Assembly (NCBI RefSeq): GCF_003323715.1
Contig: NZ_QOIN01000026.1
Location: 1-64,000 of the forward strand
Direction: 5' to 3'
DNA: 64,000 nt
Source of the DNA: Streptomyces diacarni
GTDB taxonomy: Bacteria > Actinomycetota > Actinomycetes > Streptomycetales > Streptomycetaceae
Notes under the pieces: generated by a model
Seen by the model: the letters and a program-made list of their open reading frames with translations, nothing else
What the model was told of the DNA's origin: nothing
The model's database searches: none
Made by a program: the position numbers and the translations under genes
Shown here: positions 1 to 64,000 of the stretch, piece after piece
How positions within the stretch are numbered: the stretch's first letter is position 1
Layout: each line of letters begins with the position of its first letter

Positions 1-2
1 AA

Positions 3-98
3 GCCCTCCTCTGCCTCGCCCGACGACGCGCCGACGTGCTCTTCGCCATGCTCCGCGACGGCACCCTCTACCAACCGCCAACACCTTCAACGGCTTGA
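3..98 (+). mobile_element. 3' end of an IS110-family transposase (partial, cut by window edge)
   Basis: The open frame entering from the left edge encodes the tail ALLCLARRRADVLFAMLRDG followed by TLYQPP and a stop at 96-98. Arg-rich LARRR..VLFAMLRDGT is the usual C-terminus of IS110/IS116/IS902 transposases (DEDD-type transposases, transposase_20 domain). The bases just after the stop (about 99-120, with ACCCATAGAGGCACC) look like the usual right end of such elements, so the insertion boundary is probably near 115-130. It sits directly against a truncated LysR gene, which suggests the element interrupted that gene. Whether the transposase is intact cannot be seen here. Confidence 0.75.
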
Positions 99-146
99 CC
101 AAACCCATAGAGGCACCCCCCCCCCGCGGAACGGGCTTGCGGGGGG

Positions 147-467
147 GTGCTGGAACAGGCCTGCGCGCGGGCGGGGTTCCGGCCGCGGGTCACCTTCGAG
201 ACAGCGGCGCCGCCGCTGCTCGCGCAGCTGGCGGCGCGCGGGCTGGGCGTCGCCGTCGTACCGGCCATGCCGCCCGAGGCGGCGTCCTCCCTCGGCCTGC
301 ACACCCTGCGGCTGGACCCGGAGCCCCGCGCCCGGATCGGCCTCACGTGGCGCACCGGCGGCCCCGCGAGCCCCGCGGCCCGCGCACTGCTGGCACCCCT
401 GCGAGCCGCGCTCACCTCGCCGCGTGCGGACGGCGGACCCGACGCCATGGAGGAGTGGACACGATGA
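147..467 (+). pseudogene. LysR-family regulator, C-terminal fragment
   Basis: About 106 residues match the last third of a LysR-type regulator's effector-binding domain (periplasmic-binding fold): ACARAGFRPRVTFETAAPPL, then LAARGLGVAVVPAMP, then a conserved-looking tail. The DNA-binding HTH and most of the sensor domain are absent. The frame runs open back into the end of the IS110-family element on the left, so the gene was most likely truncated by the insertion. The GTG at 147 is only the first start-like codon, not a real start. The regulated pathway cannot be guessed. A 23-codon frame overlaps its stop (ATGA at 464) but shows no recognisable homology. Confidence 0.7.
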
Positions 468-549
468 GCTGCTTCCCCGACACCGTGAAGACACCGGCTT
501 CGACGAGGTCTGCCCGACGAGGACGAGCCGCGTGACGCCCCTCGCCAGC

Positions 550-647
550 CCCGGCAGTCCCGGCAGTCCCGGCAGCCTTGGGAGCCCTGGGAGCCCTGGG
601 AGCCCTGGGAGCCCTGGGAGCCCTGGGAGCCCTGGGAGCCCTGGGAG
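550..647. repeat. 9-bp tandem repeat (AGCCCTGGG / CGGCAGTCC)
   Basis: Two variants of a 9-bp unit run head to tail: about three copies of CGGCAGTCC followed by about eight copies of TGGGAGCCC. All frames stay open across it, giving Gly-Ala-Leu, Ser-Pro-Gly or Ala-Pro-Arg repeats. None of these frames has a plausible start, ribosome binding site or flanking domain, so I read it as a non-coding microsatellite between the LysR remnant and the glycosyltransferase. Confidence 0.9.
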
Positions 648-758
648 GCGAACGAGGAGTGCCCGGACGTGTGTCGCTGATCCCCTCCTGGCGGACGGGG
701 GCCTTGCACAGATCGACGCCCTGCCTGCCGCCGGCGAAACCACGGTGCCGCTTGGCCC

Positions 759-797
759 GGCCGGCTCGGAACACTCTCAGGGGATTCCGAGCCGGCC
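759..797 (-). terminator. Hairpin terminator downstream of the glycosyltransferase
   Basis: A perfect 13-bp inverted repeat (759-771 with 785-797, arms GGCCGGCTCGGAA/TTCCGAGCCGGCC) encloses a 13-nt loop, about 20 nt past the stop of the minus-strand glycosyltransferase. There is no clear T-tract, as is common in Streptomyces. Confidence 0.75.
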
Positions 798-817
798 GCA
801 GGAGCGCCCGCGCGACC

Positions 818-2107
818 TCAGTCGCCGATCCCGGCGTACTCCTCGATGAGCTCCACGGCGCGCCGCGTACCGCCCTCAGCTCGCGCCTGGGCACTCAGTT
901 CGGCCGACCGGCGTGCGACCTGTGGATCGTCGGCGAGTGCGGTCAGGGCCGCGCGCAGCAGCTCGGGAGTGGCCTCCTCGGTGTCGATCCGCCGGGCCAC
1001 CCCCAGGGACACCAGTCGGTCCGCGTTGTCGAACTGCTCCGCTCCCTGCGGTACGGCGATCATCGGCGTCGCGGTCAGCAGTCCCTCCGCGCTTCCTCCC
1101 ATCCCGGCGTGCGTGACGAAAGCGTCGGCCTGTTCCAGGATGGCCAACTGCGGCACCCACGAGTGCACTTCCACGTTGTCGGGAACGGGCCCCAGCTGCG
1201 CCGGCTCCGTGTACTTGCCGATCTGCAGCACGACGTGCCAGCCGGGCAGCCCGCCGAACGCCGCCACACAGCGCCGGTAGAACTCCGGCTGCCGGGTGTA
1301 CGCGGAACCCAGCGACACCAGCAGCACCCGTTCGGCGCCCTCCGGGCGCTGCCAGGTGCCGCGCGCCCCCGGAGCACCGAAACAGGGACCGACGAAGTCG
1401 ACACGGCCGCTGTCCACCTCGTCGGCCTTCGGCTGCATGACGCGGGGGATCAAAGCCAACGCCCGCGGAGGGAGGCTCATGTACGCGGCCACGTCCGTCG
1501 TGACGGCGCCGCAGCCTGCCAGCCAGGAGGCGTATTTGGCCCGGTAGGCGTCGGCGCCCGGCAGCGACCACAGGTGCGCACCGACGTCTTCCTGATAGCT
1601 GTCCCAGGCGACGAACGTGGGCGAGAGCTGCATCACCGGGCGGCTCTGCGCCTCGGCCAGGGCCCGCGTCGCCATGGCGCCGATGTCGTGCAGATAGAGA
1701 TCGGGACGCTCGTGATCGTAAAGGGCACGCAACTGCGGCAGCGCGGCGATCGAGTCGTCGAGGAAGACCTCCATGGCCGCGATGGGGTCCTGTGGCCACG
1801 TGTTGTCCGCCACGGGCAGCGTGGAGCGGTACGGCAGGAACTCCGCGCCGGTGGAGGCCACCAGTTCGGCGACGGCCGGGTCGTTCGCATACGTCACCCG
1901 GTGGCCGCGCGCGACGAGCGCCCTGACGACCTCCAGGCTGGGCAGCACGTGGCTGACGGCCGGGATGCCGATCATCGCCAGATGACCGGGCCGAGCGGCG
2001 GGAGGGAACGCCGGAAGGTCACGAGAGGCCTCGGCTTGCGCGTTCCGGGAAGCCCGGGAGGACCGGGAGGCGGCGGAGGCCTGGGACACACGCGGGGTAC
2101 GGGTCAT
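818..2107 (-). CDS. Macrolide-type glycosyltransferase (OleD/MgtA-like, GT1)
   Basis: A 429-residue GT-B glycosyltransferase of the MGT family, which transfers sugar (usually glucose) from UDP-sugar to hydroxyls of macrolides or other small aglycones; OleD and MgtA inactivate macrolides this way. The N-terminal Rossmann half has IGIPAVSHVLPSLEV, with His53 as the likely catalytic base. The C-terminal donor site has VTHAGMGGSAEGLLTATPMI followed by AVPQGAEQFDNADRL, close to the OleD signature. The first 40 residues are low complexity and longer than in homologues, so a later start is possible. No polyketide genes lie nearby, so a detoxification role fits better than biosynthesis. It stands alone, with its own terminator, in a variable region beside IS remnants. 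Confidence 0.85.
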   Translation of the reverse strand: MTRTPRVSQASAASRSSRASRNAQAEASRDLPAFPPAARPGHLAMIGIPAVSHVLPSLEVVRALVARGHRVTYANDPAVAELVASTGAEFLPYRSTLPVADNTWPQDPIAAMEVFLDDSIAALPQLRALYDHERPDLYLHDIGAMATRALAEAQSRPVMQLSPTFVAWDSYQEDVGAHLWSLPGADAYRAKYASWLAGCGAVTTDVAAYMSLPPRALALIPRVMQPKADEVDSGRVDFVGPCFGAPGARGTWQRPEGAERVLLVSLGSAYTRQPEFYRRCVAAFGGLPGWHVVLQIGKYTEPAQLGPVPDNVEVHSWVPQLAILEQADAFVTHAGMGGSAEGLLTATPMIAVPQGAEQFDNADRLVSLGVARRIDTEEATPELLRAALTALADDPQVARRSAELSAQARAEGGTRRAVELIEEYAGIGD

Positions 2108-2618
2108 GAATGATCACTCGTTTCAGGTCTACGGGTCTCCGCCACGGCACACGGCTTCACAGACCGGGCCCTCGCCTGACAGGGACATACCCGTGGCGGG
2201 GTGCTGTTGTGACGGAATGGACACACTCGGCGGGCCGGAGTGCGAAAACACACCCGGCGCGCCGTTGCGGGGCGGGGCGTCGCCCCGCGCGCGTCAGCCG
2301 TAGATCTGATGGAAGTACATGAGCTTCACTCTAATGCCGCATCACCCGGCCCCGCACGGATTAATCGCGACCTGACAACCGCATGCTCATAAGTCTGAGT
2401 ACTGCGAACAGGGGTTTCCGCTGGCTGGAGTAGTCGTTGACGAGTTGTGACCGAAACGGTCGTATCCGTCCATCCCAGCCGGTCACCGCGGGCGGCAACT
2501 GGTCGCCACGTACGGCACGGGGCCGCCTGCCGGGAGCCGCTTCCCGGCAACGCGTGCGCGGATCGGACGGTCCCCGGCACCGTCGTCTGAACCTGCCCTC
2601 ACAGAAGAGAGTTCAGTC
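2108..2618. other. Divergent intergenic region with a candidate promoter
   Basis: About 510 bp separate the glycosyltransferase from the DUF2637 gene. I see no gene in it. A possible plus-strand vegetative promoter is TTGACG (2437-2442), 17 bp, TCGTAT (2460-2465), about 150 nt before the DUF2637 start. The middle is less GC-rich than the surroundings. No clear operator was found. Confidence 0.4.
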
Positions 2619-3464
2619 TTGTCCGAGACGTCGCACACGTACGCGTCCTACACGCCCCGTGAACCGGACGCCGGCCTGCCAGGGCCGCGCAAGCCATCCT
2701 TCGTGGACGTGAACGCGGCGTACGGGGAAGGGACGTCCGCGTTCATGCACGACGCCTCCCCCCGTTTCGGCACGGCGGCGGGCCTCACCGACACCGGAAC
2801 CCTCGGCCTGACCCGCTTCTCCTCGCCGCACCCCGAGCGCGACGAGTACCGGGAGCAGGCCGAGCACCCCGACCTGGAGACGGAACTCGCCCGTTTCCTC
2901 GACACGGTCGAACAGCAGTCCCTCGCCGACACGGAGGCCGCCCTCACCCGGGCAAGACACCGCAAGGACGGCCCCCTCGACCGGGTGAAGCAGCAGCACC
3001 GGCCCGACTTGACCTGGCGGCGCGTCCTGAGCGCCTTCTCCATCACCCTCACCGCGATGATCGTGCTCCTGGTCAGCTTCCTGGGCGCGAAGGCGTCCTA
3101 CCCCTCCCTCTACGGCCTCGCCCAGGAGTCCGCACCCCCCGGCGTCGCCCACGCCTGGCCGCTGCTGATCTACGCCCCCTGGGTCGCGGCCACGCTGTCG
3201 ATCCTGCGCACCCGCGCCTACCGCCGCCGCACCGTGCACTCCTGGCTCGTCGTCCTGTTCTTCGCCGCCGTCGCCTCACTGCTGTGCGTCGCCGACGCGC
3301 CCGCCACCCCGGCCGGCATCGCGGTGGCGGGCCTTCCCCCGATCACCGCACTGCTCTGCTTCCACCAGCTCGTCCGGCAGCTCGACCTGCCGCCCGTGCC
3401 GGCCGTGCCCTCACGGCACGCCCGGCCGCCCAAGGGCACCAACCGCCACCGCTCTGCGGGCTGA
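2619..3464 (+). CDS. DUF2637-domain membrane protein
   Basis: A 281-residue protein. Residues 1-120 are soluble, polar and acidic; residues about 130-265 hold four likely membrane segments (ITLTAMIVLLVSFLGAKASY; WPLLIYAPWVAATLSILRTR; a stretch starting LVVLFFAAVASLLC; and AVAGLPPITALLCF). The layout, with R-A-Y-R-R-R between segments, matches DUF2637 proteins, which occur on Streptomyces plasmids (SpdB-type spread proteins) and in chromosomes. The start is TTG at 2619 behind AAGAGAG; no better start is in frame. The function is unknown. An association with conjugative elements would fit this island-like region, but that is inference. It ends shortly before a very strong hairpin. Confidence 0.65.
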   Translation: MSETSHTYASYTPREPDAGLPGPRKPSFVDVNAAYGEGTSAFMHDASPRFGTAAGLTDTGTLGLTRFSSPHPERDEYREQAEHPDLETELARFLDTVEQQSLADTEAALTRARHRKDGPLDRVKQQHRPDLTWRRVLSAFSITLTAMIVLLVSFLGAKASYPSLYGLAQESAPPGVAHAWPLLIYAPWVAATLSILRTRAYRRRTVHSWLVVLFFAAVASLLCVADAPATPAGIAVAGLPPITALLCFHQLVRQLDLPPVPAVPSRHARPPKGTNRHRSAG

Positions 3465-3547
3465 CCGGCCCAGCGGCTGGCGCACCGGCCGCACCCCGCC
3501 GGACGCCCTGTGCGCACCGGCTGCCCGTGGCGCCGAGCGCCTACCCT

Positions 3548-3592
3548 CCGCACGGACGGCGGGACGGTTCCACCGTCCCGCCGTCCGTGCGG
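3548..3592 (+). terminator. 21-bp perfect hairpin downstream of the DUF2637 gene
   Basis: Arms 3548-3568 and 3572-3592 are exact complements over 21 bp (starting CCGCACGGACGG) with a 3-nt loop. It lies 84 nt after the DUF2637 stop and is one of the longest perfect stems in the window, so it is probably a terminator that works on both strands. Confidence 0.8.
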
Positions 3593-3630
3593 GCGTACGG
3601 GCGCGTTTCTCCTATCCCCCTCGCCCCGGA

Positions 3631-3671
3631 CTGAACGTCCCCGCAGAGCGCGCTGAACGTCCCCGCAGAGC
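3631..3671. repeat. 22-bp direct repeat (two copies)
   Basis: CTGAACGTCCCCGCAGAGC occurs at 3631-3649 and again at 3653-3671. It lies between the strong hairpin and the NACHT gene and has no evident function. Confidence 0.85.
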
Positions 3672-3960
3672 ACGAAAACGCCAGGACGACGGTGCTGAGG
3701 CGAGAGCGAGCCAGGCGAACAGCAGCACGAAGACGATGTAAGAGACCAGTGCACTGACGTGAGGCGACAACGGCTCTGCAGGGGCAAGTTGTCGTACCAC
3801 AGCTTGAGCAGCCAGAGCACGGGCAGGGCGAGCAGCACGCTGACTGGAAGCTGGGGAATGAGCCAGAACGCGGAACCTGTGGCGACGGTCCGTACGACGG
3901 GCGCTGCATTCTTCGGGGGTAGGACGTCGACCGGCCAGTATGGGACGGAACTTACGTCGC
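3640..3960 (-). pseudogene. Possible decayed small membrane protein (frameshifted)
   Basis: On the minus strand one frame gives VATGSAFWLIPQLPVSVLLA, then LPVLWLLKLWYDNLPL. About ten codons later a different frame gives PHVSALVSYIVFVLLFAWLA, then LASAPSSWRF. Together they look like a two-helix membrane protein split by a frameshift near 3770-3780. No good start codon with a ribosome binding site is visible. I do not recognise a family, and chance hydrophobic reading of GC-rich DNA cannot be excluded. Confidence 0.25.
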
Positions 3961-4101
3961 GGGCCGCGAAAGGCGACGGGCTTCACGGCGTACCACGGGC
4001 ATCTCCGGTCACTGTTCTGGGAGTCGTGACAGTCGTGAGCACCAACGTCCCCTAACAGGTCAGGGGTTTGGAAGCGTCCGTGCCTGCCGCAGGATGACCA
4101 C

Positions 4102-6669
4102 ATGCAATCTCGGAGGCCGAAATGGTTGGCAGGGCTTGCCTTCGTCGGGTTGGTGGCGGGCGTGGTCGTCTTCCTCTCGCTGAACAGCCTTGCCAAGAGC
4201 GACCAGTGGTCCAGTGTTCTCGGTGGTCTGGTCGCGCTACTGGGCGTCCCTTCCGCTCTCGAGACCCTGGCGCGGATGTGGCGCGGCGCGTCGGCCGACC
4301 CGGCGACTTCCGAGCTGACAGTAGTAGCCGACCAGTTGTCGGTGGCCGTTCGCAGCCAGTGGGATGCCGAGGCATCGGTGCGGCGGGTGAACGACCCGTA
4401 CCCCCTGCCGGTGGCCTGGCAGGCCGCAGACGTCGGACTGGCGGAACCCTGGGATCAGCTGGCACAACTGGCCCGTTCCTGGCCGGGCGGACCTCCCGGC
4501 ACCCCGGACCTGTGGCCACAGGACATCGAGGGACTGGCCGGTCAGGACGCAGCAATCGGGAAGATCTTCAGCGAACGCGTACCCACCCGACGCCTGGTCG
4601 TCCTGGGCGAGCCCGGGGCGGGCAAGAGCGTGCTGCTCATCCGGCTCCTCCAGGACATCCTGACCCGCCGCACCGGCGACGACCCCGTGCCGGTCATCTT
4701 CTCCCTCGCCTCCTGGCACCCGGACCAGCCGTTACAACAGTGGCTGGCCGACCAGCTGCGCCGCGCCTATCCGGGCTTGCAAGCCAGGGCCAGGTCGATC
4801 ACCGGCGACATCAGCGGTGATCTCGCCCAGGCGCTGCTGGAGACCGGCCGCATCCTGCCCCTGCTCGACGGTTTCGACGAACTCCCCCCGCACCTGCACC
4901 CCGCCGCCCTCGACGCCCTGAACCGGGCGCTCCCGGACCGTCGCCCCCTGGTGCTGGCCGCCCGCTCCGACGCCTACCGGACCGCACTGGCCGGACCGGG
5001 ACCCACGCTCCGCCTCAACGGCGCGGCTGCCATCCGGCTCCTCCCACTGGATCCGAGTAGAGCAGCTGCCTACCTTCGCCGTGACGCCGGCGGCGTGAAC
5101 ACCCCAGCGGCCGCCCGGTGGAACACCGTCTCCAACCAGCTGGGCACCGACAGCCCCGCCGGCCGGGCACTGAGCACACCGCTGGGCCTCTTCCTCGCCC
5201 GCGCCATCTACAACCCCCGCCCCGGCCATGCGCCCGACGCCGCGGTACCGCACCCGAACGAACTGTGCGACACCACGAGGTTCGCCGACCGGGCCGCAGT
5301 GGATCGGCACCTCTTCCACGCCTTCATCCCCGCCGCCTACGCTCCGCACGGCCCCCGTCCGCCTCGGTGGAGCCCCGAACAGGCCCGGCGCGCCTTCACG
5401 CTCTTGGCCCGCTTTCAGGAGGCTCACCGCCGGGGCAGTCCCGACCTGGCCTGGTGGCAACTCAGGCAGGCCGTCCCGACGTATCTCCAATGTCTCGCCG
5501 GCGGACTCGTCGCCGGGCTCGTCGGAGTACTCATCAGCTTGATCGTGAACAGCCGCCTCCTCGGAGCACCCGACTACTACGGCGACGGGGGCACCGGGTC
5601 CAACCTCGTCATCGTGGTGAGTGTGGTCACCACGGGGCTCGCGTGCGCGCTCATCGGCAGGCGCACCTACGGCCCCGTCGGCGCCGCCCTTTTCCCACTC
5701 CTCGGGATCGCAGGCGGCGCGATTGCGTTCTTCCTCGCCGTAGCGTTGGTCAGCGGCCTGGAGGGCAAACGGCTACTGGTCAGCATTGCACCTGGTAGGT
5801 CAGGATTGTTCGAGGAAGCTTTGTTGGGGTTCCTCACCGGAGCCGTGCTGGGATGCCTGGCCTGGCATCCCTCCAGGCGTTCCACTTCCGCGGCCGCCGG
5901 GCCCCGGCAGTTGCGCCAGCAGCTGGTGGGTGGGCTCTCCGGAGTCGTGGTCATCGCTGCCATAGCCGTGGGATGGGCCCTCTTCCGCTACGGGCTCGCA
6001 GTCACTCTCGTGGGCGGACTCGCCGGCGGACTTGCAGGCGAACTCACCGGCCGACGCATTCACCACCGAACGGGCGGACTCACCACCGGTGCCAGCGGCG
6101 GCCTCGCGGCCAGCCTCGCAACAGCCGCCCTCATCAAAGCACTGCGTTTCGAAGAGGGCATGATCTCGATCGCGCTTGCGGTCGGGCTCATCGCTGGAAT
6201 CGTGACCGTGGTCATCGACGGTGCCACGCGCCGCATCGCGCCCAGAACACCAGACCTGAGTTCCTACATCGGAGCATCCCGGGTATTCACCTGGGACCGG
6301 CGCTGCTCGCTCACGGTGGGCTTCGTCTTCGCCTCCACAGCCGGAATTGCCCTAGGGCTCCTGTACGGGACCAGCACCGGGGACAAGTTCGCACTCGATT
6401 TCGGCCAGGCCTATGGGATGGGTCTCGCCATGAGAATTGCCGTTGGGTTCGTGGCCGCGCTTGCGACCGGGCTTGCAGCAGCTACGGCAGCGACGGCCTG
6501 GCCATTCTTCGTCATGGCACGGACCTACCTCGCACTGCGCCGCCAGGCCCCCCGAGATCTGATGGCCTTCCTGCGCGACGCCCACGAACACCGCGGGGTC
6601 TTGCGCCAGGTCGGGCCCTTCTACCAGTTCCGCCACATCGACCTGCAACGCCACCTCGCTCAAAGCTGA
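4102..6669 (+). CDS. NACHT NTPase with multi-pass membrane domain
   Basis: An 855-residue STAND NTPase. Two N-terminal hydrophobic segments (about 9-30 and 37-50) are followed by the NACHT core: Walker A GEPGAGKS at 169-176, Walker B ILPLLDGFDEL at 251-261 with the NACHT-type D-G-x-D-E, and a sensor-like RRPLVLAARSDAYR at about 280. From about 465 to 800 there are roughly eight to ten glycine-rich membrane helices. A soluble tail ends in RQVGPFYQFRHIDLQRHLA, a motif I associate with actinobacterial NACHT membrane proteins. Bacterial NACHT proteins include phage-defence sensors, but the role of this membrane-fused type is unknown. Leu211 is encoded by TTA (4732-4734), so translation should depend on the bldA tRNA. 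It appears monocistronic, between IS remnants and a tRNA. Confidence 0.8.
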   Translation: MQSRRPKWLAGLAFVGLVAGVVVFLSLNSLAKSDQWSSVLGGLVALLGVPSALETLARMWRGASADPATSELTVVADQLSVAVRSQWDAEASVRRVNDPYPLPVAWQAADVGLAEPWDQLAQLARSWPGGPPGTPDLWPQDIEGLAGQDAAIGKIFSERVPTRRLVVLGEPGAGKSVLLIRLLQDILTRRTGDDPVPVIFSLASWHPDQPLQQWLADQLRRAYPGLQARARSITGDISGDLAQALLETGRILPLLDGFDELPPHLHPAALDALNRALPDRRPLVLAARSDAYRTALAGPGPTLRLNGAAAIRLLPLDPSRAAAYLRRDAGGVNTPAAARWNTVSNQLGTDSPAGRALSTPLGLFLARAIYNPRPGHAPDAAVPHPNELCDTTRFADRAAVDRHLFHAFIPAAYAPHGPRPPRWSPEQARRAFTLLARFQEAHRRGSPDLAWWQLRQAVPTYLQCLAGGLVAGLVGVLISLIVNSRLLGAPDYYGDGGTGSNLVIVVSVVTTGLACALIGRRTYGPVGAALFPLLGIAGGAIAFFLAVALVSGLEGKRLLVSIAPGRSGLFEEALLGFLTGAVLGCLAWHPSRRSTSAAAGPRQLRQQLVGGLSGVVVIAAIAVGWALFRYGLAVTLVGGLAGGLAGELTGRRIHHRTGGLTTGASGGLAASLATAALIKALRFEEGMISIALAVGLIAGIVTVVIDGATRRIAPRTPDLSSYIGASRVFTWDRRCSLTVGFVFASTAGIALGLLYGTSTGDKFALDFGQAYGMGLAMRIAVGFVAALATGLAAATAATAWPFFVMARTYLALRRQAPRDLMAFLRDAHEHRGVLRQVGPFYQFRHIDLQRHLAQS

Positions 6670-6957
6670 CCAGCACCCCTTCCGGGGGCGGCTGGCGGTG
6701 CCGCAAGAGCTCGCACCTCAGCCTTCGTGCAGAGCGGCGCCGACACGTCCACGGCCAGCTCGTGCGTCCACAGCAGACAGAACAGCACCCGCAGCACCGG
6801 CCTGTTGCCCAACGGCCGGCGCCCGTGAGCGCCACCAGCGGCTCGGGCCCACCGGCGCCAGCCGGAGCAGCGGGTGCCGGTACCCCCGGCCAATCAGCGC
6901 ACGTCGCGCACTGCGTCGCGCTTGGCGCCTCCACGAGAGGGCTCCCACCCCACCTGA

Positions 6958-7250
6958 ACGATCGAGCCGTTATTGCCGGTCGATGGCAGGCCAGGTGGGC
7001 GGTGGGCCGATCACCGAAAGGTGATCAATCAAGTGCTGTTCCGGGCCCCACGGGTGTGCCCCGGCCTGACCTGCCCGAGCGGTATGGCCCCTGGCAGACG
7101 GTCGATGAGCGGCACCGCCGCTGGTCGGCGGACGGGACGTGGCAGCGGATCCTGGCCACGCTGCGAATCGAGGCCGACGCCGCTGGTCTAGACGGCACGC
7201 GGGAGCGGGATCTGGAGAAGGAATGGGCGGTCAATACCGATCCGCCTACA
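6958..7250 (+). pseudogene. IS5-family transposase N-terminal remnant, frameshifted
   Basis: The first frame reads TIEPLLPVDGRPGGRWADHR then KVINQVLFRA (6958-7047). The reading then continues in another frame as TGVPRPDLPERYGPWQTVDE, RHRRWSADGTWQRILATLR and WAVNTD (7050 to about 7245). This is the DUF4096/IS5 transposase N-terminal domain. A frameshift lies at 7045-7052, and the catalytic DDE part and the element's right end are missing. It is a dead relic between the NACHT gene and tRNA-Ala and one of the marks of past insertions here. The 290 bp before it (6670-6957) show no gene. Confidence 0.85.
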
Positions 7251-7295
7251 CACCCGCCACCCCGAACACGGTCGAACAGACCCCAGAAACGACGA

Positions 7296-7329
7296 AGATC
7301 CCGCCCGATCATGAAGATCAGCGGGATCT
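7296..7329 (-). terminator. Hairpin downstream of tRNA-Ala
   Basis: A 9-bp inverted repeat AGATCCCGC (7296-7304) / GCGGGATCT (7321-7329) lies about 40 nt past the 3' end of the minus-strand tRNA-Ala gene. It is a candidate transcription terminator. Confidence 0.4.
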
Positions 7330-7369
7330 CGTGAACCGCTCCCGAGCCAACTCGAGAACGGCCCCGCGG

Positions 7370-7443
7370 TGGACCTGAGGGGATTTGAACCCCTGACCCT
7401 CTCGTTGCGAACGAGATGCGCTACCGGACTGCGCCACAGGCCC
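7370..7443 (-). tRNA. tRNA-Ala (anticodon CGC)
   Basis: The minus strand folds as a full cloverleaf. The acceptor is GGGCCTG/CAGGTCC with discriminator A at 7370; the D arm is GCGC/GCGC; the anticodon stem TCTCG/CGAGA holds loop TTCGCAA (anticodon CGC, reading GCG); the T arm is AGGGG-TTCAAAT-CCCCT. CCA is not encoded. It marks the border between the variable region to the left and conserved core genes to the right. Integrative elements often use tRNA 3' ends, and here the 3' end faces the variable side. Confidence 0.95.
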
Positions 7444-7551
7444 TTGCGATGGATGAAACTCTAGCATCCTCGTCGGGCCGGGAGGAAATCCGTTCCCTCG
7501 CTGGTCACGAGGGCTGCCGTGAGCGGGGCCCGGCGGCGGCCGCAGGGAGGA

Positions 7552-9255
7552 TCACTCGTTGGCGGCGCGAGGGCGGTCCTCGTCCTCGTACTGGTCGAAG
7601 AGCGGGGTGCGGTCCCGGTCGTGGTGGTGACGGGGGCGGGCGGAACCGGCGTCGCGTGGGTCGCCGTCCACAGCCTGTGGGTCGGCGGCCGAGGCCGTGC
7701 TGGAGCGGGCGGAGCTCCAGGCGTCCGGTGCCTCCAGGTCGACTCCGCGCGTGGCGCGGGGGGCGACGGGGGCGCTCACGTACGTGGGCAGCGGCACCGG
7801 GACGGGCTCCCAGCCCTCACCGTCCGAGGAGTCACGCTCCCGGGCACGCTGCTGGTCGACCCACTCGGCGTGGTCGGTCTGCTCCACCAGGGCGCGCCGT
7901 TCGGCGGCCCCCTGCTCCTCCCTGACGCGCGCCGCCTCCTCACGCGCGCGGACAGCCTCTTCGCGGGCGCGGACAGCCTCCTGCCGGGCGTCCCTGCTGC
8001 CGGACGCGGTCGCGCCGCCCTGACGGCGGGCGTGCCCGGAGGCGTCCGCCGCCTGATCCGGTGAGCCGTCCGCGGTACGCCTGCCCTCGGGCCCCTGCCC
8101 GTCGTGCCGGGCGCCGGCCCCCTCGGGCCCTGGACCGGTCCGAGGGTGCGCGGCCGCGGGGTGGCGCGAGTCCCGCCCCGCGGAGTGTGCGGCATGGGCC
8201 GGGAGGCCGGGCTCGGTGTCGGCTTCCCAGGCTTCCGCCCGGCGGTGTCCGTCCGGAGCGGAGTCCCCGTCGCGGCGGCGCCGCGCGTGGAGCGTGCGGG
8301 CCGCCTCTTCTGCCTGGCGCCGGTCCATCGCGACGGCGAACCTGCGTCGCTCCTGGACGCGCAGGTAGGCGATGTAGATGCTCAGCAGGAGGGCCGGAAC
8401 GGCGGGGACCCACAGGAGGGCGAGACCGCGCACGGCGGCGAAGACGCTGCCGACGGTGAAGGCCAGGAACAGCAGCATCGTCGTGCGGCGCCGCCGTGCG
8501 AGCAGCTTCGCACGCTTGGCCTCTCGGGCCCGACGGCCCGCCAGAGCGGCGGCCCGCGCCTGCGCGGACTGCTCGCGGGACATCTGTCCGGCGCCGTTGT
8601 CGGCACCACCCTGCTGCTCGCCCGGGCGGACGGAGTCGTCGCTGGCCGGGGCGTCCCCTGCGCCGCTGTGTTCGAGGCCGCCGTGCGCCGGGTCACCGCT
8701 GTCGTGGCCCGAGGGGGAGGGCAGGCCGGACGGTGCGGGGTGGTCGTGACCTTCCTGTGCGACGCGTCCTTCCGGGCGTGCGGCACCGCGCGGGCCGGCG
8801 TGCGCCTGACCGACGCGCTGAGCGCGCGCGTGGGGGGCGTGCGCGTTGCCGCGCTGAGCGTGTGCGTGCACCTCGGTCGGCGCTTCGGAGCCGGGTGCGC
8901 CGACCATGGTCTTGGGGTCGGCGAAAGCCCGGACGTCCACCGACTCGTCGGCGGCGTCCGGGTCGTTCCGGTACGCGTCTCCGTCGTAACCGTCGTACGC
9001 ACCGGCAGAACCGGCGCCGGCCTGCGGCGCGTACGGGTCGTCCGCCTCCCACCGCTCGCGCACCCGGCGTCGCTCGGCGTCGCGCGCGTAGCGGCGCTCC
9101 ATGCCGGCCTTGCCGGACAGCAGCCGGATGGCGGTGCTGAAGCGTTCCGTCGGACGTGCTTCGTTCAGCTCGTCCTGTCGGCGAAGCCACATCGGCACCA
9201 GGTAGGCGGCCCAGGCCCCGACGATGACTGCGTAGATGAGGCCACTGCTGCTCAC
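7552..9255 (-). CDS. sepX: Divisome protein SepX (GlpR)
   Basis: A membrane-anchored septation protein of actinobacteria; in Streptomyces venezuelae SepX works with FtsZ-associated factors in vegetative and sporulation septa. The N-terminus SSSGLIYAVIVGAWAAYLVP followed by MWLRRQDELNEARPTERFS is the family hallmark: a short outer part, one membrane helix, then a basic segment. A second hydrophobic pair lies near residues 265-310 (TTMLLFLAFTVGSVFAAVRG). The rest is charged, low-complexity and probably disordered, with a Glu/Arg-rich stretch REEAVRAREEAARVREEQ. The GTG at 9255 gives the usual N-terminus; GAGG lies very close to it, and GTG 9261 or ATG 9288 are alternatives. It precedes the RimJ-like gene as in other actinobacteria. 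Confidence 0.9.
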   Translation of the reverse strand: MSSSGLIYAVIVGAWAAYLVPMWLRRQDELNEARPTERFSTAIRLLSGKAGMERRYARDAERRRVRERWEADDPYAPQAGAGSAGAYDGYDGDAYRNDPDAADESVDVRAFADPKTMVGAPGSEAPTEVHAHAQRGNAHAPHARAQRVGQAHAGPRGAARPEGRVAQEGHDHPAPSGLPSPSGHDSGDPAHGGLEHSGAGDAPASDDSVRPGEQQGGADNGAGQMSREQSAQARAAALAGRRAREAKRAKLLARRRRTTMLLFLAFTVGSVFAAVRGLALLWVPAVPALLLSIYIAYLRVQERRRFAVAMDRRQAEEAARTLHARRRRDGDSAPDGHRRAEAWEADTEPGLPAHAAHSAGRDSRHPAAAHPRTGPGPEGAGARHDGQGPEGRRTADGSPDQAADASGHARRQGGATASGSRDARQEAVRAREEAVRAREEAARVREEQGAAERRALVEQTDHAEWVDQQRARERDSSDGEGWEPVPVPLPTYVSAPVAPRATRGVDLEAPDAWSSARSSTASAADPQAVDGDPRDAGSARPRHHHDRDRTPLFDQYEDEDRPRAANE

Positions 9256-9418
9256 CCTCACACGGTAGAGGGGATCGAGTGAGCCCATCTGCCAAATAGC
9301 CCGGTGTGTCGCACGATCTGGCTGATCTCTCCACCTTTTCTTGTGATTGCCGGCCCGGGCGGCATGGAAATGGGCGATTGATACCGGGAGGCGGCTTTCC
9401 GCGCCACAATTCGAACGT

Positions 9419-10024
9419 CTATTTCATTTCCGAGGAGTGACCGGGCCGCGAGCGGCGCCACCGGGTCAGAAGTCCCTCGGGGACCTCCTCCGCCGTCAGT
9501 GCGAACACCAGGTGGTCCCGCCAGGCGCCGTCGATGTGCAGATAGCGCGGCCGCACACCCTCTTCCCGGAAGCCCAGTTTCTCCACGACCCGTCTGCTGG
9601 GCACATTCTCGGGACGGATACACACCTCGATGCGGTGCAGCCCCACGGAGCGGAAACAGTGGTCCACGGCGAGCGCCACCGCCGTCGGCATGACCCCCCG
9701 CCCGGCGACACCGCGGTCGATCCAGTAGCCGATATGCCCCGAACACATCGACCCCCAAGTGATGCCCGCCACGGTGAGCTGGCCGACCAGCCTGCCCTCG
9801 AACTGCACGACGAAGGGCAGCATCCGTCCCGCCTGCGCCTCGGCGCGCAGATGGCGCACCATCTGGCGGTAGGTGGGACGCCGCGGCGGCAGGTGGCCGG
9901 GCGGAGCCGGGGGAATCGTCGCCTCCCAGGGGCGCAACCAGTCGCGGTTGCGCTGGTTCACCTCCCGCCAGGCACGCTGATCGCGCACCCTTATCGGACG
10001 GAGGGTCGTGGGACCGTCCGCCAA
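9419..10024 (-). CDS. RimJ/RimL-type GNAT acetyltransferase
   Basis: A 201-residue GNAT N-acetyltransferase that uses acetyl-CoA; RimJ-type members acetylate protein N-termini, but the substrate here is unknown. A central VGQLTVAGITWGSMCSGHIG and YWIDRGVAGRGVMPTAVALA form the CoA-binding motif A (xxRGxG variant). HRIEVCIRPENVPSRRVVEK and LGFREEGVRPRYLHIDG follow, typical of the RimJ/RimL clan. It lies between SepX and the molybdenum-cofactor genes, the position of rimJ (Rv0995) beside moeA1 in M. tuberculosis, which supports orthology. It ends 160 bp before SepX on the same strand. Confidence 0.85.
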   Translation of the reverse strand: MADGPTTLRPIRVRDQRAWREVNQRNRDWLRPWEATIPPAPPGHLPPRRPTYRQMVRHLRAEAQAGRMLPFVVQFEGRLVGQLTVAGITWGSMCSGHIGYWIDRGVAGRGVMPTAVALAVDHCFRSVGLHRIEVCIRPENVPSRRVVEKLGFREEGVRPRYLHIDGAWRDHLVFALTAEEVPEGLLTRWRRSRPGHSSEMK

Positions 10025-10044
10025 CTCAGCCGGCCACGGCGCGT

Positions 10045-10710
10045 TCAGCGGTGGTCGTCCCCTCTGGGGTCGCCGGGCTGTTGGGACGCGCTCGGCTCGG
10101 TGGGCGTTTCGGTGTGGGCGTGCTGCGGGTGGTCGCCGCCGTGGACCTGGTCGACGGCGTGCGGCAGGAGGTCCGCCAGGACGGCGAGTCCGTCCTTCAC
10201 GCCTCCTGTCGAGCCCGGAAGGTTGACGATAAGGGTGCTTCCCGCGACACCGGCCACACCGCGCGAGAGGGCGGCTGTGGGGACCTTCTTGCGGCCCTCC
10301 GCTCGGATGGCCTCGGCGATACCGGGGATCTCGTAGTCCAGCAGCGAGCGGGTCACCTCAGGGGTGCGGTCGTTCGGGTTGATGCCGGTACCGCCCGTGG
10401 TGAGGACGACCGCGTACCCGGCCCGTACGGCCTCCCTCAGTGCCTGTCCCACGGGTTCTCCGTCCGGCACCACCCTCGGCCCGTCCGTGGCGAACCCCAT
10501 GGCCGTCAGCCCCTCCACGAGCAGGGGGCCGCCCTTGTCCGCGTACACCTGGGCGGCCGCCCGGTTGGAGGCCGTCACGGCGAGAGCCCGGTGGGACGGT
10601 TTTCTCGCGCCCTGGGGCCCGTTCCCGGCGGCGTGCTCTCCGGGGCCCGCGGCCGCGTGCCCGGTGCCGCCCGACGTGTGCGCGGCGCCACCGTGTCCCG
10701 CTGCCGTCAT
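10045..10710 (-). CDS. MogA/MoaB-type molybdopterin biosynthesis protein
   Basis: A 221-residue protein of the MogA/MoaB fold, which adenylylates molybdopterin before molybdate insertion by MoeA. A Gly/His-rich leader of about 35 residues precedes the domain. The domain has ALAVTASNRAAAQVYADKGG, the signature VVLTTGGTGINPNDRTPEVT, and a C-terminal TLIVNLPGSTGGVKDGLAVL. The His/Gln-rich tail is not conserved. ATG 10710 overlaps the moaC stop (ATGA), so the two genes are translationally coupled. MoaB itself is dispensable in some bacteria; with MoaC and MoeA alongside, a Mog-type role is most likely. Confidence 0.88.
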   Translation of the reverse strand: MTAAGHGGAAHTSGGTGHAAAGPGEHAAGNGPQGARKPSHRALAVTASNRAAAQVYADKGGPLLVEGLTAMGFATDGPRVVPDGEPVGQALREAVRAGYAVVLTTGGTGINPNDRTPEVTRSLLDYEIPGIAEAIRAEGRKKVPTAALSRGVAGVAGSTLIVNLPGSTGGVKDGLAVLADLLPHAVDQVHGGDHPQHAHTETPTEPSASQQPGDPRGDDHR

Positions 10711-11216
10711 GCGTCGCCCTCCTCCCCGGTGAGCGGCGAGCGTGTCCAGTCGCCCGACTTGCCGCCGCTCTTCTCCTGCACCCTGACGTCCGTGATCGTC
10801 GCAGCCTTGTCGACGGCCTTCACCATGTCGATGACCGTCAGACCGGCGACCGTCACCGCGGTGAGCGCCTCCATCTCGACGCCGGTGCGGTCGGTGGTCC
10901 TCACCCGGGCGGTGATCTCCACCGCGTCGTCGACGACCGCCAGGTCGACCTTCACTCCGGAGACCGCGAGCGGATGGCACAGCGGGATGAGTTCCGGGGT
11001 CTTCTTGGCGCCCATGATTCCGGCGATCCGGGCGGTCGCCAAAGCGTCGCCCTTGGGCACGCCCTCACCGCGCAGCAGCGCGACCACCCGCGGGGAGACC
11101 AGCACCCGTCCGGTGGCGCGGGCCGTCCTCGCGGTGACGTCCTTCTCCGACACGTCGACCATCCGGGCGGCCCCGGACGTGTCGAGGTGGGTGAGGTGCT
11201 GCTGGGGGCTGGTCAT
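10707..11216 (-). CDS. moaC: Cyclic pyranopterin monophosphate synthase MoaC
   Basis: A 169-residue MoaC, which converts the MoaA product (3',8-cyclo-GTP) to cyclic pyranopterin monophosphate in molybdenum cofactor synthesis. Near-invariant motifs are visible: ARMVDVSEKDVTARTARA, GIMGAKKTPELIPLCHPLAV with the active-site His, TGVEMEALTAVTVAGLTVID, and DMVKAVDKAATI with the catalytic Lys. The length is typical. It is the second gene of the moeA-moaC-mog unit and overlaps mog by 4 bp. A 66-bp gap separates it from moeA, enough for its own ribosome binding site. Confidence 0.96.
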   Translation of the reverse strand: MTSPQQHLTHLDTSGAARMVDVSEKDVTARTARATGRVLVSPRVVALLRGEGVPKGDALATARIAGIMGAKKTPELIPLCHPLAVSGVKVDLAVVDDAVEITARVRTTDRTGVEMEALTAVTVAGLTVIDMVKAVDKAATITDVRVQEKSGGKSGDWTRSPLTGEEGDA

Positions 11217-11282
11217 GGTTCTCCCGGTCCTGTGCTGTGCCCAGACACGGTACCGGCAGGGGCAAGGGCCGTGTCCGGCGCG

Positions 11283-12623
11283 TCAGTCCAGCGGAACGAC
11301 CGTGACCTCGCGCCCCGGTACGACCCTGCTCGTCTTCTCCGGGATGTCGATGAGGGCGTCGGCCTGCGCGAGAGCGGCGATCAGGTGGGAGCCCGAACCG
11401 CCGACCGGGCTGACGCTGCCCATCTCCTCGTCCTCTGCGGGCGGCGTGTAGGCGCCACGCAGGAACTGCCGCTTGCCCTCCGGCGAGGTCAGTTCCGACT
11501 CTCCGGACAGACGGGCGCTCACGGTGGGGCGTCGGACGGGCTCCTGTCCCATCAGGGCGCGCACCGCGGGACGGACGAACAGTTCGAAGGAGACGTACGC
11601 GCTCACCGGGTTGCCGGGAAGCGTGAGGATGGGCGTGCGGTCGGGGCCGATGAGGCCGAAGCCCTGGGGCTTGCCCGGCTGCATCGCGAGCCTGCGGAAC
11701 TCCACCGCGTCCGAGGCGCCGTCCGCCGGCTCGCCGTCCTCGTCCGCGCCGAACGCCTCCACACGGGAGAGCGCTTCCTTGACGACGTCGTAGGCGCCGA
11801 CGCTGACCCCGCCGCTGGTCACCAGGAGGTCGGCGCGGATGAGCTGGTCCTCGATGGTCGAGCGGAGCGTGTCCGCGTCGTCGGCCACTGCGCCCACCCG
11901 GTAGGGGATGGCTCCCGCCGCGCGGGCCGCGGCCGTCAGGACGAAGCTGTTGGCGTCGTGGATCTGACCGGGGCCCAAGGGCTCCCCCGGGGAGACGAGT
12001 TCGCTGCCGGTGGAGAGCACCACCACGCGGGGGCGGGGACGGACGGTCACCGCGCCGCGTCCGACGGCCGCGAGGAGGCCGACCTGCGCGGGGCCGAGCA
12101 CCGTGCCCGCCCGGAGCGCGACCGTGCCGGGGCGGACGTCGCTGCCCTTGGCCCTCACGTGCTGGCGCGGGACGACGGGGCGGTGTACGCGCACCTGTCC
12201 GGAGGCGTCCTGCGGGGCGCTGCTGTGCGCCCGCATGGCGTCCGCCGGGCCGCTGCCCGTACCGCCGTCGGTCCACTCGACCGGGACGACGGCCTCGGCT
12301 CCCGGTGGCAGCGGTGCGCCGGTCATGATGCGGGCCGCCTGTCCCGACGACACCGTGGGCAGTCCCGCACTGCCGGCCGCGATGTCACCGATGACGCTGA
12401 GCACCGCCGGGAACTCCTCGCTCGCCCCCTCGACGTCGGCGATCCGTACGGCGTAGCCGTCCATGGAGCTGTTGTCGAACGGCGGAAGGGCCGCCGGGAC
12501 GATCACGTCCTCGACCAGGGCGCACCCCTGCGCGTCCAGCAGGTTCAGCTCGATGGGTTCCAGCGGACGGATGCTGCGGAGGATGTCCTCCAGATGCTCG
12601 TCGACGGACCAGGTCTTGCTCAA
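11283..12623 (-). CDS. moeA: Molybdopterin molybdenumtransferase MoeA
   Basis: A 446-residue MoeA/gephyrin-E-type enzyme that inserts molybdate into adenylylated molybdopterin. The N-terminal part has ALPPFDNSSMDGYAVR; the central domain has IMTGAPLPPGAEAVVPVEWT; the MoCF-like domain has VLSTGSELVSPGEPLGPGQI, DANSF, LLVTSGGVSVGAYDVVKEAL and LPGNPVSAYVSFELFVRP; the C-terminus is a small beta domain. An insert rich in Ser/Ala follows the VEWTDGG region. It starts 3 bp after the galU stop on the same strand, so galU-moeA-moaC-mog probably form one transcript. The neighbours match galU-moeA1 in M. tuberculosis. Confidence 0.96.
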   Translation of the reverse strand: MSKTWSVDEHLEDILRSIRPLEPIELNLLDAQGCALVEDVIVPAALPPFDNSSMDGYAVRIADVEGASEEFPAVLSVIGDIAAGSAGLPTVSSGQAARIMTGAPLPPGAEAVVPVEWTDGGTGSGPADAMRAHSSAPQDASGQVRVHRPVVPRQHVRAKGSDVRPGTVALRAGTVLGPAQVGLLAAVGRGAVTVRPRPRVVVLSTGSELVSPGEPLGPGQIHDANSFVLTAAARAAGAIPYRVGAVADDADTLRSTIEDQLIRADLLVTSGGVSVGAYDVVKEALSRVEAFGADEDGEPADGASDAVEFRRLAMQPGKPQGFGLIGPDRTPILTLPGNPVSAYVSFELFVRPAVRALMGQEPVRRPTVSARLSGESELTSPEGKRQFLRGAYTPPAEDEEMGSVSPVGGSGSHLIAALAQADALIDIPEKTSRVVPGREVTVVPLD

Positions 12624-12626
12624 GGC

Positions 12627-13529
12627 TTACATCTCCTCGGTGACGTAACCGCGCAGCCACTCCCGGAACTCCGGGCCCAGGTCCTCACGTTCGCATGCGA
12701 GTCGGACAATGGCTCGCAAATAGTCTCCCCGGTCCCCGGTGTCGTAGCGGCGTCCGCTGAAGACTACGCCGTGCACGGGGCCGCCCAGGGACTCGTCGAC
12801 GGACAGTGCCTGCAGGGCGTCGGTGAGCTGAATCTCGCCGCCCCTGCCGGGCTGCGTCTTGCTGAGGACGTCGAAGACCGCCGGGTCGAGCACGTAGCGG
12901 CCGATGATGGCCAGATTGCTGGGTGCCTGCTCGGCGGAGGGCTTCTCCACCAGGTCGGAGACGCGGACGACGTCGCCGTCCGAGGTGGGGCTCGCCGCGG
13001 CGGCGCCGTACAGGTGAATGCTGGACGGGTCGACCTCCAGCAGGGCGATCACGCTTCCGCCGCGCTCCTCCCGGACCTGCAGCATGCGGGCGAGCAAAGG
13101 GTCGCGCGGGTCGATCAGGTCGTCGCCCAGGAGGACGGCGAAGGGCTGGTTGCCGACGTGCGGCGCGGCGCACAGGACGGCGTGCCCGAGCCCTCGGGGG
13201 TCGCCCTGACGGACGTAGTGCATGGTGGCCAGGTCGCTGGACTCCTGCACACGGGCGAGCTTCCCCTCGTCGCCCTTGTCGCGCAGGGTCTGTTCCAATT
13301 CGTAGTTGCGGTCGAAGTGGTCCTCAAGGGGCCGCTTGTTGCGGCCGGTGACCATGAGGACGTCGGACAGTCCTGCTGCCACGGCCTCCTCGACCACATA
13401 CTGGATCGCGGGCTTGTCGACGACCGGGAGCATCTCCTTGGGGGTGGCCTTCGTCGCGGGGAGGAAGCGGGTGCCCAGGCCGGCGGCGGGGATGACCGCC
13501 TTGGTGATCCGCGTGCGGGGAGAAGTCAT
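12627..13529 (-). CDS. galU: UTP-glucose-1-phosphate uridylyltransferase GalU
   Basis: A 300-residue nucleotidyltransferase that makes UDP-glucose from UTP and glucose-1-phosphate, for wall polymers, trehalose and glycosylation. The nucleotide-binding signature AVIPAAGLGTRFLPATKATP and KEMLPVVDKPAIQYVVEEAV are intact, followed by the GalU-type LLGDDLIDPRDPLLARML and DLVEKPSAEQAPSN (sugar-phosphate and metal site). I prefer ATG 13529 over the upstream GTG 13541 because homologues begin MTxxxxRITKAVIPAAGL. It opens the galU-moeA-moaC-mog unit, diverging from the cyclo-ligase gene. Confidence 0.96.
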   Translation of the reverse strand: MTSPRTRITKAVIPAAGLGTRFLPATKATPKEMLPVVDKPAIQYVVEEAVAAGLSDVLMVTGRNKRPLEDHFDRNYELEQTLRDKGDEGKLARVQESSDLATMHYVRQGDPRGLGHAVLCAAPHVGNQPFAVLLGDDLIDPRDPLLARMLQVREERGGSVIALLEVDPSSIHLYGAAAASPTSDGDVVRVSDLVEKPSAEQAPSNLAIIGRYVLDPAVFDVLSKTQPGRGGEIQLTDALQALSVDESLGGPVHGVVFSGRRYDTGDRGDYLRAIVRLACEREDLGPEFREWLRGYVTEEM

Positions 13530-13630
13530 GTCCCGCACCATAACCGCTCAATTGATCCGAAAGATAAGGGTTCGCATGGTTTCCATAAGGTTTGTTGCGT
13601 TTTGCGAACCCGGGAGGGGTGAGGCGCGTC

Positions 13631-14239
13631 ATGGGCGAGCCGAAGACCGCCGGCAACAGTAGGAAGCGCGAGTTGCGTCGCACTGTCCTCGCGGTGAGGA
13701 GGACGTTGCCGCCGGATGACCGCCAGGCAGCCGCCGAGGAGCTGGCACGGCGTGTCCTGGCCCTCGACGAGCTCGCCGCGGCCCGCACGGTCGCCGCCTA
13801 CGTCTCGGTGGGAACGGAACCGGGAACGGGCCCTCTGCTCCGAGCGCTGGACGAACGCGGCGCACGGGTGCTGCTGCCGGTCCTGCAGGCCGACAACGAC
13901 CTCGACTGGGCCCCCTACGAGGGTCCCGACGCGCTCGCCCCTGTGGGACGGGGACTGCGGGAGCCCACCGGGCCGCGGCTCGGGCCCGAGGCGGTCATCG
14001 AAGCCGACGCGGTGCTGCTGCCCGGCCTGGCCGTCGACCGGCGCGGGCTGCGACTCGGCCGGGGCGCGGGATGCTACGACCGCGTACTCGCCCGGCTGGC
14101 GGCCTCCGGTGCGCACCCGGCCTGCGCGGTGCTGCTGTACGACGGTGAGGTCGTCGACCACATCGACGGCGAGGCACACGACCGCCTCGTGCGGACAGCC
14201 GTGACGCCGGCTGGAGTGCACCGCCTCGGTGAGGAGTAG
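13631..14239 (+). CDS. 5-formyltetrahydrofolate cyclo-ligase
   Basis: A 202-residue cyclo-ligase that turns 5-formyl-THF into 5,10-methenyl-THF with ATP, clearing a dead-end folate. SRKRELRRTVLAVRRTLPPD carries the conserved Lys/Arg start of the family; YVSVGTEPGTGPLLRALDER and RGARVLLPVL follow; the substrate and nucleotide signature is LPGLAVDRRGLRLGRGAGCY followed by DRVLA. ATG 13631 follows GAGG at 13621 with good spacing; an in-frame GTG at 13619 lacks room for a site. It diverges from galU, as Rv0992c does next to galU in M. tuberculosis. Confidence 0.93.
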   Translation: MGEPKTAGNSRKRELRRTVLAVRRTLPPDDRQAAAEELARRVLALDELAAARTVAAYVSVGTEPGTGPLLRALDERGARVLLPVLQADNDLDWAPYEGPDALAPVGRGLREPTGPRLGPEAVIEADAVLLPGLAVDRRGLRLGRGAGCYDRVLARLAASGAHPACAVLLYDGEVVDHIDGEAHDRLVRTAVTPAGVHRLGEE

Positions 14240-14291
14240 GGCACCGCCCGACTCTCCTCCTCGACCACCTCCACCGCCCACCTCCCGGGTC

Positions 14292-14324
14292 GGCCCCGAC
14301 CGCCCACGGAGCCGGGTCGGGGCC
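14292..14324. terminator. Bidirectional hairpin between convergent genes
   Basis: GGCCCCGACC (14292-14301) pairs perfectly with GGTCGGGGCC (14315-14324) around a 13-nt loop. It lies between the convergent cyclo-ligase and penicillin acylase genes and probably terminates both. Confidence 0.65.
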
Positions 14325-14375
14325 GTAGAGGGGCGTCAGGGCGGTACAGGGGCGTCAGGGGCGGCGCCCCGGATC

Positions 14376-17210
14376 TCAGGGCGTCAGGGCCATCTGGTCA
14401 TCGGTGGCCTTGGCGACCGCCTTCTCGCTGTAGGGCCACTTGAGGAACTCTCCCCTGGCCCACTTGTCGGTCTGATCGGTGTAGTGCGCGTTGTAGGCGT
14501 GCCCGGAGGCTCCCGTCAGGTTGATCCACCGGGAGTTGTCCAAGTCGCTGAGGTCGACGACCATCCGCATCGACGGCACCCAGGTCACGTCGTACCCGCC
14601 GGCCGCGTTCCAGCCGGTCGCGTTGACGGCCGCCTCGCCCCCGCTCAGGTCCCAGGGGCCCCGGTTGAGGAGCCACTGCACGACGCCGGGGCCCTCGGTG
14701 CCGAGGGTCTGGTTCTTGAGCATCAGCCGGTGCAGCCTGCCCCAGCTCCAGGTGCCGATGTCCTTGCCGAGCTTGGAGGTGAGCTCCCAGCGGGCGTCCT
14801 TCATGGCGTGGCCCAGCAGGTCGTCCCGGTTCTCGTCACCGTCTCGCCGCGCGGTGCCGCGCGTCTTCCACCAGTCGCTGTCGGGCTTCTTGAGCAGCTT
14901 GCGCACCACCTCGAACCAGCGGTCACCGCCGTCGGGCTGCGCGGTGTCGGCAGAGCGCTGGCCGCACTCGCGTACCAGGCGTTCCTCACCGCTGAGGTCG
15001 TCGACGGGCCCCGAGTCGTCGGACGGCGCCACGTAGAGGCAGTCGCCCTTGACCCGCAGTTCCTTGGGGAGCTTGTCCCCGAAGGAGAGCTTGAGGAGGT
15101 TGCGCCAGACCGCGTTGAAGTAGGCGGCCGGTGCCGAGTCGGAGTCCTGGGTGTAGTCCCAGCCCTCCAGCAGCTTCTGTGCCTCCCGTACGTACGGATC
15201 CTTGACGTCGATCTTCAGCAGGTAGGGCACCAGCAGCTTGGCGATCTCGCTGCTGTTGTCCATCTGCATGCTCTCCATGTCCTTGAGGGAGATCTTCCCC
15301 CCGTCCTTGATCTTCGACTGGATGAGGTCGTTGATCCGCTGGCTGCGCGCCCCGTAGCCCCAGTCGTCCGTCAGCATGTAGGGATACTTCTCGCGGTCCA
15401 CGACGGCCTGGTTGGCCGTCACGACGTAGCCACGCTCGGGGTTGTACTCCCACGGCAGGGCGCGCTGGGGGATGTATCCCTTCCAGCGGTATCGGGGGTC
15501 CCAGCCGGGGGCCGGGTAGCGCCCGTCGCCCTTTCCGCGTACGGGGATGCGTCCGGGCGCCTGGTAGCCGATGTTGCCCTTGGTGTCGGCGTAGATGAGG
15601 TTCTGCGAGGGGACGGCGAAGTCGCGTGCCGCCTTGCGGAACTCGGAGAAGTTCGACGCCTCGTTCAGCTGGAAGACCGCGTCCATGGTCTTCGACGGCT
15701 CAAGAGCGGTCCACCTGAGGGACACCGCGTAGCCGTCCCCCCGGTCGGGCGCCGCGTTGCCGACGGGTGACTTGTCCCCGACCTTGCGCAACTCCTTGTC
15801 GCGGTCGGAGATGACCGGCCCGTTGTTGGTCTCCCTGACGGTGATGGTGCGGTCCTTGCCCCCGGCGACCTTGATGGTCTCCTCGCGGGTGCGGTACGGC
15901 ACCTCCTTGCCGTCGTAGAGGTAGTGCCCGTCGCTGACCTTCTCCAGGTAGAGGTCGGTCACGTCGGCGCCGAGGTTGGTCAGTCCCCAGGAGATGTCCT
16001 GGTTGTGGCCGATGACCACGCCGGGCATGCCGGAGAAGGTGAAGCCCGAGACGTCGAAGGGGCAGGACTTGTCCACCGAGCGGCAGTGCAGGCCCATCTG
16101 GTACCAGACCGAGGGGAGCTGCGGCGCGAGGTGCGGGTCGTTGGCGAGCAGCGGTTTGCCGGTGGTCGTGTACTTGCCCGAGACGACCCAGGAGTTGGAG
16201 CCGATGCCGCTGCCGTTCGGTCCCAGCAGTCCGGGAATCTTGTCCAGCTTCTTCGCCACCGTGCCCAGTTGGGTGCTCGCACCCTGGGTGGCCTCACCGA
16301 CCGACTGGGCGCCGTTCGCGGTGCCGGACCCGCCGGAGGCCACTCCGCCCTCTCCCATGCCGTCAGCGGGGCTCTGAGCGCCGCCTGAGCCGGGCTGACC
16401 GGCATCGGTGCCGGTATCGGCCCCGTTCGCCGTGTCCTGTCCACCGGTCTCGTCCGCCTCGGTCTTCGGGTCGAACTCCTTGGAGACCGGGTCGACCGCG
16501 CCGTGATCGACGATCGGCTTGTTCCGGTCGTACGGGTACTCCGGGTACAGCTGCTCGATCTCGTCCTTGTCCAGGCGGCTGGTCATCAGCGCCCGGTCGA
16601 CCTCGTCGGACATGTTGCCCCGCAGGTCCCACGCCATCGCCTTGAGCCAGGCGACCGAGTCGACGGGGTCCCAGGGCGCGGGCTTGTAGTCCTTGCCGTC
16701 CAGATCGAGGGCCGCGTACTCGACGGAGAGCGCGGAGCCCTCGTGGTCTTCGAGGTAGGCGTTGACGCCCGCGGAGTAGGACTTGAGGAATTCCTTGGTC
16801 CGGTCGGGCAGTTGCTTGTACTCCTTCTCGGCCACCCTGCGCCAGCCGAGGGTGCGCAAGAACGCGTCGGTCTCCACCTGTCCCGCGCCGAACATCTCCG
16901 AGAGCCGGCCCGAGGTCATGTGGCGGCGCACGTCCATCTCCCAGAAGCGGTCCTGGGCCTGCACGTACCCCTGGGCGAGGAAGAGATCCTCGGAATTGTC
17001 CGCATAGATCTGCGGAATGCCGCTACCGTCCCGTTTCACACTCACCGGCGCCTCGAGAGCCTTGAGTTTGAGGCTGCCGGTCGTCTGCGGGAAGGAGTCG
17101 CGCACGGTGCTGATGCCCCAGTACGTGCCACCGCCGATGCCTGCCACGAGCAGCAGCACGACGACGATCACGATGAGGCGGGCGCGTCGCGAGGTCTTCT
17201 TGGCGGGCAT
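14376..17210 (-). CDS. Penicillin acylase-family Ntn hydrolase, membrane-anchored
   Basis: A 944-residue protein of the peptidase S45 family, which hydrolyses amide bonds of acylated small molecules (beta-lactams, acyl-homoserine lactones, lipopeptide side chains). One uncleaved-type membrane helix (RARLIVIVVVLLLVAGIGGG) anchors it, so the enzyme lies outside the cell. DGSGIPQIYADNSEDLFLAQ and GYVQAQDRFWEMDVRRHMTS start the alpha chain. The mature beta chain should begin at Ser338 in GIGSNSWVVSG after autocleavage. A Gly/Thr/Ser-rich stretch before it probably forms the spacer peptide. LWP-type tail motifs PSMRMVVDLSDLDNSRWINL and SGHAYNAHYTDQTDKWARGE are typical. ATG 17210 has AAGGA 6 nt upstream. 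The substrate is unknown; the class includes quorum-quenching acylases. Confidence 0.9.
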   Translation of the reverse strand: MPAKKTSRRARLIVIVVVLLLVAGIGGGTYWGISTVRDSFPQTTGSLKLKALEAPVSVKRDGSGIPQIYADNSEDLFLAQGYVQAQDRFWEMDVRRHMTSGRLSEMFGAGQVETDAFLRTLGWRRVAEKEYKQLPDRTKEFLKSYSAGVNAYLEDHEGSALSVEYAALDLDGKDYKPAPWDPVDSVAWLKAMAWDLRGNMSDEVDRALMTSRLDKDEIEQLYPEYPYDRNKPIVDHGAVDPVSKEFDPKTEADETGGQDTANGADTGTDAGQPGSGGAQSPADGMGEGGVASGGSGTANGAQSVGEATQGASTQLGTVAKKLDKIPGLLGPNGSGIGSNSWVVSGKYTTTGKPLLANDPHLAPQLPSVWYQMGLHCRSVDKSCPFDVSGFTFSGMPGVVIGHNQDISWGLTNLGADVTDLYLEKVSDGHYLYDGKEVPYRTREETIKVAGGKDRTITVRETNNGPVISDRDKELRKVGDKSPVGNAAPDRGDGYAVSLRWTALEPSKTMDAVFQLNEASNFSEFRKAARDFAVPSQNLIYADTKGNIGYQAPGRIPVRGKGDGRYPAPGWDPRYRWKGYIPQRALPWEYNPERGYVVTANQAVVDREKYPYMLTDDWGYGARSQRINDLIQSKIKDGGKISLKDMESMQMDNSSEIAKLLVPYLLKIDVKDPYVREAQKLLEGWDYTQDSDSAPAAYFNAVWRNLLKLSFGDKLPKELRVKGDCLYVAPSDDSGPVDDLSGEERLVRECGQRSADTAQPDGGDRWFEVVRKLLKKPDSDWWKTRGTARRDGDENRDDLLGHAMKDARWELTSKLGKDIGTWSWGRLHRLMLKNQTLGTEGPGVVQWLLNRGPWDLSGGEAAVNATGWNAAGGYDVTWVPSMRMVVDLSDLDNSRWINLTGASGHAYNAHYTDQTDKWARGEFLKWPYSEKAVAKATDDQMALTP

Positions 17211-17542
17211 CGCTGTCCTTCGAGGGGCAGGGTGAACCTTGACTGAGGGGACCGGACGGGCTCGGTCCGTACGGAGCAACCATAGGCCGCCCCTCGTCAC
17301 GCCCGGACAGCGAGTCGCCAACTACGGATTCCGCCGGGGGCTTGTTCAAGCGATGGTAAATTGTTAGCTACCCAAACGAACTAGAGACTTCCGGACACTC
17401 GTCCGGGAGCCACCCGCCCCCATGGGCAGCGCGTTAAGAACGCGTCAGGAAAGTGTCAGGAAAGTGTCAGGAGGACGTCAGAAACCGCACTCGCACCCGC
17501 TCGCGCCCCCAAGGAGCAAGCCCCGGAAGAGAGGACCGTGCC
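17211..17542. other. Divergent promoter region with an 11-bp triplicate repeat
   Basis: About 330 bp lie between the acylase and antiporter starts. A possible plus-strand promoter is TTGTTC (17342-17347), 17 bp, TAGCTA (17365-17370). GTCAGGAAAGT is repeated at 17444-17454 and 17455-17465, with a variant third copy at 17466-17476, in the antiporter leader. No known riboswitch was recognised. Confidence 0.4.
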
Positions 17543-19054
17543 CTGACCGTCGACAGCCTCAACCAGCTACTGCTCTTCAGCGCCCTCGTACTGCTCGTCG
17601 CCGTCGCGGCGGTCCGCCTCTCCTCACGCAGCGGGCTGCCCAGCCTGCTCGTCTACCTCGGGATAGGTGTCGCCATAGGGCAGGACGGCATCGGCTTCGG
17701 ATTCTCCGACGCCGAGCTGACACAAGTCCTCGGATACGCCGCCCTCGTGGTGATCCTCGCCGAGGGCGGACTCAGTACGAAGTGGAGCGACATCCGACCC
17801 GCCGTACCGGCGGCGGCCGTACTGTCCACCTTCGGTGTGGCCGCCAGCGTCGCCGTCACGGCTCTGGCCGCGCACTATCTGGTCGGCCTCGCCTGGCAGG
17901 CCGCGCTCCTGATGGGCGCCGTGGTCTCCTCCACGGACGCCGCCGCCGTCTTCTCCGTCCTGCGCAAGGTGCCCCTGCCCAAGCGCCTCACCGGGATCCT
18001 GGAGGCCGAGTCCGGCTTCAACGACGCGCCTGTCGTACTGCTGGTGGTCACCTTCTCCTCATTCGGTTCCCAGCACCATCCCTGGTACTTCCTGCTCGGA
18101 GAGATCGCGCTGGAACTCGCCATCGGCCTCGTAATGGGCCTGGTGGTGGGCAAACTGGGCGAGTTGGGCATGCGCCATGTGGCACTTCCGGCCTCCGGCG
18201 TCTACCCGATCGCCGTGATGGCACTGTGCGTCCTGGCCTACGCCGGCGGCTCCATGGCGCACGGATCCGGCTTCCTGGCCGTCTACGTCGCCGCGCTCAT
18301 CCTGGGCAACGGAAAACTCCCGCACCGTCCGGCGGTAAGAGGATTCGCCGACGGGGTGGCCTGGATGGCGCAGATCGGGCTCTTCGTCCTGCTGGGGCTC
18401 CTGGTCACTCCGCACAACCTGTGGAAGGACTTCTGGCCGGCGGTACTCATCGGTCTGGCGCTCACCCTGGTCGCCCGGCCGCTGTCGGTCTTCCTGTGCC
18501 TGAAGGTGTTCAAGCTGCCCTGGCAGGACAAGGTGCTGCTCTCCTGGGCGGGGCTGCGGGGAGCGGTGCCCATCGTGCTCGCGACCATCCCCATGGTCGC
18601 GGACGTCGAGGACAGCCAGCGCATCTTCAACATCGTCTTCGTCCTGGTCGTCGTCTTCACCGTCCTCCAGGGGCCCACACTGCCCTGGCTGGCCAGAATG
18701 CTCCGCCTCAACGAGAGAGACGAGGCGGACGACGTGGACATCGAGTCGGCGCCGCTGGAACGGCTGCGCGGTCACCTGCTGGCGGTGTCCATCCCGCCCT
18801 CCTCCCGGATGCACGGGGTGGAGGTCACCGAACTGAGGCTCCCTTCGGGCGCGGCCGTCACCCTGGTGGTGCGCGACGGCACCAGCTTCGTACCGCAGCC
18901 CTCCACGGTGCTGCGGCACGGCGACGAGTTGTTGGTCGTCGCCACCGATCAGGTGCGCGACTCCGTCGAACGGCGCCTGCTGTCGGTCAGCCGCGGCGGC
19001 AAGCTCGCCGGGTGGCTGGGCGGCCCCGGAGGGAGCACGGCACTGCGGAGATAG
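17543..19054 (+). CDS. Potassium/proton antiporter (CPA1 type with RCK_C domain)
   Basis: About 503 residues. The N-terminal 12-13 membrane helices belong to the Na+/H+ exchanger fold (NhaP2/CvrA type): LPSLLVYLGIGVAIGQDGIG, GAVVSSTDAAAVFSVLRKVP, ESGFNDAPVVLLVV with the family N-D ion-binding pair, and LSWAGLRGAVPIVLATIP. The C-terminal 90 residues (HLLAVSIPPSSRMHGVEVTE to DELLVVATDQ) are an RCK_C/TrkA-C ligand-binding domain, as in K+/H+ antiporters regulated by nucleotides such as c-di-AMP. The first residues fit CTG 17543 (Thr-Val-Asp-Ser next), 8 nt after GGAAGAGAGG; a GTG at 17453 gives a longer non-conserved leader, so the start is uncertain. Likely role: K+ export and pH or osmotic balance; MscL lies 4 kb away. 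Confidence 0.88.
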   Translation: MTVDSLNQLLLFSALVLLVAVAAVRLSSRSGLPSLLVYLGIGVAIGQDGIGFGFSDAELTQVLGYAALVVILAEGGLSTKWSDIRPAVPAAAVLSTFGVAASVAVTALAAHYLVGLAWQAALLMGAVVSSTDAAAVFSVLRKVPLPKRLTGILEAESGFNDAPVVLLVVTFSSFGSQHHPWYFLLGEIALELAIGLVMGLVVGKLGELGMRHVALPASGVYPIAVMALCVLAYAGGSMAHGSGFLAVYVAALILGNGKLPHRPAVRGFADGVAWMAQIGLFVLLGLLVTPHNLWKDFWPAVLIGLALTLVARPLSVFLCLKVFKLPWQDKVLLSWAGLRGAVPIVLATIPMVADVEDSQRIFNIVFVLVVVFTVLQGPTLPWLARMLRLNERDEADDVDIESAPLERLRGHLLAVSIPPSSRMHGVEVTELRLPSGAAVTLVVRDGTSFVPQPSTVLRHGDELLVVATDQVRDSVERRLLSVSRGGKLAGWLGGPGGSTALRR

Positions 19055-19584
19055 CGCCCCTTCCGTACACGGAGCGTGATGGCGCGGTCGCGTGCGTTCG
19101 CATGCGTTCGGTGGGTTCGCATCCGTTCGGTGGCGACGCGGGCTGACCGGACGGGGTCCCTTTGCGTGCCGTCGGCGGGAGTGCGGGCGGCAGGGGTGCG
19201 GGCGCACCGAACAGAGGCCCCTTCGCGTGCGGCCGGTAAGGACGCGGGCGAACCGAACGGGGGGTCCGTTTCCGTGCCCCCGGCCGGCACGCGAGTGGGC
19301 AACCGGACGGGACGGTGGGGGACGCTCCGGTGGGTACGCGGGCGGCCCTTGGGTGGGTGATCTGAGCGCGCGTTCACCGAGAACTGATCTCGGCCGTTAT
19401 CCTCATACCGGACAGGACAGTTTTACCCGACTCTGCCTGAAGCAGAGCTGGCGCGACCGCTCGGCGGCCACGGTCCGGATCGCCCACCCCGCACCGGACC
19501 GGGTATCTACCCCGGTCCTGCGCGAGAGGACAGCTCTCGGCGCGTCACCCTGAACGCGCTACCAGGCGGCAGAAAGGCCCGGCC
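19055..19584. other. Intergenic region with degenerate tandem repeats
   Basis: There is no gene in 530 bp. GTTCGCATGCGTTCGGTGG (19096-19114) is followed directly by a copy with one change (19115-19133). From about 19134 to 19350 a degenerate block recurs four times with the anchor ACCGGAC/ACCGAAC at about 19146, 19206, 19252 and 19302 (period 46-60 bp), each followed by a variant of CCCTTTGCGTGCC. The rest up to the MFS gene shows no clear promoter. Confidence 0.6.
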
Positions 19585-20979
19585 GTGGAATCCCCGGCCA
19601 CCAACACCGACCACGCAAGGACACGCGAGGCCAACCAGGCACACCCCGAGCGGCACCACGAGCAACGCTCCGACCGCTCCAAGGGCGCCACCGAACGCCC
19701 CGGATACGGGCAACTCCTGCGCACGGAGGGGGCCTGGTCCTTCCTCCTGCCCGGATTCCTGGCCCGCCAGCCCTACGCGATGCTGACCATCAGCATCGTC
19801 CTGCTGGTCGAGCACACCACCGGATCCTTCGGGCTCGCAGGCGCAGTCTCGGCGACCGCAGGCATCGCCATGGCCGTCATCGCACCGCAGAGCGGCAGAC
19901 TGGCCGACCGGTTCGGACAGGGCGCCGTCCTCTTCCCGCAGGTGTTCCTGCACGCTCTCACCATCGCCGCCCTGATCGCGGTCGCCGTGCTGGACGCCCC
20001 ACTGTGGGCACTGTTCGTCGCAGCCGTACCCGCGGGTGCGACGGCACCGCAGATCAGCCCCATGGTGCGCGCCCGGTGGGCGGCGCGTCTACAGGGCACC
20101 CCCCTGATGACCACAGCCGCCGCCTTCGAGTCGGTGACGGACGAATTCACCTTCGTCGTGGGACCCGTACTGGCGACCGCCCTGTGTACCGGAGTGCATC
20201 CGGCCGCCGGGCTCGTCGCGGAAGCCGCCGTCTCACTCGTGGGCGGGCTGGTCTTCGCCGCCCAGCGCCGCACACAGCCCGCCTCTGCCCGGGCCGGCGG
20301 CGCGGGCGGCAAGGAAGCGCCCGTCCACGGAGCGGACGGCGGCACCGCATCCGCGCTGGCCGTGCCCGGAGCGCGGGTGCTCGTCGCGGCGGTCCTCGGC
20401 ATCGGCATGGTCTTCGGCGGCATGCAGGTCTCGCTCACCGCGTTCACGGAGTCGATCGGGCGGCCCGGCATCAACGGCGTCATGTACGGGGCCTTCGCCG
20501 CGGGCAACATGCTGGCAGCCGTCGCCGTGGGCGCGATCCGTTGGAAGCGGGGGCCGCAGACTCGGCTGCTCGCCGCCTACCCGGCCCTGGTGCTGGCCGC
20601 CGCGCTGGTCGCGGTCGCCGCACAGCTGGGGCCCTGGGCCGTGCTGCTGGGCGCCCTCGGGACACTGGCGGGGCTGTGCGTGGCCCCCTGCATGATCACG
20701 TGCTTCACACTGATCGAGACGCTGGTCCCGGCGGGAGCCCGTACGGAGGCCTTCACCTGGCTGACGGGCGCGGTGGCGCTGGGGCAGGCGGCAGGTTCCA
20801 CGGTGGCCGGGCAGCTGGCCGACCACTCGGGCGCCGGTGCGGGCTTCTTCGCACCGTTGGCCGGCACGGGCCTCGCACTGCTGGTACTGCTCGCCTTCCG
20901 CGGGGCGCTGCATCCACCGCACGGCAGCCTGGTCGCGGCGCGTGGGCTGGGTCACCGAACGACGGTCCCAGTGGACTGA
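19585..20979 (+). CDS. MFS transporter
   Basis: A 464-residue major facilitator. A charged leader of about 45 residues precedes 12 predicted helices. Helix 2-3 has APQSGRLADRFGQGAVLFPQ, the motif-A equivalent; the central loop (Ala/Gly-rich, about 225-250) divides the two six-helix halves. It resembles actinobacterial drug/small-molecule exporters that lack a characterised substrate. It lies 65 bp before the CIRCE element of the Ruc-like gene and should not be co-regulated with it. The start is at a GTG at 19585; a later start before GYGQLLRTEGAW would also be possible. Confidence 0.82.
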   Translation: MESPATNTDHARTREANQAHPERHHEQRSDRSKGATERPGYGQLLRTEGAWSFLLPGFLARQPYAMLTISIVLLVEHTTGSFGLAGAVSATAGIAMAVIAPQSGRLADRFGQGAVLFPQVFLHALTIAALIAVAVLDAPLWALFVAAVPAGATAPQISPMVRARWAARLQGTPLMTTAAAFESVTDEFTFVVGPVLATALCTGVHPAAGLVAEAAVSLVGGLVFAAQRRTQPASARAGGAGGKEAPVHGADGGTASALAVPGARVLVAAVLGIGMVFGGMQVSLTAFTESIGRPGINGVMYGAFAAGNMLAAVAVGAIRWKRGPQTRLLAAYPALVLAAALVAVAAQLGPWAVLLGALGTLAGLCVAPCMITCFTLIETLVPAGARTEAFTWLTGAVALGQAAGSTVAGQLADHSGAGAGFFAPLAGTGLALLVLLAFRGALHPPHGSLVAARGLGHRTTVPVD

Positions 20980-21009
20980 CGCGCGGGAATGCTGCACTAT
21001 GGAGCGTTG

Positions 21010-21036
21010 TTAGCACTCAACAAGTGAGAGTGCCAG
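21010..21036 (+). promoter_or_regulatory. CIRCE operator (HrcA binding site)
   Basis: TTAGCACTC (21010-21018), nine bases, GAGTGCCAG (21028-21036). Read on the other strand this is CTGGCACTC-N9-GAGTGCTAA, the form found before Streptomyces groESL operons. It overlaps the start of the AGGAGG ribosome binding site of the following gene, so HrcA bound here would block transcription. The preceding bases (GGGAATGCTGCACTATGG) probably hold the promoter. Confidence 0.92.
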
Positions 21037-21046
21037 GAGGAAGAAC

Positions 21047-21448
21047 GTGCCGACGTACCAGTACCAGTGCACCGACTGCCGCGAGGGCCTCGAGGTGGTG
21101 CAGAAGTTCACGGACGACTCGCTGACCGTGTGCCCCAACTGCGAGGGACGCCTCAAGAAGGTGTTCTCGGCCGTCGGCATCGTCTTCAAGGGCTCCGGCT
21201 TCTACCGCAACGACAGCCGCAGCTCCTCGTCGAGCAGCAGTTCCTCCTCTTCCAGCTCCTCCTCGGACTCGTCCGGCAAGAGCGACGGCGACTCCAAGAG
21301 CTCGTCGGACTCCTCGTCCTCCAGCTCCTCCTCGTCGTCGGACTCGTCGTCCTCCGGCTCTTCCTCGTCGGAGTCGAAGTCCTCCGGCAAGGGCGAGAGC
21401 AAGAGCAGCGGCAGCAAGAGTTCGGCGAAGGCGGGCAGCTCGAGCTGA
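21047..21448 (+). CDS. Ruc-like redox-regulated chaperone (FmdB zinc-ribbon, serine-rich tail)
   Basis: A 133-residue protein. Residues 1-45 are an FmdB/CxxC zinc ribbon: MPTYQYQCTDC with Cys8 and Cys11, and Cys29/Cys32 in TVCPNCEGRLKKVFSAVG. Residues 58-133 are almost only Ser, Asp, Gly, Lys and Glu, and must be disordered. This matches M. tuberculosis Rv0991c (Ruc), described as a chaperone that is activated when oxidation releases zinc and that hands clients to the DnaK system. The gene order around it (MscL, cyclo-ligase, GalU, MoeA, RimJ) is also that of Rv0985c-Rv0996. GTG 21047 follows AGGAGG. The CIRCE operator directly upstream predicts induction by heat through HrcA. Confidence 0.88.
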   Translation: MPTYQYQCTDCREGLEVVQKFTDDSLTVCPNCEGRLKKVFSAVGIVFKGSGFYRNDSRSSSSSSSSSSSSSSSDSSGKSDGDSKSSSDSSSSSSSSSSDSSSSGSSSSESKSSGKGESKSSGSKSSAKAGSSS

Positions 21449-21584
21449 AGCGGCTCGCCGGGACACCGGCGTCCGCTTCCGCCCGCGAGCCCCACGAACG
21501 AACCGTTCACGGGTCTGACCACAGGCGTCACCGGCCCGTTGCCTTCCCTGCCCTCCCGACGGTGCGCCCCCTTAGGGTGACCGC

Positions 21585-22421
21585 ATGAGCGAACAGGCAG
21601 AGATCGGCGTCATCGGCGGTTCCGGGTTCTACTCCTTCCTCGACGACGTCACCGAGGTCACCGTCGAGACGCCTTACGGGCCGCCGAGCGATTCCCTCTT
21701 CCTGGGGGAGACCGGCGGCCGCAAGGTGGCATTCCTCCCCAGGCACGGCCGTGGCCACCATCTGCCTCCCAACCGCATCAACTACCGCGCCAACATGTGG
21801 GCGCTGCGTTCCGTGGGAGTCCGGCAGATCATCGCCCCCTGCGCGGTCGGCGGCCTGCAGCCTGAGTACGGGCCCGGCACGCTCGTCATCCCCGACCAGC
21901 TCGTGGACCGCACCAAGACGCGGCAGCAGTCGTTCTTCGACGGGGAGGCCCTGCCCGACGGAAGCGTGCCCAACGTGCTCCACATCACCTTCGCCGATCC
22001 GTACTGCGAGGCGGGGCGCGAGGCCTCGCTGCGCGCGGCCCGTGACCAGGGCTGGCAAGCGGTGGACGGCGGCACGATGTGCGTCATCGAAGGCCCGCGC
22101 TTCTCCACCCGTGCCGAGTCGCGCTGGCACGCCGCACAGGGCTGGTCTGTCGTCGGCATGACCGGACACCCCGAAGCCGTGCTCGCCCGCGAGCTGGAGC
22201 TCTGCTACTCCTCACTGGCCCTCGTCACGGACCTCGACGCGGGCGCGGAGGCCGGCGAGGGCGTCTCTCACGAGGAAGTCCTGCGGGTCTTCGGCGAGAA
22301 CATCGACCGTCTGCGCCAGGTCCTCTTCGAGGCAGTCCGCGAGCTGCCCACCGGCAGCGACCGCAAGTGCGAGTGCGGCACGGCGCTCGGTGGTCAGGAA
22401 CCCGGCTTCGCCCTGCCCTGA
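21585..22421 (+). CDS. mtnP: S-methyl-5'-thioadenosine phosphorylase
   Basis: A 278-residue purine nucleoside phosphorylase-family enzyme that splits methylthioadenosine (from polyamine synthesis and SAM cleavage) with phosphate, feeding methionine salvage. It has IGVIGGSGFYSFLDDV, the phosphate and substrate motif FLPRHGRGHHLPPNRINYRA, NMWALRSVGVRQIIAPCAVG, and GGTMCVIEGPRFSTRAESRW. It ends with the MTAP-type GMTGHPEAVLARELELCYSS and LALVTDLDAG. The Cys-rich tail RKCECG is longer than usual. ATG 21585 lies 137 bp after the Ruc-like gene; this gap makes co-transcription possible but unproven. Confidence 0.93.
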   Translation: MSEQAEIGVIGGSGFYSFLDDVTEVTVETPYGPPSDSLFLGETGGRKVAFLPRHGRGHHLPPNRINYRANMWALRSVGVRQIIAPCAVGGLQPEYGPGTLVIPDQLVDRTKTRQQSFFDGEALPDGSVPNVLHITFADPYCEAGREASLRAARDQGWQAVDGGTMCVIEGPRFSTRAESRWHAAQGWSVVGMTGHPEAVLARELELCYSSLALVTDLDAGAEAGEGVSHEEVLRVFGENIDRLRQVLFEAVRELPTGSDRKCECGTALGGQEPGFALP

Positions 22422-22748
22422 GGACCGCACCCGCTCCCTACCGACGGCGTGCCGGCCACTTCGCGTTTCCTTCGGCGTCGGGTCGGGTCGCCTCTGGTCG
22501 CGTCACATCTGGTCGCGGCCTCGCGCTGAGCCGCGGTGTCCTGCGGCCTCGCGTTCCGGGGCGGGTCGCGGACCCGGGGCCGCTCGGGCCCTCGGCCCGG
22601 CAGACCACCGCCCTCCTCATACGGGTGAGGAAGTTGTCCACAACCGGTAGGTAATCCACAGATTCCGCGGGTGCTCAGCGGATTCCGGCGAACGGGTTCA
22701 CCGTGAGGCGACGAGGACCGCGACCACGCGGTCTTCCCCTGAAGGCTG
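22422..22748. other. Intergenic region with paired DnaA-box-like sites
   Basis: About 325 bp hold no gene. Near the right end are TTGTCCACA (22634-22642) and TAATCCACA (22652-22660); see the separate entry. The rest is GC-rich with imperfect CTGGTCGCG repeats (about 22490-22525). Confidence 0.5.
22634..22660 (+). promoter_or_regulatory. Two DnaA-box-like 9-mers
   Basis: TTGTCCACA (22634-22642) equals the preferred Streptomyces DnaA box. TAATCCACA (22652-22660), same orientation, starts 18 bp further on and keeps the ATCCACA core. They lie about 90-115 bp before the CpaB-like gene. They could make this promoter DnaA-sensitive; no AT-rich unwinding region or replication gene suggests an origin. 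Confidence 0.55.
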
Positions 22749-23342
22749 GTGGTGAGCATCGTGTCCCGACCCCGGAATCCGTTCTCGCAGCGCTTCCCCC
22801 CGCGTACGCGGCCGCGGACGCCGGTGCCCGATTTTCCCCCGGTGCGCGCCGGGCGCGGCCGTCGGCCGTCTCGGGGTGCGCTCGGCCGCCGCAGAGTCTT
22901 CTCGGCGGCGCTGGCCGTCTCCGCGGCCGGGCTGACCGCTGTCGCCGGCGGCTCCACACCCGCCGACGGGACCGACGGAGGCCAAGGTTCCGGGGAAGGA
23001 GATCGCCCGGGCATCGCTAGGCGTTCCGGCACTGAGAAATCCGTCACGGAGCGAGGCGCAGCCGCGTCCCCCGTCTCCGCGCCGGTCCGCATCGCCGATC
23101 CGGCGACGGTCCGTCTCCTGAGCCCCGGGGACCGTGTGGACGTGCTGGCGAGCGGCTCGAAGGGAGACGCCGCGCGCATCGTCGCGACCGGCGCCCGAGT
23201 GGCTCAGGTGCCCAAGACCGGCGACACTGTCTCGGGCGACGGGGCCGAGGGCTCACTGATCGTGGTCGTCGTGCCACGGCGCACCGCGGCCGCGCTGGCC
23301 GGCGCCGCAGCCGAGTCGCGGATGGCGGTGACGCTGTGCTGA
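22749..23342 (+). CDS. CpaB/RcpC-type SAF-domain protein
   Basis: About 197 residues. A basic, Pro/Arg-rich N-terminus leads to a hydrophobic segment (VFSAALAVSAAGLTAVAGGS), so the protein is membrane-anchored or secreted. The C-terminal 100 residues (ADPATVRLLSPGDRVDVLAS to RRTAAALAGAAAESRMAVTL) match the RcpC/CpaB domain of Flp (Tad) pilus assembly proteins. No Tad pilus genes lie nearby, so a pilus role is doubtful. GTG codons at 22749, 22752 and 22761 are possible starts behind GAAGG. It precedes mscL with a 174-bp gap. Confidence 0.7.
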   Translation: MVSIVSRPRNPFSQRFPPRTRPRTPVPDFPPVRAGRGRRPSRGALGRRRVFSAALAVSAAGLTAVAGGSTPADGTDGGQGSGEGDRPGIARRSGTEKSVTERGAAASPVSAPVRIADPATVRLLSPGDRVDVLASGSKGDAARIVATGARVAQVPKTGDTVSGDGAEGSLIVVVVPRRTAAALAGAAAESRMAVTLC

Positions 23343-23516
23343 GCTTCCGGCCGCCCGCCTCCGCGCCCGCGGGCCGGGGCAGTGCGTGCATGAGCCACCC
23401 TCTTCGGGGGCAGGCGAGTGGCCTGTCCCGTGCGCAGGCGCTCCCCTGGGGCCCGTGTGCCCTGGGTCTCCCGCTCGCAGTCAGCATCGTCACATGGTTT
23501 CGGAAGAGGCAGTTCG

Positions 23517-24119
23517 TTGAGCAACGCACCCGCACCCGCCCCCGAGAAGAAGGGCCTACTCGCAGGCTTCAGGGAATTCCTGATGCGCGGCAACGTGGTC
23601 GAACTGGCCGTTGCCGTCGTCGTGGGAGCAGCCTTCAGCAAGATCGTCGACTCTGTCGTCAAGGGGTTCATCAATCCGCTGGTCGGAGCGATCGGCACCA
23701 AGGACCTGGACCAGTACCAGTCGTGCCTGAAGGGCCCGTGCGAGACCAGCCCGGCGGGCGAGGTGGTCAGGGGCGTCCCGATCAACTGGGGCCCCGTGCT
23801 GAGCGCCACGCTGACCTTCGTGATCACCGCAGCCGTCGTCTACTTCCTGATGATCCTGCCGATGAACAAGTACAAGGAACGGCAGCTGGCGAAGGCGGGC
23901 CCGGTGGAGGTGCCCAAGACGGAGGTCGAGCTGCTCACGGAGATCCGCGACGAGCTGGTCGCCCAGCGGTCCGGCACGAGCGCCCTGGACGGCACGGGCG
24001 GCCCCGGTCCCCACGACGCCTCGGCAGCGGACGCAGGCGGCTCGCAGGCGTCCTCCGCCGCTGGGCCGGACGCCTCGGTGGGCTCGCAGCGCGACGGTGG
24101 CGTCAGTACGCAGAAGTAG
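23517..24119 (+). CDS. mscL: Large-conductance mechanosensitive channel MscL
   Basis: A 200-residue channel that opens under membrane tension to release solutes on hypo-osmotic shock. After a short Pro-rich start come the hallmark FREFLMRGNVVELAVAVVVG and AAFSKIVDSVVKGFINPLVG (TM1), a periplasmic loop with two Cys (YQSCLKGPCETS), and TM2 LSATLTFVITAAVVYFLMIL. The cytoplasmic helix (EVPKTEVELLTEIRDELVAQ) is followed by about 50 extra residues rich in Ser/Ala/Gly/Asp, longer than in enterobacteria. TTG 23517 sits behind GGAAGAGG; an upstream in-frame start would add a non-conserved leader. MscL also lies near the Ruc/GalU genes in M. tuberculosis (Rv0985c). Confidence 0.95.
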   Translation: MSNAPAPAPEKKGLLAGFREFLMRGNVVELAVAVVVGAAFSKIVDSVVKGFINPLVGAIGTKDLDQYQSCLKGPCETSPAGEVVRGVPINWGPVLSATLTFVITAAVVYFLMILPMNKYKERQLAKAGPVEVPKTEVELLTEIRDELVAQRSGTSALDGTGGPGPHDASAADAGGSQASSAAGPDASVGSQRDGGVSTQK

Positions 24120-24294
24120 TGGCGCAGCGCCGCAGGGCACTGCGGGCGCGGTGCCGTCTGCCGCTGCGGCGGGGCTTCGCCCGGTTGACGCGGTGGCGCC
24201 GTCGGTCCCTCGACGGGACGGGGGCGCTGCCCCAGCGCGGGTCAGGTGGTCCCCAGGGGCCCGAGCCGCGGCGGCTTCGGCCGCGCGCCCCGGT

Positions 24295-24492
24295 TCACAA
24301 GTGGTGGGGCGGCTTCTCGTCGAGGAAGCGAGCCAGCTCGGCGTCGCTTCCCTGGGCCTCTCCCGCTGTGCCCTCGCCCCACCCGCGGTCGGTGTCGTCA
24401 CTGGACGGACGGCTCAGCGGGTCGTCGAAGACCAGCGACGCCGCCGCGTCACGCGGCGTCGGTCGTGCGGAGGGCTGCGGATCGGAGCTCAT
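24295..24492 (-). CDS. Small conserved-looking acidic protein, function unknown
   Basis: 65 residues: Pro/Asp/Ser-rich, then an acidic C-terminus ending AELARFLDEKPPHHL. I recall similar short proteins beside mscL in Streptomyces but no function. It has no membrane segment. ATG 24492 diverges from the S58 peptidase start at 24540, so they share a 47-bp promoter space. It points towards mscL. Confidence 0.6.
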   Translation of the reverse strand: MSSDPQPSARPTPRDAAASLVFDDPLSRPSSDDTDRGWGEGTAGEAQGSDAELARFLDEKPPHHL

Positions 24493-24539
24493 GGCTCAAG
24501 CGTACGGCGGCCGCCCGCCCTTCCTGGTATGGATGCCGG

Positions 24540-25664
24540 ATGAGACCTCAGGACTCACAGGAACCGACCGCCCCCGCGACGACCTCCCCCTCGACCGGCG
24601 CGCTGGACGCCCTGACCGACGTGCGAGAACTGCGCGTGGGTCACGCGCAACGGACCGACGACGGCTGGCTGACCGGCACGACCGTGGTGCTTCCAGCGCG
24701 GGAGGGAGCCGTCGCGGGAGTGGACGCTCGGGGAGGAGCCCCGGGGACGCGCGAAACCGACGCTCTGGATCCGCGGAATCTGGTGGAACGCGTCCACGCG
24801 GTCGTCCTGAGCGGGGGCAGCGCGTTCGGGCTGGACGCCGCCTCGGGCGTGATGAGCTGGCTGGAGGAGCAGGGCCGCGGCGTCCCCGTGGGCACCGACC
24901 CCTCGCAGGTGGTGCCGGTGGTGCCGGCTGCGGTGATCTTCGACCTCGGCCGGGGAGGCCGGTGGAGCGCCCGGCCGGACGCGACGCTCGGCAGACAGGC
25001 GGTGGAGGCCGCCGGTGGAACGGAAGCGGGAGCCGCGCTCCCGCAGGGCTGTGTCGGTGCGGGGACCGGAGCTGTGGTCGGGGGCCTCAAGGGCGGAATC
25101 GGCACGGCGAGTGCGCTGCTGCCGTCGGGGGCCGTGGTCGGCGCCCTGGTCGTCCTGAACGCGGCCGGGTCGGCGACGGATCCGGCGACGGGGGCGCTGT
25201 GGGGAGAGCTGCCCGGCAGCCTGCACCACCTGCCCGCCCGGTCCGCTCACGCCGAAGCGGAGCGCCGGCGCGCGGCGGCGCAGGAGGAGACCGTCCAGCG
25301 GTCGGCGGGAAACCTCAGGCCCGCCCTGAACACGACGCTGATGGTGGTCGGGACCGACGCGACGCTCACCCGGCCGCAGGCACAGCGGCTGGCGGGCAGC
25401 GCCCACGACGGTCTGGCACGGGCGGTGCGCCCGATCCATCTGATGCACGACGGCGACGCGGCCTTCGCTCTGGCGACCTGCGAGCGGGAGCTGGGGCAGG
25501 GGGAGTTCAACGAGGTGCTGACCGCGGGAGCCGAGGTGGTGGGCCGGTCCGTGGCCAAGGCGGTGCGAGCCGCGAGCGGTTTCGACGGGCCGGGCGGGGT
25601 CTTTCCCGCGTACGGCGATCTCTACGGCGGGCACACCCGTGGAGGGCACTCGGAGCCCGCCTGA
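24540..25664 (+). CDS. P1-family (S58, NylC/DmpA-like) Ntn peptidase
   Basis: A 374-residue self-processing hydrolase of the DmpA/NylC fold. LRVGHAQRTDDGWLTGTTVV, VLSGGSAFGLDAASGVMSWL, QGCVGAGTGAVVGGLKGGIG and NLRPALNTTLMVVGTDA are family motifs. Cleavage should occur between Asn264 and Thr265, making Thr265 the nucleophile, as in nylon hydrolase NylC. GQGEFNEVLTAGAEVVGRSV and VKAVRAA-type helices follow. Members are aminopeptidases or amide hydrolases; the natural substrate is unknown. ATG 24540 has only a weak site (GGATGCCGG). Its stop overlaps the start of a small downstream frame (TGATG). Confidence 0.88.
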   Translation: MRPQDSQEPTAPATTSPSTGALDALTDVRELRVGHAQRTDDGWLTGTTVVLPAREGAVAGVDARGGAPGTRETDALDPRNLVERVHAVVLSGGSAFGLDAASGVMSWLEEQGRGVPVGTDPSQVVPVVPAAVIFDLGRGGRWSARPDATLGRQAVEAAGGTEAGAALPQGCVGAGTGAVVGGLKGGIGTASALLPSGAVVGALVVLNAAGSATDPATGALWGELPGSLHHLPARSAHAEAERRRAAAQEETVQRSAGNLRPALNTTLMVVGTDATLTRPQAQRLAGSAHDGLARAVRPIHLMHDGDAAFALATCERELGQGEFNEVLTAGAEVVGRSVAKAVRAASGFDGPGGVFPAYGDLYGGHTRGGHSEPA

Positions 25665-25933
25665 TGGAACTGACGGTTGCCGTGGGCGCGGCAGCGCAGC
25701 GTGCGGAAGCGGCGGTACGGGGGTGGCTGGCCGTGAGGGCGTCGATGTTCCCGGTACGGCGGTTGGCGCGCGGGCTGCACCGGACCGACGAAGGCCGGCG
25801 GGCGGAGGGATCCGGCAACAAGAGCGGGATGGCTGCCTCGCGAGGGCGCCAAAAGAGCGGGGAGGCGCCGGGGAGCGAAAACGCGAAGGCGGAAGGAGCC
25901 CGGACCATACGGGTGCCGCCGCGGGACAGTTGA
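25664..25933 (+). CDS. Possible small basic protein coupled to the S58 peptidase
   Basis: 89 codons starting at an ATG that overlaps the peptidase stop (TGATG at 25662-25666) and ending one base before the shared terminator arm. The first half has a helix-like MELTVAVGAAAQRAEAAVRG then WLAVRASMFPVRRLARGL; the second half is Lys/Arg/Gly/Ser-rich and probably disordered. The exact fit between the upstream stop and the terminator, and GC-rich third positions, argue for a gene. No homologue is recognised, so it may be only open by chance. Confidence 0.4.
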   Translation: MELTVAVGAAAQRAEAAVRGWLAVRASMFPVRRLARGLHRTDEGRRAEGSGNKSGMAASRGRQKSGEAPGSENAKAEGARTIRVPPRDS

Positions 25934-25966
25934 GAGCCCCGGCGCTCGGGGGAAGCACCGGGGCTC
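25934..25966. terminator. Hairpin between convergent peptidase unit and hrdD
   Basis: GAGCCCCGG (25934-25942) pairs with CCGGGGCTC (25958-25966) around a 15-nt loop. It lies between convergent transcription units (S58 peptidase unit on plus, hrdD on minus) and can serve both. Confidence 0.7.
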
Positions 25967-26028
25967 GTCGAGGGGCAACGACGTCGGCGGCTCGGGGAGC
26001 CGGTGTGCCGACGGCTCGGAAACTGGTG

Positions 26029-27045
26029 TTACGCCGCCTCGTCGAAGCCCGTGTCGTGGGCCATCTTCTTCAGTTCGAGCAGCGCGTGCTTCTCGATCTG
26101 GCGGATGCGCTCACGGGTGAGGCCATGCTGCTTGCCGACCTCGGTCAGCGTGCGCTCCCGCCCGTCGACCATGCCGTAGCGGGCCTTGATGATCGAGGCA
26201 GTGCGCTCGTCGAGCCTGCTGATGAGGTCGTCGAGCTCTTCCCTGCGCAGCACCGTGAGCACGGACTGCTCCGGCGAGTCGGCCGAGGTGTCCTCCAGCA
26301 GATCGCCGAACTGGGTCTCGCCCTCGTCATCGACCGACATGTTCAGGCTGACCGGGTCTCGGGCCCAGTCGAGGACGTCGGTGACGCGCTCGGGCGTGGA
26401 GTTCAGCTCCGCCGCGACCTCGGAGGGCTCCGGGTCCCGGCCGTGCTCACGGTTGAACTCGCGCTGCACACGGCGTATGCGGCCCAGCTCCTCGACCAGG
26501 TGCACGGGCAGCCGGATCGTACGGGACTGGTCGGCGATGGAGCGGGTGATGGCCTGGCGGATCCACCACGTGGCATAGGTGGAGAACTTGAATCCCTTGG
26601 TGTAGTCGAACTTCTCCACAGCGCGCACGAGTCCGGCGTTCCCCTCCTGGATCAGGTCCAGCAGGGGGAGGCCGCTCCGTGGGTAACGCCTGGCCACGGC
26701 GACCACAAGACGGAGGTTGGAGCGGATGAAGACATCCTTGGCCCGCTCCCCCTCGGCGACGACCGCTTCCAGTTCCTCACGGTTCGCGGTCGCGCTGGCC
26801 GAGTCGTCGGCGACGGGCGCCTCGAGCCCGTCCAGGATGCGCTTCGCGTAGACACCCGCCTCGATGGCGAGGGAGAGCTCGACTTCCTTCTCAGCGTCCA
26901 GCAGCGGAGTCCGGGCGATCTCGTCGAGATACATGCCGACCAGGTCACGGTCCGCGACTTCGCTGCCGGCGGCGCGAACACTGCTTGCCGTGTCGGAGAC
27001 ACCCTTGGTGTTCTCCTGACGACGGGCGACGGCACGGGTTGCCAT
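26029..27045 (-). CDS. hrdD: Group 2 sigma factor, HrdD type
   Basis: A 338-residue sigma-70 group 2 factor lacking the long N-terminal region of the primary HrdB. Region 1.2 is DLVGMYLDEIARTPLLDAEK; region 2 runs through RSNLRLVVAVARRYPRSGLP, LLDLIQEGNAGLVRAVEKFD and FSTYATWWIRQAITRSIADQ; region 3 has REHGRDPEPSEVAAEL; region 4 ends in LTEVGKQHGLTRERIRQIEK. S. coelicolor has three such factors (HrdA, HrdC, HrdD). The SigR-type promoter found upstream is known for hrdD, and the mscL and efflux neighbourhood also fits hrdD as I recall it. It is predicted to recognise HrdB-like promoters; mutants are reported to be viable. Confidence 0.85.
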   Translation of the reverse strand: MATRAVARRQENTKGVSDTASSVRAAGSEVADRDLVGMYLDEIARTPLLDAEKEVELSLAIEAGVYAKRILDGLEAPVADDSASATANREELEAVVAEGERAKDVFIRSNLRLVVAVARRYPRSGLPLLDLIQEGNAGLVRAVEKFDYTKGFKFSTYATWWIRQAITRSIADQSRTIRLPVHLVEELGRIRRVQREFNREHGRDPEPSEVAAELNSTPERVTDVLDWARDPVSLNMSVDDEGETQFGDLLEDTSADSPEQSVLTVLRREELDDLISRLDERTASIIKARYGMVDGRERTLTEVGKQHGLTRERIRQIEKHALLELKKMAHDTGFDEAA

Positions 27046-27129
27046 GCGTGCTCCCTTGCGAGTGGACTTGAAACTTTGGCCTGGTGGCTGGCTCGGACAC
27101 TCCCCGAGTGCCCGCCTTGCGTAGATGTC

Positions 27130-27156
27130 AACGGCTGGAAACCGGACTAAATTCCC
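27130..27156 (-). promoter_or_regulatory. SigR-type promoter of hrdD (GGGAAT-N18-GTT)
   Basis: On the minus strand GGGAAT (27156-27151) is followed by exactly 18 bases and GTT (27132-27130), matching the SigR consensus GGAAT-N18-GTT. The GTT would lie about 85 nt before the hrdD ATG. SigR drives the thiol-oxidative stress response, and hrdD is a known SigR target in S. coelicolor. Confidence 0.8.
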
Positions 27157-27539
27157 AACTCGCGCAACATTTTTCGGATCATGCAGTACCCTGTGCCGCT
27201 ACTCACCCGATCCGAATGGTCACAGTACGGATTCACACCTGGTCGGAGGGGGTGCGGAACACCTCGGGCAGTTCTTCCGTTGTCGCGCGCGGCTGCTGCA
27301 CGGGCGTTCGCCATCGTCCGCCCGTCACCTGTCTAGACGGTTGTCGTCCGTTCTTGGTTGCGTGGCCTCGCACTGGTCGTCTCTCCCGCCCCTCCGACGA
27401 CCTCCGGCTCACTCCGCTCACCGGGATGGGGGCCTCCCTCTTCCGCGGGTGACAGGCGGACAGACCCCACCGCCTCGCATTCGTAAGTGGTCACGCCCTC
27501 ACACCACAGGAGACTCCGGCCCGCCCCCGCACACGAGGA

Positions 27540-27573
27540 GAGGCCCCCGCACTCTTCCGGGTGCGGGGGCCTC
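27540..27573 (-). terminator. Hairpin terminator of the DHA2 exporter
   Basis: GAGGCCCCCGCAC (27540-27552) and GTGCGGGGGCCTC (27561-27573) form a perfect 13-bp stem with an 8-nt loop, 30 nt past the exporter stop codon. Confidence 0.85.
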
Positions 27574-27602
27574 AGGGGGCTCGTGCAGTCGCAGCCTGCC
27601 GG

Positions 27603-29171
27603 TCAGTGCATCGCGACCAGTACCGGCTCGGGCTCGCCGTCAGGGCTGTCACCCGCGGCCTCGCCCTCGGACGGGGCGGCGGAAGCCGAGCCGCTCTGTC
27701 CACGGGCGTTCACGAAGACCGCGACGATCGCTGCGGACACGAGCAGGATGCCCACGGCCCACCAGATCGCCGAGGTGTAGCCGTGCACCATGGCTTCCAG
27801 CTTCAGCATCTGCTGCGCCGGCTTGCTGGTGGCCTCGGCGACGTGCGAGGCGACGAAGGAGGTGGTGGCACTGGCGGCGATGGTGTTCAGCAGAGCCGTA
27901 CCGATCGCGCCTCCCACCTGCTGCGAGGTGTTGACCATCGCGGAGGCGACACCCGCGTCGCTCGACCGGACACCGTGCGTGGCCAGGGACATGGCGGGCA
28001 TGAACGCCGTTCCGAGCCCGAGGCCGAGCAGTATCTCGGCGGGCAGAATCAACGCGGGGTAGGAGCTGTCCACCTCGAGCTGGGTCAGCAACAGCATGCC
28101 GAGCGCCGCGACCAGGAAGCCGGGCATCATCAGGAGACGGGAGGGAACGCGGGTCATCAGCCGCGCCCCGATCTGCGTGGACCCGGTGATCATGCCGGCC
28201 ACCATCGGCAGGAAGGCCACACCGGTACGGACCGGCGAGTACCCCTTGACCACCTGCAGGTAGTAGGTCAGGAACAGGAACAGCCCGAACATCGCGATGG
28301 TCGCCAGGCCCAGCGACAGGTAGACCCCGCCCCGGTTGCGGTCGGTGACCACGCGCAGCGGCAGCAGCGGTGCCCGGACCTTGGACTCGACCAGCGCGAA
28401 GGCGATCAGCAGGACGGCGGAGGCGACGAAGACGCCGATGGTGCCGCCGTCACTCCAGCCGTCCGTCTCCGCCCGGGTGAACCCGTACACGAGCGAGACC
28501 AGACCGAGCGTGGAGAGGAAGACCCCGGGGATGTCGAGAGCGGAGCGGTTGCGGGTCTCGGCCGGTTCCCGAATGACGCTGAGGGCACCGAGCGCGGCGA
28601 TGACGGCGAACGGAACGTTGACGTAGAAGGTCCAGCGCCAGTCCAGGTACTCGGTGAGAACACCGCCGAGGATCAGCCCGATGGCGCCGCCGCCTCCGGC
28701 GATGGCGCCGTAAATGCCGAACGCCTTGGCGCGCTCCTTGCCGTCGGTGAACATCACCGCAAGCAGCGAGAGAGCGGCGGGGGCGAGCAGCGCACCGAAG
28801 GCCCCCTGCAGGGCTCGGGCCGCGAGCATCATCACCTCGCCGGTGGCGGCTCCTCCGAGAGCGGAGGCCGCCGCGAACCCGACGAGCCCGGTCACGAAGG
28901 CGCGCTTACGGCCCCACATGTCGGCGATACGGCCGCCGAAGAGCAGCAGGCCACCGAACGCCAGGGCGTAGGCGGTGATGACCCATTGCCGGTTGGCATC
29001 GGATATGCCCAGGTCGGACTGGGCCGAGGGAAGCGCGATGTTCACGATCGTCGCGTCGAGGACGACCATGAGCTGCGCGATGGCGATGAAGGCCAGGGCC
29101 TTCCATCTCCGTGGGTCCAGGCCGGTCTGCACGGCGGCCGGAGCGGCTGATTTTGGCATGGATGTGCCCAT
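27603..29171 (-). CDS. DHA2-family (EmrB/QacA) MFS drug exporter
   Basis: A 522-residue, 14-helix drug:H+ antiporter. TM1 has KALAFIAIAQLMVVLDATIV followed by NIALPSAQSDL (motif D1 of the 14-TM group). Motif A is GGLLLFGGRIADMWGRKRAF, and motif C is GPL-like GGGGAIGLILGGVLTEYLDW with RWTFYVNVPFA next. TM13-14 carry VASAMVNTSQQVGGAIGTAL. The tail is acidic. It exports hydrophobic or cationic drugs; the exact substrate is unknown. The TetR gene upstream on the same strand, 290 bp away, is its likely regulator. The pair resembles TetR/efflux genes that I recall between hrdD and the CDA cluster in S. coelicolor. Confidence 0.9.
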   Translation of the reverse strand: MGTSMPKSAAPAAVQTGLDPRRWKALAFIAIAQLMVVLDATIVNIALPSAQSDLGISDANRQWVITAYALAFGGLLLFGGRIADMWGRKRAFVTGLVGFAAASALGGAATGEVMMLAARALQGAFGALLAPAALSLLAVMFTDGKERAKAFGIYGAIAGGGGAIGLILGGVLTEYLDWRWTFYVNVPFAVIAALGALSVIREPAETRNRSALDIPGVFLSTLGLVSLVYGFTRAETDGWSDGGTIGVFVASAVLLIAFALVESKVRAPLLPLRVVTDRNRGGVYLSLGLATIAMFGLFLFLTYYLQVVKGYSPVRTGVAFLPMVAGMITGSTQIGARLMTRVPSRLLMMPGFLVAALGMLLLTQLEVDSSYPALILPAEILLGLGLGTAFMPAMSLATHGVRSSDAGVASAMVNTSQQVGGAIGTALLNTIAASATTSFVASHVAEATSKPAQQMLKLEAMVHGYTSAIWWAVGILLVSAAIVAVFVNARGQSGSASAAPSEGEAAGDSPDGEPEPVLVAMH

Positions 29172-29461
29172 CTCTTGGTGCTGAGTACGAAAAAACGGTC
29201 GGTGACGTGGTGAACGGGTGAGCAGATCGAGACCTGAGAGACCCCTGCGCAGTCGTGACGGACAGAGAAGAAATGCGCTACCGCGAGGCGGTCTTCCCGT
29301 ACGCCGTCGGCCGTCTGCGAGCTGACGGACCGGCGCGCCAGTGGGGCGGCGGTGAGACCGGAGGTCGGATCTGGTGTGGTCTGGGCGGTCGGAAGTCGGA
29401 GTACTGACTCGGTAGGGAAGCGGAAGTAAGCGGTGTTGCTCGGATCAGTCGCCCTGGCGGA

Positions 29462-30139
29462 TCAGTGGTCTTCTCGCAGCTCCTCCAGCGTCGCGGCGTG
29501 GCCCGGGAGTTCGGACCTGGCAGGGGCGCGCAGTCCGTCGATGTAGAGCTGCACGTGACGTTCGACGAAGCGCTCGAGCCGCCCGCAGCCGACCCCCGGC
29601 AGAGGTCGGGTGAGCTGGCCGAGCGCGACCATGACGTCGCCGACGTCGATGTCGGTCCGCACCTCTCCCGCCCGCTGGGCGCGCCGGATCAGCTCCTCCG
29701 TGAGCCCTTCCACCCGCTTACGCGCAGCGAGGCACTGCGGCTCCGTGGAATCGAAACGGCCGGAGAGCATCGGACAGAGCGCGCCGATGCGCTCCTCCAC
29801 TGCGGCGAACACGAAGCTACGCAAGGCCTCGAAGGGGTTCTCCTCCTCGGTCAGCGCCTGCTGTGCGCGGGTCGCGATCCGCTCGGTCACGGCGTGCATC
29901 ACACCGTGTACGAGGTCGTCCCGGTCGGGGAAGTGCCGGTAGAGGGTCGCATTGCCGACCCCGGCCGTGCGAGCGATTTCGTCCAGGGACGCGTCCGCAC
30001 CGTGGATGACGAACGCCTCGCGGGCAGCCGCCAGGATGCGCTCCCGGTTACGTGCGGCATCAGCACGCCCCCTGTGCGCGGCGCCGCCGGCAACGCGCTC
30101 GGTGCCCGGGCACTTCGTGGTGGCGGTGGGGCTGCCCAT
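29462..30139 (-). CDS. TetR-family regulator of the exporter
   Basis: A 225-residue TetR/AcrR regulator. The HTH is RERILAAAREAFVIHGADAS and LDEIARTAGVGNATLYRHFP; the ligand domain follows (FEALRSFVFAAVEERIGAL, then a cysteine-free helical region typical of the SbtR/TetR_C-33 group). ATG 30139 follows AGGA; an upstream in-frame start would add an Arg-rich, unlikely leader. It precedes the DHA2 exporter by 290 bp on the same strand and has strong palindromes in its own promoter, so autoregulation and drug-induced derepression of the exporter are the likely scheme. Confidence 0.88.
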   Translation of the reverse strand: MGSPTATTKCPGTERVAGGAAHRGRADAARNRERILAAAREAFVIHGADASLDEIARTAGVGNATLYRHFPDRDDLVHGVMHAVTERIATRAQQALTEEENPFEALRSFVFAAVEERIGALCPMLSGRFDSTEPQCLAARKRVEGLTEELIRRAQRAGEVRTDIDVGDVMVALGQLTRPLPGVGCGRLERFVERHVQLYIDGLRAPARSELPGHAATLEELREDH

Positions 30140-30568
30140 CCTGGTTCCTCGCTCCTTCCGGGACGGCCGGTGCCGTCGAACGCGATCCCGCTGGTGCGGT
30201 GGCACCCGCGGGTGAGGCGGAGTCCCCGATACGGGGACTGATTCCCCGTTTGCCGGAGACGCTGATGTAAACGGGGACGCGATCCCCGGTTATTTCCCTG
30301 ACCCTTGTGACGCGCATCACTTGGTTGCCTCGTCTCGACGGCGCGGCACGGACGGGAGGAAGACAGGGAGGGGGCAAGACCTTCGCCGCAGCACCGGACG
30401 CCACTGGACTGGACCCATGAAGTTCCGCGCGGCGTCTGGTCCAGATGGCCTCCACGCTGCGACGATGTGCTGCCGCGTCCAGCGGTGTCCCCCACATGCA
30501 CCCCGTGCACATCCCACCAGTGCCCCTGCACTCAGTGCAGCCAGCCCGCACACGTGAGGAGCGTTCCG
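30140..30568. other. Divergent region between tetR and the GH3 gene
   Basis: About 430 bp with the TetR operator palindromes near the left side. The right half (30300-30560) holds no gene. Repeated GTGCAC/TGCACT motifs around 30495-30545 (for example CCCCGTGCACATCC and CCCCTGCACTCAGTGCAG) are small palindromes before the GH3 start. Confidence 0.45.
30221..30277 (-). promoter_or_regulatory. Palindromic operator candidates before the tetR gene
   Basis: AGTCCCCG-ATA-CGGGGACT (30221-30239) is a perfect palindrome. Immediately next, TCCCCGTTT (30243-30251) and AAACGGGGA (30269-30277) form a second inverted repeat. Both share the CCCCGT/ACGGGG half-site and lie 80-140 bp before the tetR ATG. I read them as binding sites for that TetR; direct sites before the exporter were not found. 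Confidence 0.65.
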
Positions 30569-32440
30569 ATGCAGCAGGAGCCCACCACCCGCAGACGCGT
30601 CATCGCTGCCGCGGCGGGCGTCGCGGCGGCAGTCGGTGCCACGGCCCCCTCGGCATCGGCGGCGTCGACGACTGCCTCGTCGGCCGCGAGCCTCGCAGGC
30701 CACTCGGGAGCCGCCGGATCCTCGCCGCACGGATCGTCGTCCGCCGTCCGCGCCCGCGCGGCGGCCCTGCTGCGCCGCATGAGCCTCGAGGAGAAGATCG
30801 GGCAGCTGTTCGTCGTCGAGATCTACGGGCAGAGGGCGGAGACCGAGCACGCCAGGAACCGCGAACTCTACGGAGTCTCGACCCCCGCAGAGGTGATCGA
30901 GAAGTACCGTCCGGGCGGCGTCATCTACTTCGACGCGCGTCGGGGCCCGGACAACGTCCGTGAGCCGCGCCAGATCGCGCGGCTGTCCAACGGGCTGCAG
31001 CGGGCGGCCGTGCGGGGCGGCGCCCGCGTACCCCTCCTGGTCTCCATCGACCAGGAGGGAGGCAGCGTCGTCTACCGGATGCTGGAGCCCGCCACCCAGC
31101 TCCCCGGCAACATGGCGCTGGCCGCGACCCGGTCCACGCGTGACGCCTACGACAGCGCCGACATCATCGCCGACGAACTCGCCGCCGTCGGCATCAACCA
31201 GAACTACGCGCCGGTCGCGGATGTCAACATCAACCCGGAGAACCCGGTCATCGGCGTGCGCTCGTTCGGCTCGGACACGGATCTGTGCGTCGAGTTCGTC
31301 TCCACGGCCGTCCGTGGATACCACCACGGTGGTGTCGCCAGCGCGGCCAAGCACTTCCCCGGCCACGGGGACACCGATGTCGACAGCCACACGGGGCTTC
31401 CGGAGATCACACACACGCGCGAAGAGCTGGACCGCATCGATCTGCCACCGTTCCGGGCCGCCATCAGGCACGGAGTCGACACGATCATGACGGCCCACAT
31501 CGTCGTCCCCTCACTCGACCCCTCCCGGGTTCCGGCGACCATGTCGCAGCCGATCGTGACCGGACTGCTGCGCGAGGAACTGGGGTTCGACGGGCTCATC
31601 GCCACGGACGCCCTCGACATGGGCGGTGCCACCGCCGACTTCCCTCCCGACGTCGCCCCCGTGCGGGCCCTCCAGGCCGGCTGCGACCAGCTGGTCCTCG
31701 CCCCTCAGCTCGACACCGCCTTCGGCGCCGTACGCGCCGCCGTACGGTCGGGCAAGGTCAGTGAAGAACGACTGGACGCGTCGGTGCGGCGGATTGTGGA
31801 GCACAAGTTGCGCCGCCGCCTGTTCCCGCTGCCGTACGTGAGCGAACGACGCGCCGCGCGGACAGTCGGCAGCAGAGGGCACAGGGCGCGGGCGCGCGAG
31901 ATCACCGAACGGTCGATCACCCTGCTCCGCAACGAGAGCGGCGCCCTTCCCCTGCCCAGCTCCTCCAGCACGGTCCTGGTCGCCGGCTGGGGCACCTCTC
32001 CCCTCGCCGATCTCGCCCGCGCGATCGGCACCCGGCGCGGCCAGCGGACAACCACCCTGGAGACCGGGACCGCACCGAACTCCGCCACGATCGCCCAGGC
32101 CACGGAGGCCGCGCGCACCCACGACGTCACCGTCGTACTCGCCAACGCGGCCGCAGCGGGCAAGGAGGGCGGGGCCGCCCAGGCGAAGCTGATCGAGTCC
32201 CTCGTCACCACAGGGAGACGCGTCATCGTCGCCGGCGTGCGCCTCCCCTACGACATCCGCCGCTTCCCCGGCATCCCCGCCTACCTGGCGACCTACTCCT
32301 ACACCGCCCCCTCCATGACGGCCCTGGCCCGCGTCCTCTACGGCGAGACCCGCCCCCACGGCAAGCTCCCCGTCACCATCCCCCACCTCGACTCCCCCGA
32401 CCGCCCCCTCTACCCCTTCGGCCACGGCCTCCACTACTGA
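30569..32440 (+). CDS. Exported GH3 beta-N-acetylhexosaminidase
   Basis: A 623-residue glycoside hydrolase family 3 enzyme. A Tat-type signal (TRRRVIAAAAGVAAAVGATA, then PSASA) is followed by a Ser/Ala-rich linker. The catalytic TIM barrel contains KIGQLFVVEIYGQ, LLVSIDQEGGSVVYR, the NagZ-type loop KHFPGHGDTDVDSHTGLPEI with its His/Asp acid-base dyad, and IATDALDMGGA with the nucleophile Asp. A C-terminal GH3_C domain (SITLLRNESGALPLP to YPFGHGLHY) follows. The dyad loop marks N-acetylglucosaminidases that act on chitin or peptidoglycan fragments outside the cell. ATG 30569 is preceded by GTGAGGAG; earlier in-frame codons lack a signal peptide. Confidence 0.92.
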   Translation: MQQEPTTRRRVIAAAAGVAAAVGATAPSASAASTTASSAASLAGHSGAAGSSPHGSSSAVRARAAALLRRMSLEEKIGQLFVVEIYGQRAETEHARNRELYGVSTPAEVIEKYRPGGVIYFDARRGPDNVREPRQIARLSNGLQRAAVRGGARVPLLVSIDQEGGSVVYRMLEPATQLPGNMALAATRSTRDAYDSADIIADELAAVGINQNYAPVADVNINPENPVIGVRSFGSDTDLCVEFVSTAVRGYHHGGVASAAKHFPGHGDTDVDSHTGLPEITHTREELDRIDLPPFRAAIRHGVDTIMTAHIVVPSLDPSRVPATMSQPIVTGLLREELGFDGLIATDALDMGGATADFPPDVAPVRALQAGCDQLVLAPQLDTAFGAVRAAVRSGKVSEERLDASVRRIVEHKLRRRLFPLPYVSERRAARTVGSRGHRARAREITERSITLLRNESGALPLPSSSSTVLVAGWGTSPLADLARAIGTRRGQRTTTLETGTAPNSATIAQATEAARTHDVTVVLANAAAAGKEGGAAQAKLIESLVTTGRRVIVAGVRLPYDIRRFPGIPAYLATYSYTAPSMTALARVLYGETRPHGKLPVTIPHLDSPDRPLYPFGHGLHY

Positions 32441-32522
32441 CCCGGGCCACCCACGCCGAACGACGTTGCCGACGCCGCTCCCCCATCCGCTAGGCTAGGC
32501 GCCGCGGATCACCACTCCGCAC

Positions 32523-32595
32523 GCCTCCGTAGCTCAGGGGATAGAGCACCGCTCTCCTAAAGCGGGTGTCGCAGGTTCGAATCCTGCCGGGGGCA
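32523..32595 (+). tRNA. tRNA-Arg (anticodon CCT)
   Basis: Cloverleaf with acceptor GCCTCCG/CGGGGGC, D arm GCTC/GAGC, anticodon stem CCGCT/AGCGG around CTCCTAA (anticodon CCT, codon AGG), T arm GCAGG-TTCGAAT-CCTGC, discriminator A at 32595. AGG is a rare codon in high-GC genomes. Followed at once by a terminator. Confidence 0.95.
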
Positions 32596-32601
32596 CACGG
32601 G

Positions 32602-32643
32602 AAAGGGCCGGTTCAGCGGAGCGTTTCGCTGGGCCGGCCCTTT
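32602..32643 (+). terminator. Terminator of tRNA-Arg
   Basis: AAAGGGCCGG (32602-32611) pairs with CCGGCCCTTT (32634-32643), and inside it CAGCG pairs with CGCTG. The stem ends in a short T-run, starting 7 nt after the tRNA. Confidence 0.9.
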
Positions 32644-32914
32644 GTGCGGTCGGCGTCGCAGCGGGGTCCCTCCCGGTGGGCGGCTGCGAGCGCTCCTCTC
32701 CGGGGGCGTCCCCTACACGGCTGGTGGATCCGCGAGGCCCGGCTGCGCTCGGCAGGTGGTGGTTGTGCTGGTCACGCGTGAGGGAGCACCGTTCGGCCGG
32801 GCGGATCTCGATTTACGGTCGGTTTGGTTTAGCGCACAACCGTGCCGCGGTCACGCTGGTCTTGCTTGCACGATCTGCGCCCAGCGCAGGAACAACAGCA
32901 CAGGGAGACGCACA

Positions 32915-33718
32915 GTGCGAGTCGCTGCCATACGCCGTACCGTCCTGACCGCTTCCGCGGTCTCCGTCGCGCTTTTGGTCACCGGATGCGGTGGCGACGC
33001 AGAGAGCGGTGGGGGCAAGGAGGCGCGCGGCGACGCGGGGGCCAAGAAGCCGGTGGCGAAGGCGCTCACGGCCGGCGAGTTGGAGAAGCGCGTCGTCGCC
33101 GAGGGCGATGTCAAAGACCACGAGGTCAAAAAACCGGGCAAGAAAGACGTGTTCGAGCCCGGCTCCGTCTCTGCCGAGAGGGCCGAGTGCAAGCCCGTCG
33201 CCCAGGTGTTGTCGGCCCTGCCGGCTGGTGAGCCGACGGCACGTGTCCAGCGACTCGTGGTCCATGAGGCCGATACCGCCAAGAAGGACCTGCCCTCCAC
33301 GGACGAGATGGCGGACATGAAGGAGGGCGAGGCGGAGGAGGCGATGCTCGACTCACTCGACATCACCAAGACGCTGACCTCCCTGTGGTCCTACGACGCC
33401 GACGGCGCCGAGCAGGCCCTTGCGACGCTGCGGAAGGCAGGTAAGAAGTGCGCCGGGGGCTTCGCCATGACGGCCGACGGAGACAAGCAGCAGGTCACCA
33501 AGATCAGCGTGGAAAAGCTCTCCGCGGGTGAGGACGCCGTGGCGTGGACCGTGGGGACGAAGCAGGACGGTACCGCTGCCGACACCAAGGTCGTCGTCTT
33601 CCGGCAGGGCACCACTCTGGCAGGGTTCTCGTCCTTCAACATCGCGGCGATCACCCGGGGTGAGGCGTTCGAGCAGCCGACCGCCGTCATCGAAGCGCAG
33701 GAGGCCAAGCTGGGCTGA
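32915..33718 (+). CDS. Secreted lipoprotein, function unknown
   Basis: A 267-residue lipoprotein. The signal VRVAAIRRTVLTASAVSVAL followed by LVTGC has a lipobox (LVTGC) with Cys25 as the lipidated residue. A short Gly/Lys-rich linker leads into one domain of about 220 residues with conserved-looking ALTAGELEKRVVAEGDVKDH, SAERAECKPVAQVLSALPAG and KKCAGGFAMTADGD; two Cys in this domain (in AECKP and KKCAGG) may pair. Similar lipoproteins, with a PknH-sensor-like layout, are common in Streptomyces, but this is only an impression. GTG 32915 follows GGGAG with good spacing. Confidence 0.75.
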   Translation: MRVAAIRRTVLTASAVSVALLVTGCGGDAESGGGKEARGDAGAKKPVAKALTAGELEKRVVAEGDVKDHEVKKPGKKDVFEPGSVSAERAECKPVAQVLSALPAGEPTARVQRLVVHEADTAKKDLPSTDEMADMKEGEAEEAMLDSLDITKTLTSLWSYDADGAEQALATLRKAGKKCAGGFAMTADGDKQQVTKISVEKLSAGEDAVAWTVGTKQDGTAADTKVVVFRQGTTLAGFSSFNIAAITRGEAFEQPTAVIEAQEAKLG

Positions 33719-33732
33719 CGCGTTCGCCCGGT

Positions 33733-33771
33733 GCGTGCACCCGCGTGGGCAGGGACCCGGCGGGTGCGCGC
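33733..33771. terminator. Hairpin between convergent lipoprotein and ArsR genes
   Basis: GCGTGCACCCG (33733-33743) and CGGGTGCGCGC (33761-33771) form an 11-bp stem with one G-T pair. It lies between convergent genes. Confidence 0.55.
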
Positions 33772-33860
33772 ATCGGCTCGAGTGCGGAACTGGCGCTTTC
33801 TCGGTGTCCGGTGACTTCTTCGGCGCTCCTCGGGTCGTGGGCGGTCGTGCGCGAAGGGGG

Positions 33861-34907
33861 TTACGACTGGTCGTCGTGCTCCTGGGTGAGGTTCCCGGGC
33901 AGGGGGAGGGCTGCCGCGAGATGGCGTGCTCCTTCGGGCGTGAGAACGAGAGCTCTGGGGCGGCGGCCCGGGGTCAGCCACCGTTGGGTGAGGAGCGCTG
34001 TGAGAAGGGCAGCTCCCAGGCGGCCCGCCAGATGGTGACGCTGCTCCGTCCAGTCCAGACAGAACCGCAGCAAGGGACGTCGAGTGGGGCAGGACGGGGT
34101 GGCCGTTTCCGAGAGATCGACGCCCAGACAGGCGAACACCTCCTTGGCGGTGGTTCCCAGTTCGTAGGGGTGGGCGGGGAGCGGGGCGGAGAGAGGGTCG
34201 TGGGGACGGCGGTGGGTGTCGGGGATGGCGTCGGCGGGGTGCAGGGCGTCGGCCGCGACCAGTGCTGCGGTCACCTGGACGCCCAGGTCTCCCGCGAGGT
34301 GGTCGTAGCAGGTCCGTGCCCGGCGCAGCGCTGTTGCGCGGGGGTGAGCGCGCAGGGAGCGGGCCGGGCGGGGCAAGGCGAGCGCTGTGAGAGCTTCCAG
34401 CGCTGTGGCGACCTCCGGGCCGGTGAGGCGGTAGTAGCGGTGCCTGCCCGACTTCTCCACCGTCACCAGGCCCCCTTCGCGCAGTTTCGCCAGGTGCGCG
34501 CTCGCCGTCTGCGCGGAGACGCCCGCCTCGTCGGCCAGTACGGAGGCAGGGAGCGACCTGCCGTCCGCCAGGGCCATCAGGGCTCGGGCACGGGCCGGGT
34601 CGGCGAACAGGGCCGCCGCGGTGGCCGGATCCGCCTCACCGCGGGGCGCGGATTCGGGCGTACGGATGCCGCAGTGGGTGGCGCGGACGCCACTGCTGCG
34701 GGTGGGTGGGGACGCGGGAGTGTCGCCGCAGGGCGACGGCGTGGACGGGGCGTCGTCACAACGGTGCGTGGCGAGTTCGTCTTCCGGGGAGCGCGTGCAG
34801 GGCTTCCCTTCCGGCGGTGGAGTCGGAGGGCGCGTAGGCACGGTGGGGCGCCGCGGTGGGGGGTGGTTGTTGGCCGTCGTCATGGAGCGGGTGTGAGGTG
34901 AGGACAC
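33861..34907 (-). CDS. ArsR-family transcriptional regulator
   Basis: A 348-residue regulator. The first 90 residues are Pro/Thr-rich and probably not conserved. A winged HTH of the ArsR type follows: DPATAAALFADPARARALMA, LADEAGVSAQTASAHLAKLR and EGGLVTVEKSGRHRYYRLTG. The C-terminal 170 residues (RTCYDHLAGDLGVQVTAALV, PLLRFCLDWTEQRHHLAGRL) form the extra domain seen in the long ArsR/DUF group of Streptomyces. Metal-binding Cys of the classic ArsR box are absent, so a small organic ligand or redox signal is likely. Either GTG 34907 or ATG 34883 may be the start. It diverges from an internally deleted MFS gene that it probably once controlled. Confidence 0.8.
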   Translation of the reverse strand: MSSPHTRSMTTANNHPPPRRPTVPTRPPTPPPEGKPCTRSPEDELATHRCDDAPSTPSPCGDTPASPPTRSSGVRATHCGIRTPESAPRGEADPATAAALFADPARARALMALADGRSLPASVLADEAGVSAQTASAHLAKLREGGLVTVEKSGRHRYYRLTGPEVATALEALTALALPRPARSLRAHPRATALRRARTCYDHLAGDLGVQVTAALVAADALHPADAIPDTHRRPHDPLSAPLPAHPYELGTTAKEVFACLGVDLSETATPSCPTRRPLLRFCLDWTEQRHHLAGRLGAALLTALLTQRWLTPGRRPRALVLTPEGARHLAAALPLPGNLTQEHDDQS

Positions 34908-34996
34908 TTCGGGCTGGATGGAAGTGTCCGGCGGTCAGGGTGCGGTCGGGGAGGACGGTGCGTCTGCCAGGCGGTGCTCAGGAGGGCTCTCCCCCG

Positions 34997-35338
34997 GTGG
35001 ACCGGTCCCGGTGGGTTCTCGGCGTGATGTGTGCCGGAATGTCCCTGGCGTGGCTCGACGTGGCTGTCGTCGATGCGGCGGGGCTCTTCACGGGCGCTGT
35101 GGTCGCGGTCGCGGTGGGCGCGGTGTCCGCGTGCCGTTCGGGGCTCGTCAGTGGGGCCGGCAACGCGGCCCGGCAGACGGGAACCGCCCTCGGCGTCGCC
35201 GCCTTCGGCACTGCCGCCGGGTCCCCGTGTGCAGCGGAGGCGTTCACGGCCGGGATGCTCCGTCTCGGGCTGCGGGGAGCGGCTTGGGGGTGCGTCGTAC
35301 TCGCCGTGACGACGGTGGCTGTTTCGCGTCGTGGCTGA
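34997..35338 (+). pseudogene. Internally deleted DHA2-type MFS transporter
   Basis: 113 codons join two distant parts of a 14-TM exporter. RSRWVLGVMCAGMSLAWLDV with AVVDAA next is TM1 of a DHA2 carrier (compare RW-VLxVxC-xxxxxLDxTVVNVA). The sequence then continues straight into RSGLVSGAGNAARQTGTALG and VAAFGTAAG, the conserved TM13 motif, and ends with one more helix. Roughly 350-380 residues between are missing with the frame kept, so a deletion removed TM2-TM12. GGAGGG lies 10 nt before GTG 34997, so the stub may still be translated. It diverges from the ArsR gene. Confidence 0.72.
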
Positions 35339-35433
35339 CGCACGCGCGGGTCCCGGCGTGCGGCGGAGCGGAAACCGCACGTGCGTTTCGTTCGGCCGGG
35401 GTAACGGCCGTGGGAGCGGGGTCGGGGCCGGCC

Positions 35434-35853
35434 TCATCCCGCGCCCCGTGCGCGCGTGCTCTCCCGGGGGCCGAGGTTGTGGAGGATCGTCGAGTGCAGG
35501 GCCGCGTGGAGGGCGGCGGCGGGGGTCAGGGACGCCGCTGGGGTGCAGGGGACAGCCCAGTGGGGGCCCGGAGGGTGCAGGCGGCTGCTGGGCGGTACGG
35601 TCACCCAGCTCGCGGTCCCGAGGACTTGGACGGCGGCGAACTCGTTGAAGGACCAGTCGCGGGCGGTGTCCGGCTCGATGAGCCAGTAGAGCCTGCTGCC
35701 GTAGGGGTCACGGATGACGGCTCCGGAGGAGGGGCCGAGCCGTGCCAGTACGCCCTCTCCCAGGTAGGAGGGGACCCTTACGGCGTCCCACCACTCCCCC
35801 GCGGGTAACAGCACGGCATCCAGGCCCTTCGGCAGCGGCCACCATACGGTCAC
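35434..35853 (-). CDS. Conserved small protein of unknown function
   Basis: 139 residues: MTVWWPLPKGLDAVLLPAGE start, then GVLARLGPSSGAVIRDPYGS and RLYWLIEPDTARDW, then a tail with LHAALHSTILHN. I recall this type (short, WxPLPxGxDAV... GAVIxDPYGxRxYWL) from many Streptomyces genomes, often near XRE regulators, without a known function. No membrane or signal segment. GTG 35853 follows CAGGAGAA. A 9-bp repeat array and an inverted repeat lie in its promoter region. Confidence 0.7.
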   Translation of the reverse strand: MTVWWPLPKGLDAVLLPAGEWWDAVRVPSYLGEGVLARLGPSSGAVIRDPYGSRLYWLIEPDTARDWSFNEFAAVQVLGTASWVTVPPSSRLHPPGPHWAVPCTPAASLTPAAALHAALHSTILHNLGPRESTRARGAG

Positions 35854-36175
35854 GGCTTCTCCTGTGCGTCCTGCGCGTCCAGTGCGTCGTGTACGTCCTG
35901 TGCGTCGTGCGCAACGCGCGCTCGTCGCGCGCCGACGGCACTCGGAGTACGGCTAGGCGCCCGAGGGCGCCGAACCGTGGCTCCGCCGACCCTCGAGGCG
36001 CCGACAGTCGTCACTCCGGCAGCGCCCCTCGGTGTCGTGACGGGATCAGCCTGCCGCGAGGATGACGGAAGAAATGTCACCGATGAGTGACACTTTGATC
36101 GCGCACCGTAGTCATCTCGCCCTGAGTTCCGCCGCAGGCTTGCCCGATGGCCCCGTCTTCGCGTGTGTGTGTGCT
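35854..36175. other. Promoter region with a 9-bp repeat array and an inverted repeat
   Basis: 35862-35915 holds six 9-bp units (CTGTGCGTC and variants) ending right at the ribosome binding site of the minus-strand 139-residue gene. TGTCAC-N6-GTGACA lies at 36075-36092 and may be an operator. No gene is visible in the 320 bp. Confidence 0.6.
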
Positions 36176-37423
36176 TCACAGGCCCAGCCAGGCGGCCATG
36201 TTGTCCAACGAGTCGGGGGTGCGGCGGCGCTGCGCCACCAGCCCGTTGATGGTCTCGCGGGCGCCGGGATGGTAGCGCGTCTGCTCAGGGGCCAGTTTGC
36301 GTGCCGTCATGACGGATTCCAGTGCGGCGTCGCAGCGCCCCGTCTCCATCTCGGCGCGGGCGCGGTCGACGTAGAAATGGGCGCGGCGCGACATGGGCCA
36401 GCCGTGCGGCAGGTTCACCTGCCGGGACTTCTCCAGCGCCTTCCCGTAGCGCCGCATCTCCACCTGTGCTGAGACCTCGTGCACGGTGACGTTGGCCGGC
36501 CCGAAGCTGAGCCAGTGGACCCGCGAGGCCTCGCCGGTGCGCTGCGCGTACGAGGCGGCCTCGCGCAGATGGCCCTCGACGGCGTTCGCGTCGTGCGCGC
36601 GGGCCGCGATGACGCTCGCCCCCAGGTGCAGCTGGCCCCGCACGACGAGGGTCTCCCGCGCTTCCCGCTGAGTGCTGTCGGTTTCCGAGAGGGCTCTGTG
36701 GCCCGCTTCGATGAGGCGCAGCCCTACTGTGTGCTCGCCCTCACGGAAGTAGGTCAGCGCGCGCATGTACTGGCGTACGGCGGCCAGCCGCGGGTCGGAG
36801 CCGCGTTCGGCGGCCCAGCCGAGCCGGTCGAGTGCGATGGTCGCCAGGTCGTAGAAACCGAGCTTGGTGGCGATGTCGTGCGCCGTGCGGTAGGCGGAAC
36901 CGAGTGTCTGCCAGAGCGCCGCACTAGGCGCCCGGTGGGCGGCGGAGGTGACTTCCGCGATGAAGGCGGGGAGCGCGTTGCCCGCCTTGCTCAGTTGAGT
37001 GGCACGCACCATGCGGCACAGGTCGTCCGCACGGGAGGCGAGTTCGGCGGGACGGACGTCGTTTCCGCCGCTCCCGTCGCCGTCTCTGCCCCCATTCCCG
37101 TCAGTCCCCGGGGAGTGCACGAACCCGTCTTCGAGGTCGTAGAGGTCCAGGGACTCACGGATGGGCCGGATCAGGGCGGCGAGCCTGTCCTGCTGGAGCT
37201 CGGTGACGTAGGGCTGTCCGGTCAGCACGGTGACGTCGATCCGCAGCAGCCGCGCCACCGCCGAGATCAGGTCGGGTGACGCGTTCTTGCGGCCTTCCTC
37301 GACCTGTCGTAACAGGCTGTAGGAATAGGGGATCTGGGCGGCCAGACCACGCTGGGTCAGTCCGGCCAGTTTGCGTTGATGGGCGATACGGACGCCCGCG
37401 TGTTCTTCCTTCAGCCCGCGCAT
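36176..37423 (-). CDS. XRE-family regulator with TPR-like C-terminal domain
   Basis: A 415-residue regulator. Residues 8-65 are a Cro/XRE HTH: RIAHQRKLAGLTQRGLAAQI then PYSYSLLRQVEEGRKNASPD. A Gly/Asp-rich linker (about 105-125) leads to about 290 residues of helical hairpins resembling TPRs (AHDIATKLGFYDLATIALDR, REGEHTVGLRLIEAGHRALS, FYVDRARAEMETGRCDAALE). Such XRE-TPR proteins often bind small ligands or peptides. ATG 37423 gives the canonical HTH N-terminus. It diverges from the flavoprotein gene over 203 bp, a pairing I know from many Streptomyces genomes without an assigned role. Confidence 0.85.
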   Translation of the reverse strand: MRGLKEEHAGVRIAHQRKLAGLTQRGLAAQIPYSYSLLRQVEEGRKNASPDLISAVARLLRIDVTVLTGQPYVTELQQDRLAALIRPIRESLDLYDLEDGFVHSPGTDGNGGRDGDGSGGNDVRPAELASRADDLCRMVRATQLSKAGNALPAFIAEVTSAAHRAPSAALWQTLGSAYRTAHDIATKLGFYDLATIALDRLGWAAERGSDPRLAAVRQYMRALTYFREGEHTVGLRLIEAGHRALSETDSTQREARETLVVRGQLHLGASVIAARAHDANAVEGHLREAASYAQRTGEASRVHWLSFGPANVTVHEVSAQVEMRRYGKALEKSRQVNLPHGWPMSRRAHFYVDRARAEMETGRCDAALESVMTARKLAPEQTRYHPGARETINGLVAQRRRTPDSLDNMAAWLGL

Positions 37424-37626
37424 CCGCGACTCCGTTCGACTTTCCCGATGCCCCGGCACGGTACGCACGGCGGCGTGGTGCACCGGATCGCGACCGGGAG
37501 CACCACTCGATCGAGTTCCGTGAAGTTGCGCCGGTGGGACGGGATGTGAGAGAGGCGGACGAGTCGGCGGAAGGGGCGAAGAGGGCGCCAACGGTGCGCT
37601 CCGGGAGTTCATGGTGGGATGCCTCC

Positions 37627-38172
37627 ATGGCCTCACGCGTCCTGTACCTGCTCGCCTGCGCCGCGCCTCCCGTCCTGCGGGTCGCCGATGTCGTCCGGGA
37701 CGCCCGGCGGGCGGGCTGGGACGTGTGCCTGGGCCTCACGCCGACCGCGGCGCACTGGCTCGACGGCCAACTGCCCTCCCTGGAGCACCGTTCCGGCCAC
37801 CCCGTGCGCTCCCGTTACAAGCTGCCCGGAGGACCCGACGTCTGGCCGCCCGCAACGGTGGCGCTGGTGGCACCCGCAACGTTCAACACCGTCAACCAGT
37901 GGGCGCTCGGTCTCACGGACAAGTTCGTCGTCGGTTTCGCCGCCGAGGCGATCGGCAAGGGCATCCCTTTGGTGACGATGCCGTGCGTGAACGCCGCTTA
38001 CGCCAGGCACCCCCAGTTCGCCCGTTCCCTGGAGGTCCTGCGGGGTGCCGGTGTGCGGGTGCTTTACGGGGAGGGCGGTTTCGTTCCCAATCCTCCGGGC
38101 CAGGGCCGTCCCGGCGCGTTCCCGTGGGAGCTCGCCCTGGAGGCCGTGAACCAGGCCGTCGCCGAGACCTGA
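37627..38172 (+). CDS. HFCD-family flavoprotein (PPC decarboxylase-like)
   Basis: A 181-residue flavoprotein of the homo-oligomeric FMN-containing Cys decarboxylase fold (EpiD, MrsD, CoaC). VLYLLACAAPPVLRVADVVR begins the Rossmann fold; VALVAPATFNTVNQWALGLT is the FMN-binding PATxNT signature; MPCVNAAYARHPQF replaces the usual PxMNxxMW motif, keeping the Asn but losing Met/Trp. The substrate-binding changes suggest a different or lost decarboxylase activity. ATG 37627 starts the conserved part. It diverges from the XRE-TPR gene, so the two are probably one regulatory unit. Confidence 0.82.
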   Translation: MASRVLYLLACAAPPVLRVADVVRDARRAGWDVCLGLTPTAAHWLDGQLPSLEHRSGHPVRSRYKLPGGPDVWPPATVALVAPATFNTVNQWALGLTDKFVVGFAAEAIGKGIPLVTMPCVNAAYARHPQFARSLEVLRGAGVRVLYGEGGFVPNPPGQGRPGAFPWELALEAVNQAVAET

Positions 38173-38181
38173 CCCGGCCCC

Positions 38182-38269
38182 GGCCACGTCGAGCGTTATC
38201 GGCGGCCCCGTCGAGCGTTCCCGGCGGCCCCGTCGAGCGTTTCCGGTGGCCGCGTCGAGCGTTATCGGC
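38182..38269. repeat. Four 22-bp tandem repeats
   Basis: Units of 22 bp (GGCCCCGTCGAGCGTTTCCG plus two bases, with minor changes) at 38182, 38204, 38226 and 38248, starting 10 nt after the flavoprotein stop. Each copy holds CGTCGAGCGTT. No hairpin is formed within a unit. Confidence 0.9.
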
Positions 38270-38544
38270 CGGAGGCTCCACCCTCTGACCGACGAGGGCC
38301 GGCCCGACGGCCGCTCCGAGGACCGCTCCTAAGTTCTGTCCTGACCCCTGCCCGAGGGCTGGGCCGGTCCGGTGCGCCTGGCAGATCACCGCTCGGCCCG
38401 GTGCGCCGCCGGTCCCCGGCGCGGCAGGCCCCCGCTCCCGCGCAGCCGCCGACCTCCACCCGGCCGAAGCGTGACAGGTGGCCCGCTCCTGCGCGTTCGG
38501 CGCACGGAGACCTCTGAGGTCGCGGGAAGACCGCGGAGAGACAC

Positions 38545-38597
38545 GGAAGCGCGGGAAGCGCGGGAAGCGCGGGAAGCGTGGGAAGCGCGGGAAGCGC
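38545..38597. repeat. 9-bp tandem repeat (GGAAGCGCG)
   Basis: About six head-to-tail copies of GGAAGCGCG with one change. All frames stay open (Gly-Lys-Arg or Arg-Phe-Pro repeats) but none has a gene context. Confidence 0.9.
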
Positions 38598-38744
38598 ATG
38601 CGTCGCAGCAAGGCCGGAGAACGCGGAAGGCGCGCTCCGGGGACCGAAGGGCCCGGAGCCTCGCCCTGGACCGAGCCGTCACCGCCTCGACCTGGGAAAC
38701 CTGCGGCACGCCGCGACAGGCGCTACCCTCTTGGACAGACGGCT

Positions 38745-38762
38745 TGGGCATACGCCCAAGGC
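38745..38762 (+). promoter_or_regulatory. Palindrome before the TetR/monooxygenase operon
   Basis: CTTGGGC-ATAC-GCCCAAG, a 7-bp inverted repeat with a 4-bp centre, lies about 140 bp before the TetR start. TetR regulators bind such palindromes, so it is a candidate autoregulatory operator. Confidence 0.5.
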
Positions 38763-38902
38763 GACTGACCTGTGTACGTCACCCGGAAGCGTCCGGTCCG
38801 AGCGAACGCCCCGACGCACGGCGCTCACTCGGACCGGGCGGCCGGGCACCGATCCGCTATGCACCCGGCGCACCTCAGCGCCGCGTCAGTGAGGGAGATT
38901 CC

Positions 38903-39517
38903 GTGCCACCACCACCCGTCACCGCCGCCGACCGGGGACGTGAGGTACGGCAGCGACTGCTGCGCGCCGGTGCCGCATTGATCGCGGAGCGGGGCTGGTC
39001 GGGCGTCAGCACCCGTGCGGTCGCCGAACGCGCCCAGGTCGGCCCCGGGCTCGTCCACTACCACTTCGCGTCCCTCGGAGCGCTGCTCACCCAGGCCGCC
39101 CTCGGCACGATAGAGGCGCTGACCCAGGAGATGACGGCGATGCTGGCGGCTGCCGCCACGCCGGAAGAGGCGCTGGAAGGCGTCCTGGGGGCGCTCGACA
39201 CGTACCCGGGCACCGATCCGACCTCGCTGCTGTTCATCGAGACGTACCTGGCGGCCACCCGCGACGAGGAACTGATGCGCGGTGTGGCCGCGATCATCTC
39301 GACCGCACGCGAGGAGCTGGCCGGACGGCTGGACGACCACGGCGTGCCTCGCCCGCAGGAGACCGCCGCGGTGCTGTTGGCGGCACTCGACGGGCTCATG
39401 TTGCACCGCACCGCAGTCCCCGAGCCGGCGTCCGGAGCTGTCTCTCCCGTGCTGCGCCGCCTCCTGACCGATCCGGGCATCGACGCTTCCACGACACCGA
39501 GGAGGGCAAACCCGTGA
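38903..39517 (+). CDS. TetR-family regulator
   Basis: A 204-residue TetR. HTH: REVRQRLLRAGAALIAERGW, SGVSTRAVAERAQVGPGLVH with YHF next. The C-terminal helical domain (TAMLAAAATPEEALEGVLGA, EELMRGVAAIISTAREELAG) should bind the inducer. GTG 38903 follows GAGGGAG by 5 nt. Its stop overlaps the start of the FAD monooxygenase (GTGA at 39514-39517), so the two are co-translated, and the regulator probably responds to the substrate of that enzyme. Confidence 0.9.
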   Translation: MPPPPVTAADRGREVRQRLLRAGAALIAERGWSGVSTRAVAERAQVGPGLVHYHFASLGALLTQAALGTIEALTQEMTAMLAAAATPEEALEGVLGALDTYPGTDPTSLLFIETYLAATRDEELMRGVAAIISTAREELAGRLDDHGVPRPQETAAVLLAALDGLMLHRTAVPEPASGAVSPVLRRLLTDPGIDASTTPRRANP

Positions 39518-40755
39518 AGGCCGTCATCTGCGGAGCGGGCATCGCCGGGTTGGCGCTCGCCCATCGGCTCGCCGCGCACGGCTGGCGCAGCGAGGTGGTC
39601 GAGCGCGCCTCCGGGCCGCGCTCCCAGGGATACATGATCGATTTCTTCGGTCCCGGCTACGAGGCCGCCGAGGCGATGGGGCTGCTGCCGCGCCTGCGCG
39701 AGCTGGGCTACACGGTTCACGAGGCCGCCTTCGTGGACGAGAGGGGCCGTCGCCGGGCGGGGCTCGACTACGCGCAGTTCTCCGCGGTCGCGGGCGGCGC
39801 GCTGCTGAGCATCATGCGTCCGGACCTCGAACTGGCCCTGCGCGAAAGCCTGCCGGGCGAGGTGACGCTGCGGTACGGCACGAGCGTGACCGGCCTCGAC
39901 GAGGGGCCGGACGGTGTGCGGGTCACCCTCGACGACGGCACCGTGCGCGAGGCAGATCTGCTGGTGGGTGCGGACGGCATCCATTCCACGGTGCGCTCTC
40001 TCGTCTTCGGCCGGGAGGGCAGCGACGAGCAGAGTCTCCGTCACCTCGGTTTCCACACCGCCGCCTTCGTTTTCGACGACCCTCAGGTGCGCGAGCAGGT
40101 GGCGGGACGGTTCTGTCTTACGGACACCGTGGGACGTCAGATGGGTTTCTACGCCCTGCGTGGCGGGAAGGTCGCGGCCTTCGCCGTCCACCGGGTCACC
40201 GATCCCTCCGCCCCGCTTCCCGACGACACCAGGAGTGCTCTACGGGAGACGTACGGAACGCTCGGCTGGGTGGCGCCCCGGGCGCTGGCGGCCTGCCCGC
40301 CCTCCGCGGAGATCTACTACGACCACGTGGCGCAGACCGTACTGCCCCGCTGGAGCACCGGAAGGACGGTGCTGGTCGGTGACGCCTGTTACGCGGTCTC
40401 CCTGCTGGCGGGCCAAGGTGCCTCGCTGGGCATCGCCGGCGCCCACGTGCTCGCCACGGCGCTGTCCGAGGCCCGGGGAGACGTCCGCGCGGGCCTGGAG
40501 CGGTACGAGCGTCTGTGGCGTCCGGTCGCCGAGGAGAAGCAGCGGGTGGCCCGCCAGGGAGCCCGCTGGTTCCTGCCCGAGAGCGCGGCGTTGCTGCGGG
40601 TCCGCCGGGGCGCCATGCGACTGTCGGGGCTGCCGGGCGTGGACCGGCTCATCGCGGCCGCGGTCAGCGGCAAACCCGCGGAACTGGCGTCGCTGACCCA
40701 GGCGGGAGCGGACGACCGGCGGAAGGGACGCAACACGTCCGCGCCATCGCGATGA
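39514..40755 (+). CDS. FAD-dependent monooxygenase (group A, TetX/PHBH-like)
   Basis: A 413-residue flavoprotein monooxygenase. The Rossmann GxGxxG is VICGAGIAGLALAHRLAAHG; the DG motif is DLLVGADGIHSTVRSLVF; the second FAD site is VLVGDACYAVSLLAGQGASL with GIAGAHVLA next. It uses NAD(P)H and O2 to hydroxylate aromatic or polyketide-like substrates; TetX-like members inactivate tetracyclines and rifampicin monooxygenases act similarly. The exact substrate is unknown. GTG start overlapping the tetR stop by 4 bp. It ends 190 bp before a VOC-family gene on the same strand. Confidence 0.9.
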   Translation: MKAVICGAGIAGLALAHRLAAHGWRSEVVERASGPRSQGYMIDFFGPGYEAAEAMGLLPRLRELGYTVHEAAFVDERGRRRAGLDYAQFSAVAGGALLSIMRPDLELALRESLPGEVTLRYGTSVTGLDEGPDGVRVTLDDGTVREADLLVGADGIHSTVRSLVFGREGSDEQSLRHLGFHTAAFVFDDPQVREQVAGRFCLTDTVGRQMGFYALRGGKVAAFAVHRVTDPSAPLPDDTRSALRETYGTLGWVAPRALAACPPSAEIYYDHVAQTVLPRWSTGRTVLVGDACYAVSLLAGQGASLGIAGAHVLATALSEARGDVRAGLERYERLWRPVAEEKQRVARQGARWFLPESAALLRVRRGAMRLSGLPGVDRLIAAAVSGKPAELASLTQAGADDRRKGRNTSAPSR

Positions 40756-40943
40756 GTTTCCCGTTCGGGCCCGGTCTGCCTTCACGTACACCACACCGGA
40801 CCAGCGGAGCATGTCCCTGAGGCGCTCGTCCCACAGGCGTGCCCTTTCGGGGAAGCGTCTCCCGCCGAAGGCGAGAAAACGCTCCGCGACAACCGACCGC
40901 TCCGTCGCGCACGACCCTGCGGAGCCACCGAGAAGAGGCAGTC

Positions 40944-41348
40944 ATGTCCCGGAAGATCTTCGTCAACCTCCCGGTGAAGGACCTGAACCGCAGCGTCGAC
41001 TTCTTCACCAAGTGCGGCTTCTCCTTCAACCCCCAGTTCACCGACGAGAACGCCACCTGCATGGTCGTCAGCGACGACATCTTCGTGATGCTCCTCGTCG
41101 AACCGTTCTTCCAGTCCTTCTCCAAGCGCGAGATCCCCGACCCGGCGCGGACGAGCGAGGTGCTGGTCTGCCTGTCGGCCGACACCCGCGAGGAGGTGGA
41201 CGCGCTGGTGGACAGCGCGGTGGCAGCCGGCGGGGACGCGCACGGGGAGCCGCAGGCGGAGGGCCCGATGTACGGGCGTTCTTTCACCGACCCGGACGGG
41301 CACATCTGGGAGGCCATGTGGATGGACCCGGCGGCTCTCGAAGGGTGA
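40944..41348 (+). CDS. VOC-family (glyoxalase/bleomycin-resistance-like) protein
   Basis: A 134-residue vicinal-oxygen-chelate protein: MSRKIFVNLPVKDLNRSVDF with FFTKCGFSFNPQFTDENATC, then FVMLLVEPFFQSFSKREI, and FTDPDGHIWEAMWMDPAAL, the typical end with the DPDGH motif. Such single-domain PhnB/YdeN-like VOC proteins lack assigned substrates; some bind drugs. ATG 40944 follows AGAAGAGG. It may be transcribed with the TetR and monooxygenase genes, which would make a small resistance or detoxification set. Confidence 0.88.
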   Translation: MSRKIFVNLPVKDLNRSVDFFTKCGFSFNPQFTDENATCMVVSDDIFVMLLVEPFFQSFSKREIPDPARTSEVLVCLSADTREEVDALVDSAVAAGGDAHGEPQAEGPMYGRSFTDPDGHIWEAMWMDPAALEG

Positions 41349-41362
41349 GCCGCCGGGTGGGG

Positions 41363-41391
41363 CCGAGGACGTCAGTTCTTCCTGTCCTCGG
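41363..41391 (+). terminator. Hairpin terminator after the VOC gene
   Basis: CCGAGGAC (41363-41370) and GTCCTCGG (41384-41391) form an 8-bp stem followed by TTT. It overlaps the last codons of the convergent GT-C-like gene. Confidence 0.65.
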
Positions 41392-43672
41392 TTTCCCGCT
41401 CGTCGTCCGGGCACGGGGTGCCGCGCGGCAGCTTGTAGGGAGCCGCGATGTGGTAGACGCCGGGCCGGGGGGCGTCCAGCACCGTCCACGTGTCCAGGAC
41501 CGGCTCGTCCTTGCCCTCCGGCGGCGGACCGCCGAACGTCGGTTCGGCCTCCCGCAGGCAACCGTTGACGTTCTCCTCCTCGCGCGCGGGTGGCGCCACC
41601 CGGTCGCCGTCCCCGTCGACGAGACCGAGCCACGGTGAGTACGGCACCCGCACCAGCACCCGTCCGCTCTCCTTGACCCGCACCGTCACGCTCTCCGCGT
41701 CGGCGCGCTCGACGGAGGCTGATGAGTCCACCAGCGGCACGGCGTCGTTGACGCGGAAGAGGCGCCAGCTGTCGTCCGACCAGATCTCCTTCAGGTACGG
41801 CTGTCCCTCCCCCACCAGCTTGGCTTCGGCGACGCCGCCCGCGATGTCGGGCGGGTCGGCCGGCAGCACGACGTAGTGCACCGCCCAGCGGCGCAGCCAC
41901 GCGTGGTAACGCTCGGGGCTGAGGTCCTCCTCGTAGAAGAGGGGATTGCGCTCCAGGTCGGCCTGACGGTTCCAGCCGCGCGCGAGATTGACGTACGGCG
42001 CCAGGGCCGAAGCCTCCCGGTGACTGTTGACAGGCACGACCTCCACCCGGGCACGGTCCGCGTCGACCTTCTGCAACTGGGCGACCAGCGGCTCCAGCTC
42101 CCGCGACCAGTTGGTGTCGGGCGTCGTGTGCAGGACGTCCCAGGTGGGCTTGGCGATCTGCCAGCCCATGGTCACCAGTAGCGCCAGGGCCATCGCCAGG
42201 CCCTTGCGCGACTTCCACGGCTGCCAGCCGTGCCCCACCACGAGCGGAACGGCGGCCAGCAGCGCCACCGCGCCGAACAACAGCCCGAGTCGTTCGACGT
42301 TGGACCCGACCTGCGAGGGAATCGCCCAGGTCGCAACGATGCCGAGGGTGTAGATGGCGCCGCCGACGCGGACGGCCGTCCACGTCTTGGGCATCAGCAG
42401 CGTCACCGCGACAGCGCCGAGGACCGGAAAGATCAACGACACGAACGGCATCGGCTGCACGCCCGTGAACGGGAAGAGCAGCGCGGAGAACGCCACCACC
42501 AAGGGCGGCGGAACGGCGATCGCGAACATCGCGGCCGGCCTGCGGGCCAGCAGCAGGGAGGCCGCGACCACTTCGAGGAAGAGGCCCGCCACGGGGCTGG
42601 CAGCGGTGGCCAGCGCGGCCAGCACGATGGCGAGTGCGGCCCGCAGATACCGGGCGGGGCGGCTCGCGCGCCCTCCGCGCCAACGCGCGGGCCACGTCCA
42701 GACGACCGCGACCGCGCCGAGCCCGAAGAGGACCCCCAGCGCGAAGGTGACCCGGCCGGACGCCGCGTTGCACGCGAACGCGAACGCACCCCACAAAGAG
42801 GGCACCAGCGGCTTGGGCACCGTCCGGGCCAGCAGCAGGGACAGCAGTCCGGCCGAGAGCACCCCGGAGACCATGAGAGTCGACCGCACGCCGAGGACGG
42901 CCATCAGGTAGGGCGAGATGACGCTGTAGGAGACGGGGTGCAGCCCCCCGTACCAGGCGAGGTTGTACGCGGAGCCCGGGTGCTCGCCCGCGAACTCGGC
43001 CCAGGCGTCCTGTGCCGCCAAATCCCCGCCACCGCTGGCGAGGAACCACAGCCACACCAGATGCAGCAGCGCCCCGGCGGCCAGCGCGGCCCCGACGACG
43101 AACGCCGGCCTGGCAGACGCCTTCTCCCCGTCGCCCCGCGCCGGCCCACTCCGCACGCGCAGGGCCCACAGACGCAACGCGTGCCGGCGGCCGGCCCCGG
43201 CGGCACTTCCGCCGTCGGAGCCGCCGGCGCCGGCGGCACGGTCGGAACCATCGGAGCCGTCCGCCGAGACGCCCTCCGTCCGAGCGCCCTCCCCGGACGC
43301 GGCCTCCGTCCGCACACCGTCCCCCGGGACGTCCTCCGTCGGGGCGTTCCCAGCGGGGGCGTCCGCACAGGTCGGTAGGGGCTCCTCGGCTGCGGGGGCT
43401 CCGCCGTCGTCCGCGTCTCCGTCGTCGGCGGGAGCCGCCTGACCGGACGGCTGCCCGGCCTGTCCGGGCGACTCTCCCGCACCTTCGGACGACTCTCCGG
43501 GACCTCCGGAGGACTCTCCGGCATCGCCGGACGGTTCCCATCGTGGGCGTTGCCCGGGAACGGGTGTGCGAACGGCATCCGCGGCGTCGTCCACGCCCGG
43601 ATTTCCGGCTATCTCGTCGGCGCCGGTGTCAGGCTCCGACTCCGGCGGCCGCGGTGGGTGCACAGTGGCCAC
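41372..43672 (-). CDS. Large multi-pass membrane protein (GT-C-like)
   Basis: 766 residues. A low-complexity acidic N-terminal arm of about 150 residues (Glu/Gly/Ser/Pro) precedes about ten helices (from FVVGAALAAGALLHLVWLWF to VALLAAVPLVVGHG). HPGSAYNLAWYGGLHPVSYS is an extracytoplasmic loop as in GT-C transferases. An extracytoplasmic C-terminal domain of about 260 residues (EVVPVNSHREASALAPYVNL, NRQADLERNPLFYEEDLSPE, RYHAWLRRWAVHYVVLP) follows. The architecture resembles GT-C-fold polyprenyl-dependent glycosyltransferases, although such genes are sometimes labelled MFS. A sugar-lipid donor role is inferred. GTG 43672 follows GGGAGAGAG. It lies next to the D,D-carboxypeptidase on the same strand, separated by 200 bp and a terminator. 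Confidence 0.7.
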   Translation of the reverse strand: MATVHPPRPPESEPDTGADEIAGNPGVDDAADAVRTPVPGQRPRWEPSGDAGESSGGPGESSEGAGESPGQAGQPSGQAAPADDGDADDGGAPAAEEPLPTCADAPAGNAPTEDVPGDGVRTEAASGEGARTEGVSADGSDGSDRAAGAGGSDGGSAAGAGRRHALRLWALRVRSGPARGDGEKASARPAFVVGAALAAGALLHLVWLWFLASGGGDLAAQDAWAEFAGEHPGSAYNLAWYGGLHPVSYSVISPYLMAVLGVRSTLMVSGVLSAGLLSLLLARTVPKPLVPSLWGAFAFACNAASGRVTFALGVLFGLGAVAVVWTWPARWRGGRASRPARYLRAALAIVLAALATAASPVAGLFLEVVAASLLLARRPAAMFAIAVPPPLVVAFSALLFPFTGVQPMPFVSLIFPVLGAVAVTLLMPKTWTAVRVGGAIYTLGIVATWAIPSQVGSNVERLGLLFGAVALLAAVPLVVGHGWQPWKSRKGLAMALALLVTMGWQIAKPTWDVLHTTPDTNWSRELEPLVAQLQKVDADRARVEVVPVNSHREASALAPYVNLARGWNRQADLERNPLFYEEDLSPERYHAWLRRWAVHYVVLPADPPDIAGGVAEAKLVGEGQPYLKEIWSDDSWRLFRVNDAVPLVDSSASVERADAESVTVRVKESGRVLVRVPYSPWLGLVDGDGDRVAPPAREEENVNGCLREAEPTFGGPPPEGKDEPVLDTWTVLDAPRPGVYHIAAPYKLPRGTPCPDDERETEDRKN

Positions 43673-43763
43673 TGCGCTCTCTCCCCCATCCTCCCCGTAC
43701 GGATGTGCGGCTCAGATCCGCATGACGTTACCGGACGCCGCCCGAGCACTCCCCGTCGCCCCG

Positions 43764-43798
43764 CGCGCTCCCCGGGCTTTCCCGCCGCGGGGAGCGCG
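43764..43798 (-). terminator. Hairpin between the carboxypeptidase and GT-C-like gene
   Basis: CGCGCTCCCCG (43764-43774) and CGGGGAGCGCG (43788-43798) make a perfect 11-bp stem, 75 nt past the carboxypeptidase stop. Confidence 0.7.
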
Positions 43799-43871
43799 GA
43801 CACGTTGGTGAGCCGGGCGCACCGGCTGGAACGGGGGACGCCGCGGAGCACCGGAATGGTTCAGTGGAACG

Positions 43872-46800
43872 TCAGCCGACACGCGTCAGCTTGTCCCCGA
43901 ACCCGGGTTCGGACAGATCGTCCTGCAGGGCGACCGGAACCTTCACCTGCCCGGGACCGTCACCCGCGGTCAGCGTACCGACCTTGGTTCCGGCCTCGGC
44001 CTCGTGCGGAATGGTCTTGCCGCCGTCGGTCAGGCCCAGCTCGACCTTCAGACCCGACCAGCCGACGGCCTTCACGTCCTCGGTGGCCACCACCGGCGTC
44101 TTGCCGCCGAGCTGATCGTCCACGTAGCCGACGACCTCGCCCTTCTTGACCACCGTCCGCGAGGTGAGCGAGTCCTGCGCCGCGTCGATCAGCTTCTTGC
44201 TGGAAGCGAGAACGGTGTCCAGGATCGAGGGCTTGTACTGGCCCAGCATCGCGCCGATGATCAGCTGCTTGGTGCCGCCGATCTCCTTCTCCGCCGCGAA
44301 GACCAGGTTGCCGCCCGCCTTGGTGGTCGTGCCGGTCTTGATACCGCGGACGCCGTCCATCGGGACGAGCCTGTTCCAGTTGCGCTGCGTCTTGCCGTTG
44401 CCGTCCACGTACAGCGGCTGGCGCACGACCTCGCGGAAGATCGGGTACTGCATGACCTTCTTGGCCAGCTTCACCTGGTCGGCGGCGGTGCTGACGGTGG
44501 ACGCCGTGAGACCGCTGGGGTCGGTGTAGTGCGAGTTGGTCATGCCGAGGTCCTTGGCCGCGGCGTTCATCTTCTTCACGAACGCCTTCTCCGACCCCGC
44601 GTCCCAGCGCCCGAGCAGTCGCGCCACGTTGTTCGCTGACGCGATCATTATCGCGTTGAGCGCCTCGCGCTGCGAGATCTTCTCGCCCGCGTCGACCTCG
44701 ACCGTCGACTCGTTCTGCGCGCTGAGACCCGCCTCCTTCTCGGCCTTCTTGTCGACCGGGATCATCGCGCCCTTGCTGCCCTTCTTGACCGGGTGGTCGC
44801 GGAGGATCACGTAGGCGGTCATCACCTTGGCGACGCTGGCGATCGGCACGGGCTTCTGCTCGCCGTACGAGCCGAACGAGCCCAGGCCCTGCACGTCGAT
44901 CACGGCCTGCCCCTCGGAGGGCCACGGCATGGACGGCTTGGAGCCCTCGAACGTGTAGGTCCGCGACGCCGTCAGCGACAGCTCGGGGTCCGGCACCGAA
45001 CGCACGGACTGGACGACGACGAAGACGACCGCGAGCAGCAGCACCAGCGGCGTCCAGATCTTCACCCGTCGGGCAGCCGTACGCAGCGGCGTCTCGGGGG
45101 GCGGCGGCGTGTTCGTCAGCTGGGCCAGCAGGTCCAGCGGCTGCTGGTTCTGCTGCCCGGCAGCCTCCGCCTCCGGGGTGCCCGGCATCGGCTGCTGCCG
45201 CGTGCGCTCCGGCTCGCTCTCCGCAGCGCTCGGCGTCCCCGCCCCGCCTGGAGCGTGCGGGGGCGCTCCCGGCGCCTCTGCGGGACGCTGGGGCGCCGAC
45301 GACCACGGGTTGACGGTCGGAGCCCCGGACGGGGGAGAGGACGGCTTACGCGGCGCTGTGGGCGCCGCGGAGGACGACGCGGCGGGTGGCAGCGGCTTGG
45401 CCGGCGTGCGCGGCCCGTCGGTGGTCCGGAGCGGAATGAACTGGCTGGTCCGCTCCGCGTCCGACTCGCCACCGTTGCGACCGTCCTCGGCCGACCGGTC
45501 CGGCGCGCCAGTGGCCGCCTTGCCAGTGGCCGACTTCTCCGAGGACGGTCCTCCTGCGGAGGTCTTGGCCGTGCCCTGTGCACCGGTGCCCGTGCCCTGT
45601 GCACCCGTGCCCTGTGTCGCCGTGCGCGAAGCGGTCGCGGCCTGTGCGCCCGTGGTGGCGTCCGTCGTCGCCGGCTCGCGGGGGGCGGACGCCCGCGGGT
45701 CGGCCACGCCGCCGTTGGCCTCCGGGGCGGCCGAACCCTTTTTCCCGGAGCTTCCCGACCGAGCGGACTTTTCCACCTTTTCGGATGTTCCGGTCTGCCC
45801 GGTCTGCCCGGACTGCGCGGACTGCGCGGACTGCGCGGACTGCGCGGATCCCTCCTGCTGCCGGGGGTTTCCGTTGGCCTCTTCCTGCCCCGCCTTCGGA
45901 GACCCGGCCCGCTCGACATCGGGCGCACGGAAAATCGCCGTCGGCTGGTCGACGGCGGGCTTCGCCGCACCGCCTCCCTCGGCACCATTGGCGGGCTTCG
46001 CGTCACCGTCGGCGGGCTTCGCGTCACCGTCGGCCTGCACGCCCTCGGCACCGTTGGCGGCCTCCTCGCCCCCTTCGGCGTCCCCGTCTTCCTTCGCTCG
46101 CTTTGAAGCACCGAAGAACGCCGAGGTCAACCGCTCGGCGCGGTCCGCCGCTGCCGTGTCGCTGTCCTTGGCGGCGTTCGCGTCGTCACGGTGCAGAACG
46201 TCGAACATCGCGGTCGGCGCGTCCGGCCGGCCGCCTCCGTCGGACTTCCCTGGAGCGTCGGAACTCTTCTTCGATCCGGCATCTTCTCCTGCAGCCGCGC
46301 CGTGTGTCGCCGCCGTCTTGTCCACCGCCTTGTCGGCCTCCGCCGCCTTGGGCCGGACGGGGAGGTCCGAGGCGGCGGCACGATCGTCCGCTCCGCCGTC
46401 GTTCGCCTGACCACTCTCTTGCAGCCCTCCGGCCGCCTCGGACGAGTGCGCGCCATCGGAGCCCTCGGACTCCTCGGGGTGGCTGGAATCACCCGCGACC
46501 CAGGCCGCCACGGCGGACTTCAGCCGCTCGTCGCCCGCGTCGCCGGTGCCTGCCCGCTCGCCCTGACCGTCACGGCTCGCGCCGCTGTCACGGCCGTCAC
46601 GGCCCTCGCCGTCGTCCTGGCCGTCGACGCCGTCAGTACCGCCGGAGCCCTCGCCCTCGGGGCCCTCGGCGGCCCCGTCCGTCGTCGGGGCCTCCTCGTC
46701 CGGGGTCGTCGGAGCCGGGATCTTGGAAGACGCCCCGCCCGACTGCGCGTCCGCGGTACCGTCCTCGGCCGCGACTCCCGTGCCCTTCGCAGCTCCGGAG

Positions 46801-46952
46801 CTGCTCAACCGTTCGTTTTCGGCCGTCTCGCCGGGGCGCGCAACCGTGCCCCCGCTCCCCGTCGTCTCCCCCGACGACCTCTCCCGCTCCGACCTGTCGG
46901 GGGATTCGCCCGCCACCGATGCCTCCTGATGCTGCTGCTCGCCGCTCGCCAT
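43872..46952 (-). CDS. D-alanyl-D-alanine carboxypeptidase with a long acidic cytoplasmic arm
   Basis: 1026 residues. Residues 1 to about 630 are low complexity (Glu, Asp, Ala, Gly, Ser, Pro, Thr) with no predicted fold; short DVERAG- and PTAIF-type motifs and an Ala-Gln-Ser repeat (9-bp units near 45815-45845) occur. One membrane helix follows (KIWTPLVLLLAVVFVVVQSV, about 632-652). The outer part is a peptidase S11/PBP5-type domain with all three motifs: SVAKVMTAYVIL (SxxK serine), SANNVARLLGRWD (SxN) and GIKTGTTTKAGGNLVFAAE (KTG), then a beta domain to the end. It trims pentapeptide side chains of peptidoglycan. ATG 46952 lacks a strong site. The size of the inner arm is unusual for this family. 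Confidence 0.88.
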   Translation of the reverse strand: MASGEQQHQEASVAGESPDRSERERSSGETTGSGGTVARPGETAENERLSSSGAAKGTGVAAEDGTADAQSGGASSKIPAPTTPDEEAPTTDGAAEGPEGEGSGGTDGVDGQDDGEGRDGRDSGASRDGQGERAGTGDAGDERLKSAVAAWVAGDSSHPEESEGSDGAHSSEAAGGLQESGQANDGGADDRAAASDLPVRPKAAEADKAVDKTAATHGAAAGEDAGSKKSSDAPGKSDGGGRPDAPTAMFDVLHRDDANAAKDSDTAAADRAERLTSAFFGASKRAKEDGDAEGGEEAANGAEGVQADGDAKPADGDAKPANGAEGGGAAKPAVDQPTAIFRAPDVERAGSPKAGQEEANGNPRQQEGSAQSAQSAQSAQSGQTGQTGTSEKVEKSARSGSSGKKGSAAPEANGGVADPRASAPREPATTDATTGAQAATASRTATQGTGAQGTGTGAQGTAKTSAGGPSSEKSATGKAATGAPDRSAEDGRNGGESDAERTSQFIPLRTTDGPRTPAKPLPPAASSSAAPTAPRKPSSPPSGAPTVNPWSSAPQRPAEAPGAPPHAPGGAGTPSAAESEPERTRQQPMPGTPEAEAAGQQNQQPLDLLAQLTNTPPPPETPLRTAARRVKIWTPLVLLLAVVFVVVQSVRSVPDPELSLTASRTYTFEGSKPSMPWPSEGQAVIDVQGLGSFGSYGEQKPVPIASVAKVMTAYVILRDHPVKKGSKGAMIPVDKKAEKEAGLSAQNESTVEVDAGEKISQREALNAIMIASANNVARLLGRWDAGSEKAFVKKMNAAAKDLGMTNSHYTDPSGLTASTVSTAADQVKLAKKVMQYPIFREVVRQPLYVDGNGKTQRNWNRLVPMDGVRGIKTGTTTKAGGNLVFAAEKEIGGTKQLIIGAMLGQYKPSILDTVLASSKKLIDAAQDSLTSRTVVKKGEVVGYVDDQLGGKTPVVATEDVKAVGWSGLKVELGLTDGGKTIPHEAEAGTKVGTLTAGDGPGQVKVPVALQDDLSEPGFGDKLTRVG

Positions 46953-47147
46953 ACCAGTTAACAGTGTCCCGTGCACAGAAGCCGCCACCGGCGTGGCGAC
47001 GCTCCTCCAAGAGGCGGCCACAACAGCCACCCCAAGCGGCAGACGAGAACGACATACCTACTGGTTCCCGCCCATAACGTCCAGGCACTCTCGACAGACC
47101 ATTGTGAGAGGGGTCACCCTGTCATTCATCCACGCGGGGAGGCATGG

Positions 47148-47918
47148 ATGGGCAGGAGCCGCAGAACAATTCCTGAGGAGCTTCTGCTGCTCGCTCTGGA
47201 CCCGGCCACGGGTACCACGGCGCAGCCGCAGTCGCTCGACCTCGGCCTGGCCGGGGCCCAGCTAGTGGAGCTGGCTCTGGCAGGACGGATAGCCCCGGAT
47301 GGGGATCGTATCGCCGTGGTGCTGCCACGGCCGACCGGAGATCCGACACTGGACTCCGCACTGGAACTGCTGCGCAGGCGCGGCAGCCCGGTGCGCGCCG
47401 TCCACTGGATCGGCGGGCCCCGGTTGGGGTTGCGCCAAACCTATCTCACACATCTGGAACGGTGCGGCATGGTGCATGCCGTTTCCGGCCAAATGTGCGG
47501 AGTGCTGCCGACGACGCGCTACCAGGCGACGGACACGGCGATCAGCAGGGAGATCAGGGCCCGCCTGGACGCCGCGATCCGTACCGGGGTCCCACCGGAC
47601 CCACGGACGGCGGCGCTCGCCGCGCTGGCCCACGCGGTCGGCCTCGGCAAGCACCTCTATCCAGGCAACGAGGGGCGGTCGTGCCGCTCCCGGCTACGGG
47701 ATCTGATCAGGCACGACCCGATGGGCGGTCTCGTCGCGCACGCGGTGATGGACGTGCAGAACGGCGCCGGCGCCCAGCCCCGACGGGCGCCGGCGGGCGG
47801 TGCACCGCCGGGCCGCTCTCCGGCACGTGCCACGGCGTCCGCGGCACCCCCGGCTCGCCACGTACCGGAGCAGGCGCGGCATCTGGCGGGCGGAATGGTC
47901 CGCGCGGGAGCTCGCTGA
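47148..47918 (+). CDS. GOLPH3/VPS74 (GPP34) family protein
   Basis: A 256-residue GPP34-domain protein: TIPEELLLLALDPATGTTAQ, DLGLAGAQLVELALAGRIAP and DPTLDSALELLRRRG are typical, followed by the helical second half (AALAHAVGLGKHLYPGNEG, RSRLRDLIRHDPMGG). In eukaryotes GOLPH3 binds phosphatidylinositol-4-phosphate at the Golgi; many actinobacteria carry several copies with no known role. The last 50 residues are Pro/Ala/Arg-rich and disordered. ATG 47148 follows GGGGAGG by 5 nt. It diverges from the carboxypeptidase, with a spacing of about 195 bp. Confidence 0.85.
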   Translation: MGRSRRTIPEELLLLALDPATGTTAQPQSLDLGLAGAQLVELALAGRIAPDGDRIAVVLPRPTGDPTLDSALELLRRRGSPVRAVHWIGGPRLGLRQTYLTHLERCGMVHAVSGQMCGVLPTTRYQATDTAISREIRARLDAAIRTGVPPDPRTAALAALAHAVGLGKHLYPGNEGRSCRSRLRDLIRHDPMGGLVAHAVMDVQNGAGAQPRRAPAGGAPPGRSPARATASAAPPARHVPEQARHLAGGMVRAGAR

Positions 47919-48412
47919 GCGAGGGCGCGCCGGACGCTGTTCTCGGACACGGCGCGTCCGTACGGACACACGGCCGTGCCGGGCGAGAGCACTGCTCGCC
48001 CGGCACGGAAGCGGTCTGCCCGTACGGACGCGCCCCCGGGAGGCGGCGCGCACCACCACGGGCGGGCGGTTCCGCCCGAGGAAAAGTTCCCCCGGCGCAC
48101 GGTCCCACCCGGCCAGGAATCACCTCGCCCGGACGTCACGCCCGTCCGAGCAGCGCGCCCGTCCGGGCAGCGCGCCCGTCCGAGCAGACCGCCCATACGA
48201 GCAACGCGTTCGTACGGACAGCGCGTTCGTACGGACAGCGCGTCAACGCCGCAGATACACCGCGCGGCACCGCACCAGGGCGAGCCGTGCAGGCGGCGAA
48301 CTCACCGCTTCCGTGCTCAGGTCCGCACTCTCTGTTGCCATTTCCCAGCGGGGACGCACATGTTGATGGCAACCTACTGGGAGTAGTCGTACTTACACGG
48401 AGGTGCGGTCCC
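47919..48412. other. Intergenic region before the XRE/DUF397 pair
   Basis: About 495 bp without a convincing gene. It contains scattered CCGTACGG(A/T)C motifs (about 47959, 48016) of the same type as the 17-bp array at 48139-48240, suggesting older copies. The last 100 bp (less GC-rich, TGATGGCAACCTACTGGGAG) probably hold the XRE promoter. Confidence 0.55.
48139..48240. repeat. Six 17-bp tandem repeats
   Basis: Units of 17 bp beginning at 48139, 48156, 48173, 48190, 48207 and 48224. The first three are of the type CGCCCGTCCGAGCAGCG; the last two are identical (CGTTCGTACGGACAGCG); the fourth is intermediate. The last type contains CGTACG palindromes. Confidence 0.92.
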
Positions 48413-49273
48413 GTGGCGTCGAACGTCAACCCCACAGTCCGGCGTCGCCGACTGGGCCAGGAGCTGCGCCGGCTGCGTGAGCAGCGCGGTATGACGGCCG
48501 AGGAGGTCGCGGACCGGCTGCTGGTCTCCCAGTCGAAGATCAGCAGGCTGGAGAACGGAAGACGGAGCATCAGCCAGCGGGACGTGCGTGACCTGTGCGA
48601 GGTCTACGAGGTCGAGGACCGCCGGATAGTCGACTCCCTGATGCAGATGGCGAAGGAGTCGCGCCAGCAGGGTTGGTGGCACGCGTTCGGTGACATTCCG
48701 TACAGCGTCTACATCGGGCTGGAGACGGACGCCGCCTCACTGCGTGTCTACGAACCCCAGGTGGTCCCGGGGCTGTTGCAGACGCATCCGTACGCGGAAG
48801 CCGTCGTCGCGGGAGCGCTGCCGGAGGCCACGGCGGCGGACATCGAGCGTCGCGTGCAGGTGCGGTTGCGCCGCCAGGACCGGATCAGGGACGAGCGCAA
48901 TCCGCTGCGGCTGTGGGCCGTGCTGGACGAGTCGGTGCTCCGCCGCGAGGTGGGCGGCAAGCACACGATGGCCGAGCAGCTCGAGTACCTCAACGAGATG
49001 TCCCAGCGCCCCCATGTGACGCTCCAGGTCATGCCGTTCTCGATGGGCGCGCATCCGGGCGTCAACGGTCAGTACGCGATTTTGGAGTTCCCCGACGCCT
49101 CGGATTCGACCGTCATCTACCTGGAGGGCGTCACCAGCGACCTCTATCTGGAGAAGGCGAACGACGTCCAGAAGTACAGCGTCATGTACGAGCACCTGCG
49201 GGCGCAGGCGCTCAATCCGGACCAGACACGGGAGTTCATCGAGAAGGTCGCCAAGGAGTACGCCCGCGGCTGA
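48413..49273 (+). CDS. XRE-family regulator with DUF5753 domain
   Basis: A 286-residue regulator. HTH: RRRRLGQELRRLREQRGMTA, then EEVADRLLVSQSKISRLENG. After a linker comes DUF5753: YIGLETDAASLRVYEPQVVP, GLLQTHPYAEAVVAGALPEA, RLWAVLDESVLRREVGGKHT, and the tail RPHVTLQVMPFSMGAHPGVN with DLYLEKANDVQKYSVMYEHL. This is the WhiJ-like family that pairs with DUF397 proteins in Streptomyces; several pairs affect development or antibiotic production, and some were proposed to act like toxin-antitoxin pairs. GTG 48413 lies 9 nt after GGAGG. The DUF397 partner follows 195 bp on. Confidence 0.92.
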   Translation: MASNVNPTVRRRRLGQELRRLREQRGMTAEEVADRLLVSQSKISRLENGRRSISQRDVRDLCEVYEVEDRRIVDSLMQMAKESRQQGWWHAFGDIPYSVYIGLETDAASLRVYEPQVVPGLLQTHPYAEAVVAGALPEATAADIERRVQVRLRRQDRIRDERNPLRLWAVLDESVLRREVGGKHTMAEQLEYLNEMSQRPHVTLQVMPFSMGAHPGVNGQYAILEFPDASDSTVIYLEGVTSDLYLEKANDVQKYSVMYEHLRAQALNPDQTREFIEKVAKEYARG

Positions 49274-49280
49274 CGCCCAC

Positions 49281-49326
49281 CCCCGGCTTCCGGCATGTGC
49301 CAACAAGGCATGCCGGGAAACCGGGG
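49281..49326 (+). terminator. Nested hairpin after the XRE gene
   Basis: CCGGCATG (49290-49297) pairs with CATGCCGG (49309-49316), and outside it CCCCGG (49281-49286) pairs with CCGGGG (49321-49326). It lies 10-50 nt past the XRE stop and probably separates XRE and DUF397 transcripts in part. Confidence 0.7.
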
Positions 49327-49467
49327 GAGGCTACACCGCGGCCCGTCGCGATGTGAAGACCAGCCTGGAATATGCCATCCGGTTGAGTGAACGGCCCCTT
49401 CGTGCGCCCGAACCGCCGCGTAATGTCGTTCGCACGTCAGGAAAAACTCGGAACAACCGGAGCAGAT

Positions 49468-49683
49468 ATGGCCATTCAGCAGGGAAAGACCCACACGTGG
49501 ACCAAGTCCAGCTACTCGACGGGGAACGGCGCCTGTGTCGAGGTGAAGTCGCCGGCGGTGTGCTCGATCGCCGTGCGTGACTCGAAGGAGCCGCAGGGCC
49601 CCGCTCTCAGCTTCCGCTCTGCGGCCTGGGACGCGTTCGTCTTCCGCGTGAGCGGTGGGGAGCTCGGCGCCGGTCTGGACTGA
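49468..49683 (+). CDS. DUF397-domain protein
   Basis: A 71-residue DUF397 protein: TWTKSSYSTGNGACVEVKSP, VRDSKEPQGPALSFRSAAWD with AFVFRV next, all typical. DUF397 proteins form pairs with XRE-DUF5753 regulators and seem to modulate or be controlled by them. ATG 49468 follows CCGGAGCAG. A promoter-like TTGAGT at about 49384 lies upstream, so it can be expressed apart from the XRE gene despite the terminator between them. Confidence 0.92.
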   Translation: MAIQQGKTHTWTKSSYSTGNGACVEVKSPAVCSIAVRDSKEPQGPALSFRSAAWDAFVFRVSGGELGAGLD

Positions 49684-49840
49684 GGCCGGGGCCGGGTGCC
49701 ACACCGCGTACGACGTGGCGCCCCCCGACGCGCCTGAGGTGGCGTCGAAGCGCAGGACACAGCCCTCTCGACTGGCTCGCCGTCCCGGCCGAGGGGGCTT
49801 CGCGCTGCCGCCCCGCCCTTCCTCCGCCGTGCGGCACCCT

Positions 49841-50719
49841 TCAGCGGAGTTGATCCACGTAGGTGTCCGTTCCCGGGATCGTCGGAACGAAGGGCGCCAC
49901 CAGTTCCGTCCGTCCCAGCCCGGTCTCCGCCACGGCTTCCTCCAGACCTGTGAAACATGCCTCCCAGCGTTCGCGCGGGTCCTCCTGGAGGAACCACAGC
50001 AGGGTCAGCCGGGTGTCGGTCCTCTCGACCTGCCGCACGTACGACATCCGGTCGGTGGGCAGCGGGGTGGGGCGGAACACGGTGACCATCGCGGCCGGAG
50101 AGCCGTGGAGACGGGCCGGGAGATGCTCCGCGCGCAGCCACTCCAGCAGTTCGGCACGCTGACCGGGGCCGGCCGCGTCGACCACCTGGAGGACCAGGCC
50201 GCGGTACGGGTGGTCGAGCGCGTGGTGATCGCGCGGTCCTGCGGCCCCGTCCCGGTAGACGGTGCCCTCGTGGTCCTGGAAGCTGGTGAAGACGTGGGTG
50301 CGTTCCTGGTGGACGCGCGCGTCCCGGTTGAGGCGCTTGTTGATGGCGACCGTCCACTTCATGTGGTCCTCGTAGCGGCCCTCGGTGATCCAGTACGTCG
50401 ACAGGTAGCAGCCCGCGGTCACCGGCTGGGCCACCGCTGAGCGGGCCGGGTAGCGCAGCAGTTGCAGTTCACGGGTGGCCACCCAGCGGCGGCCCGCGTA
50501 GATCCAGGGCATGGCCATGGCGCCGGCGATGTAGTGGTCGTCCTCGTACCAGCGGTTGTAGGCGTACTCGTGGCCTGCGTGCGGCTCGACCATGGTGATC
50601 AGGGCGTGCCCCGGGCGCACTCCGTAGGGGCCGACCGCGGCCAGTCGGGCATATGCGTCGCCGTCCGTACGGTGCGCGGGCGGGTCGCTCGGGGCATCCG
50701 ACGTGTCCGGTGTGTCCAT
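49841..50719 (-). CDS. EthD-like (dimeric alpha/beta barrel) protein, function unknown
   Basis: 292 residues that I read as two ferredoxin-like halves: RPGHALITMVEPHAGHEYAY with NRWYEDDHYIAGAMAMPWIY (EthD/DABB-type RWYxxxH helix), and a second half YRGLVLQVVDAAGPGQRAEL with LLEWLRAEHLPARLHG. No catalytic motif is clear. Similar proteins occur next to SDRs in actinobacterial catabolic clusters, which suggests hydroxylation or isomerisation of a cyclic substrate, but this is inference. It diverges from the SDR gene; a CTGAC-N5-GTCAG palindrome lies between them. Confidence 0.6.
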   Translation of the reverse strand: MDTPDTSDAPSDPPAHRTDGDAYARLAAVGPYGVRPGHALITMVEPHAGHEYAYNRWYEDDHYIAGAMAMPWIYAGRRWVATRELQLLRYPARSAVAQPVTAGCYLSTYWITEGRYEDHMKWTVAINKRLNRDARVHQERTHVFTSFQDHEGTVYRDGAAGPRDHHALDHPYRGLVLQVVDAAGPGQRAELLEWLRAEHLPARLHGSPAAMVTVFRPTPLPTDRMSYVRQVERTDTRLTLLWFLQEDPRERWEACFTGLEEAVAETGLGRTELVAPFVPTIPGTDTYVDQLR

Positions 50720-50760
50720 CGTGCCTCTTCCTCCCCCTCGACTTCTCCCCTACGGTGTAG

Positions 50761-50775
50761 CTGACTGGGCGTCAG
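50761..50775. promoter_or_regulatory. Palindromic operator CTGAC-TGGGC-GTCAG (site A)
   Basis: A 5-bp-arm palindrome in the middle of the 86-bp space between the divergent EthD-like and SDR starts. It shares both half-sites with two stronger palindromes at 59877 and 62171. A TetR-type regulator is the likely ligand. Confidence 0.6.
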
Positions 50776-50805
50776 AATTCGATACCCGTACGGAGGGGGA
50801 TCGGT

Positions 50806-51600
50806 GTGCTGCTCGCGGACAGGACAGTGGTGATCTCGGGGGTGGGTCCCGGACTCGGCCACGAGGTGGCCGCCGCGTGTGTACGGGAGGGCGCCTCGGT
50901 CGTGCTCGGCGCCCGTACAGAGGCCCGTCTCGCCGCCTGTGCCGAAACAGTCGATCCCTCCGGCGCCCGCAGCACGTACCGGACAGCCGACATCCGGGAC
51001 GAGCGGCAGTGCGAGGCACTGGCCGCCGCGGCGGTGGAACGCTTCGGCCGTATCGACGCCGTTGTGCACGTGGCCGCACTCGACACGGTCATGGGCGGCC
51101 TCGAGGGCGCGGATCTGGCCGAGTGGCAGTCGGTGCTGGACGTCAATCTCCTGGGCACCCTGCGGATGACACGTGCCTGTCTGCCCGCGCTGAAGGAGGC
51201 CGGTGCGCGGGGCGACGGCTCCGTCGTGATGATCGGCACCCAGTCCTCCGTCGCGGCTCCCGCACAGGTGCAGCAGGCGGCTTACGCGGCGTCCAAGGGT
51301 GCTCTCGTGTCCGCCATGTACTCCCTCGCCCGCGAGCTGGGGTCGCACGGCGTGCGCGTGAACACCGTGCAGCCCGGCTGGATGTGGGGCCCCATGGTCG
51401 AGGGGTACGTGGCGTGGCAGGCCTCGTCCGAGAACGTGGAGCCCGAGGTCGTACGGGAGCGGCTGGACGCACGGATGGCGCTGCCGCGGATGGCGGAGGA
51501 CGCGGACGTGGCGGAAACAGCGACGTTCTTCGCCTCACCCCGGGCCCGGGGGATCACGGGGCAGTGTCTGCTGGTGAACGCGGGAGAGCTGATGCGCTGA
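50806..51600 (+). CDS. SDR-family oxidoreductase
   Basis: A 264-residue classical short-chain dehydrogenase. The cofactor loop is VVISGVGPGLGHEVAAACVR, a GVGPGLG variant of TGxxxGxG; ARTEAR after strand 2 suggests NADP(H) or NAD use is open. Catalysis: GTQSSVAAPAQVQQAAYAAS with K next gives the YAASK dyad; RVNTVQPGWMWGPMVEG follows. It oxidises or reduces an alcohol/ketone of an unknown compound. GTG 50806 follows CGGAGGGGG. It shares its promoter region with the EthD-like gene. Confidence 0.9.
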   Translation: MLLADRTVVISGVGPGLGHEVAAACVREGASVVLGARTEARLAACAETVDPSGARSTYRTADIRDERQCEALAAAAVERFGRIDAVVHVAALDTVMGGLEGADLAEWQSVLDVNLLGTLRMTRACLPALKEAGARGDGSVVMIGTQSSVAAPAQVQQAAYAASKGALVSAMYSLARELGSHGVRVNTVQPGWMWGPMVEGYVAWQASSENVEPEVVRERLDARMALPRMAEDADVAETATFFASPRARGITGQCLLVNAGELMR

Positions 51601-51654
51601 CCCCGCGCGACGACGCGGCCTGCTCATGCGCTGACTCCGCGCGACGACGCGGCC
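51592..51654. repeat. 29-bp direct repeat at the SDR 3' end
   Basis: ATGCGCTGACCCCGCGCGAC and the following nine bases (51592-51620), which hold the last codons and stop of the SDR, are repeated with one change at 51626-51654. The gene's tail was duplicated. Confidence 0.85.
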
Positions 51655-51801
51655 GGGTGTGGTCACCGCGCTTGCGCTGCGGAGCGGTCCTGCCTCCCAC
51701 CGATATCCGGTCTCTCCGGAGCGTCCGGCGCTCGCCTTGAGCACTGCCCCTGAGCGTTTCCTCTGTGCCCTCCCACCGAGCGCTTCTCGGGAACCCTTCT
51801 T

Positions 51802-52935
51802 CTAGGCGCGCGGGTAGCGGGCCAGCCAGGCCGGTGTGGCCGTACCGGGGCCGTGCAGGGCGGGCCCCTGGGTCATCTCCATGGCGAAGTCGTCGGCCAG
51901 TTCCAGGATGGTCGCGCGGCCTTCCACCTCGGCGACCCACCCTGCGGGCAGGGCCGTCTCCCCGTGCATGGCGCCCAGCAGGTTGCCGCACACGGAGCCG
52001 GTCGAGTCGCTGTCGCCACCGTGGTTGACGGCCAGCAGCAGGCCGTGGCGGACGTCCTGCGCGACCAGGGCGCAGTAGACGCCGATGGAGAGCGCTTCCT
52101 CGGCTGTCCAGCCCTCCCCCAGCGCGGCGACCCTCTCGGGCGACGGCATGCCCTGACGGACGGCGCCCAGGGCGCGCTTGAGCGCTTCGGTGGTCTCCTG
52201 GTGGCCGGGGCGGGCGGCCAGCTGCACGAGGGTGCGCTGGACCGCCGTGTCCAGGTCGTCGCCGCGGGCCAGGGTGTGGACGATCGCGGCGAACGCCCCG
52301 GCCGCCAGGTACCCGGTGGGGTGGCCGTGGGTCTGGGCGGCGCACTCGGCTGCCAGTTGGAAGACCAGTGCGGGCTCCCAGCCGACCAGCAGCCCGAAGG
52401 GAGCCGACCGCATGACGGTCCCGCATCCCTTGGAGTCGGGGTTCTTGGGCTGGTCCAGCGTGCCCATGCGGGGGTCGGCCAGGCCGCTGAGACAGGCGTT
52501 GCCGGGCGCCCGGCGTGAGTAGAGCCACTCCTCGCGGGCGAGCCAGCCGTCGTTCTCGCGGCGCTCGTCGGGGCCCCAGTCGCGCTGTGTGGCCGCCCAG
52601 CGCAGATAGGCGGCGTGCACGTCGGTGGGCGGGTGCCAGGCGCCGGTGTCGCGGCGGACGTGGGCGCGGATGAGCCCGTCCACGGTGAACAGCGTCATCT
52701 GGGTGTCGTCGGTGATGGCGCCGCGCCGTCCGAAAGCGGGCAGGTAGTCGGTCACGCCCTGGGGGCCGTGGGTTTCACGGATCCTGTCCAGGGAGTCGAA
52801 CTCGACGGCCGCGCCGAGCGCGTCACCGACGGCGCCGCCCAGCAGGCATCCGCGCACTCTGCTGCGGAAATCCTGCTGTTCGGCACGTCCCCATATGGCA
52901 CTCGCGCCGCTGTCCGCCCCACCCGCACCTGTCAC
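51802..52935 (-). CDS. ADP-ribosylglycohydrolase family protein
   Basis: A 377-residue DraG-type hydrolase. Motifs at both metal sites are intact: RVRGCLLGGAVGDALGAAVE (N-terminal GxxxGDAxG), GAITDDTQMTLFTVDGLIRA (TDDT), and VNHGGDSDSTGSVCGNLLGA (GGDSDS). Such enzymes remove ADP-ribose from proteins or nucleic acids, or act on small ribosylated molecules. GTG 52935 follows GGAGGGCGGCGGATC with reasonable spacing. It lies 83 bp after FbiC on the same strand, behind a hairpin, so the two may be partly linked. Its target is unknown; no ADP-ribosyltransferase is seen nearby. Confidence 0.92.
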   Translation of the reverse strand: MTGAGGADSGASAIWGRAEQQDFRSRVRGCLLGGAVGDALGAAVEFDSLDRIRETHGPQGVTDYLPAFGRRGAITDDTQMTLFTVDGLIRAHVRRDTGAWHPPTDVHAAYLRWAATQRDWGPDERRENDGWLAREEWLYSRRAPGNACLSGLADPRMGTLDQPKNPDSKGCGTVMRSAPFGLLVGWEPALVFQLAAECAAQTHGHPTGYLAAGAFAAIVHTLARGDDLDTAVQRTLVQLAARPGHQETTEALKRALGAVRQGMPSPERVAALGEGWTAEEALSIGVYCALVAQDVRHGLLLAVNHGGDSDSTGSVCGNLLGAMHGETALPAGWVAEVEGRATILELADDFAMEMTQGPALHGPGTATPAWLARYPRA

Positions 52936-52973
52936 GATCCGCCGCCCTCCTGGCTGCCCCTCCTCCGGCTTGT

Positions 52974-52999
52974 GGCCCCGCACTCTAATAGACGGGGCC
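52974..52999 (-). terminator. Hairpin after fbiC
   Basis: GGCCCCG (52974-52980) and CGGGGCC (52993-52999) form a 7-bp stem, 20 nt past the fbiC stop and before the next gene on the same strand. Confidence 0.5.
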
Positions 53000-53018
53000 G
53001 GGGGCCGTTCAGCGCCCG

Positions 53019-55631
53019 TCAGTCCAGGACGGGCAGCAGTTCGGGCAGGTGGCCGTCGGAGGCGTGGGCCGCGCGCATCCGGTCCTCGGTAACGGGGCCG
53101 TATCCGGTGGTGCGGGGGCGTGCCGGGCGCCCGGTGGCGTCGGCGATGGCGACCAGGTCCTTGATGGAGCGGTAGGAGCCGTAGGAGGAGCCGGCCATCC
53201 GGGAGATCGTCTCCTCCATGAGGGTGCCGCCCAGGTCGTTGGCGCCGGAGCGCAGCATTTCGGCGGCGCCCTCGGTGCCCAGCTTCACCCAGCTGGTCTG
53301 GATGTTGGGCACCCACGGGTGCAGCAGGAGGCGCGCCATGGCGGTGACCGCCCGGTTGTCGCGGGCGCTGGGCCCTGGGCGGGCGATGCCGGCGAGGTAG
53401 ACGGGCGCGTTGGTGTGGATGAACGGCAGGGTGACGAACTCGCTGAACCCGGCCCGTCCCTTCTCCAGCGCCGTGCGCTGGATGCGTGCCAGCAGCCGCA
53501 GGTGGCCCAGCCAGTGGCGGGGCTGGTCGACGTGGCCGTACATCATCGTGGAGGTCGTGCCGAGCCCCACCTCGTGCGCCGTCTCGATGACCTCCACCCA
53601 GGTGGCGGCCGGCAGTTTGCCCTTGGTGAGGATCCAGCGGACCTCGTCGTCGAGGATCTCCGCCGCCGTGCCGGGGATCGAGTCGAGCCCGGCCTCCTTG
53701 GCGGCGGTCAGCCACTCGCGGATGGACATGCCGGTGCGGGTGGCGCCGTTGACGACCTCCATCGGGGAGAAGGCGTGCACGTGGAGGCCCGGAACCCGTT
53801 CCTTGACGGTCCGCGCGATGTCGAAGTAGGCGGTGCCCGGCAGGTCCGGGTGGATGCCGCCCTGCATGCACACCTCGACGGCGCCGACATCCCAGGCCTG
53901 CTGGGCGCGGTCGGCGACCTGTTCGAGGGAGAGCGTGTAGGCGTCGGCGTCGGTGCGGCGCTGCGCGAAGGCGCAGAACCGGCAGCCGGTGTAGCAGACG
54001 TTGGTGAAGTTGATGTTGCGCGTGACGATGTACGTCACGTCGTCCCCGACCGCCTCGCGCCGTACGTCGTCCGCCGTGCGGCACAGCGCGTCCAGCGCGG
54101 GTCCGTCGGCGTGCAGGAGCGCGAGTGCCTGCTCGTCGGTGAGTTTCGTGGGGTCGTCGGCGGCCTGGGAGAGCGCCGCGCGCACGTCGGCGTCGACGCG
54201 TTGGGGGGCCATGCCGGGGGCTGCGCGCTCGCGCAGTTCCGCCCAGTCTCCGTACACCTCGTCGAAGTCGTCGCGGCGGTCGCTGGTGCGGCCCTCGGTG
54301 TCGATGGTGCGGTGCAGGTCGGTGCGGCCGCCGGCCGTCAGGCCCGCGAAGCCCTCGTCGGGCTCCTGCCACGGCAGCCCCTGGGGGCGCACGTCCTCGC
54401 GGGCCATGCCGGTCTCGGGCTCGGCGAGCGCCCGCACGTGCGGGAGGATGCGCGGGTCCAGCCACGGTTCCCCGCGGCGCACGAACTCGGGGTAGAGGGC
54501 GAGGCGTTCGCGCAGCTGGAAACCGGCCTCTGCGGTGCGCTCGGACAGCTCGTCGAGCTGCGGCCAGGGGCGCTCGGGGTTGACGTGGTCGGGCGTGACA
54601 GGAGAGACGCCGCCCCAGTCGTCGACACCGGCGGCGATGAGCCGGCCGTACTCCGCGTCCAGCAGATTCGGCGGGGCCTGGAGACAGCCGGAGGGGCCCA
54701 GGAGGTGCCGGGTGACGGCGACGGTGGCCACCAGGTCGTCCAGCTCGGCGTCGGGCATACCGCGCATGGCCGTGTCCGGCTTGGCGCGGAAGTTCTGGAT
54801 GATCAGCTCCTGGATGCCGTGGTAGGCGCGCTGCACGCGGCGCAGCGCGAACAGCGAGTCCGCGCGCTCCTCGTACGTCTCACCGATGCCGATGAGCAGG
54901 CCGCTGGTGAACGGCACGTTCGAGCGTCCGGCGTCCTCCAGCACGCGCAGCCGCACGGCCGGTTCCTTGTCCGGGGAGCCGTAATGCGGGGCGCCCGGCT
55001 CGCTCCACAGCCGCTCGGCGGTGGTCTCCAGCATCATGCCCATGGAGGCGGCCACCGGCTTGAGCCGCTGGAAGTCCGTCCAGGACAGCACCCCGGGGTT
55101 GAGGTGCGGCAGCAGCCCCGTCTCCTCCAGGATGCGCACGGCGACGGCCCGCACGTAGGCGAGTGTGTCGTCGTAGCCCTCGGCGTCCAGCCACTCCCGT
55201 GCCTCGGGCCAGCGGTCCTCCGGCTTGTCCCCGAGGGTGATCAGCGCTTCCTTGCAGCCGAGTTCGGCGCCGCGGCGGGCGATGTCGAGGACCTCGTCCA
55301 TCGACATGTACATCCCGTGCCCCGCGCGCCGCAGCTTGCCGGGGACGGTCACGAACGTGCAGTAGTGGCACTTGTCCCGGCACAGCCGGGTGAGGGGGAT
55401 GAAGACACTCTTGGAGTACGTGATGACGCCGGGCCGTCCCGCCGCCTCCAGGCCCGCGTCCCGGACGCGGGCCGCCGAGGCCGTCAGATCCGCCAGGTCG
55501 GCTCCCCGCGCCTGGAGGAGGACGGCGGCTTCCGTCTGATCGAGCGCCACCCCGTCCCGGGCCCGCTTGAGCGCCCGCCGCATCGCATTCGCCGTCGGGG
55601 CAGTCGGCGACACCTGTCCGTGAGAGGTCAT
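53019..55631 (-). CDS. fbiC: FO synthase FbiC (CofG-CofH fusion)
   Basis: An 870-residue fusion of two radical SAM enzymes that build 7,8-didemethyl-8-hydroxy-5-deazariboflavin (Fo), the chromophore of coenzyme F420, from tyrosine and the flavin precursor. The CofG half has the cluster motif CRDKCHYC (Cys84, 88, 91) with [12 protein letters not shown] before it; the CofH half has [10 protein letters not shown] near residue 545-552 with [14 protein letters not shown] before it, and [40 protein letters not shown] and [10 protein letters not shown] after. The length equals other actinobacterial FbiC. ATG 55631 starts the conserved part. F420-dependent oxidoreductase candidates surround it. Confidence 0.96.
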
Positions 55632-55806
55632 CCCCCCACCGTAGCCCGGAGCAGCGGCAACGCCGCAGGCGGCGAGCGGGTCGGGCGCTGTGGCGACCGC
55701 CTGTTCCGGCCACCTGCCGCACCGGTCGGGCGGGCCCTTGGGTGCGGCGCTCCGCGCGACCGTTTCGGCACACCCCGCCGGTCGCCGGCCGCGCCGCCTG
55801 CCCGCT

Positions 55807-55863
55807 CGGCCGGCACCGCTCTCATCGGCCGGCACCGCTCTCATCGGCCGGCACCTCTCTCAC
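55807..55863. repeat. Three 19-bp tandem repeats at an LLM gene 3' end
   Basis: CGGCCGGCACCGCTCTCAT at 55807-55825 and 55826-55844, with a variant at 55845-55863 that contains the stop codon of the minus-strand LLM gene. The space from 55632 to 55806 before fbiC shows no gene. Confidence 0.88.
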
Positions 55864-56690
55864 AGGTACCGGGAGTAGTCGTCCAGGGCGCGCAGAACTT
55901 CGAGTTCGGTGCCGGAGGGAAGCTGGAGAACGACCTCTTCGGCGCCCAGCTCGTCACGGTAGTGGCGCAGTTTGCCCGGGGAGGGCAGGACGAAGGCGGG
56001 AACGAGCGCGGGCTCTCCCCGGCGTCCTGCGGCGCGCCAGACGCGGTGGAGGTCGGGCACCGCGTCCCTCAGGCCGCTGCCGCCGACGGGGAGCCATCCG
56101 TCCGCGTATGCAGCGATGTGGGCGAAAAGGGTGGGCCCAGCGGCTCCGCCCACGAGCAGCCGGGGGCCGCCAGGGCGCACCGGCTTGGGGTGGGCGAGGG
56201 AGGCGCGGACGGATCCGAACTCGCCGTCGTAGGCGACGGGCTCGTCCGCCCACAGGGCCCGCATGAGCGCGACGCGGTCGCGCACCACGTCCCTGCGGCG
56301 GCGCCAGTCGACGCCGTGGTCGGCGGCTTCCTCGACGTTCCAGCCGAAGCCGACGCCCAGGGTGAGGCGGCCGCCGGACATCCAGTCGAGCGTGGCGATC
56401 TGTTTGGCCAGCACGATGGGGTCGTGTTGGGCGACCAGTGTGATGCTCGTGCCCAGGGCGAGCCGTTCGGTGACGGTCGCGGCGGCGGCCAGGCCGACGA
56501 AGGGGTCGAGCGTCCGCGCGTAGGGGCGCGGTAACGGGTCGCCCATGGGGGCGGGGGTCTGCCTGCTGACGGGGATGTGGGTGTGCTCGGGCAGGTAGAG
56601 GCCGCCGAAGCCGCGCTGTTCCAGCTCGCGGGCGAGGCGGGCGGGGCGGATGGTCTCGTCGGTGAGCAGAATGGTCGTGGAGATGCGCAT
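55860..56690 (-). CDS. F420-dependent LLM-class oxidoreductase (TIGR03619 type)
   Basis: A 276-residue luciferase-like TIM-barrel oxidoreductase. ISTTILLTDETIRPARLARE, LYLPEHTHIPVSRQTPAPMG, GLAAAATVTERLALGTSITL, QHDPIVLAKQIATLDWMSGG and RLTLGVGFGWNVEEAADHGV are typical of the F420-dependent TIGR03619 group. PRLLVGGAAGPTLFAHIA and a short C-terminus follow. It should use F420H2 (made with the help of FbiC, 230 bp away) rather than FMN. ATG 56690 starts the conserved strand; an upstream in-frame start adds a non-conserved leader. It is downstream of the amidohydrolase on the same strand. Confidence 0.9.
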   Translation of the reverse strand: MRISTTILLTDETIRPARLARELEQRGFGGLYLPEHTHIPVSRQTPAPMGDPLPRPYARTLDPFVGLAAAATVTERLALGTSITLVAQHDPIVLAKQIATLDWMSGGRLTLGVGFGWNVEEAADHGVDWRRRRDVVRDRVALMRALWADEPVAYDGEFGSVRASLAHPKPVRPGGPRLLVGGAAGPTLFAHIAAYADGWLPVGGSGLRDAVPDLHRVWRAAGRRGEPALVPAFVLPSPGKLRHYRDELGAEEVVLQLPSGTELEVLRALDDYSRYL

Positions 56691-56802
56691 GCCGCCACTG
56701 TGCGGCCCGGCGGCGGGGAACTCCATGGCGTGTGAGCACGCCTGTGGGTGCCTGCGCCGTCTGGCCACGCGTGCTCCGTTACGAACGCCCGCGCAAGCGG
56801 TG

Positions 56803-58542
56803 TTACCGCGTGCTGACCGTCTCCGTGTCCCGTCCCGAACGGAGCACCGTTCCGGGGACGGCGCCGGTCACCGTGTCGTCGCGTACGGTCCGCGTCCCGT
56901 TGACCCAGACGCCGACGATGCCGGTGGCACGGGAGTCGAGCCGGGGGCTGTCGCCGGGGAGGTCGTGGACGAGGGTGGCGGGTCCCGCGTCGATGCGCTC
57001 CGGGTCGAAGAGCACGAGGTCGGCGTGCCAGCCCTCGTGGACGCGGCCGCGCTCGCGCAGCCCCAGGAGGCGGGCGGGCTCGTCGGTGAGCATCCGTACG
57101 GCCCGCTCCAGTGGGGCGAGCTTGCGGCCGCGCAGGCAGTCGCCGAGGAACCGGGTGGTGTAGGGGGCCCCGCACATGCGGTCGAGGTGGGCGCCCGCGT
57201 CGGAGCCGCCCAGCAGCACGTCCTCGTGTTCCCAGGTGCGCCGGCGAAGCTCCCAGCTGGCCGGGTCGTTGTCGGTGGGCATGGGCCACAGCACCGTACG
57301 CAGCTCGTCTTCGGCGCAGATGTCGACGAGGCACGAGAACGGGTCCTGTCCGCGTTCGGCGGCGATGTCGGCGACGACGCGGCCGCTCAGGCCCTCGTTG
57401 GCGGCCGAGTACGTGTCGCCGATGACGTACCGGTCGAAGTGGGTGAGGCGGAGGAAGACGCCGGCCTCCTTGCTCTGTGCGCGGCGCAGCATCTCGGCGC
57501 GTACGTCCGCGTCCCGCAGCCTGGCGATACGTTCGGGTACGGGCAGGCTCAAAATCTCGCCCCAGCCGGGGATGAGGTTGAGCGCGCAGAAGGTGCCCAG
57601 CGACATGTTCATGGGCGTGAGGATCGGCATGGTAAGCGCGACGACCCGTCCGCCCTGTTCGCGCGCCCGTGCGCCGGCGGCCAGTTGGCGGGGCACCCGG
57701 TCGGGGACGGCGGCGTCGATGGTCAGCACGTTCCAGTTGAGCGGCCGTCCGGCTGCCGCCGACATCCGGGCGAACAGCTCGATCTCGTCGTCGGAGAACA
57801 TGTCGAGGCAGCCCGCGACGATGGCCTCGATCTGGGTGCCCTCGTGGTCGGCGACGGCGCGTGAGAGGGCCAGCAGTTCCTCGGGGCGCGCGTGGCGTGA
57901 GGCGACCGGCTCGCCGTCCCCGTCGGAGTGGCTGGCCGACTGGGTGGTCGACAGCCCCCACGCCCCGGCGTCCATGGCCTCGTGGAAGAGCCGCAGCATC
58001 TCCCCCAGCTGTTCCTCGTCGGGCTGCCCCCCGATGGCGTCCTCGCCCATGACGTGCCGCCGCAGCGCGCAGTGGCCCACCATGAAGCCGGCGTTCACGG
58101 CGGTGCGGCCCTCGAGGGCGTCCAGGTAGTCGCCGAAGGTGTGCCAGTTCCAGGGGGCGCCTTCTTCCAGTGCGACGAGGGACATGCCCTCGACCTTGGA
58201 CATCATGCGGCGCGTGTAGTCGGCGTCCTGGGGGCGTGCGGGGTTCAGCGGGGCGAGCGTGAAGCCGCAGTTGCCGCCGGCGATCGTGGTGACGCCGTGG
58301 TTCATGGAGGGGGTGGCGTACGGGTCCCAGAACAGCTGGGCGTCGTAGTGGGTGTGCGGGTCGACGAACCCGGGGGCCAGGACGAGTCCGGTCGCGTCCT
58401 GACGGGTGCGGCTCTGCTCACGGACGGTGCCGGGCTCGGCGACCAGGGCGATGCGTCCTGCGCGCAGGCCGACGTCGGCGCGGTAGGCCGGTGCTCCGGT
58501 GCCGTCGACGACGGTGGCGCCCGTGATGAGGTGGTCAAGCAT
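56803..58542 (-). CDS. Amidohydrolase (N-acyl-D-amino-acid deacylase family)
   Basis: A 579-residue metal-dependent amidohydrolase. The metal motif is APGFVDPHTHYDAQLFWDPY; GVTTIAGGNCGFTLAPLNPA follows, typical of the D-aminoacylase/N-acyl-D-amino-acid deacylase group; the third site is VLLGGSDAGAHLDRMCGAPY, and the C-terminal composite beta domain has LGLRERGRVHEGWHADLVLF. Actinobacterial members beside LLM and SDR genes probably open a cyclic amide or lactone, not a D-amino acid; the substrate is unknown. ATG 58542 fits GGGAGGA upstream better than GTG 58551. Confidence 0.9.
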   Translation of the reverse strand: MLDHLITGATVVDGTGAPAYRADVGLRAGRIALVAEPGTVREQSRTRQDATGLVLAPGFVDPHTHYDAQLFWDPYATPSMNHGVTTIAGGNCGFTLAPLNPARPQDADYTRRMMSKVEGMSLVALEEGAPWNWHTFGDYLDALEGRTAVNAGFMVGHCALRRHVMGEDAIGGQPDEEQLGEMLRLFHEAMDAGAWGLSTTQSASHSDGDGEPVASRHARPEELLALSRAVADHEGTQIEAIVAGCLDMFSDDEIELFARMSAAAGRPLNWNVLTIDAAVPDRVPRQLAAGARAREQGGRVVALTMPILTPMNMSLGTFCALNLIPGWGEILSLPVPERIARLRDADVRAEMLRRAQSKEAGVFLRLTHFDRYVIGDTYSAANEGLSGRVVADIAAERGQDPFSCLVDICAEDELRTVLWPMPTDNDPASWELRRRTWEHEDVLLGGSDAGAHLDRMCGAPYTTRFLGDCLRGRKLAPLERAVRMLTDEPARLLGLRERGRVHEGWHADLVLFDPERIDAGPATLVHDLPGDSPRLDSRATGIVGVWVNGTRTVRDDTVTGAVPGTVLRSGRDTETVSTR

Positions 58543-58638
58543 GCTGCGCACGTCCTCCCTTGCTCGTCATGGGTGGTCAAGGCCGCGGCGTCGCGGCTCG
58601 TGACACGTCCGGCTGCCTGGGCGGCTCGGCTCCCGTTG

Positions 58639-58699
58639 CGCTCCCGCAGGCGCCGGGCGGCGCTCCCGCCGGCGCCGGGGCTCCCGCCGGCGCCGGGCG
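58639..58699. repeat. Triplicate 18-20 bp GC-rich repeat
   Basis: GCTCCCGCAGGCGCCGGG is followed by two copies of GCTCCCGCCGGCGCCGGG. It fills the gap between the two minus-strand genes (LLM and amidohydrolase) and can fold into GC-rich hairpins, which might act as a weak terminator. Confidence 0.8.
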
Positions 58700-58708
58700 C
58701 GGGCCGGC

Positions 58709-59836
58709 TCAGCCGCGTGCCGCGTCGCGGAAGCGGGTGGTGCGGTGCACGGGGTCGGTGTCGATCTGCGGAATGACGTGCTCACCGATGAGCTTGATCG
58801 TGTTCATCGTGTCCTCGTAGCTGATCCCGATGGGCAGCCCGAAGGAGAGCTGGTCGGCCCCGGCCTGTTCCCAGCGCTTGCACTGGCGCAGCACTTCTTC
58901 CGGGTTGCCGCAGATCATCAGTTCCTCGGCGATGAGCAGGTCGACGATCTCCGCCGTGTATTCGGGGATCAGCTCAGGCCACTGGGGGATGCCTTCGGGG
59001 CGGGGGAAGGTGTCGTGGTAGCGGAAGAGGAGGGACTGGAGGTAGTGCAGGCCGCCGTTGACGGCGATCTGCTTGGCTTTTTCGGTGGTCTCGGCGCAGA
59101 TGGCGGTGGAGGTGACCATGACGTTGTCGTTGACGTAGCCGCCGACGGGTTCCGCGTCTCCCACGGCCCCCTTGTAGGAGTCGACGACCCACTCCATGTC
59201 GGACACCTTCTGCACGCTGAAGCCGAGTACCCCCAGCCCCTTCTTCGCGGCCATCGCGTACGACGACGGCGAACCCGCCGCGTACCACATCGCCGGGTGT
59301 GAGCCCCCGTACGGCTTGGGAAGGATCTTGCGTGGGGGCAACGACCAGTGCTTCCCCTGAAACCCCTGGTACTCGTCCTGCAGCCACATCCTGGGGAACT
59401 CGGCGATCGTCTCTTCCCAGATCTCCTTGGTGTGATTCATGTCGGTGATGCCCGGCAGGAACCCGAGGATCTCGTGGGAGCCGGCCCCCCGGCCCGAGCC
59501 GAACTCCATGCGGCCGCCGGAGAGGTGGTCGAGCATGGCGACCTTCTCCGCGACCTTCACCGGGTGGTTGACCTGGGGCAGCGGGTTGAAGATGCCGGAG
59601 CCGAGGTGGATGCGCTCGGTGGCGTGGGCCAGGTATCCGAGGAAGACGTCGTTGGCGGACAGGTGGCTGTACTCCTCCAGGAAGTGGTGCTCGGAGGCCC
59701 ATGCGTACTTGAACCCCGACCTGTCCGCCTGGATGACGTACTCGGTCTCCTCGACCAGTGCCTTGTGCTCGGCCTGCGGATCGGTCCTGGCCCGCGCGGC
59801 GGGCACGTACCCCTGAACAAAGAGCCCGAATTCCAC
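58709..59836 (-). CDS. LLM-class flavin-dependent oxidoreductase (luciferase-like)
   Basis: A 375-residue bacterial-luciferase-like monooxygenase. MEFGLFVQGYVPAARARTDP, FKYAWASEHHFLEEYSHLSA (WxxEHH motif), LGSGIFNPLPQVNHPVKVAE, VAMLDHLSGGRMEFGSGRGA and IWEETIAEFPRMWLQDEYQG are typical of FMN- or F420-using LuxA-type enzymes. The ELMICGNPEEVLRQCKRWEQ segment near the C-terminus is also conserved. It may carry out a Baeyer-Villiger or hydroxylation step. GTG 59836 has GGGAGAG 8 nt upstream. A strong CTGAC-N5-GTCAG palindrome lies 41-55 nt before it. It heads the LLM-amidohydrolase-LLM run. Confidence 0.9.
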   Translation of the reverse strand: MEFGLFVQGYVPAARARTDPQAEHKALVEETEYVIQADRSGFKYAWASEHHFLEEYSHLSANDVFLGYLAHATERIHLGSGIFNPLPQVNHPVKVAEKVAMLDHLSGGRMEFGSGRGAGSHEILGFLPGITDMNHTKEIWEETIAEFPRMWLQDEYQGFQGKHWSLPPRKILPKPYGGSHPAMWYAAGSPSSYAMAAKKGLGVLGFSVQKVSDMEWVVDSYKGAVGDAEPVGGYVNDNVMVTSTAICAETTEKAKQIAVNGGLHYLQSLLFRYHDTFPRPEGIPQWPELIPEYTAEIVDLLIAEELMICGNPEEVLRQCKRWEQAGADQLSFGLPIGISYEDTMNTIKLIGEHVIPQIDTDPVHRTTRFRDAARG

Positions 59837-60313
59837 GGTGTCATCTCTCCCTCGGTGCGTTTCCGACGGCAGAAACCTGACGGGCCGTCAGATCGTGTCG
59901 CGTCCGACTCTGGCACCGCGGGGTGAAGGCGTCAATACGACGGACACCGGCTCGGCCGCACCGCCCGGCGGGAGAGCGCCCGCCGACACCCGCGCCTGTT
60001 CAGCCCCCGAAGGCACGCCCGGCACGGGAGGACAATGCGCCACCGAGAGGAGCGAACCGGCACGGAACAGAGCGATCCAGTACGACACGCGACAACCTGC
60101 GGCCACACGAGTGGGCCGACGCCACTCCCGTCCGAGCCGAACGCGTGAAGGATTCGTGAAGAATTGGTCACCAAAATCGTCGGCCCTTGCGAAGTCTTCC
60201 TGAGGGAAACGGAAACCTGCTCCCGCCGGCCCCTCATTCCGTTTCACAAGCGAAGCAGCAAATCGCCCACCCGGTCCGGACAGCGCACAGAACTCACCGC
60301 AGGTGGCCGCGCC
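59837..60313. other. Intergenic region upstream of the LLM/amidohydrolase unit
   Basis: About 475 bp between the LLM start and the end of the SDR gene. It holds operator site B at the left. From 60000 to 60310 there is no gene; the region around 60130-60280 is the least GC-rich. The small open frames present have no ribosome binding site or homology. Confidence 0.5.
59877..59891 (-). promoter_or_regulatory. Palindromic operator CTGACGG-G-CCGTCAG (site B)
   Basis: A perfect 7-bp-arm palindrome just before the LLM/amidohydrolase/LLM unit. The same 15 bases recur at 62171-62185. Confidence 0.78.
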
Positions 60314-61111
60314 TCACAGCACGGAGACTCCAGCCAGCCAGCCGCCGTCGACGACCAGGGGCGCGCCCGTCACGTACGAGGAATCCGCACAGCTGAGGAA
60401 GAGTGCCGCGCGCGCCACCTCCTCGGGGTGCCCCATGCGGCCCTGCGGGATGAGCTTCGCGTAGAAGGCGTCCGTGTCACTCCGCGCCGTCGCGGCACCG
60501 TCCAGCGGGAGACCGCTGTCCGCGGCCCTGGCGGGGTTCGTCATGGGGGTGTCGATCGCGCCGGGGCACAGCGCGTTGACGCGCACCCCCTTGTCGGCCA
60601 GCTCCATGGACGCCACGCGGGTCATGCCCACGATGGCGGCCTTGCTCGCGGCGTACGCGGTCAGGTAGGCCATGCCCGTCAGCGCCGCGTAGGAGGCGGT
60701 GTTGACGATGGTGCCGCCTCCCGCGCGGACCAGGCGCGGGGCGAGGGTCTTCATGCCGAGGAAACAGCCGGTCTGATTGACCTCGACCACCTCGCGGAAC
60801 TCCTCCACCGGGGTGGCGGACAACGTGTTGAAGCGCAGGATGCCGGCGTTGTTGACGAGGCCGTCCACGGCGCCGAACGCCTGCTCGGCGGCGTCTGCGG
60901 CCGCCTGCCAGCTGTGCTCGTCGCGCACGTCCAGGTGAACGTGGAGCGCGCGCTCGGGGCCCAGCCCCGCCGCCACCTGTGCGCCCTGCTCGTCCAGTAC
61001 GTCCCCCAGCACCACCTTGGCACCCTCGGCCGCGAACAACCGCGCCTCCGCGGCTCCCTGGCCCCGCGCGGCCCCGCTGACGAGAAGCACCCGTCCCTCC
61101 AGCTTGCCCAT
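60314..61111 (-). CDS. SDR-family oxidoreductase
   Basis: A 265-residue classical short-chain dehydrogenase. VLLVSGAARGQGAAEARLFA is the cofactor loop (GAARGQG), VVLGDVLDEQG with Asp after strand 2 suggests NAD(H); LVNNAGI and VNTASYAALTGMAYLTAYAA with SK next give NNAG and the YAASK dyad; VNALCPGAIDTPMTNPA follows. It resembles SDRs that oxidise steroid or terpenoid alcohols, but the substrate is not known. ATG 61111 fits MGKLEGRVLLVSG. It lies 95 bp after the LLM gene (61207-62154) on the same strand and is probably transcribed with it from operator C. Confidence 0.9.
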   Translation of the reverse strand: MGKLEGRVLLVSGAARGQGAAEARLFAAEGAKVVLGDVLDEQGAQVAAGLGPERALHVHLDVRDEHSWQAAADAAEQAFGAVDGLVNNAGILRFNTLSATPVEEFREVVEVNQTGCFLGMKTLAPRLVRAGGGTIVNTASYAALTGMAYLTAYAASKAAIVGMTRVASMELADKGVRVNALCPGAIDTPMTNPARAADSGLPLDGAATARSDTDAFYAKLIPQGRMGHPEEVARAALFLSCADSSYVTGAPLVVDGGWLAGVSVL

Positions 61112-61206
61112 CACGACCTCCTCGACCTCCTCGAAGAACGACGCCGGCGCGCCCGGACAGCGCCCTGGGAACGGGCGGCCGCACACGCCGCCCGGCCCGC
61201 CCCGGT

Positions 61207-62154
61207 TCAGTCCAGCAGCGGCGCGACCTGCTGGGCGTAGAGCTCCATTTGGTCGGTCAGCTCGTCCGCCGAGCGGGCGCGGAAACGCAGCTGGACCTGA
61301 GTGACGCCGAGGGCCTGGTACGCGCGGAGGGACTCGGCGATCGCGCCGGGCGCCCCCGTCAGGGTGCGGCGGCCGACGTCCCAGGTGGCCCGGCCCACGT
61401 ACAGCGGCTCCGCGAGGGCACCGACGGTGAAGGGCTGCCCGTCCAGGCGTGCCTCCCCGCGCAGCCTCCTGATGCGCTCGATCTTCGCCGCCAGTGCCTC
61501 CCTCGGGTCTCCCTGGGGCAGCCATCCGTCGCCGCGGAGGGCGGCACGGCGCACGGCTGCGGGCGAGGAGCCGCCGACCCACAGCGGCGGTCTGGGGCGC
61601 TGTGCGGGGCGGGGCCGCTGTCCGAGCCCGGAGAAGGAGAAGCGGGCGCCTTGCCAGACGGGGAACTCGTCGGGTCCGAGGGCCGCCTTGAGCGCGTCGA
61701 CCGTCTCGTCGAGCACTGCCCCGCGTGCGGCGAAGTCGGCGCCCAGTGCCTCGAACTCCTCGCGTACGTGTCCGGCGCCCACGCCGAGGATCAGACGCCC
61801 GCCGGAGAGGTGGTCGAGGGTGGCGTACTGCTTGGCGGTGGCCAGCGGGTGACGCAGGCCGACGACGGCGACGTGGCTGAGCAGCGCCGCCCGTTCGGTG
61901 GCCGCGGCCAGGAAGGAGAGGGTGGCGACAGGGTCGTACCACACGGTGCTCATCGCGCCGGCGAGCCTGCGCGGTATCGCCACGTGGTCGCAGCAGGCGA
62001 GGTAGGCGAAGCCGTGCCGGTCGGCGGCGCGGGCCACGGCAAGGAGTTCGGCGGGCCCCGCCGTGGCCTCCCAGGGCTCGGCGTAGAGGGTGCTCTGCGA
62101 CTGGACCGGCAGCTGTATCCCGTACGACAGCCGCCCTGAGGGATAAGTCAGCAC
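61207..62154 (-). CDS. F420-dependent LLM-class oxidoreductase (TIGR03619 type)
   Basis: A 315-residue luciferase-like oxidoreductase. YGIQLPVQSQSTLYAEPWEA, AVARAADRHGFAYLACCDHV, AIPRRLAGAMSTVWYDPVAT and LDHLSGGRLILGVGAGHVRE match the F420-dependent group; RPPLWVGGSSPAAVRRAALR and GDGWLPQGDPREALAAKIER are the middle motifs. GTG 62154 lies directly after GGAGGT, very tight spacing, and no other start is available before the conserved part. Operator site C is 17-31 nt upstream. It heads the LLM-SDR pair. Confidence 0.9.
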   Translation of the reverse strand: MLTYPSGRLSYGIQLPVQSQSTLYAEPWEATAGPAELLAVARAADRHGFAYLACCDHVAIPRRLAGAMSTVWYDPVATLSFLAAATERAALLSHVAVVGLRHPLATAKQYATLDHLSGGRLILGVGAGHVREEFEALGADFAARGAVLDETVDALKAALGPDEFPVWQGARFSFSGLGQRPRPAQRPRPPLWVGGSSPAAVRRAALRGDGWLPQGDPREALAAKIERIRRLRGEARLDGQPFTVGALAEPLYVGRATWDVGRRTLTGAPGAIAESLRAYQALGVTQVQLRFRARSADELTDQMELYAQQVAPLLD

Positions 62155-62170
62155 ACCTCCATGCTCATAC

Positions 62171-62185
62171 CTGACGGGCCGTCAG
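62171..62185 (-). promoter_or_regulatory. Palindromic operator CTGACGG-G-CCGTCAG (site C)
   Basis: Identical to site B, and here the arms extend to 8 bp (C at 62170, G at 62186). It lies directly before the LLM-SDR unit and would overlap the transcription start region. Confidence 0.8.
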
Positions 62186-62405
62186 GCAAGAGGGGCGAAC
62201 GGAAGTCCGAAAACAGCTGACGCGCGCTCAATTGGCCGGTCAGCGACCCGCCGTGCGGATTTGCTTCCAGCAACAGGGAGGGTGTATTCCGCATACGGCT
62301 GCGCGAAAAGCGCCGCTGAGGGAACATGGCGGCACCGCTGTTCCCTGATCGGTCCCGGCGGGGACGGATCAGATCGCACGACAACCCAATCGCTCAAGGA
62401 CGCCG

Positions 62406-64000
62406 ATGACCGAGATACCGGTGGCGCTGCTCGTCACCCTGTCCGTGGGGACGGCGGCCGCCGTGGCGCTCGCCCTCCTGCTGGCGCGTTCGATGCGGGA
62501 AGCGAGGCGGTTGCGTCAGCGCTCCGCCGTCGCCGAGAAGGACCTCCAGGACGCCATGCGGCACCAGGCGGCCCTCGCCACACGCGCACAGGCCGTCGAA
62601 GCCGAGGTACGGCACCTGGCAGCCGCCCGCATCCCGGACCTGGCCGCGGCACTGGCCCACCCGAACGTCCCCGTCCGCGGTGTCGCCGACCCCGCCTTCC
62701 GGGGCACCGAGCTGGACCGCTCGCTCGCCTCGGTGCTCGACCAGGTCGGCGACGCGGTCACCAAGGAGCGGCTGCGCGTGGACGGTGCGGCGCAGTCCGC
62801 GATGCGCGGCGCGACCACGACCATCCAGGCGCTCCTCTACCAGTTGCAGACCCGCCTGCAGACGATGCAGGAGCGCTACGACGACCCGTTCGTCGCGGAA
62901 GACCTGCTGGGCGCCGACTTCCTCAACGAGCAGGCGATCCGCCGCATCCAGGCCACCGCGATCGTCTGCGGCGCCTGGCCCGGACTGACCCGGCAGAACT
63001 CCCACATGGGAGACGTCGTCGTCGGCGCCATGTCCCGCCTGGTCGGATACGCGCGCGTCCAGGTCACCAACCAGCTGCGCGACCCGGTGGGCATCGTGGC
63101 CCGCGCCGTGGAGCCGGTGGCGGTCGCGCTGACCGAGCTGATGGCCAACGCCCTCCACTACTCGCACCCCGAGCTCCCCGTCGCCGTCACCATCCAGCAG
63201 GGCAACCGGGGCGCCTCGATCATCGTCGACGACGCGGGCGTCGGGATGCACGGGGAGGAGATGGAGCGCGCCCAGCGCATGATCACCGGTGAGGAGGTGC
63301 TGCTGCTGACCGAGCTGGGCGACCCGCCCAGGACGGGTCTGGCCACGGTGGGCCAGCTCGTCAAGCAGTACGGCTTCACGACCTCCATAGAGACGTCCCC
63401 CTACGGCGGTGTGCGCGCCATCGTGCACATCCCGGGCGAGACGCTGCTGACGCTGCTCGACGAGGAGGAGCAGCCGATGTCCCCCATGGCCCCCGTGCCG
63501 CGCGGCAGCGCGAGCACCGCGGCCCCCGCCCCGCCACACGGGCAGCCGGCCGCCCGTCCGGAGCCCGCGTACGGCGAGACCGTGCAGCTGGGCGCCGTTC
63601 AGGACCCGGCCGCCGACGCCGCCCCGCCGGTACGGCCCGTCGCGGGACCGGCGCCGTCCGCCACCGGCCCTGCCCACGCCGCGCCACGGGTACAGGACCC
63701 GGGCGGGCCCGCACACGGGAGCGGACCCGCCGTGCCCGACGGCGGCGACGCGCTGCCGCGCCGCCGGCGGAGGCACCCGGTCCCCGAGGCGTCGCTGGAC
63801 GCCACGGCCGCCGTCTCCCCCGAGCCCGCTCCGCACGGCGCGACGTCCGCACCACAGGCCCCGCAGCCCACCGCACACCCCCAGGCGTCACCGGAGGAGA
63901 GCGCGGAGCGCTGGGCGGCGTTCCAGCGCGGCACCGCCTCGGGCCGCGCGGCCGTCGACGAAGCGGCTGGGCCGGGCCCCTCACACCCCCACGCCGATCC
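62406..64000 (+). CDS. Conservon-type sensor kinase-like ATPase (CvnA-like), partial at window end
   Basis: At least 531 residues, running off the right edge. One N-terminal membrane helix (PVALLVTLSVGTAAAVALAL) is followed by a coiled coil (MREARRLRQRSAVAEKDLQD to about 75) and a helical part (VGDAVTKERLRVDGAAQSAM, ALLYQLQTRLQTMQERYDDP). The ATPase domain has an N box in ELMANALHYSHPELPV, G1 in VDDAGVGMHGEEM and G2 in PRTGLATVGQLVKQYGFTT. The His of a normal kinase is not evident. The remaining 150 residues are Pro/Ala-rich and disordered. Unlike most CvnA proteins it lacks a large outside sensor. Roadblock (CvnB), DUF742 (CvnC) and GTPase (CvnD) genes would be expected beyond 64000. ATG 62406 has no strong site. 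Confidence 0.8.
   Translation, partial: MTEIPVALLVTLSVGTAAAVALALLLARSMREARRLRQRSAVAEKDLQDAMRHQAALATRAQAVEAEVRHLAAARIPDLAAALAHPNVPVRGVADPAFRGTELDRSLASVLDQVGDAVTKERLRVDGAAQSAMRGATTTIQALLYQLQTRLQTMQERYDDPFVAEDLLGADFLNEQAIRRIQATAIVCGAWPGLTRQNSHMGDVVVGAMSRLVGYARVQVTNQLRDPVGIVARAVEPVAVALTELMANALHYSHPELPVAVTIQQGNRGASIIVDDAGVGMHGEEMERAQRMITGEEVLLLTELGDPPRTGLATVGQLVKQYGFTTSIETSPYGGVRAIVHIPGETLLTLLDEEEQPMSPMAPVPRGSASTAAPAPPHGQPAARPEPAYGETVQLGAVQDPAADAAPPVRPVAGPAPSATGPAHAAPRVQDPGGPAHGSGPAVPDGGDALPRRRRRHPVPEASLDATAAVSPEPAPHGATSAPQAPQPTAHPQASPEESAERWAAFQRGTASGRAAVDEAAGPGPSHPHAD

Follow-up and report, generated by a model that had tools for sequence, protein, structure and literature searches.

The short palindrome CTGACN5GTCAG probably marks the binding sites of a TetR_C_38-type repressor that would control a block of about 60 kb devoted to the catabolism of a steroid- or terpenoid-like compound as acyl-CoA. 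We hold this explanation as a whole to be likely from the sequence evidence that follows. Our search of the literature, judged largely without full texts, returned nothing evidently about a regulon of this palindrome, and the motif itself was unmatched.

The stretch of Streptomyces diacarni DNA analysed here (64 kb, hereafter the window) contains three exact copies of the palindrome, as the initial annotation had reported. The expected number was 0.14, and none of 100 dinucleotide-preserving shuffles, a control confined to the window, contained at least three. When one mismatch was allowed, the count in the window was unremarkable (3 versus 3.14 expected); hence, the signal lies in the exactness and the placement of the sites. 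Each predicted operator is located 17 to 42 bp from a start codon, as placed by a simple GC-frame gene caller that makes starts and noncoding fractions approximate. The first (CTGACTGGGCGTCAG, 50761–50775) lies in the divergent promoter of an EthD-like gene and a short-chain dehydrogenase/reductase (SDR) gene, 42 bp before the start of the former and 31 bp before that of the latter. The other two are identical (CTGACGGGCCGTCAG); the copy at 59877–59891 is 41 bp before the LLM oxidoreductase gene at 58709–59836, and that at 62171–62185 is 17 bp before the LLM gene at 61207–62154.

The proposed enzyme types were supported by Pfam for the three LLM oxidoreductases, the two SDRs and the amidohydrolase. 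The 292-residue EthD-like protein (49841–50719, minus strand) has no Pfam or NCBIfam match at E ≤ 0.001 and owes its name to a reading of the sequence; its orthologs (81% in G013, 64% in G026) are also encoded beside a site. The adjacent SDR (50806–51600, plus strand) matches PF13561 (8e-48). All further genes in this paragraph are on the minus strand. An FbiC-type (CofG/CofH) F420 precursor synthase with Radical_SAM and CofH_C domains is encoded at 53019–55631, its start having been placed from the sequence. This gene may have its own promoter in the window strain; in G026 it is contiguous with SDR-LLM-LLM genes, with one palindrome ahead of them all. Two of the LLM proteins belong to the F420_Rv2161c subfamily (55860–56768, 214 bits; 61207–62154, 234 bits; cut-off 167). 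The third (58709–59836), assigned by Pfam, is encoded by a conserved gene that serves as the marker of the cluster; among its 25 NCBIfam matches listed, none was above cut-off. The Amidohydro_3 protein (56803–58551) has D-aminoacylase as its best solved relative (E 7e-45), and the second SDR (60314–61186, start uncertain) matches PF13561 (2e-57).

The whole genome contains 23 exact palindromes, most commonly of the form CTGACGnnnCGTCAG, versus 2 copies of a reversed-pattern control that differs from the palindrome in some respects. Eight of the 23 fall within the 60 kb extending from the window to C4:110477, where 0.18 were expected. All eight are noncoding and lie 14 to 189 bp from the starts of CoA-type catabolic genes; promoters or starts on contig C4 also carry five one-mismatch sites, and the set includes a remote LLM gene on C20. 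The proposal that the palindrome marks a catabolic regulon is supported, but the suggested extent of about seven genes in 12 kb was too small; the set spans some 60 kb. By the same counts, the outcome that the initial annotation had named as refuting its proposal, a palindrome frequent at random positions, is for the most part not seen, yet 15 exact copies lie outside the cluster, 4 of them in called genes. We rejected the notion that every palindrome is an operator, since in the related genome G013, 14 of 37 non-cluster sites lie inside called genes; six lie between convergent genes.

Conservation of the sites was analysed in related genomes. Orthologs of the LLM gene at 58709 were preceded by an exact site at 21 of 21 same-genus loci; the arms were kept around 12 different N5 centres, and in 19 of the 21 loci there were two sites with at most one mismatch. 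The site at 62171 is exact in G006 and has one mismatch in G005 and G019, and an exact site is also found in the promoter orthologous to that at 50761 in G013 (EthD/SDR) and G026 (EthD). Elsewhere in the cluster, exact sites are found in G006, G013 and G026 at promoters orthologous to those of the FadD3/Ltp2, NDP-forming ligase and AMP-ligase genes. At the SDR/cyclase promoter, the sites of the host, G006 and G013 each have one mismatch, and the site of G026 is exact. Remote sites in G013 precede genes of the FadD/EchA19, Rv3520c-type LLM, ChsH2-type and MaoC kinds.

These patterns bear on an alternative in which the palindrome would be no operator but a repeat due to chance or to DNA structure (a hairpin, terminator or uptake-like element). 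The form CTGACGnnnCGTCAG can form a 6-bp stem, and genomes of family f15 contain 232 to 473 copies each; among 30 sites sampled in one of these (G051), 12 were in called genes and 10 lay between genes, more than 400 bp from any start codon. In the genus of the window, however, the cluster sites are promoter-proximal and often paired, with conserved arms and changing centres, and we consider a mere repeat very improbable.

The initial annotation had predicted a TetR-like regulator encoded outside the 12-kb block. A regulator of the TetR type is likely, and the candidate gene is missing from that block, but it belongs to the same cluster and is found 20 kb beyond the end of the window (C4:84086–84733). 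The annotation had also proposed a genome-wide search for a TetR gene with the palindrome in its own promoter; this same gene has a near-palindrome (one mismatch) at its start. An unlinked regulator was rejected, the gene being inside the cluster. The protein has the features of the TetR family (PF00440, 4e-6; PF19352, TetR_C_38, 4e-72), and its structure model (pLDDT 92) has EthR as the best fold. The gene is within the cluster in G000, G006, G013 and G026, whereas G005, G019 and G012 have it apart from the LLM cluster. It was found in all Streptomyces genomes examined (25 of 25 in one survey, 28 of 28 in another), and its putative recognition helix, GTSPATFYQYF, was invariant (14 of 14). The candidate is likely to be the reader of the palindrome, its predicted binding to a short palindrome being supported by comparison between genomes.

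Among 296 genomes, at least 15 sites were present in 40 of 53 with a homolog of the TetR and in 4 of 243 without one; at most 10 candidates per genome were scored, such that some absences may be false, and the Fisher tests, both for this comparison and for the gene co-occurrences given below, used hand-counted tables and ignored shared ancestry. In a distant family, f16, seven genomes have the TetR; in each of the three that were analysed, exact or one-mismatch sites are located just upstream of its gene as well as in an SDR/ECH-ipdABC-like promoter, the TetR gene being beside ipdABC-like genes. The site next to the TetR gene is noncoding in one of the three (L152), extends a few bases into the end of the adjacent SDR call in the second (L153) and lies inside the SDR call in the third (L151). 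Within Streptomyces, CTGACnnCATGACAG is found at the TetR start in 78 of 80 named loci; since part of this site is coding, its conservation is no independent proof.

The abundance comparison and the f16 sites count against a different reader of the palindrome, for example, the BTAD/AfsR-like regulator at C4:70104–73049, with the TetR_C_38 protein as a bystander. Its gene and an Amidohydro_2 gene are divergently oriented, and a site lies between the two in G000, G006 and G013. The site at the TetR start codon is imperfect, and the window strain has an extra base there that alters the spacing. The TetR gene is also apart from the LLM cluster in the three genomes named above, and it is retained in some Streptomyces that lack the LLM gene and contain few sites (G315, 1 site; G281, 5; G272, 9; G010, 9). 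Against this, palindrome abundance follows the TetR across families, and the cluster of G026 has sites although the BTAD protein was not seen there. The DNA targets of BTAD-type regulators are typically direct repeats and not palindromes. We regard a reader other than the TetR_C_38 protein as improbable.

With the TetR_C_38 protein as the favoured repressor, the substrate was approached through the enzymes. The block encodes a FadD3-family ligase, Ltp2/ChsH2-type parts, amidohydrolases with DitZ/PtmU3 as nearest relatives, LLMs and SDRs. The FadD3-family ligase (778 bits, cut-off 657) is the best such ligase in the genome, and the thiolase matches 6ok1 (E 1e-99). The cluster genes covered by a general Pfam scan fell into families other than kstD, ksh and hsa of ring A/B degradation. 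Across 41 genomes, the marker LLM gene and ipdA were both present in 30 and both missing from 9, with one discordant genome in each direction; a FadD3 match above cut-off was present in 4 of 4 genomes with the LLM gene and in 0 of 5 without it. Eight Streptomyces with few sites (1 to 18) all lack the LLM gene; on the other side, many sites occur despite its absence in G003 (30), G017 (24) and G020 (43). The earlier suggestion of a cyclic substrate is reasonable, and our evidence would indicate steroid- or terpenoid-type acyl-CoA chemistry.

The same genes could be co-regulated for another substrate, such as alicyclic or aromatic acids, branched fatty acids or a secondary metabolite. Two matches lean that way, both below cut-off: the AMP ligase at C4:110666 has cyclohexanecarboxylate-CoA ligase as second-best match (288 of 792 bits, far under), and an acyl-CoA dehydrogenase matches pimeloyl-CoA dehydrogenase (211 of 624). 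Furthermore, a published HMM survey reports steroid pathways missing from 55 of 57 Streptomyces genomes (PMC4810484). The FadD3-family, Ltp2/ChsH2-type, Rv3520c-type and EchA19-type targets and the co-occurrence with ipdA speak against such a substrate, which we consider possible but the less likely case. The best reading of the palindrome regulon is that a repressor, probably other than KstR, controls steroid- or terpenoid-type acyl-CoA catabolism.

According to this model, CTGACN5GTCAG would be the operator of the TetR_C_38-type repressor, which would bind as a dimer near start codons, both in about nine transcription units of the block and at a few remote genes, and keep them from being transcribed. 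Its release would most likely be triggered by an acyl-CoA intermediate from the substrate, similar to KstR2 and MftR. The substrate would be a polycyclic acid of steroid- or terpenoid-like structure, which the enzymes would activate, oxidise and cleave in the form of CoA thioesters, and a separate KstR2-type ipdABC module would probably join in for the last rings. A broader proposal, which we put forward as doubtful, is that many Streptomyces possess an unrecognised route for polycyclic compounds (steroids or terpenoids) in which F420-dependent LLMs, encoded beside the F420 gene fbiC, replace the classical upper pathway and feed KstR2/ipdABC, under one conserved TetR master repressor with the same operator in several actinobacterial families. 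The present model assigns a proposed operator and a testable regulon to a TetR regulator found in every Streptomyces genome examined. It would connect F420-type oxidoreductases with CoA catabolism of the steroid type, of which the genus is believed to be mostly devoid, and provides one 15-mer as a handle for finding the substrate.

Several known regulators resemble the candidate in part. EthR is the closest solved fold of the modelled TetR (TM to the query 0.72 to 0.80, 18% to 21% identity for EthR entries among the best 22 listed), the sequence match being mainly to the DNA-binding part (residues 13–77, E 6e-6). The target and operator of EthR differ from those of the CTGAC system. The KstR regulon of mycobacterial cholesterol catabolism (PMC1995591) likewise consists of a TetR-type repressor and a short palindrome in many lipid-catabolic promoters. 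The target types may overlap with those of KstR, by family-level matches (a FadD/EchA19 pair, an Rv3520c-type LLM and ltp2/chsH2-type genes); the Rv3520c family was above cut-off and the EchA19 equivalog below it (371 of 400). The operator given for KstR, TnnAACnnGTTnnA, differs from CTGACN5GTCAG (PMC1995591), and no protein named KstR was among the 26 PDB sequence matches (E ≤ 0.01) or the 50 fold matches listed for the TetR, where KstR may be absent under that name. KstR was rejected as the regulator on these matches, less firmly than KstR2. According to the same source, SCO2319 of Streptomyces coelicolor (32% identity) could be an orthologue of KstR. MftR (PMC8728441) resembles the candidate as a TetR repressor from Actinobacteria with a link to a redox-cofactor system, and its ligands are acyl-CoAs. 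It was rejected on the difference of its palindrome, T-N2-GGCA-N5-TGCC-N2-A; it governs mycofactocin genes and not an F420/LLM catabolic block. The KstR2 regulon, which serves HIP and the last two steroid rings, shares FadD3, SDRs, acyl-CoA dehydrogenases and ECH with the present set (PMC5380842). The KstR2 relative of the host is another protein (C11:243790–244389, at the ipd locus, E 3e-55 to 4w97), and KstR2 was rejected as the regulator. Control of the ipd locus by the CTGAC operator was likewise rejected for the window genus and G026: no exact site was present in the ipd promoters of five loci (G000, G007, G013, G023 and G026), and the single exact match at these loci, G023:7711247, is inside an IpdC-like gene. 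The five loci carry a KstR2-like TetR of their own, the homology having been computed for the host. The CTGAC-type TetR does share with KstR2 a place at an ipdABC-like locus in three f16 genomes; unlike in the KstR2 regulon, the best FadD3-family ligase of the host sits in the CTGAC block.

A pattern search of the window confirmed the palindrome positions in the initial annotation. The exact site CTGACN5GTCAG, a predicted operator, was found three times in 64 kb, before the EthD-like/SDR (50761), LLM-amidohydrolase-LLM (59877) and LLM-SDR (62171) units (LLM, luciferase-like oxidoreductase), 17 to 42 bp upstream of start codons. The expected number was 0.14, and none of 100 shuffles reached three; allowing one mismatch brought the window count to chance level. 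The catabolic gene types proposed for these units were recovered by Pfam as three Bac_luciferase (LLM) proteins, two SDRs and one Amidohydro_3 protein, but the EthD-like protein had no family match in the Pfam scan. Elsewhere in the window, a long ORF (43872-47030) has a repetitive, charged N-terminal region and, by eye, an apparent D-Ala-D-Ala carboxypeptidase domain.

In the host genome, which spans 7.66 Mb in 80 contigs, 23 exact sites were counted, versus 2 matches to the reversed pattern. Eight of these lie between C4:50761 and C4:110477 (C4, the contig that begins with the window), where 0.18 were expected; five are past the window end, and all eight are noncoding in our own gene calls. 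Exact sites lie upstream of genes for an Amidohydro_2 protein (C4:69550), an Ltp2-type thiolase (C4:75925) and, as a pair, an NDP-forming acyl-CoA ligase (C4:90943), and between a divergent Amidohydro_2/AMP-ligase pair (C4:110356/110666). Six further one-mismatch sites were found in C4:1-139000, those at 75600, 86938, 87032, 104362 and 110386 at promoters or starts and that at 122991 within a gene; the 75600 site belongs to a FadD3-type ligase gene (start C4:75516) divergent from the thiolase gene. At the cluster promoters the distance from site to start codon is 14-65 bp, except at 110463, where it is 107 and 189 bp; such spacing suggests that a repressor bound there would block polymerase. 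Among the 15 exact sites outside the cluster, 4 overlap called genes, one is 39 bp upstream of an Rv3520c-family LLM, one is 60 bp upstream of an SDR (C22:307307) and one (C14:112804) is flanked by an isochorismatase-type gene and a second gene; the family assignments given here cover the genes beside these last three sites.

As cluster marker we used the LLM gene at 58709-59836, which has an ortholog of at least 81% identity in 21 of 25 same-genus genomes (host included) and one of 61-65% identity in ten genomes, all from a single other family. An exact site lay within about 200 bp of its start in all 21 same-genus loci, 19 of which had two upstream sites (one mismatch allowed), and the N5 centres came in 12 different versions. 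Among loci from that second family, the nine retrieved carry CTGACACCTAGTCAG or its complement some 0.8 kb before the LLM; in the one that was mapped (G026), the CTGACACCTAGTCAG-type site directly precedes the SDR heading the gene row. A symmetrised logo of 70 distinct sites had G at the sixth position in 83% and A two bases outside the arms in 75%. Of five relatives compared in full, G006, G013 and G026 carry sites at orthologous promoters, and G005 and G019 have only the LLM-SDR-LLM part with sites within the fetched 80 kb. G127 (L215-L217) has lost the LLM, most of the block and most sites at this locus, yet has kept the flanking genes, fbiC and the TetR gene described below. The fbiC gene (F420 precursor synthesis; window 53019-55631) is just downstream of F420-type LLM genes, and in G026 (L074/L075) SDR-LLM-LLM-fbiC are contiguous behind one palindrome.

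The candidate regulator is a TetR protein (Pfam TetR_N, TetR_C_38) encoded at C4:84086-84733, within the cluster, as also in G006, G013 and G026. One ortholog was present in 39 of 41 close genomes; these 39 had 9-95 exact sites, the two without it 3 and 6, and the reversed pattern gave 0-6 matches over the 41. In 296 genomes of the class, at least 15 exact sites were found in 40 of the 53 that encode a TetR homolog (E up to 1e-20) and in 4 of the 243 that do not; some absences of the homolog may be false, as at most ten candidates per genome were scored. The recognition helix was unchanged in 14 of 14 homologs, and the closest fold to the predicted structure (pLDDT 92) was EthR. The TetR start carries CTGACnnCATGACAG, one mismatch from the operator, in 78 of 80 named Streptomyces loci (one of the others has a longer form, one no match); this site overlaps the start codon, and coding constraint could explain part of its conservation. 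In the window strain, as in S. reniochalinae, the half-palindrome there (C4:84077-84092; L247) contains an extra central base, which may alter autoregulation. Counting against this regulator, TetR is kept in genomes that have few sites (1 in G315, 5 in G281), so it may have another task. A BTAD/NB-ARC/TPR regulator (C4:70104-73049) remains as a rival or co-regulator; in the host, G006 and G013 its gene and the Amidohydro_2 gene point away from each other, and a site lies in the gap.

The TetR protein as regulator gains further support from family f16, where in the three genomes examined (L151, L152, L153), of seven with TetR, the homolog adjoins ipdABC-like genes. In these loci, sites that are exact or have one mismatch directly precede TetR and also occupy the divergent SDR/ECH promoter of the ipdABC-like block, whose ipdA- and ipdB-like genes match chains of 6co6, which we take to be IpdAB (E 5e-93 and 2e-73). 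Five genomes of another family, f15 (G051, G073, G107, G091, G123), all with a TetR homolog, contained 232-473 exact sites each (reversed control, 2-7); of 30 sampled in G051, 12 were in called genes and 10 were intergenic and more than 400 bp from any start. The palindrome is apparently in genome-wide use in this family.

One product of the block is a ligase of the FadD3 family (778 bits; cut-off 657); another is a thiolase nearest the 'lipid-transfer protein' 6ok1 (E 1e-99), presumably the Ltp2 side-chain aldolase, with a ChsH2-type OB partner. The nearest relatives of its two Amidohydro_2 proteins are DitZ and PtmU3, which have diterpenoid roles. Other products are two acyl-CoA dehydrogenases, an ECH, SDRs, a cyclase-family protein, an FMO-like enzyme, a flavin reductase and LLMs. 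In G013, the block holds 11 of the 48 sites. Called genes contain 14 of the other 37, convergent genes flank another 6, and the remaining 17 have a start on one or both sides. Seven of the 17 precede catabolic-type genes, namely a FadD/EchA19-type pair, an Rv3520c-type LLM, another LLM, a ChsH2-type dehydratase, an OB protein, a MaoC hydratase and a ferredoxin reductase. In mycobacteria, a KstR motif is reported at Rv3515c/Rv3516 and Rv3520c (PMC1995591), and ipdABC and fadD3 are listed as KstR2 genes (PMC5380842, Table 1).

Over 41 genomes, ipdA and the LLM were both present in 30 and both absent in 9 (G025 being scored as neither despite a 38% identity match); the LLM alone was found in G001 (79% complete) and ipdA alone in G020. 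FadD3 was above cut-off in 4 of 4 LLM-bearing genomes versus 0 of 5 without. The LLM was missing in all eight same-genus genomes chosen for low site counts (1-18), but many sites occur without it in G003 (30), G017 (24) and G020 (43). In the host, the ipd locus (C11) carries a KstR2 of its own. No exact palindrome was found in ipd promoters of the five ipd loci examined; G023 has one inside a gene of its ipd locus. From these findings, the CTGAC regulon seems to be a partner of the KstR2/ipd module, with each under its own repressor. The host locus itself (C11:236670-248628; L235-L237) is a KstR2-type ipdABC/echA20-like/FadE locus in a genus mostly reported without steroid pathways. Against steroid-type catabolism in this genus, an HMM survey reported 55 of 57 Streptomyces genomes to be without such pathways; its authors describe the method as blind to nonhomologous or very divergent pathways (PMC4810484).

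The motif, in various spellings, was not found in the searched literature, and word searches, judged mostly without full text, gave nothing evidently on this regulon. By analogy with KstR2 (PMC5380842) and MftR (PMC8728441), we infer that an acyl-CoA, as putative ligand, would release the repressor from DNA; a steroid-type substrate is likewise a proposal. The CTGAC regulon is alike in logic to the KstR and KstR2 regulons but differs from them in its regulator subfamily and its operator.
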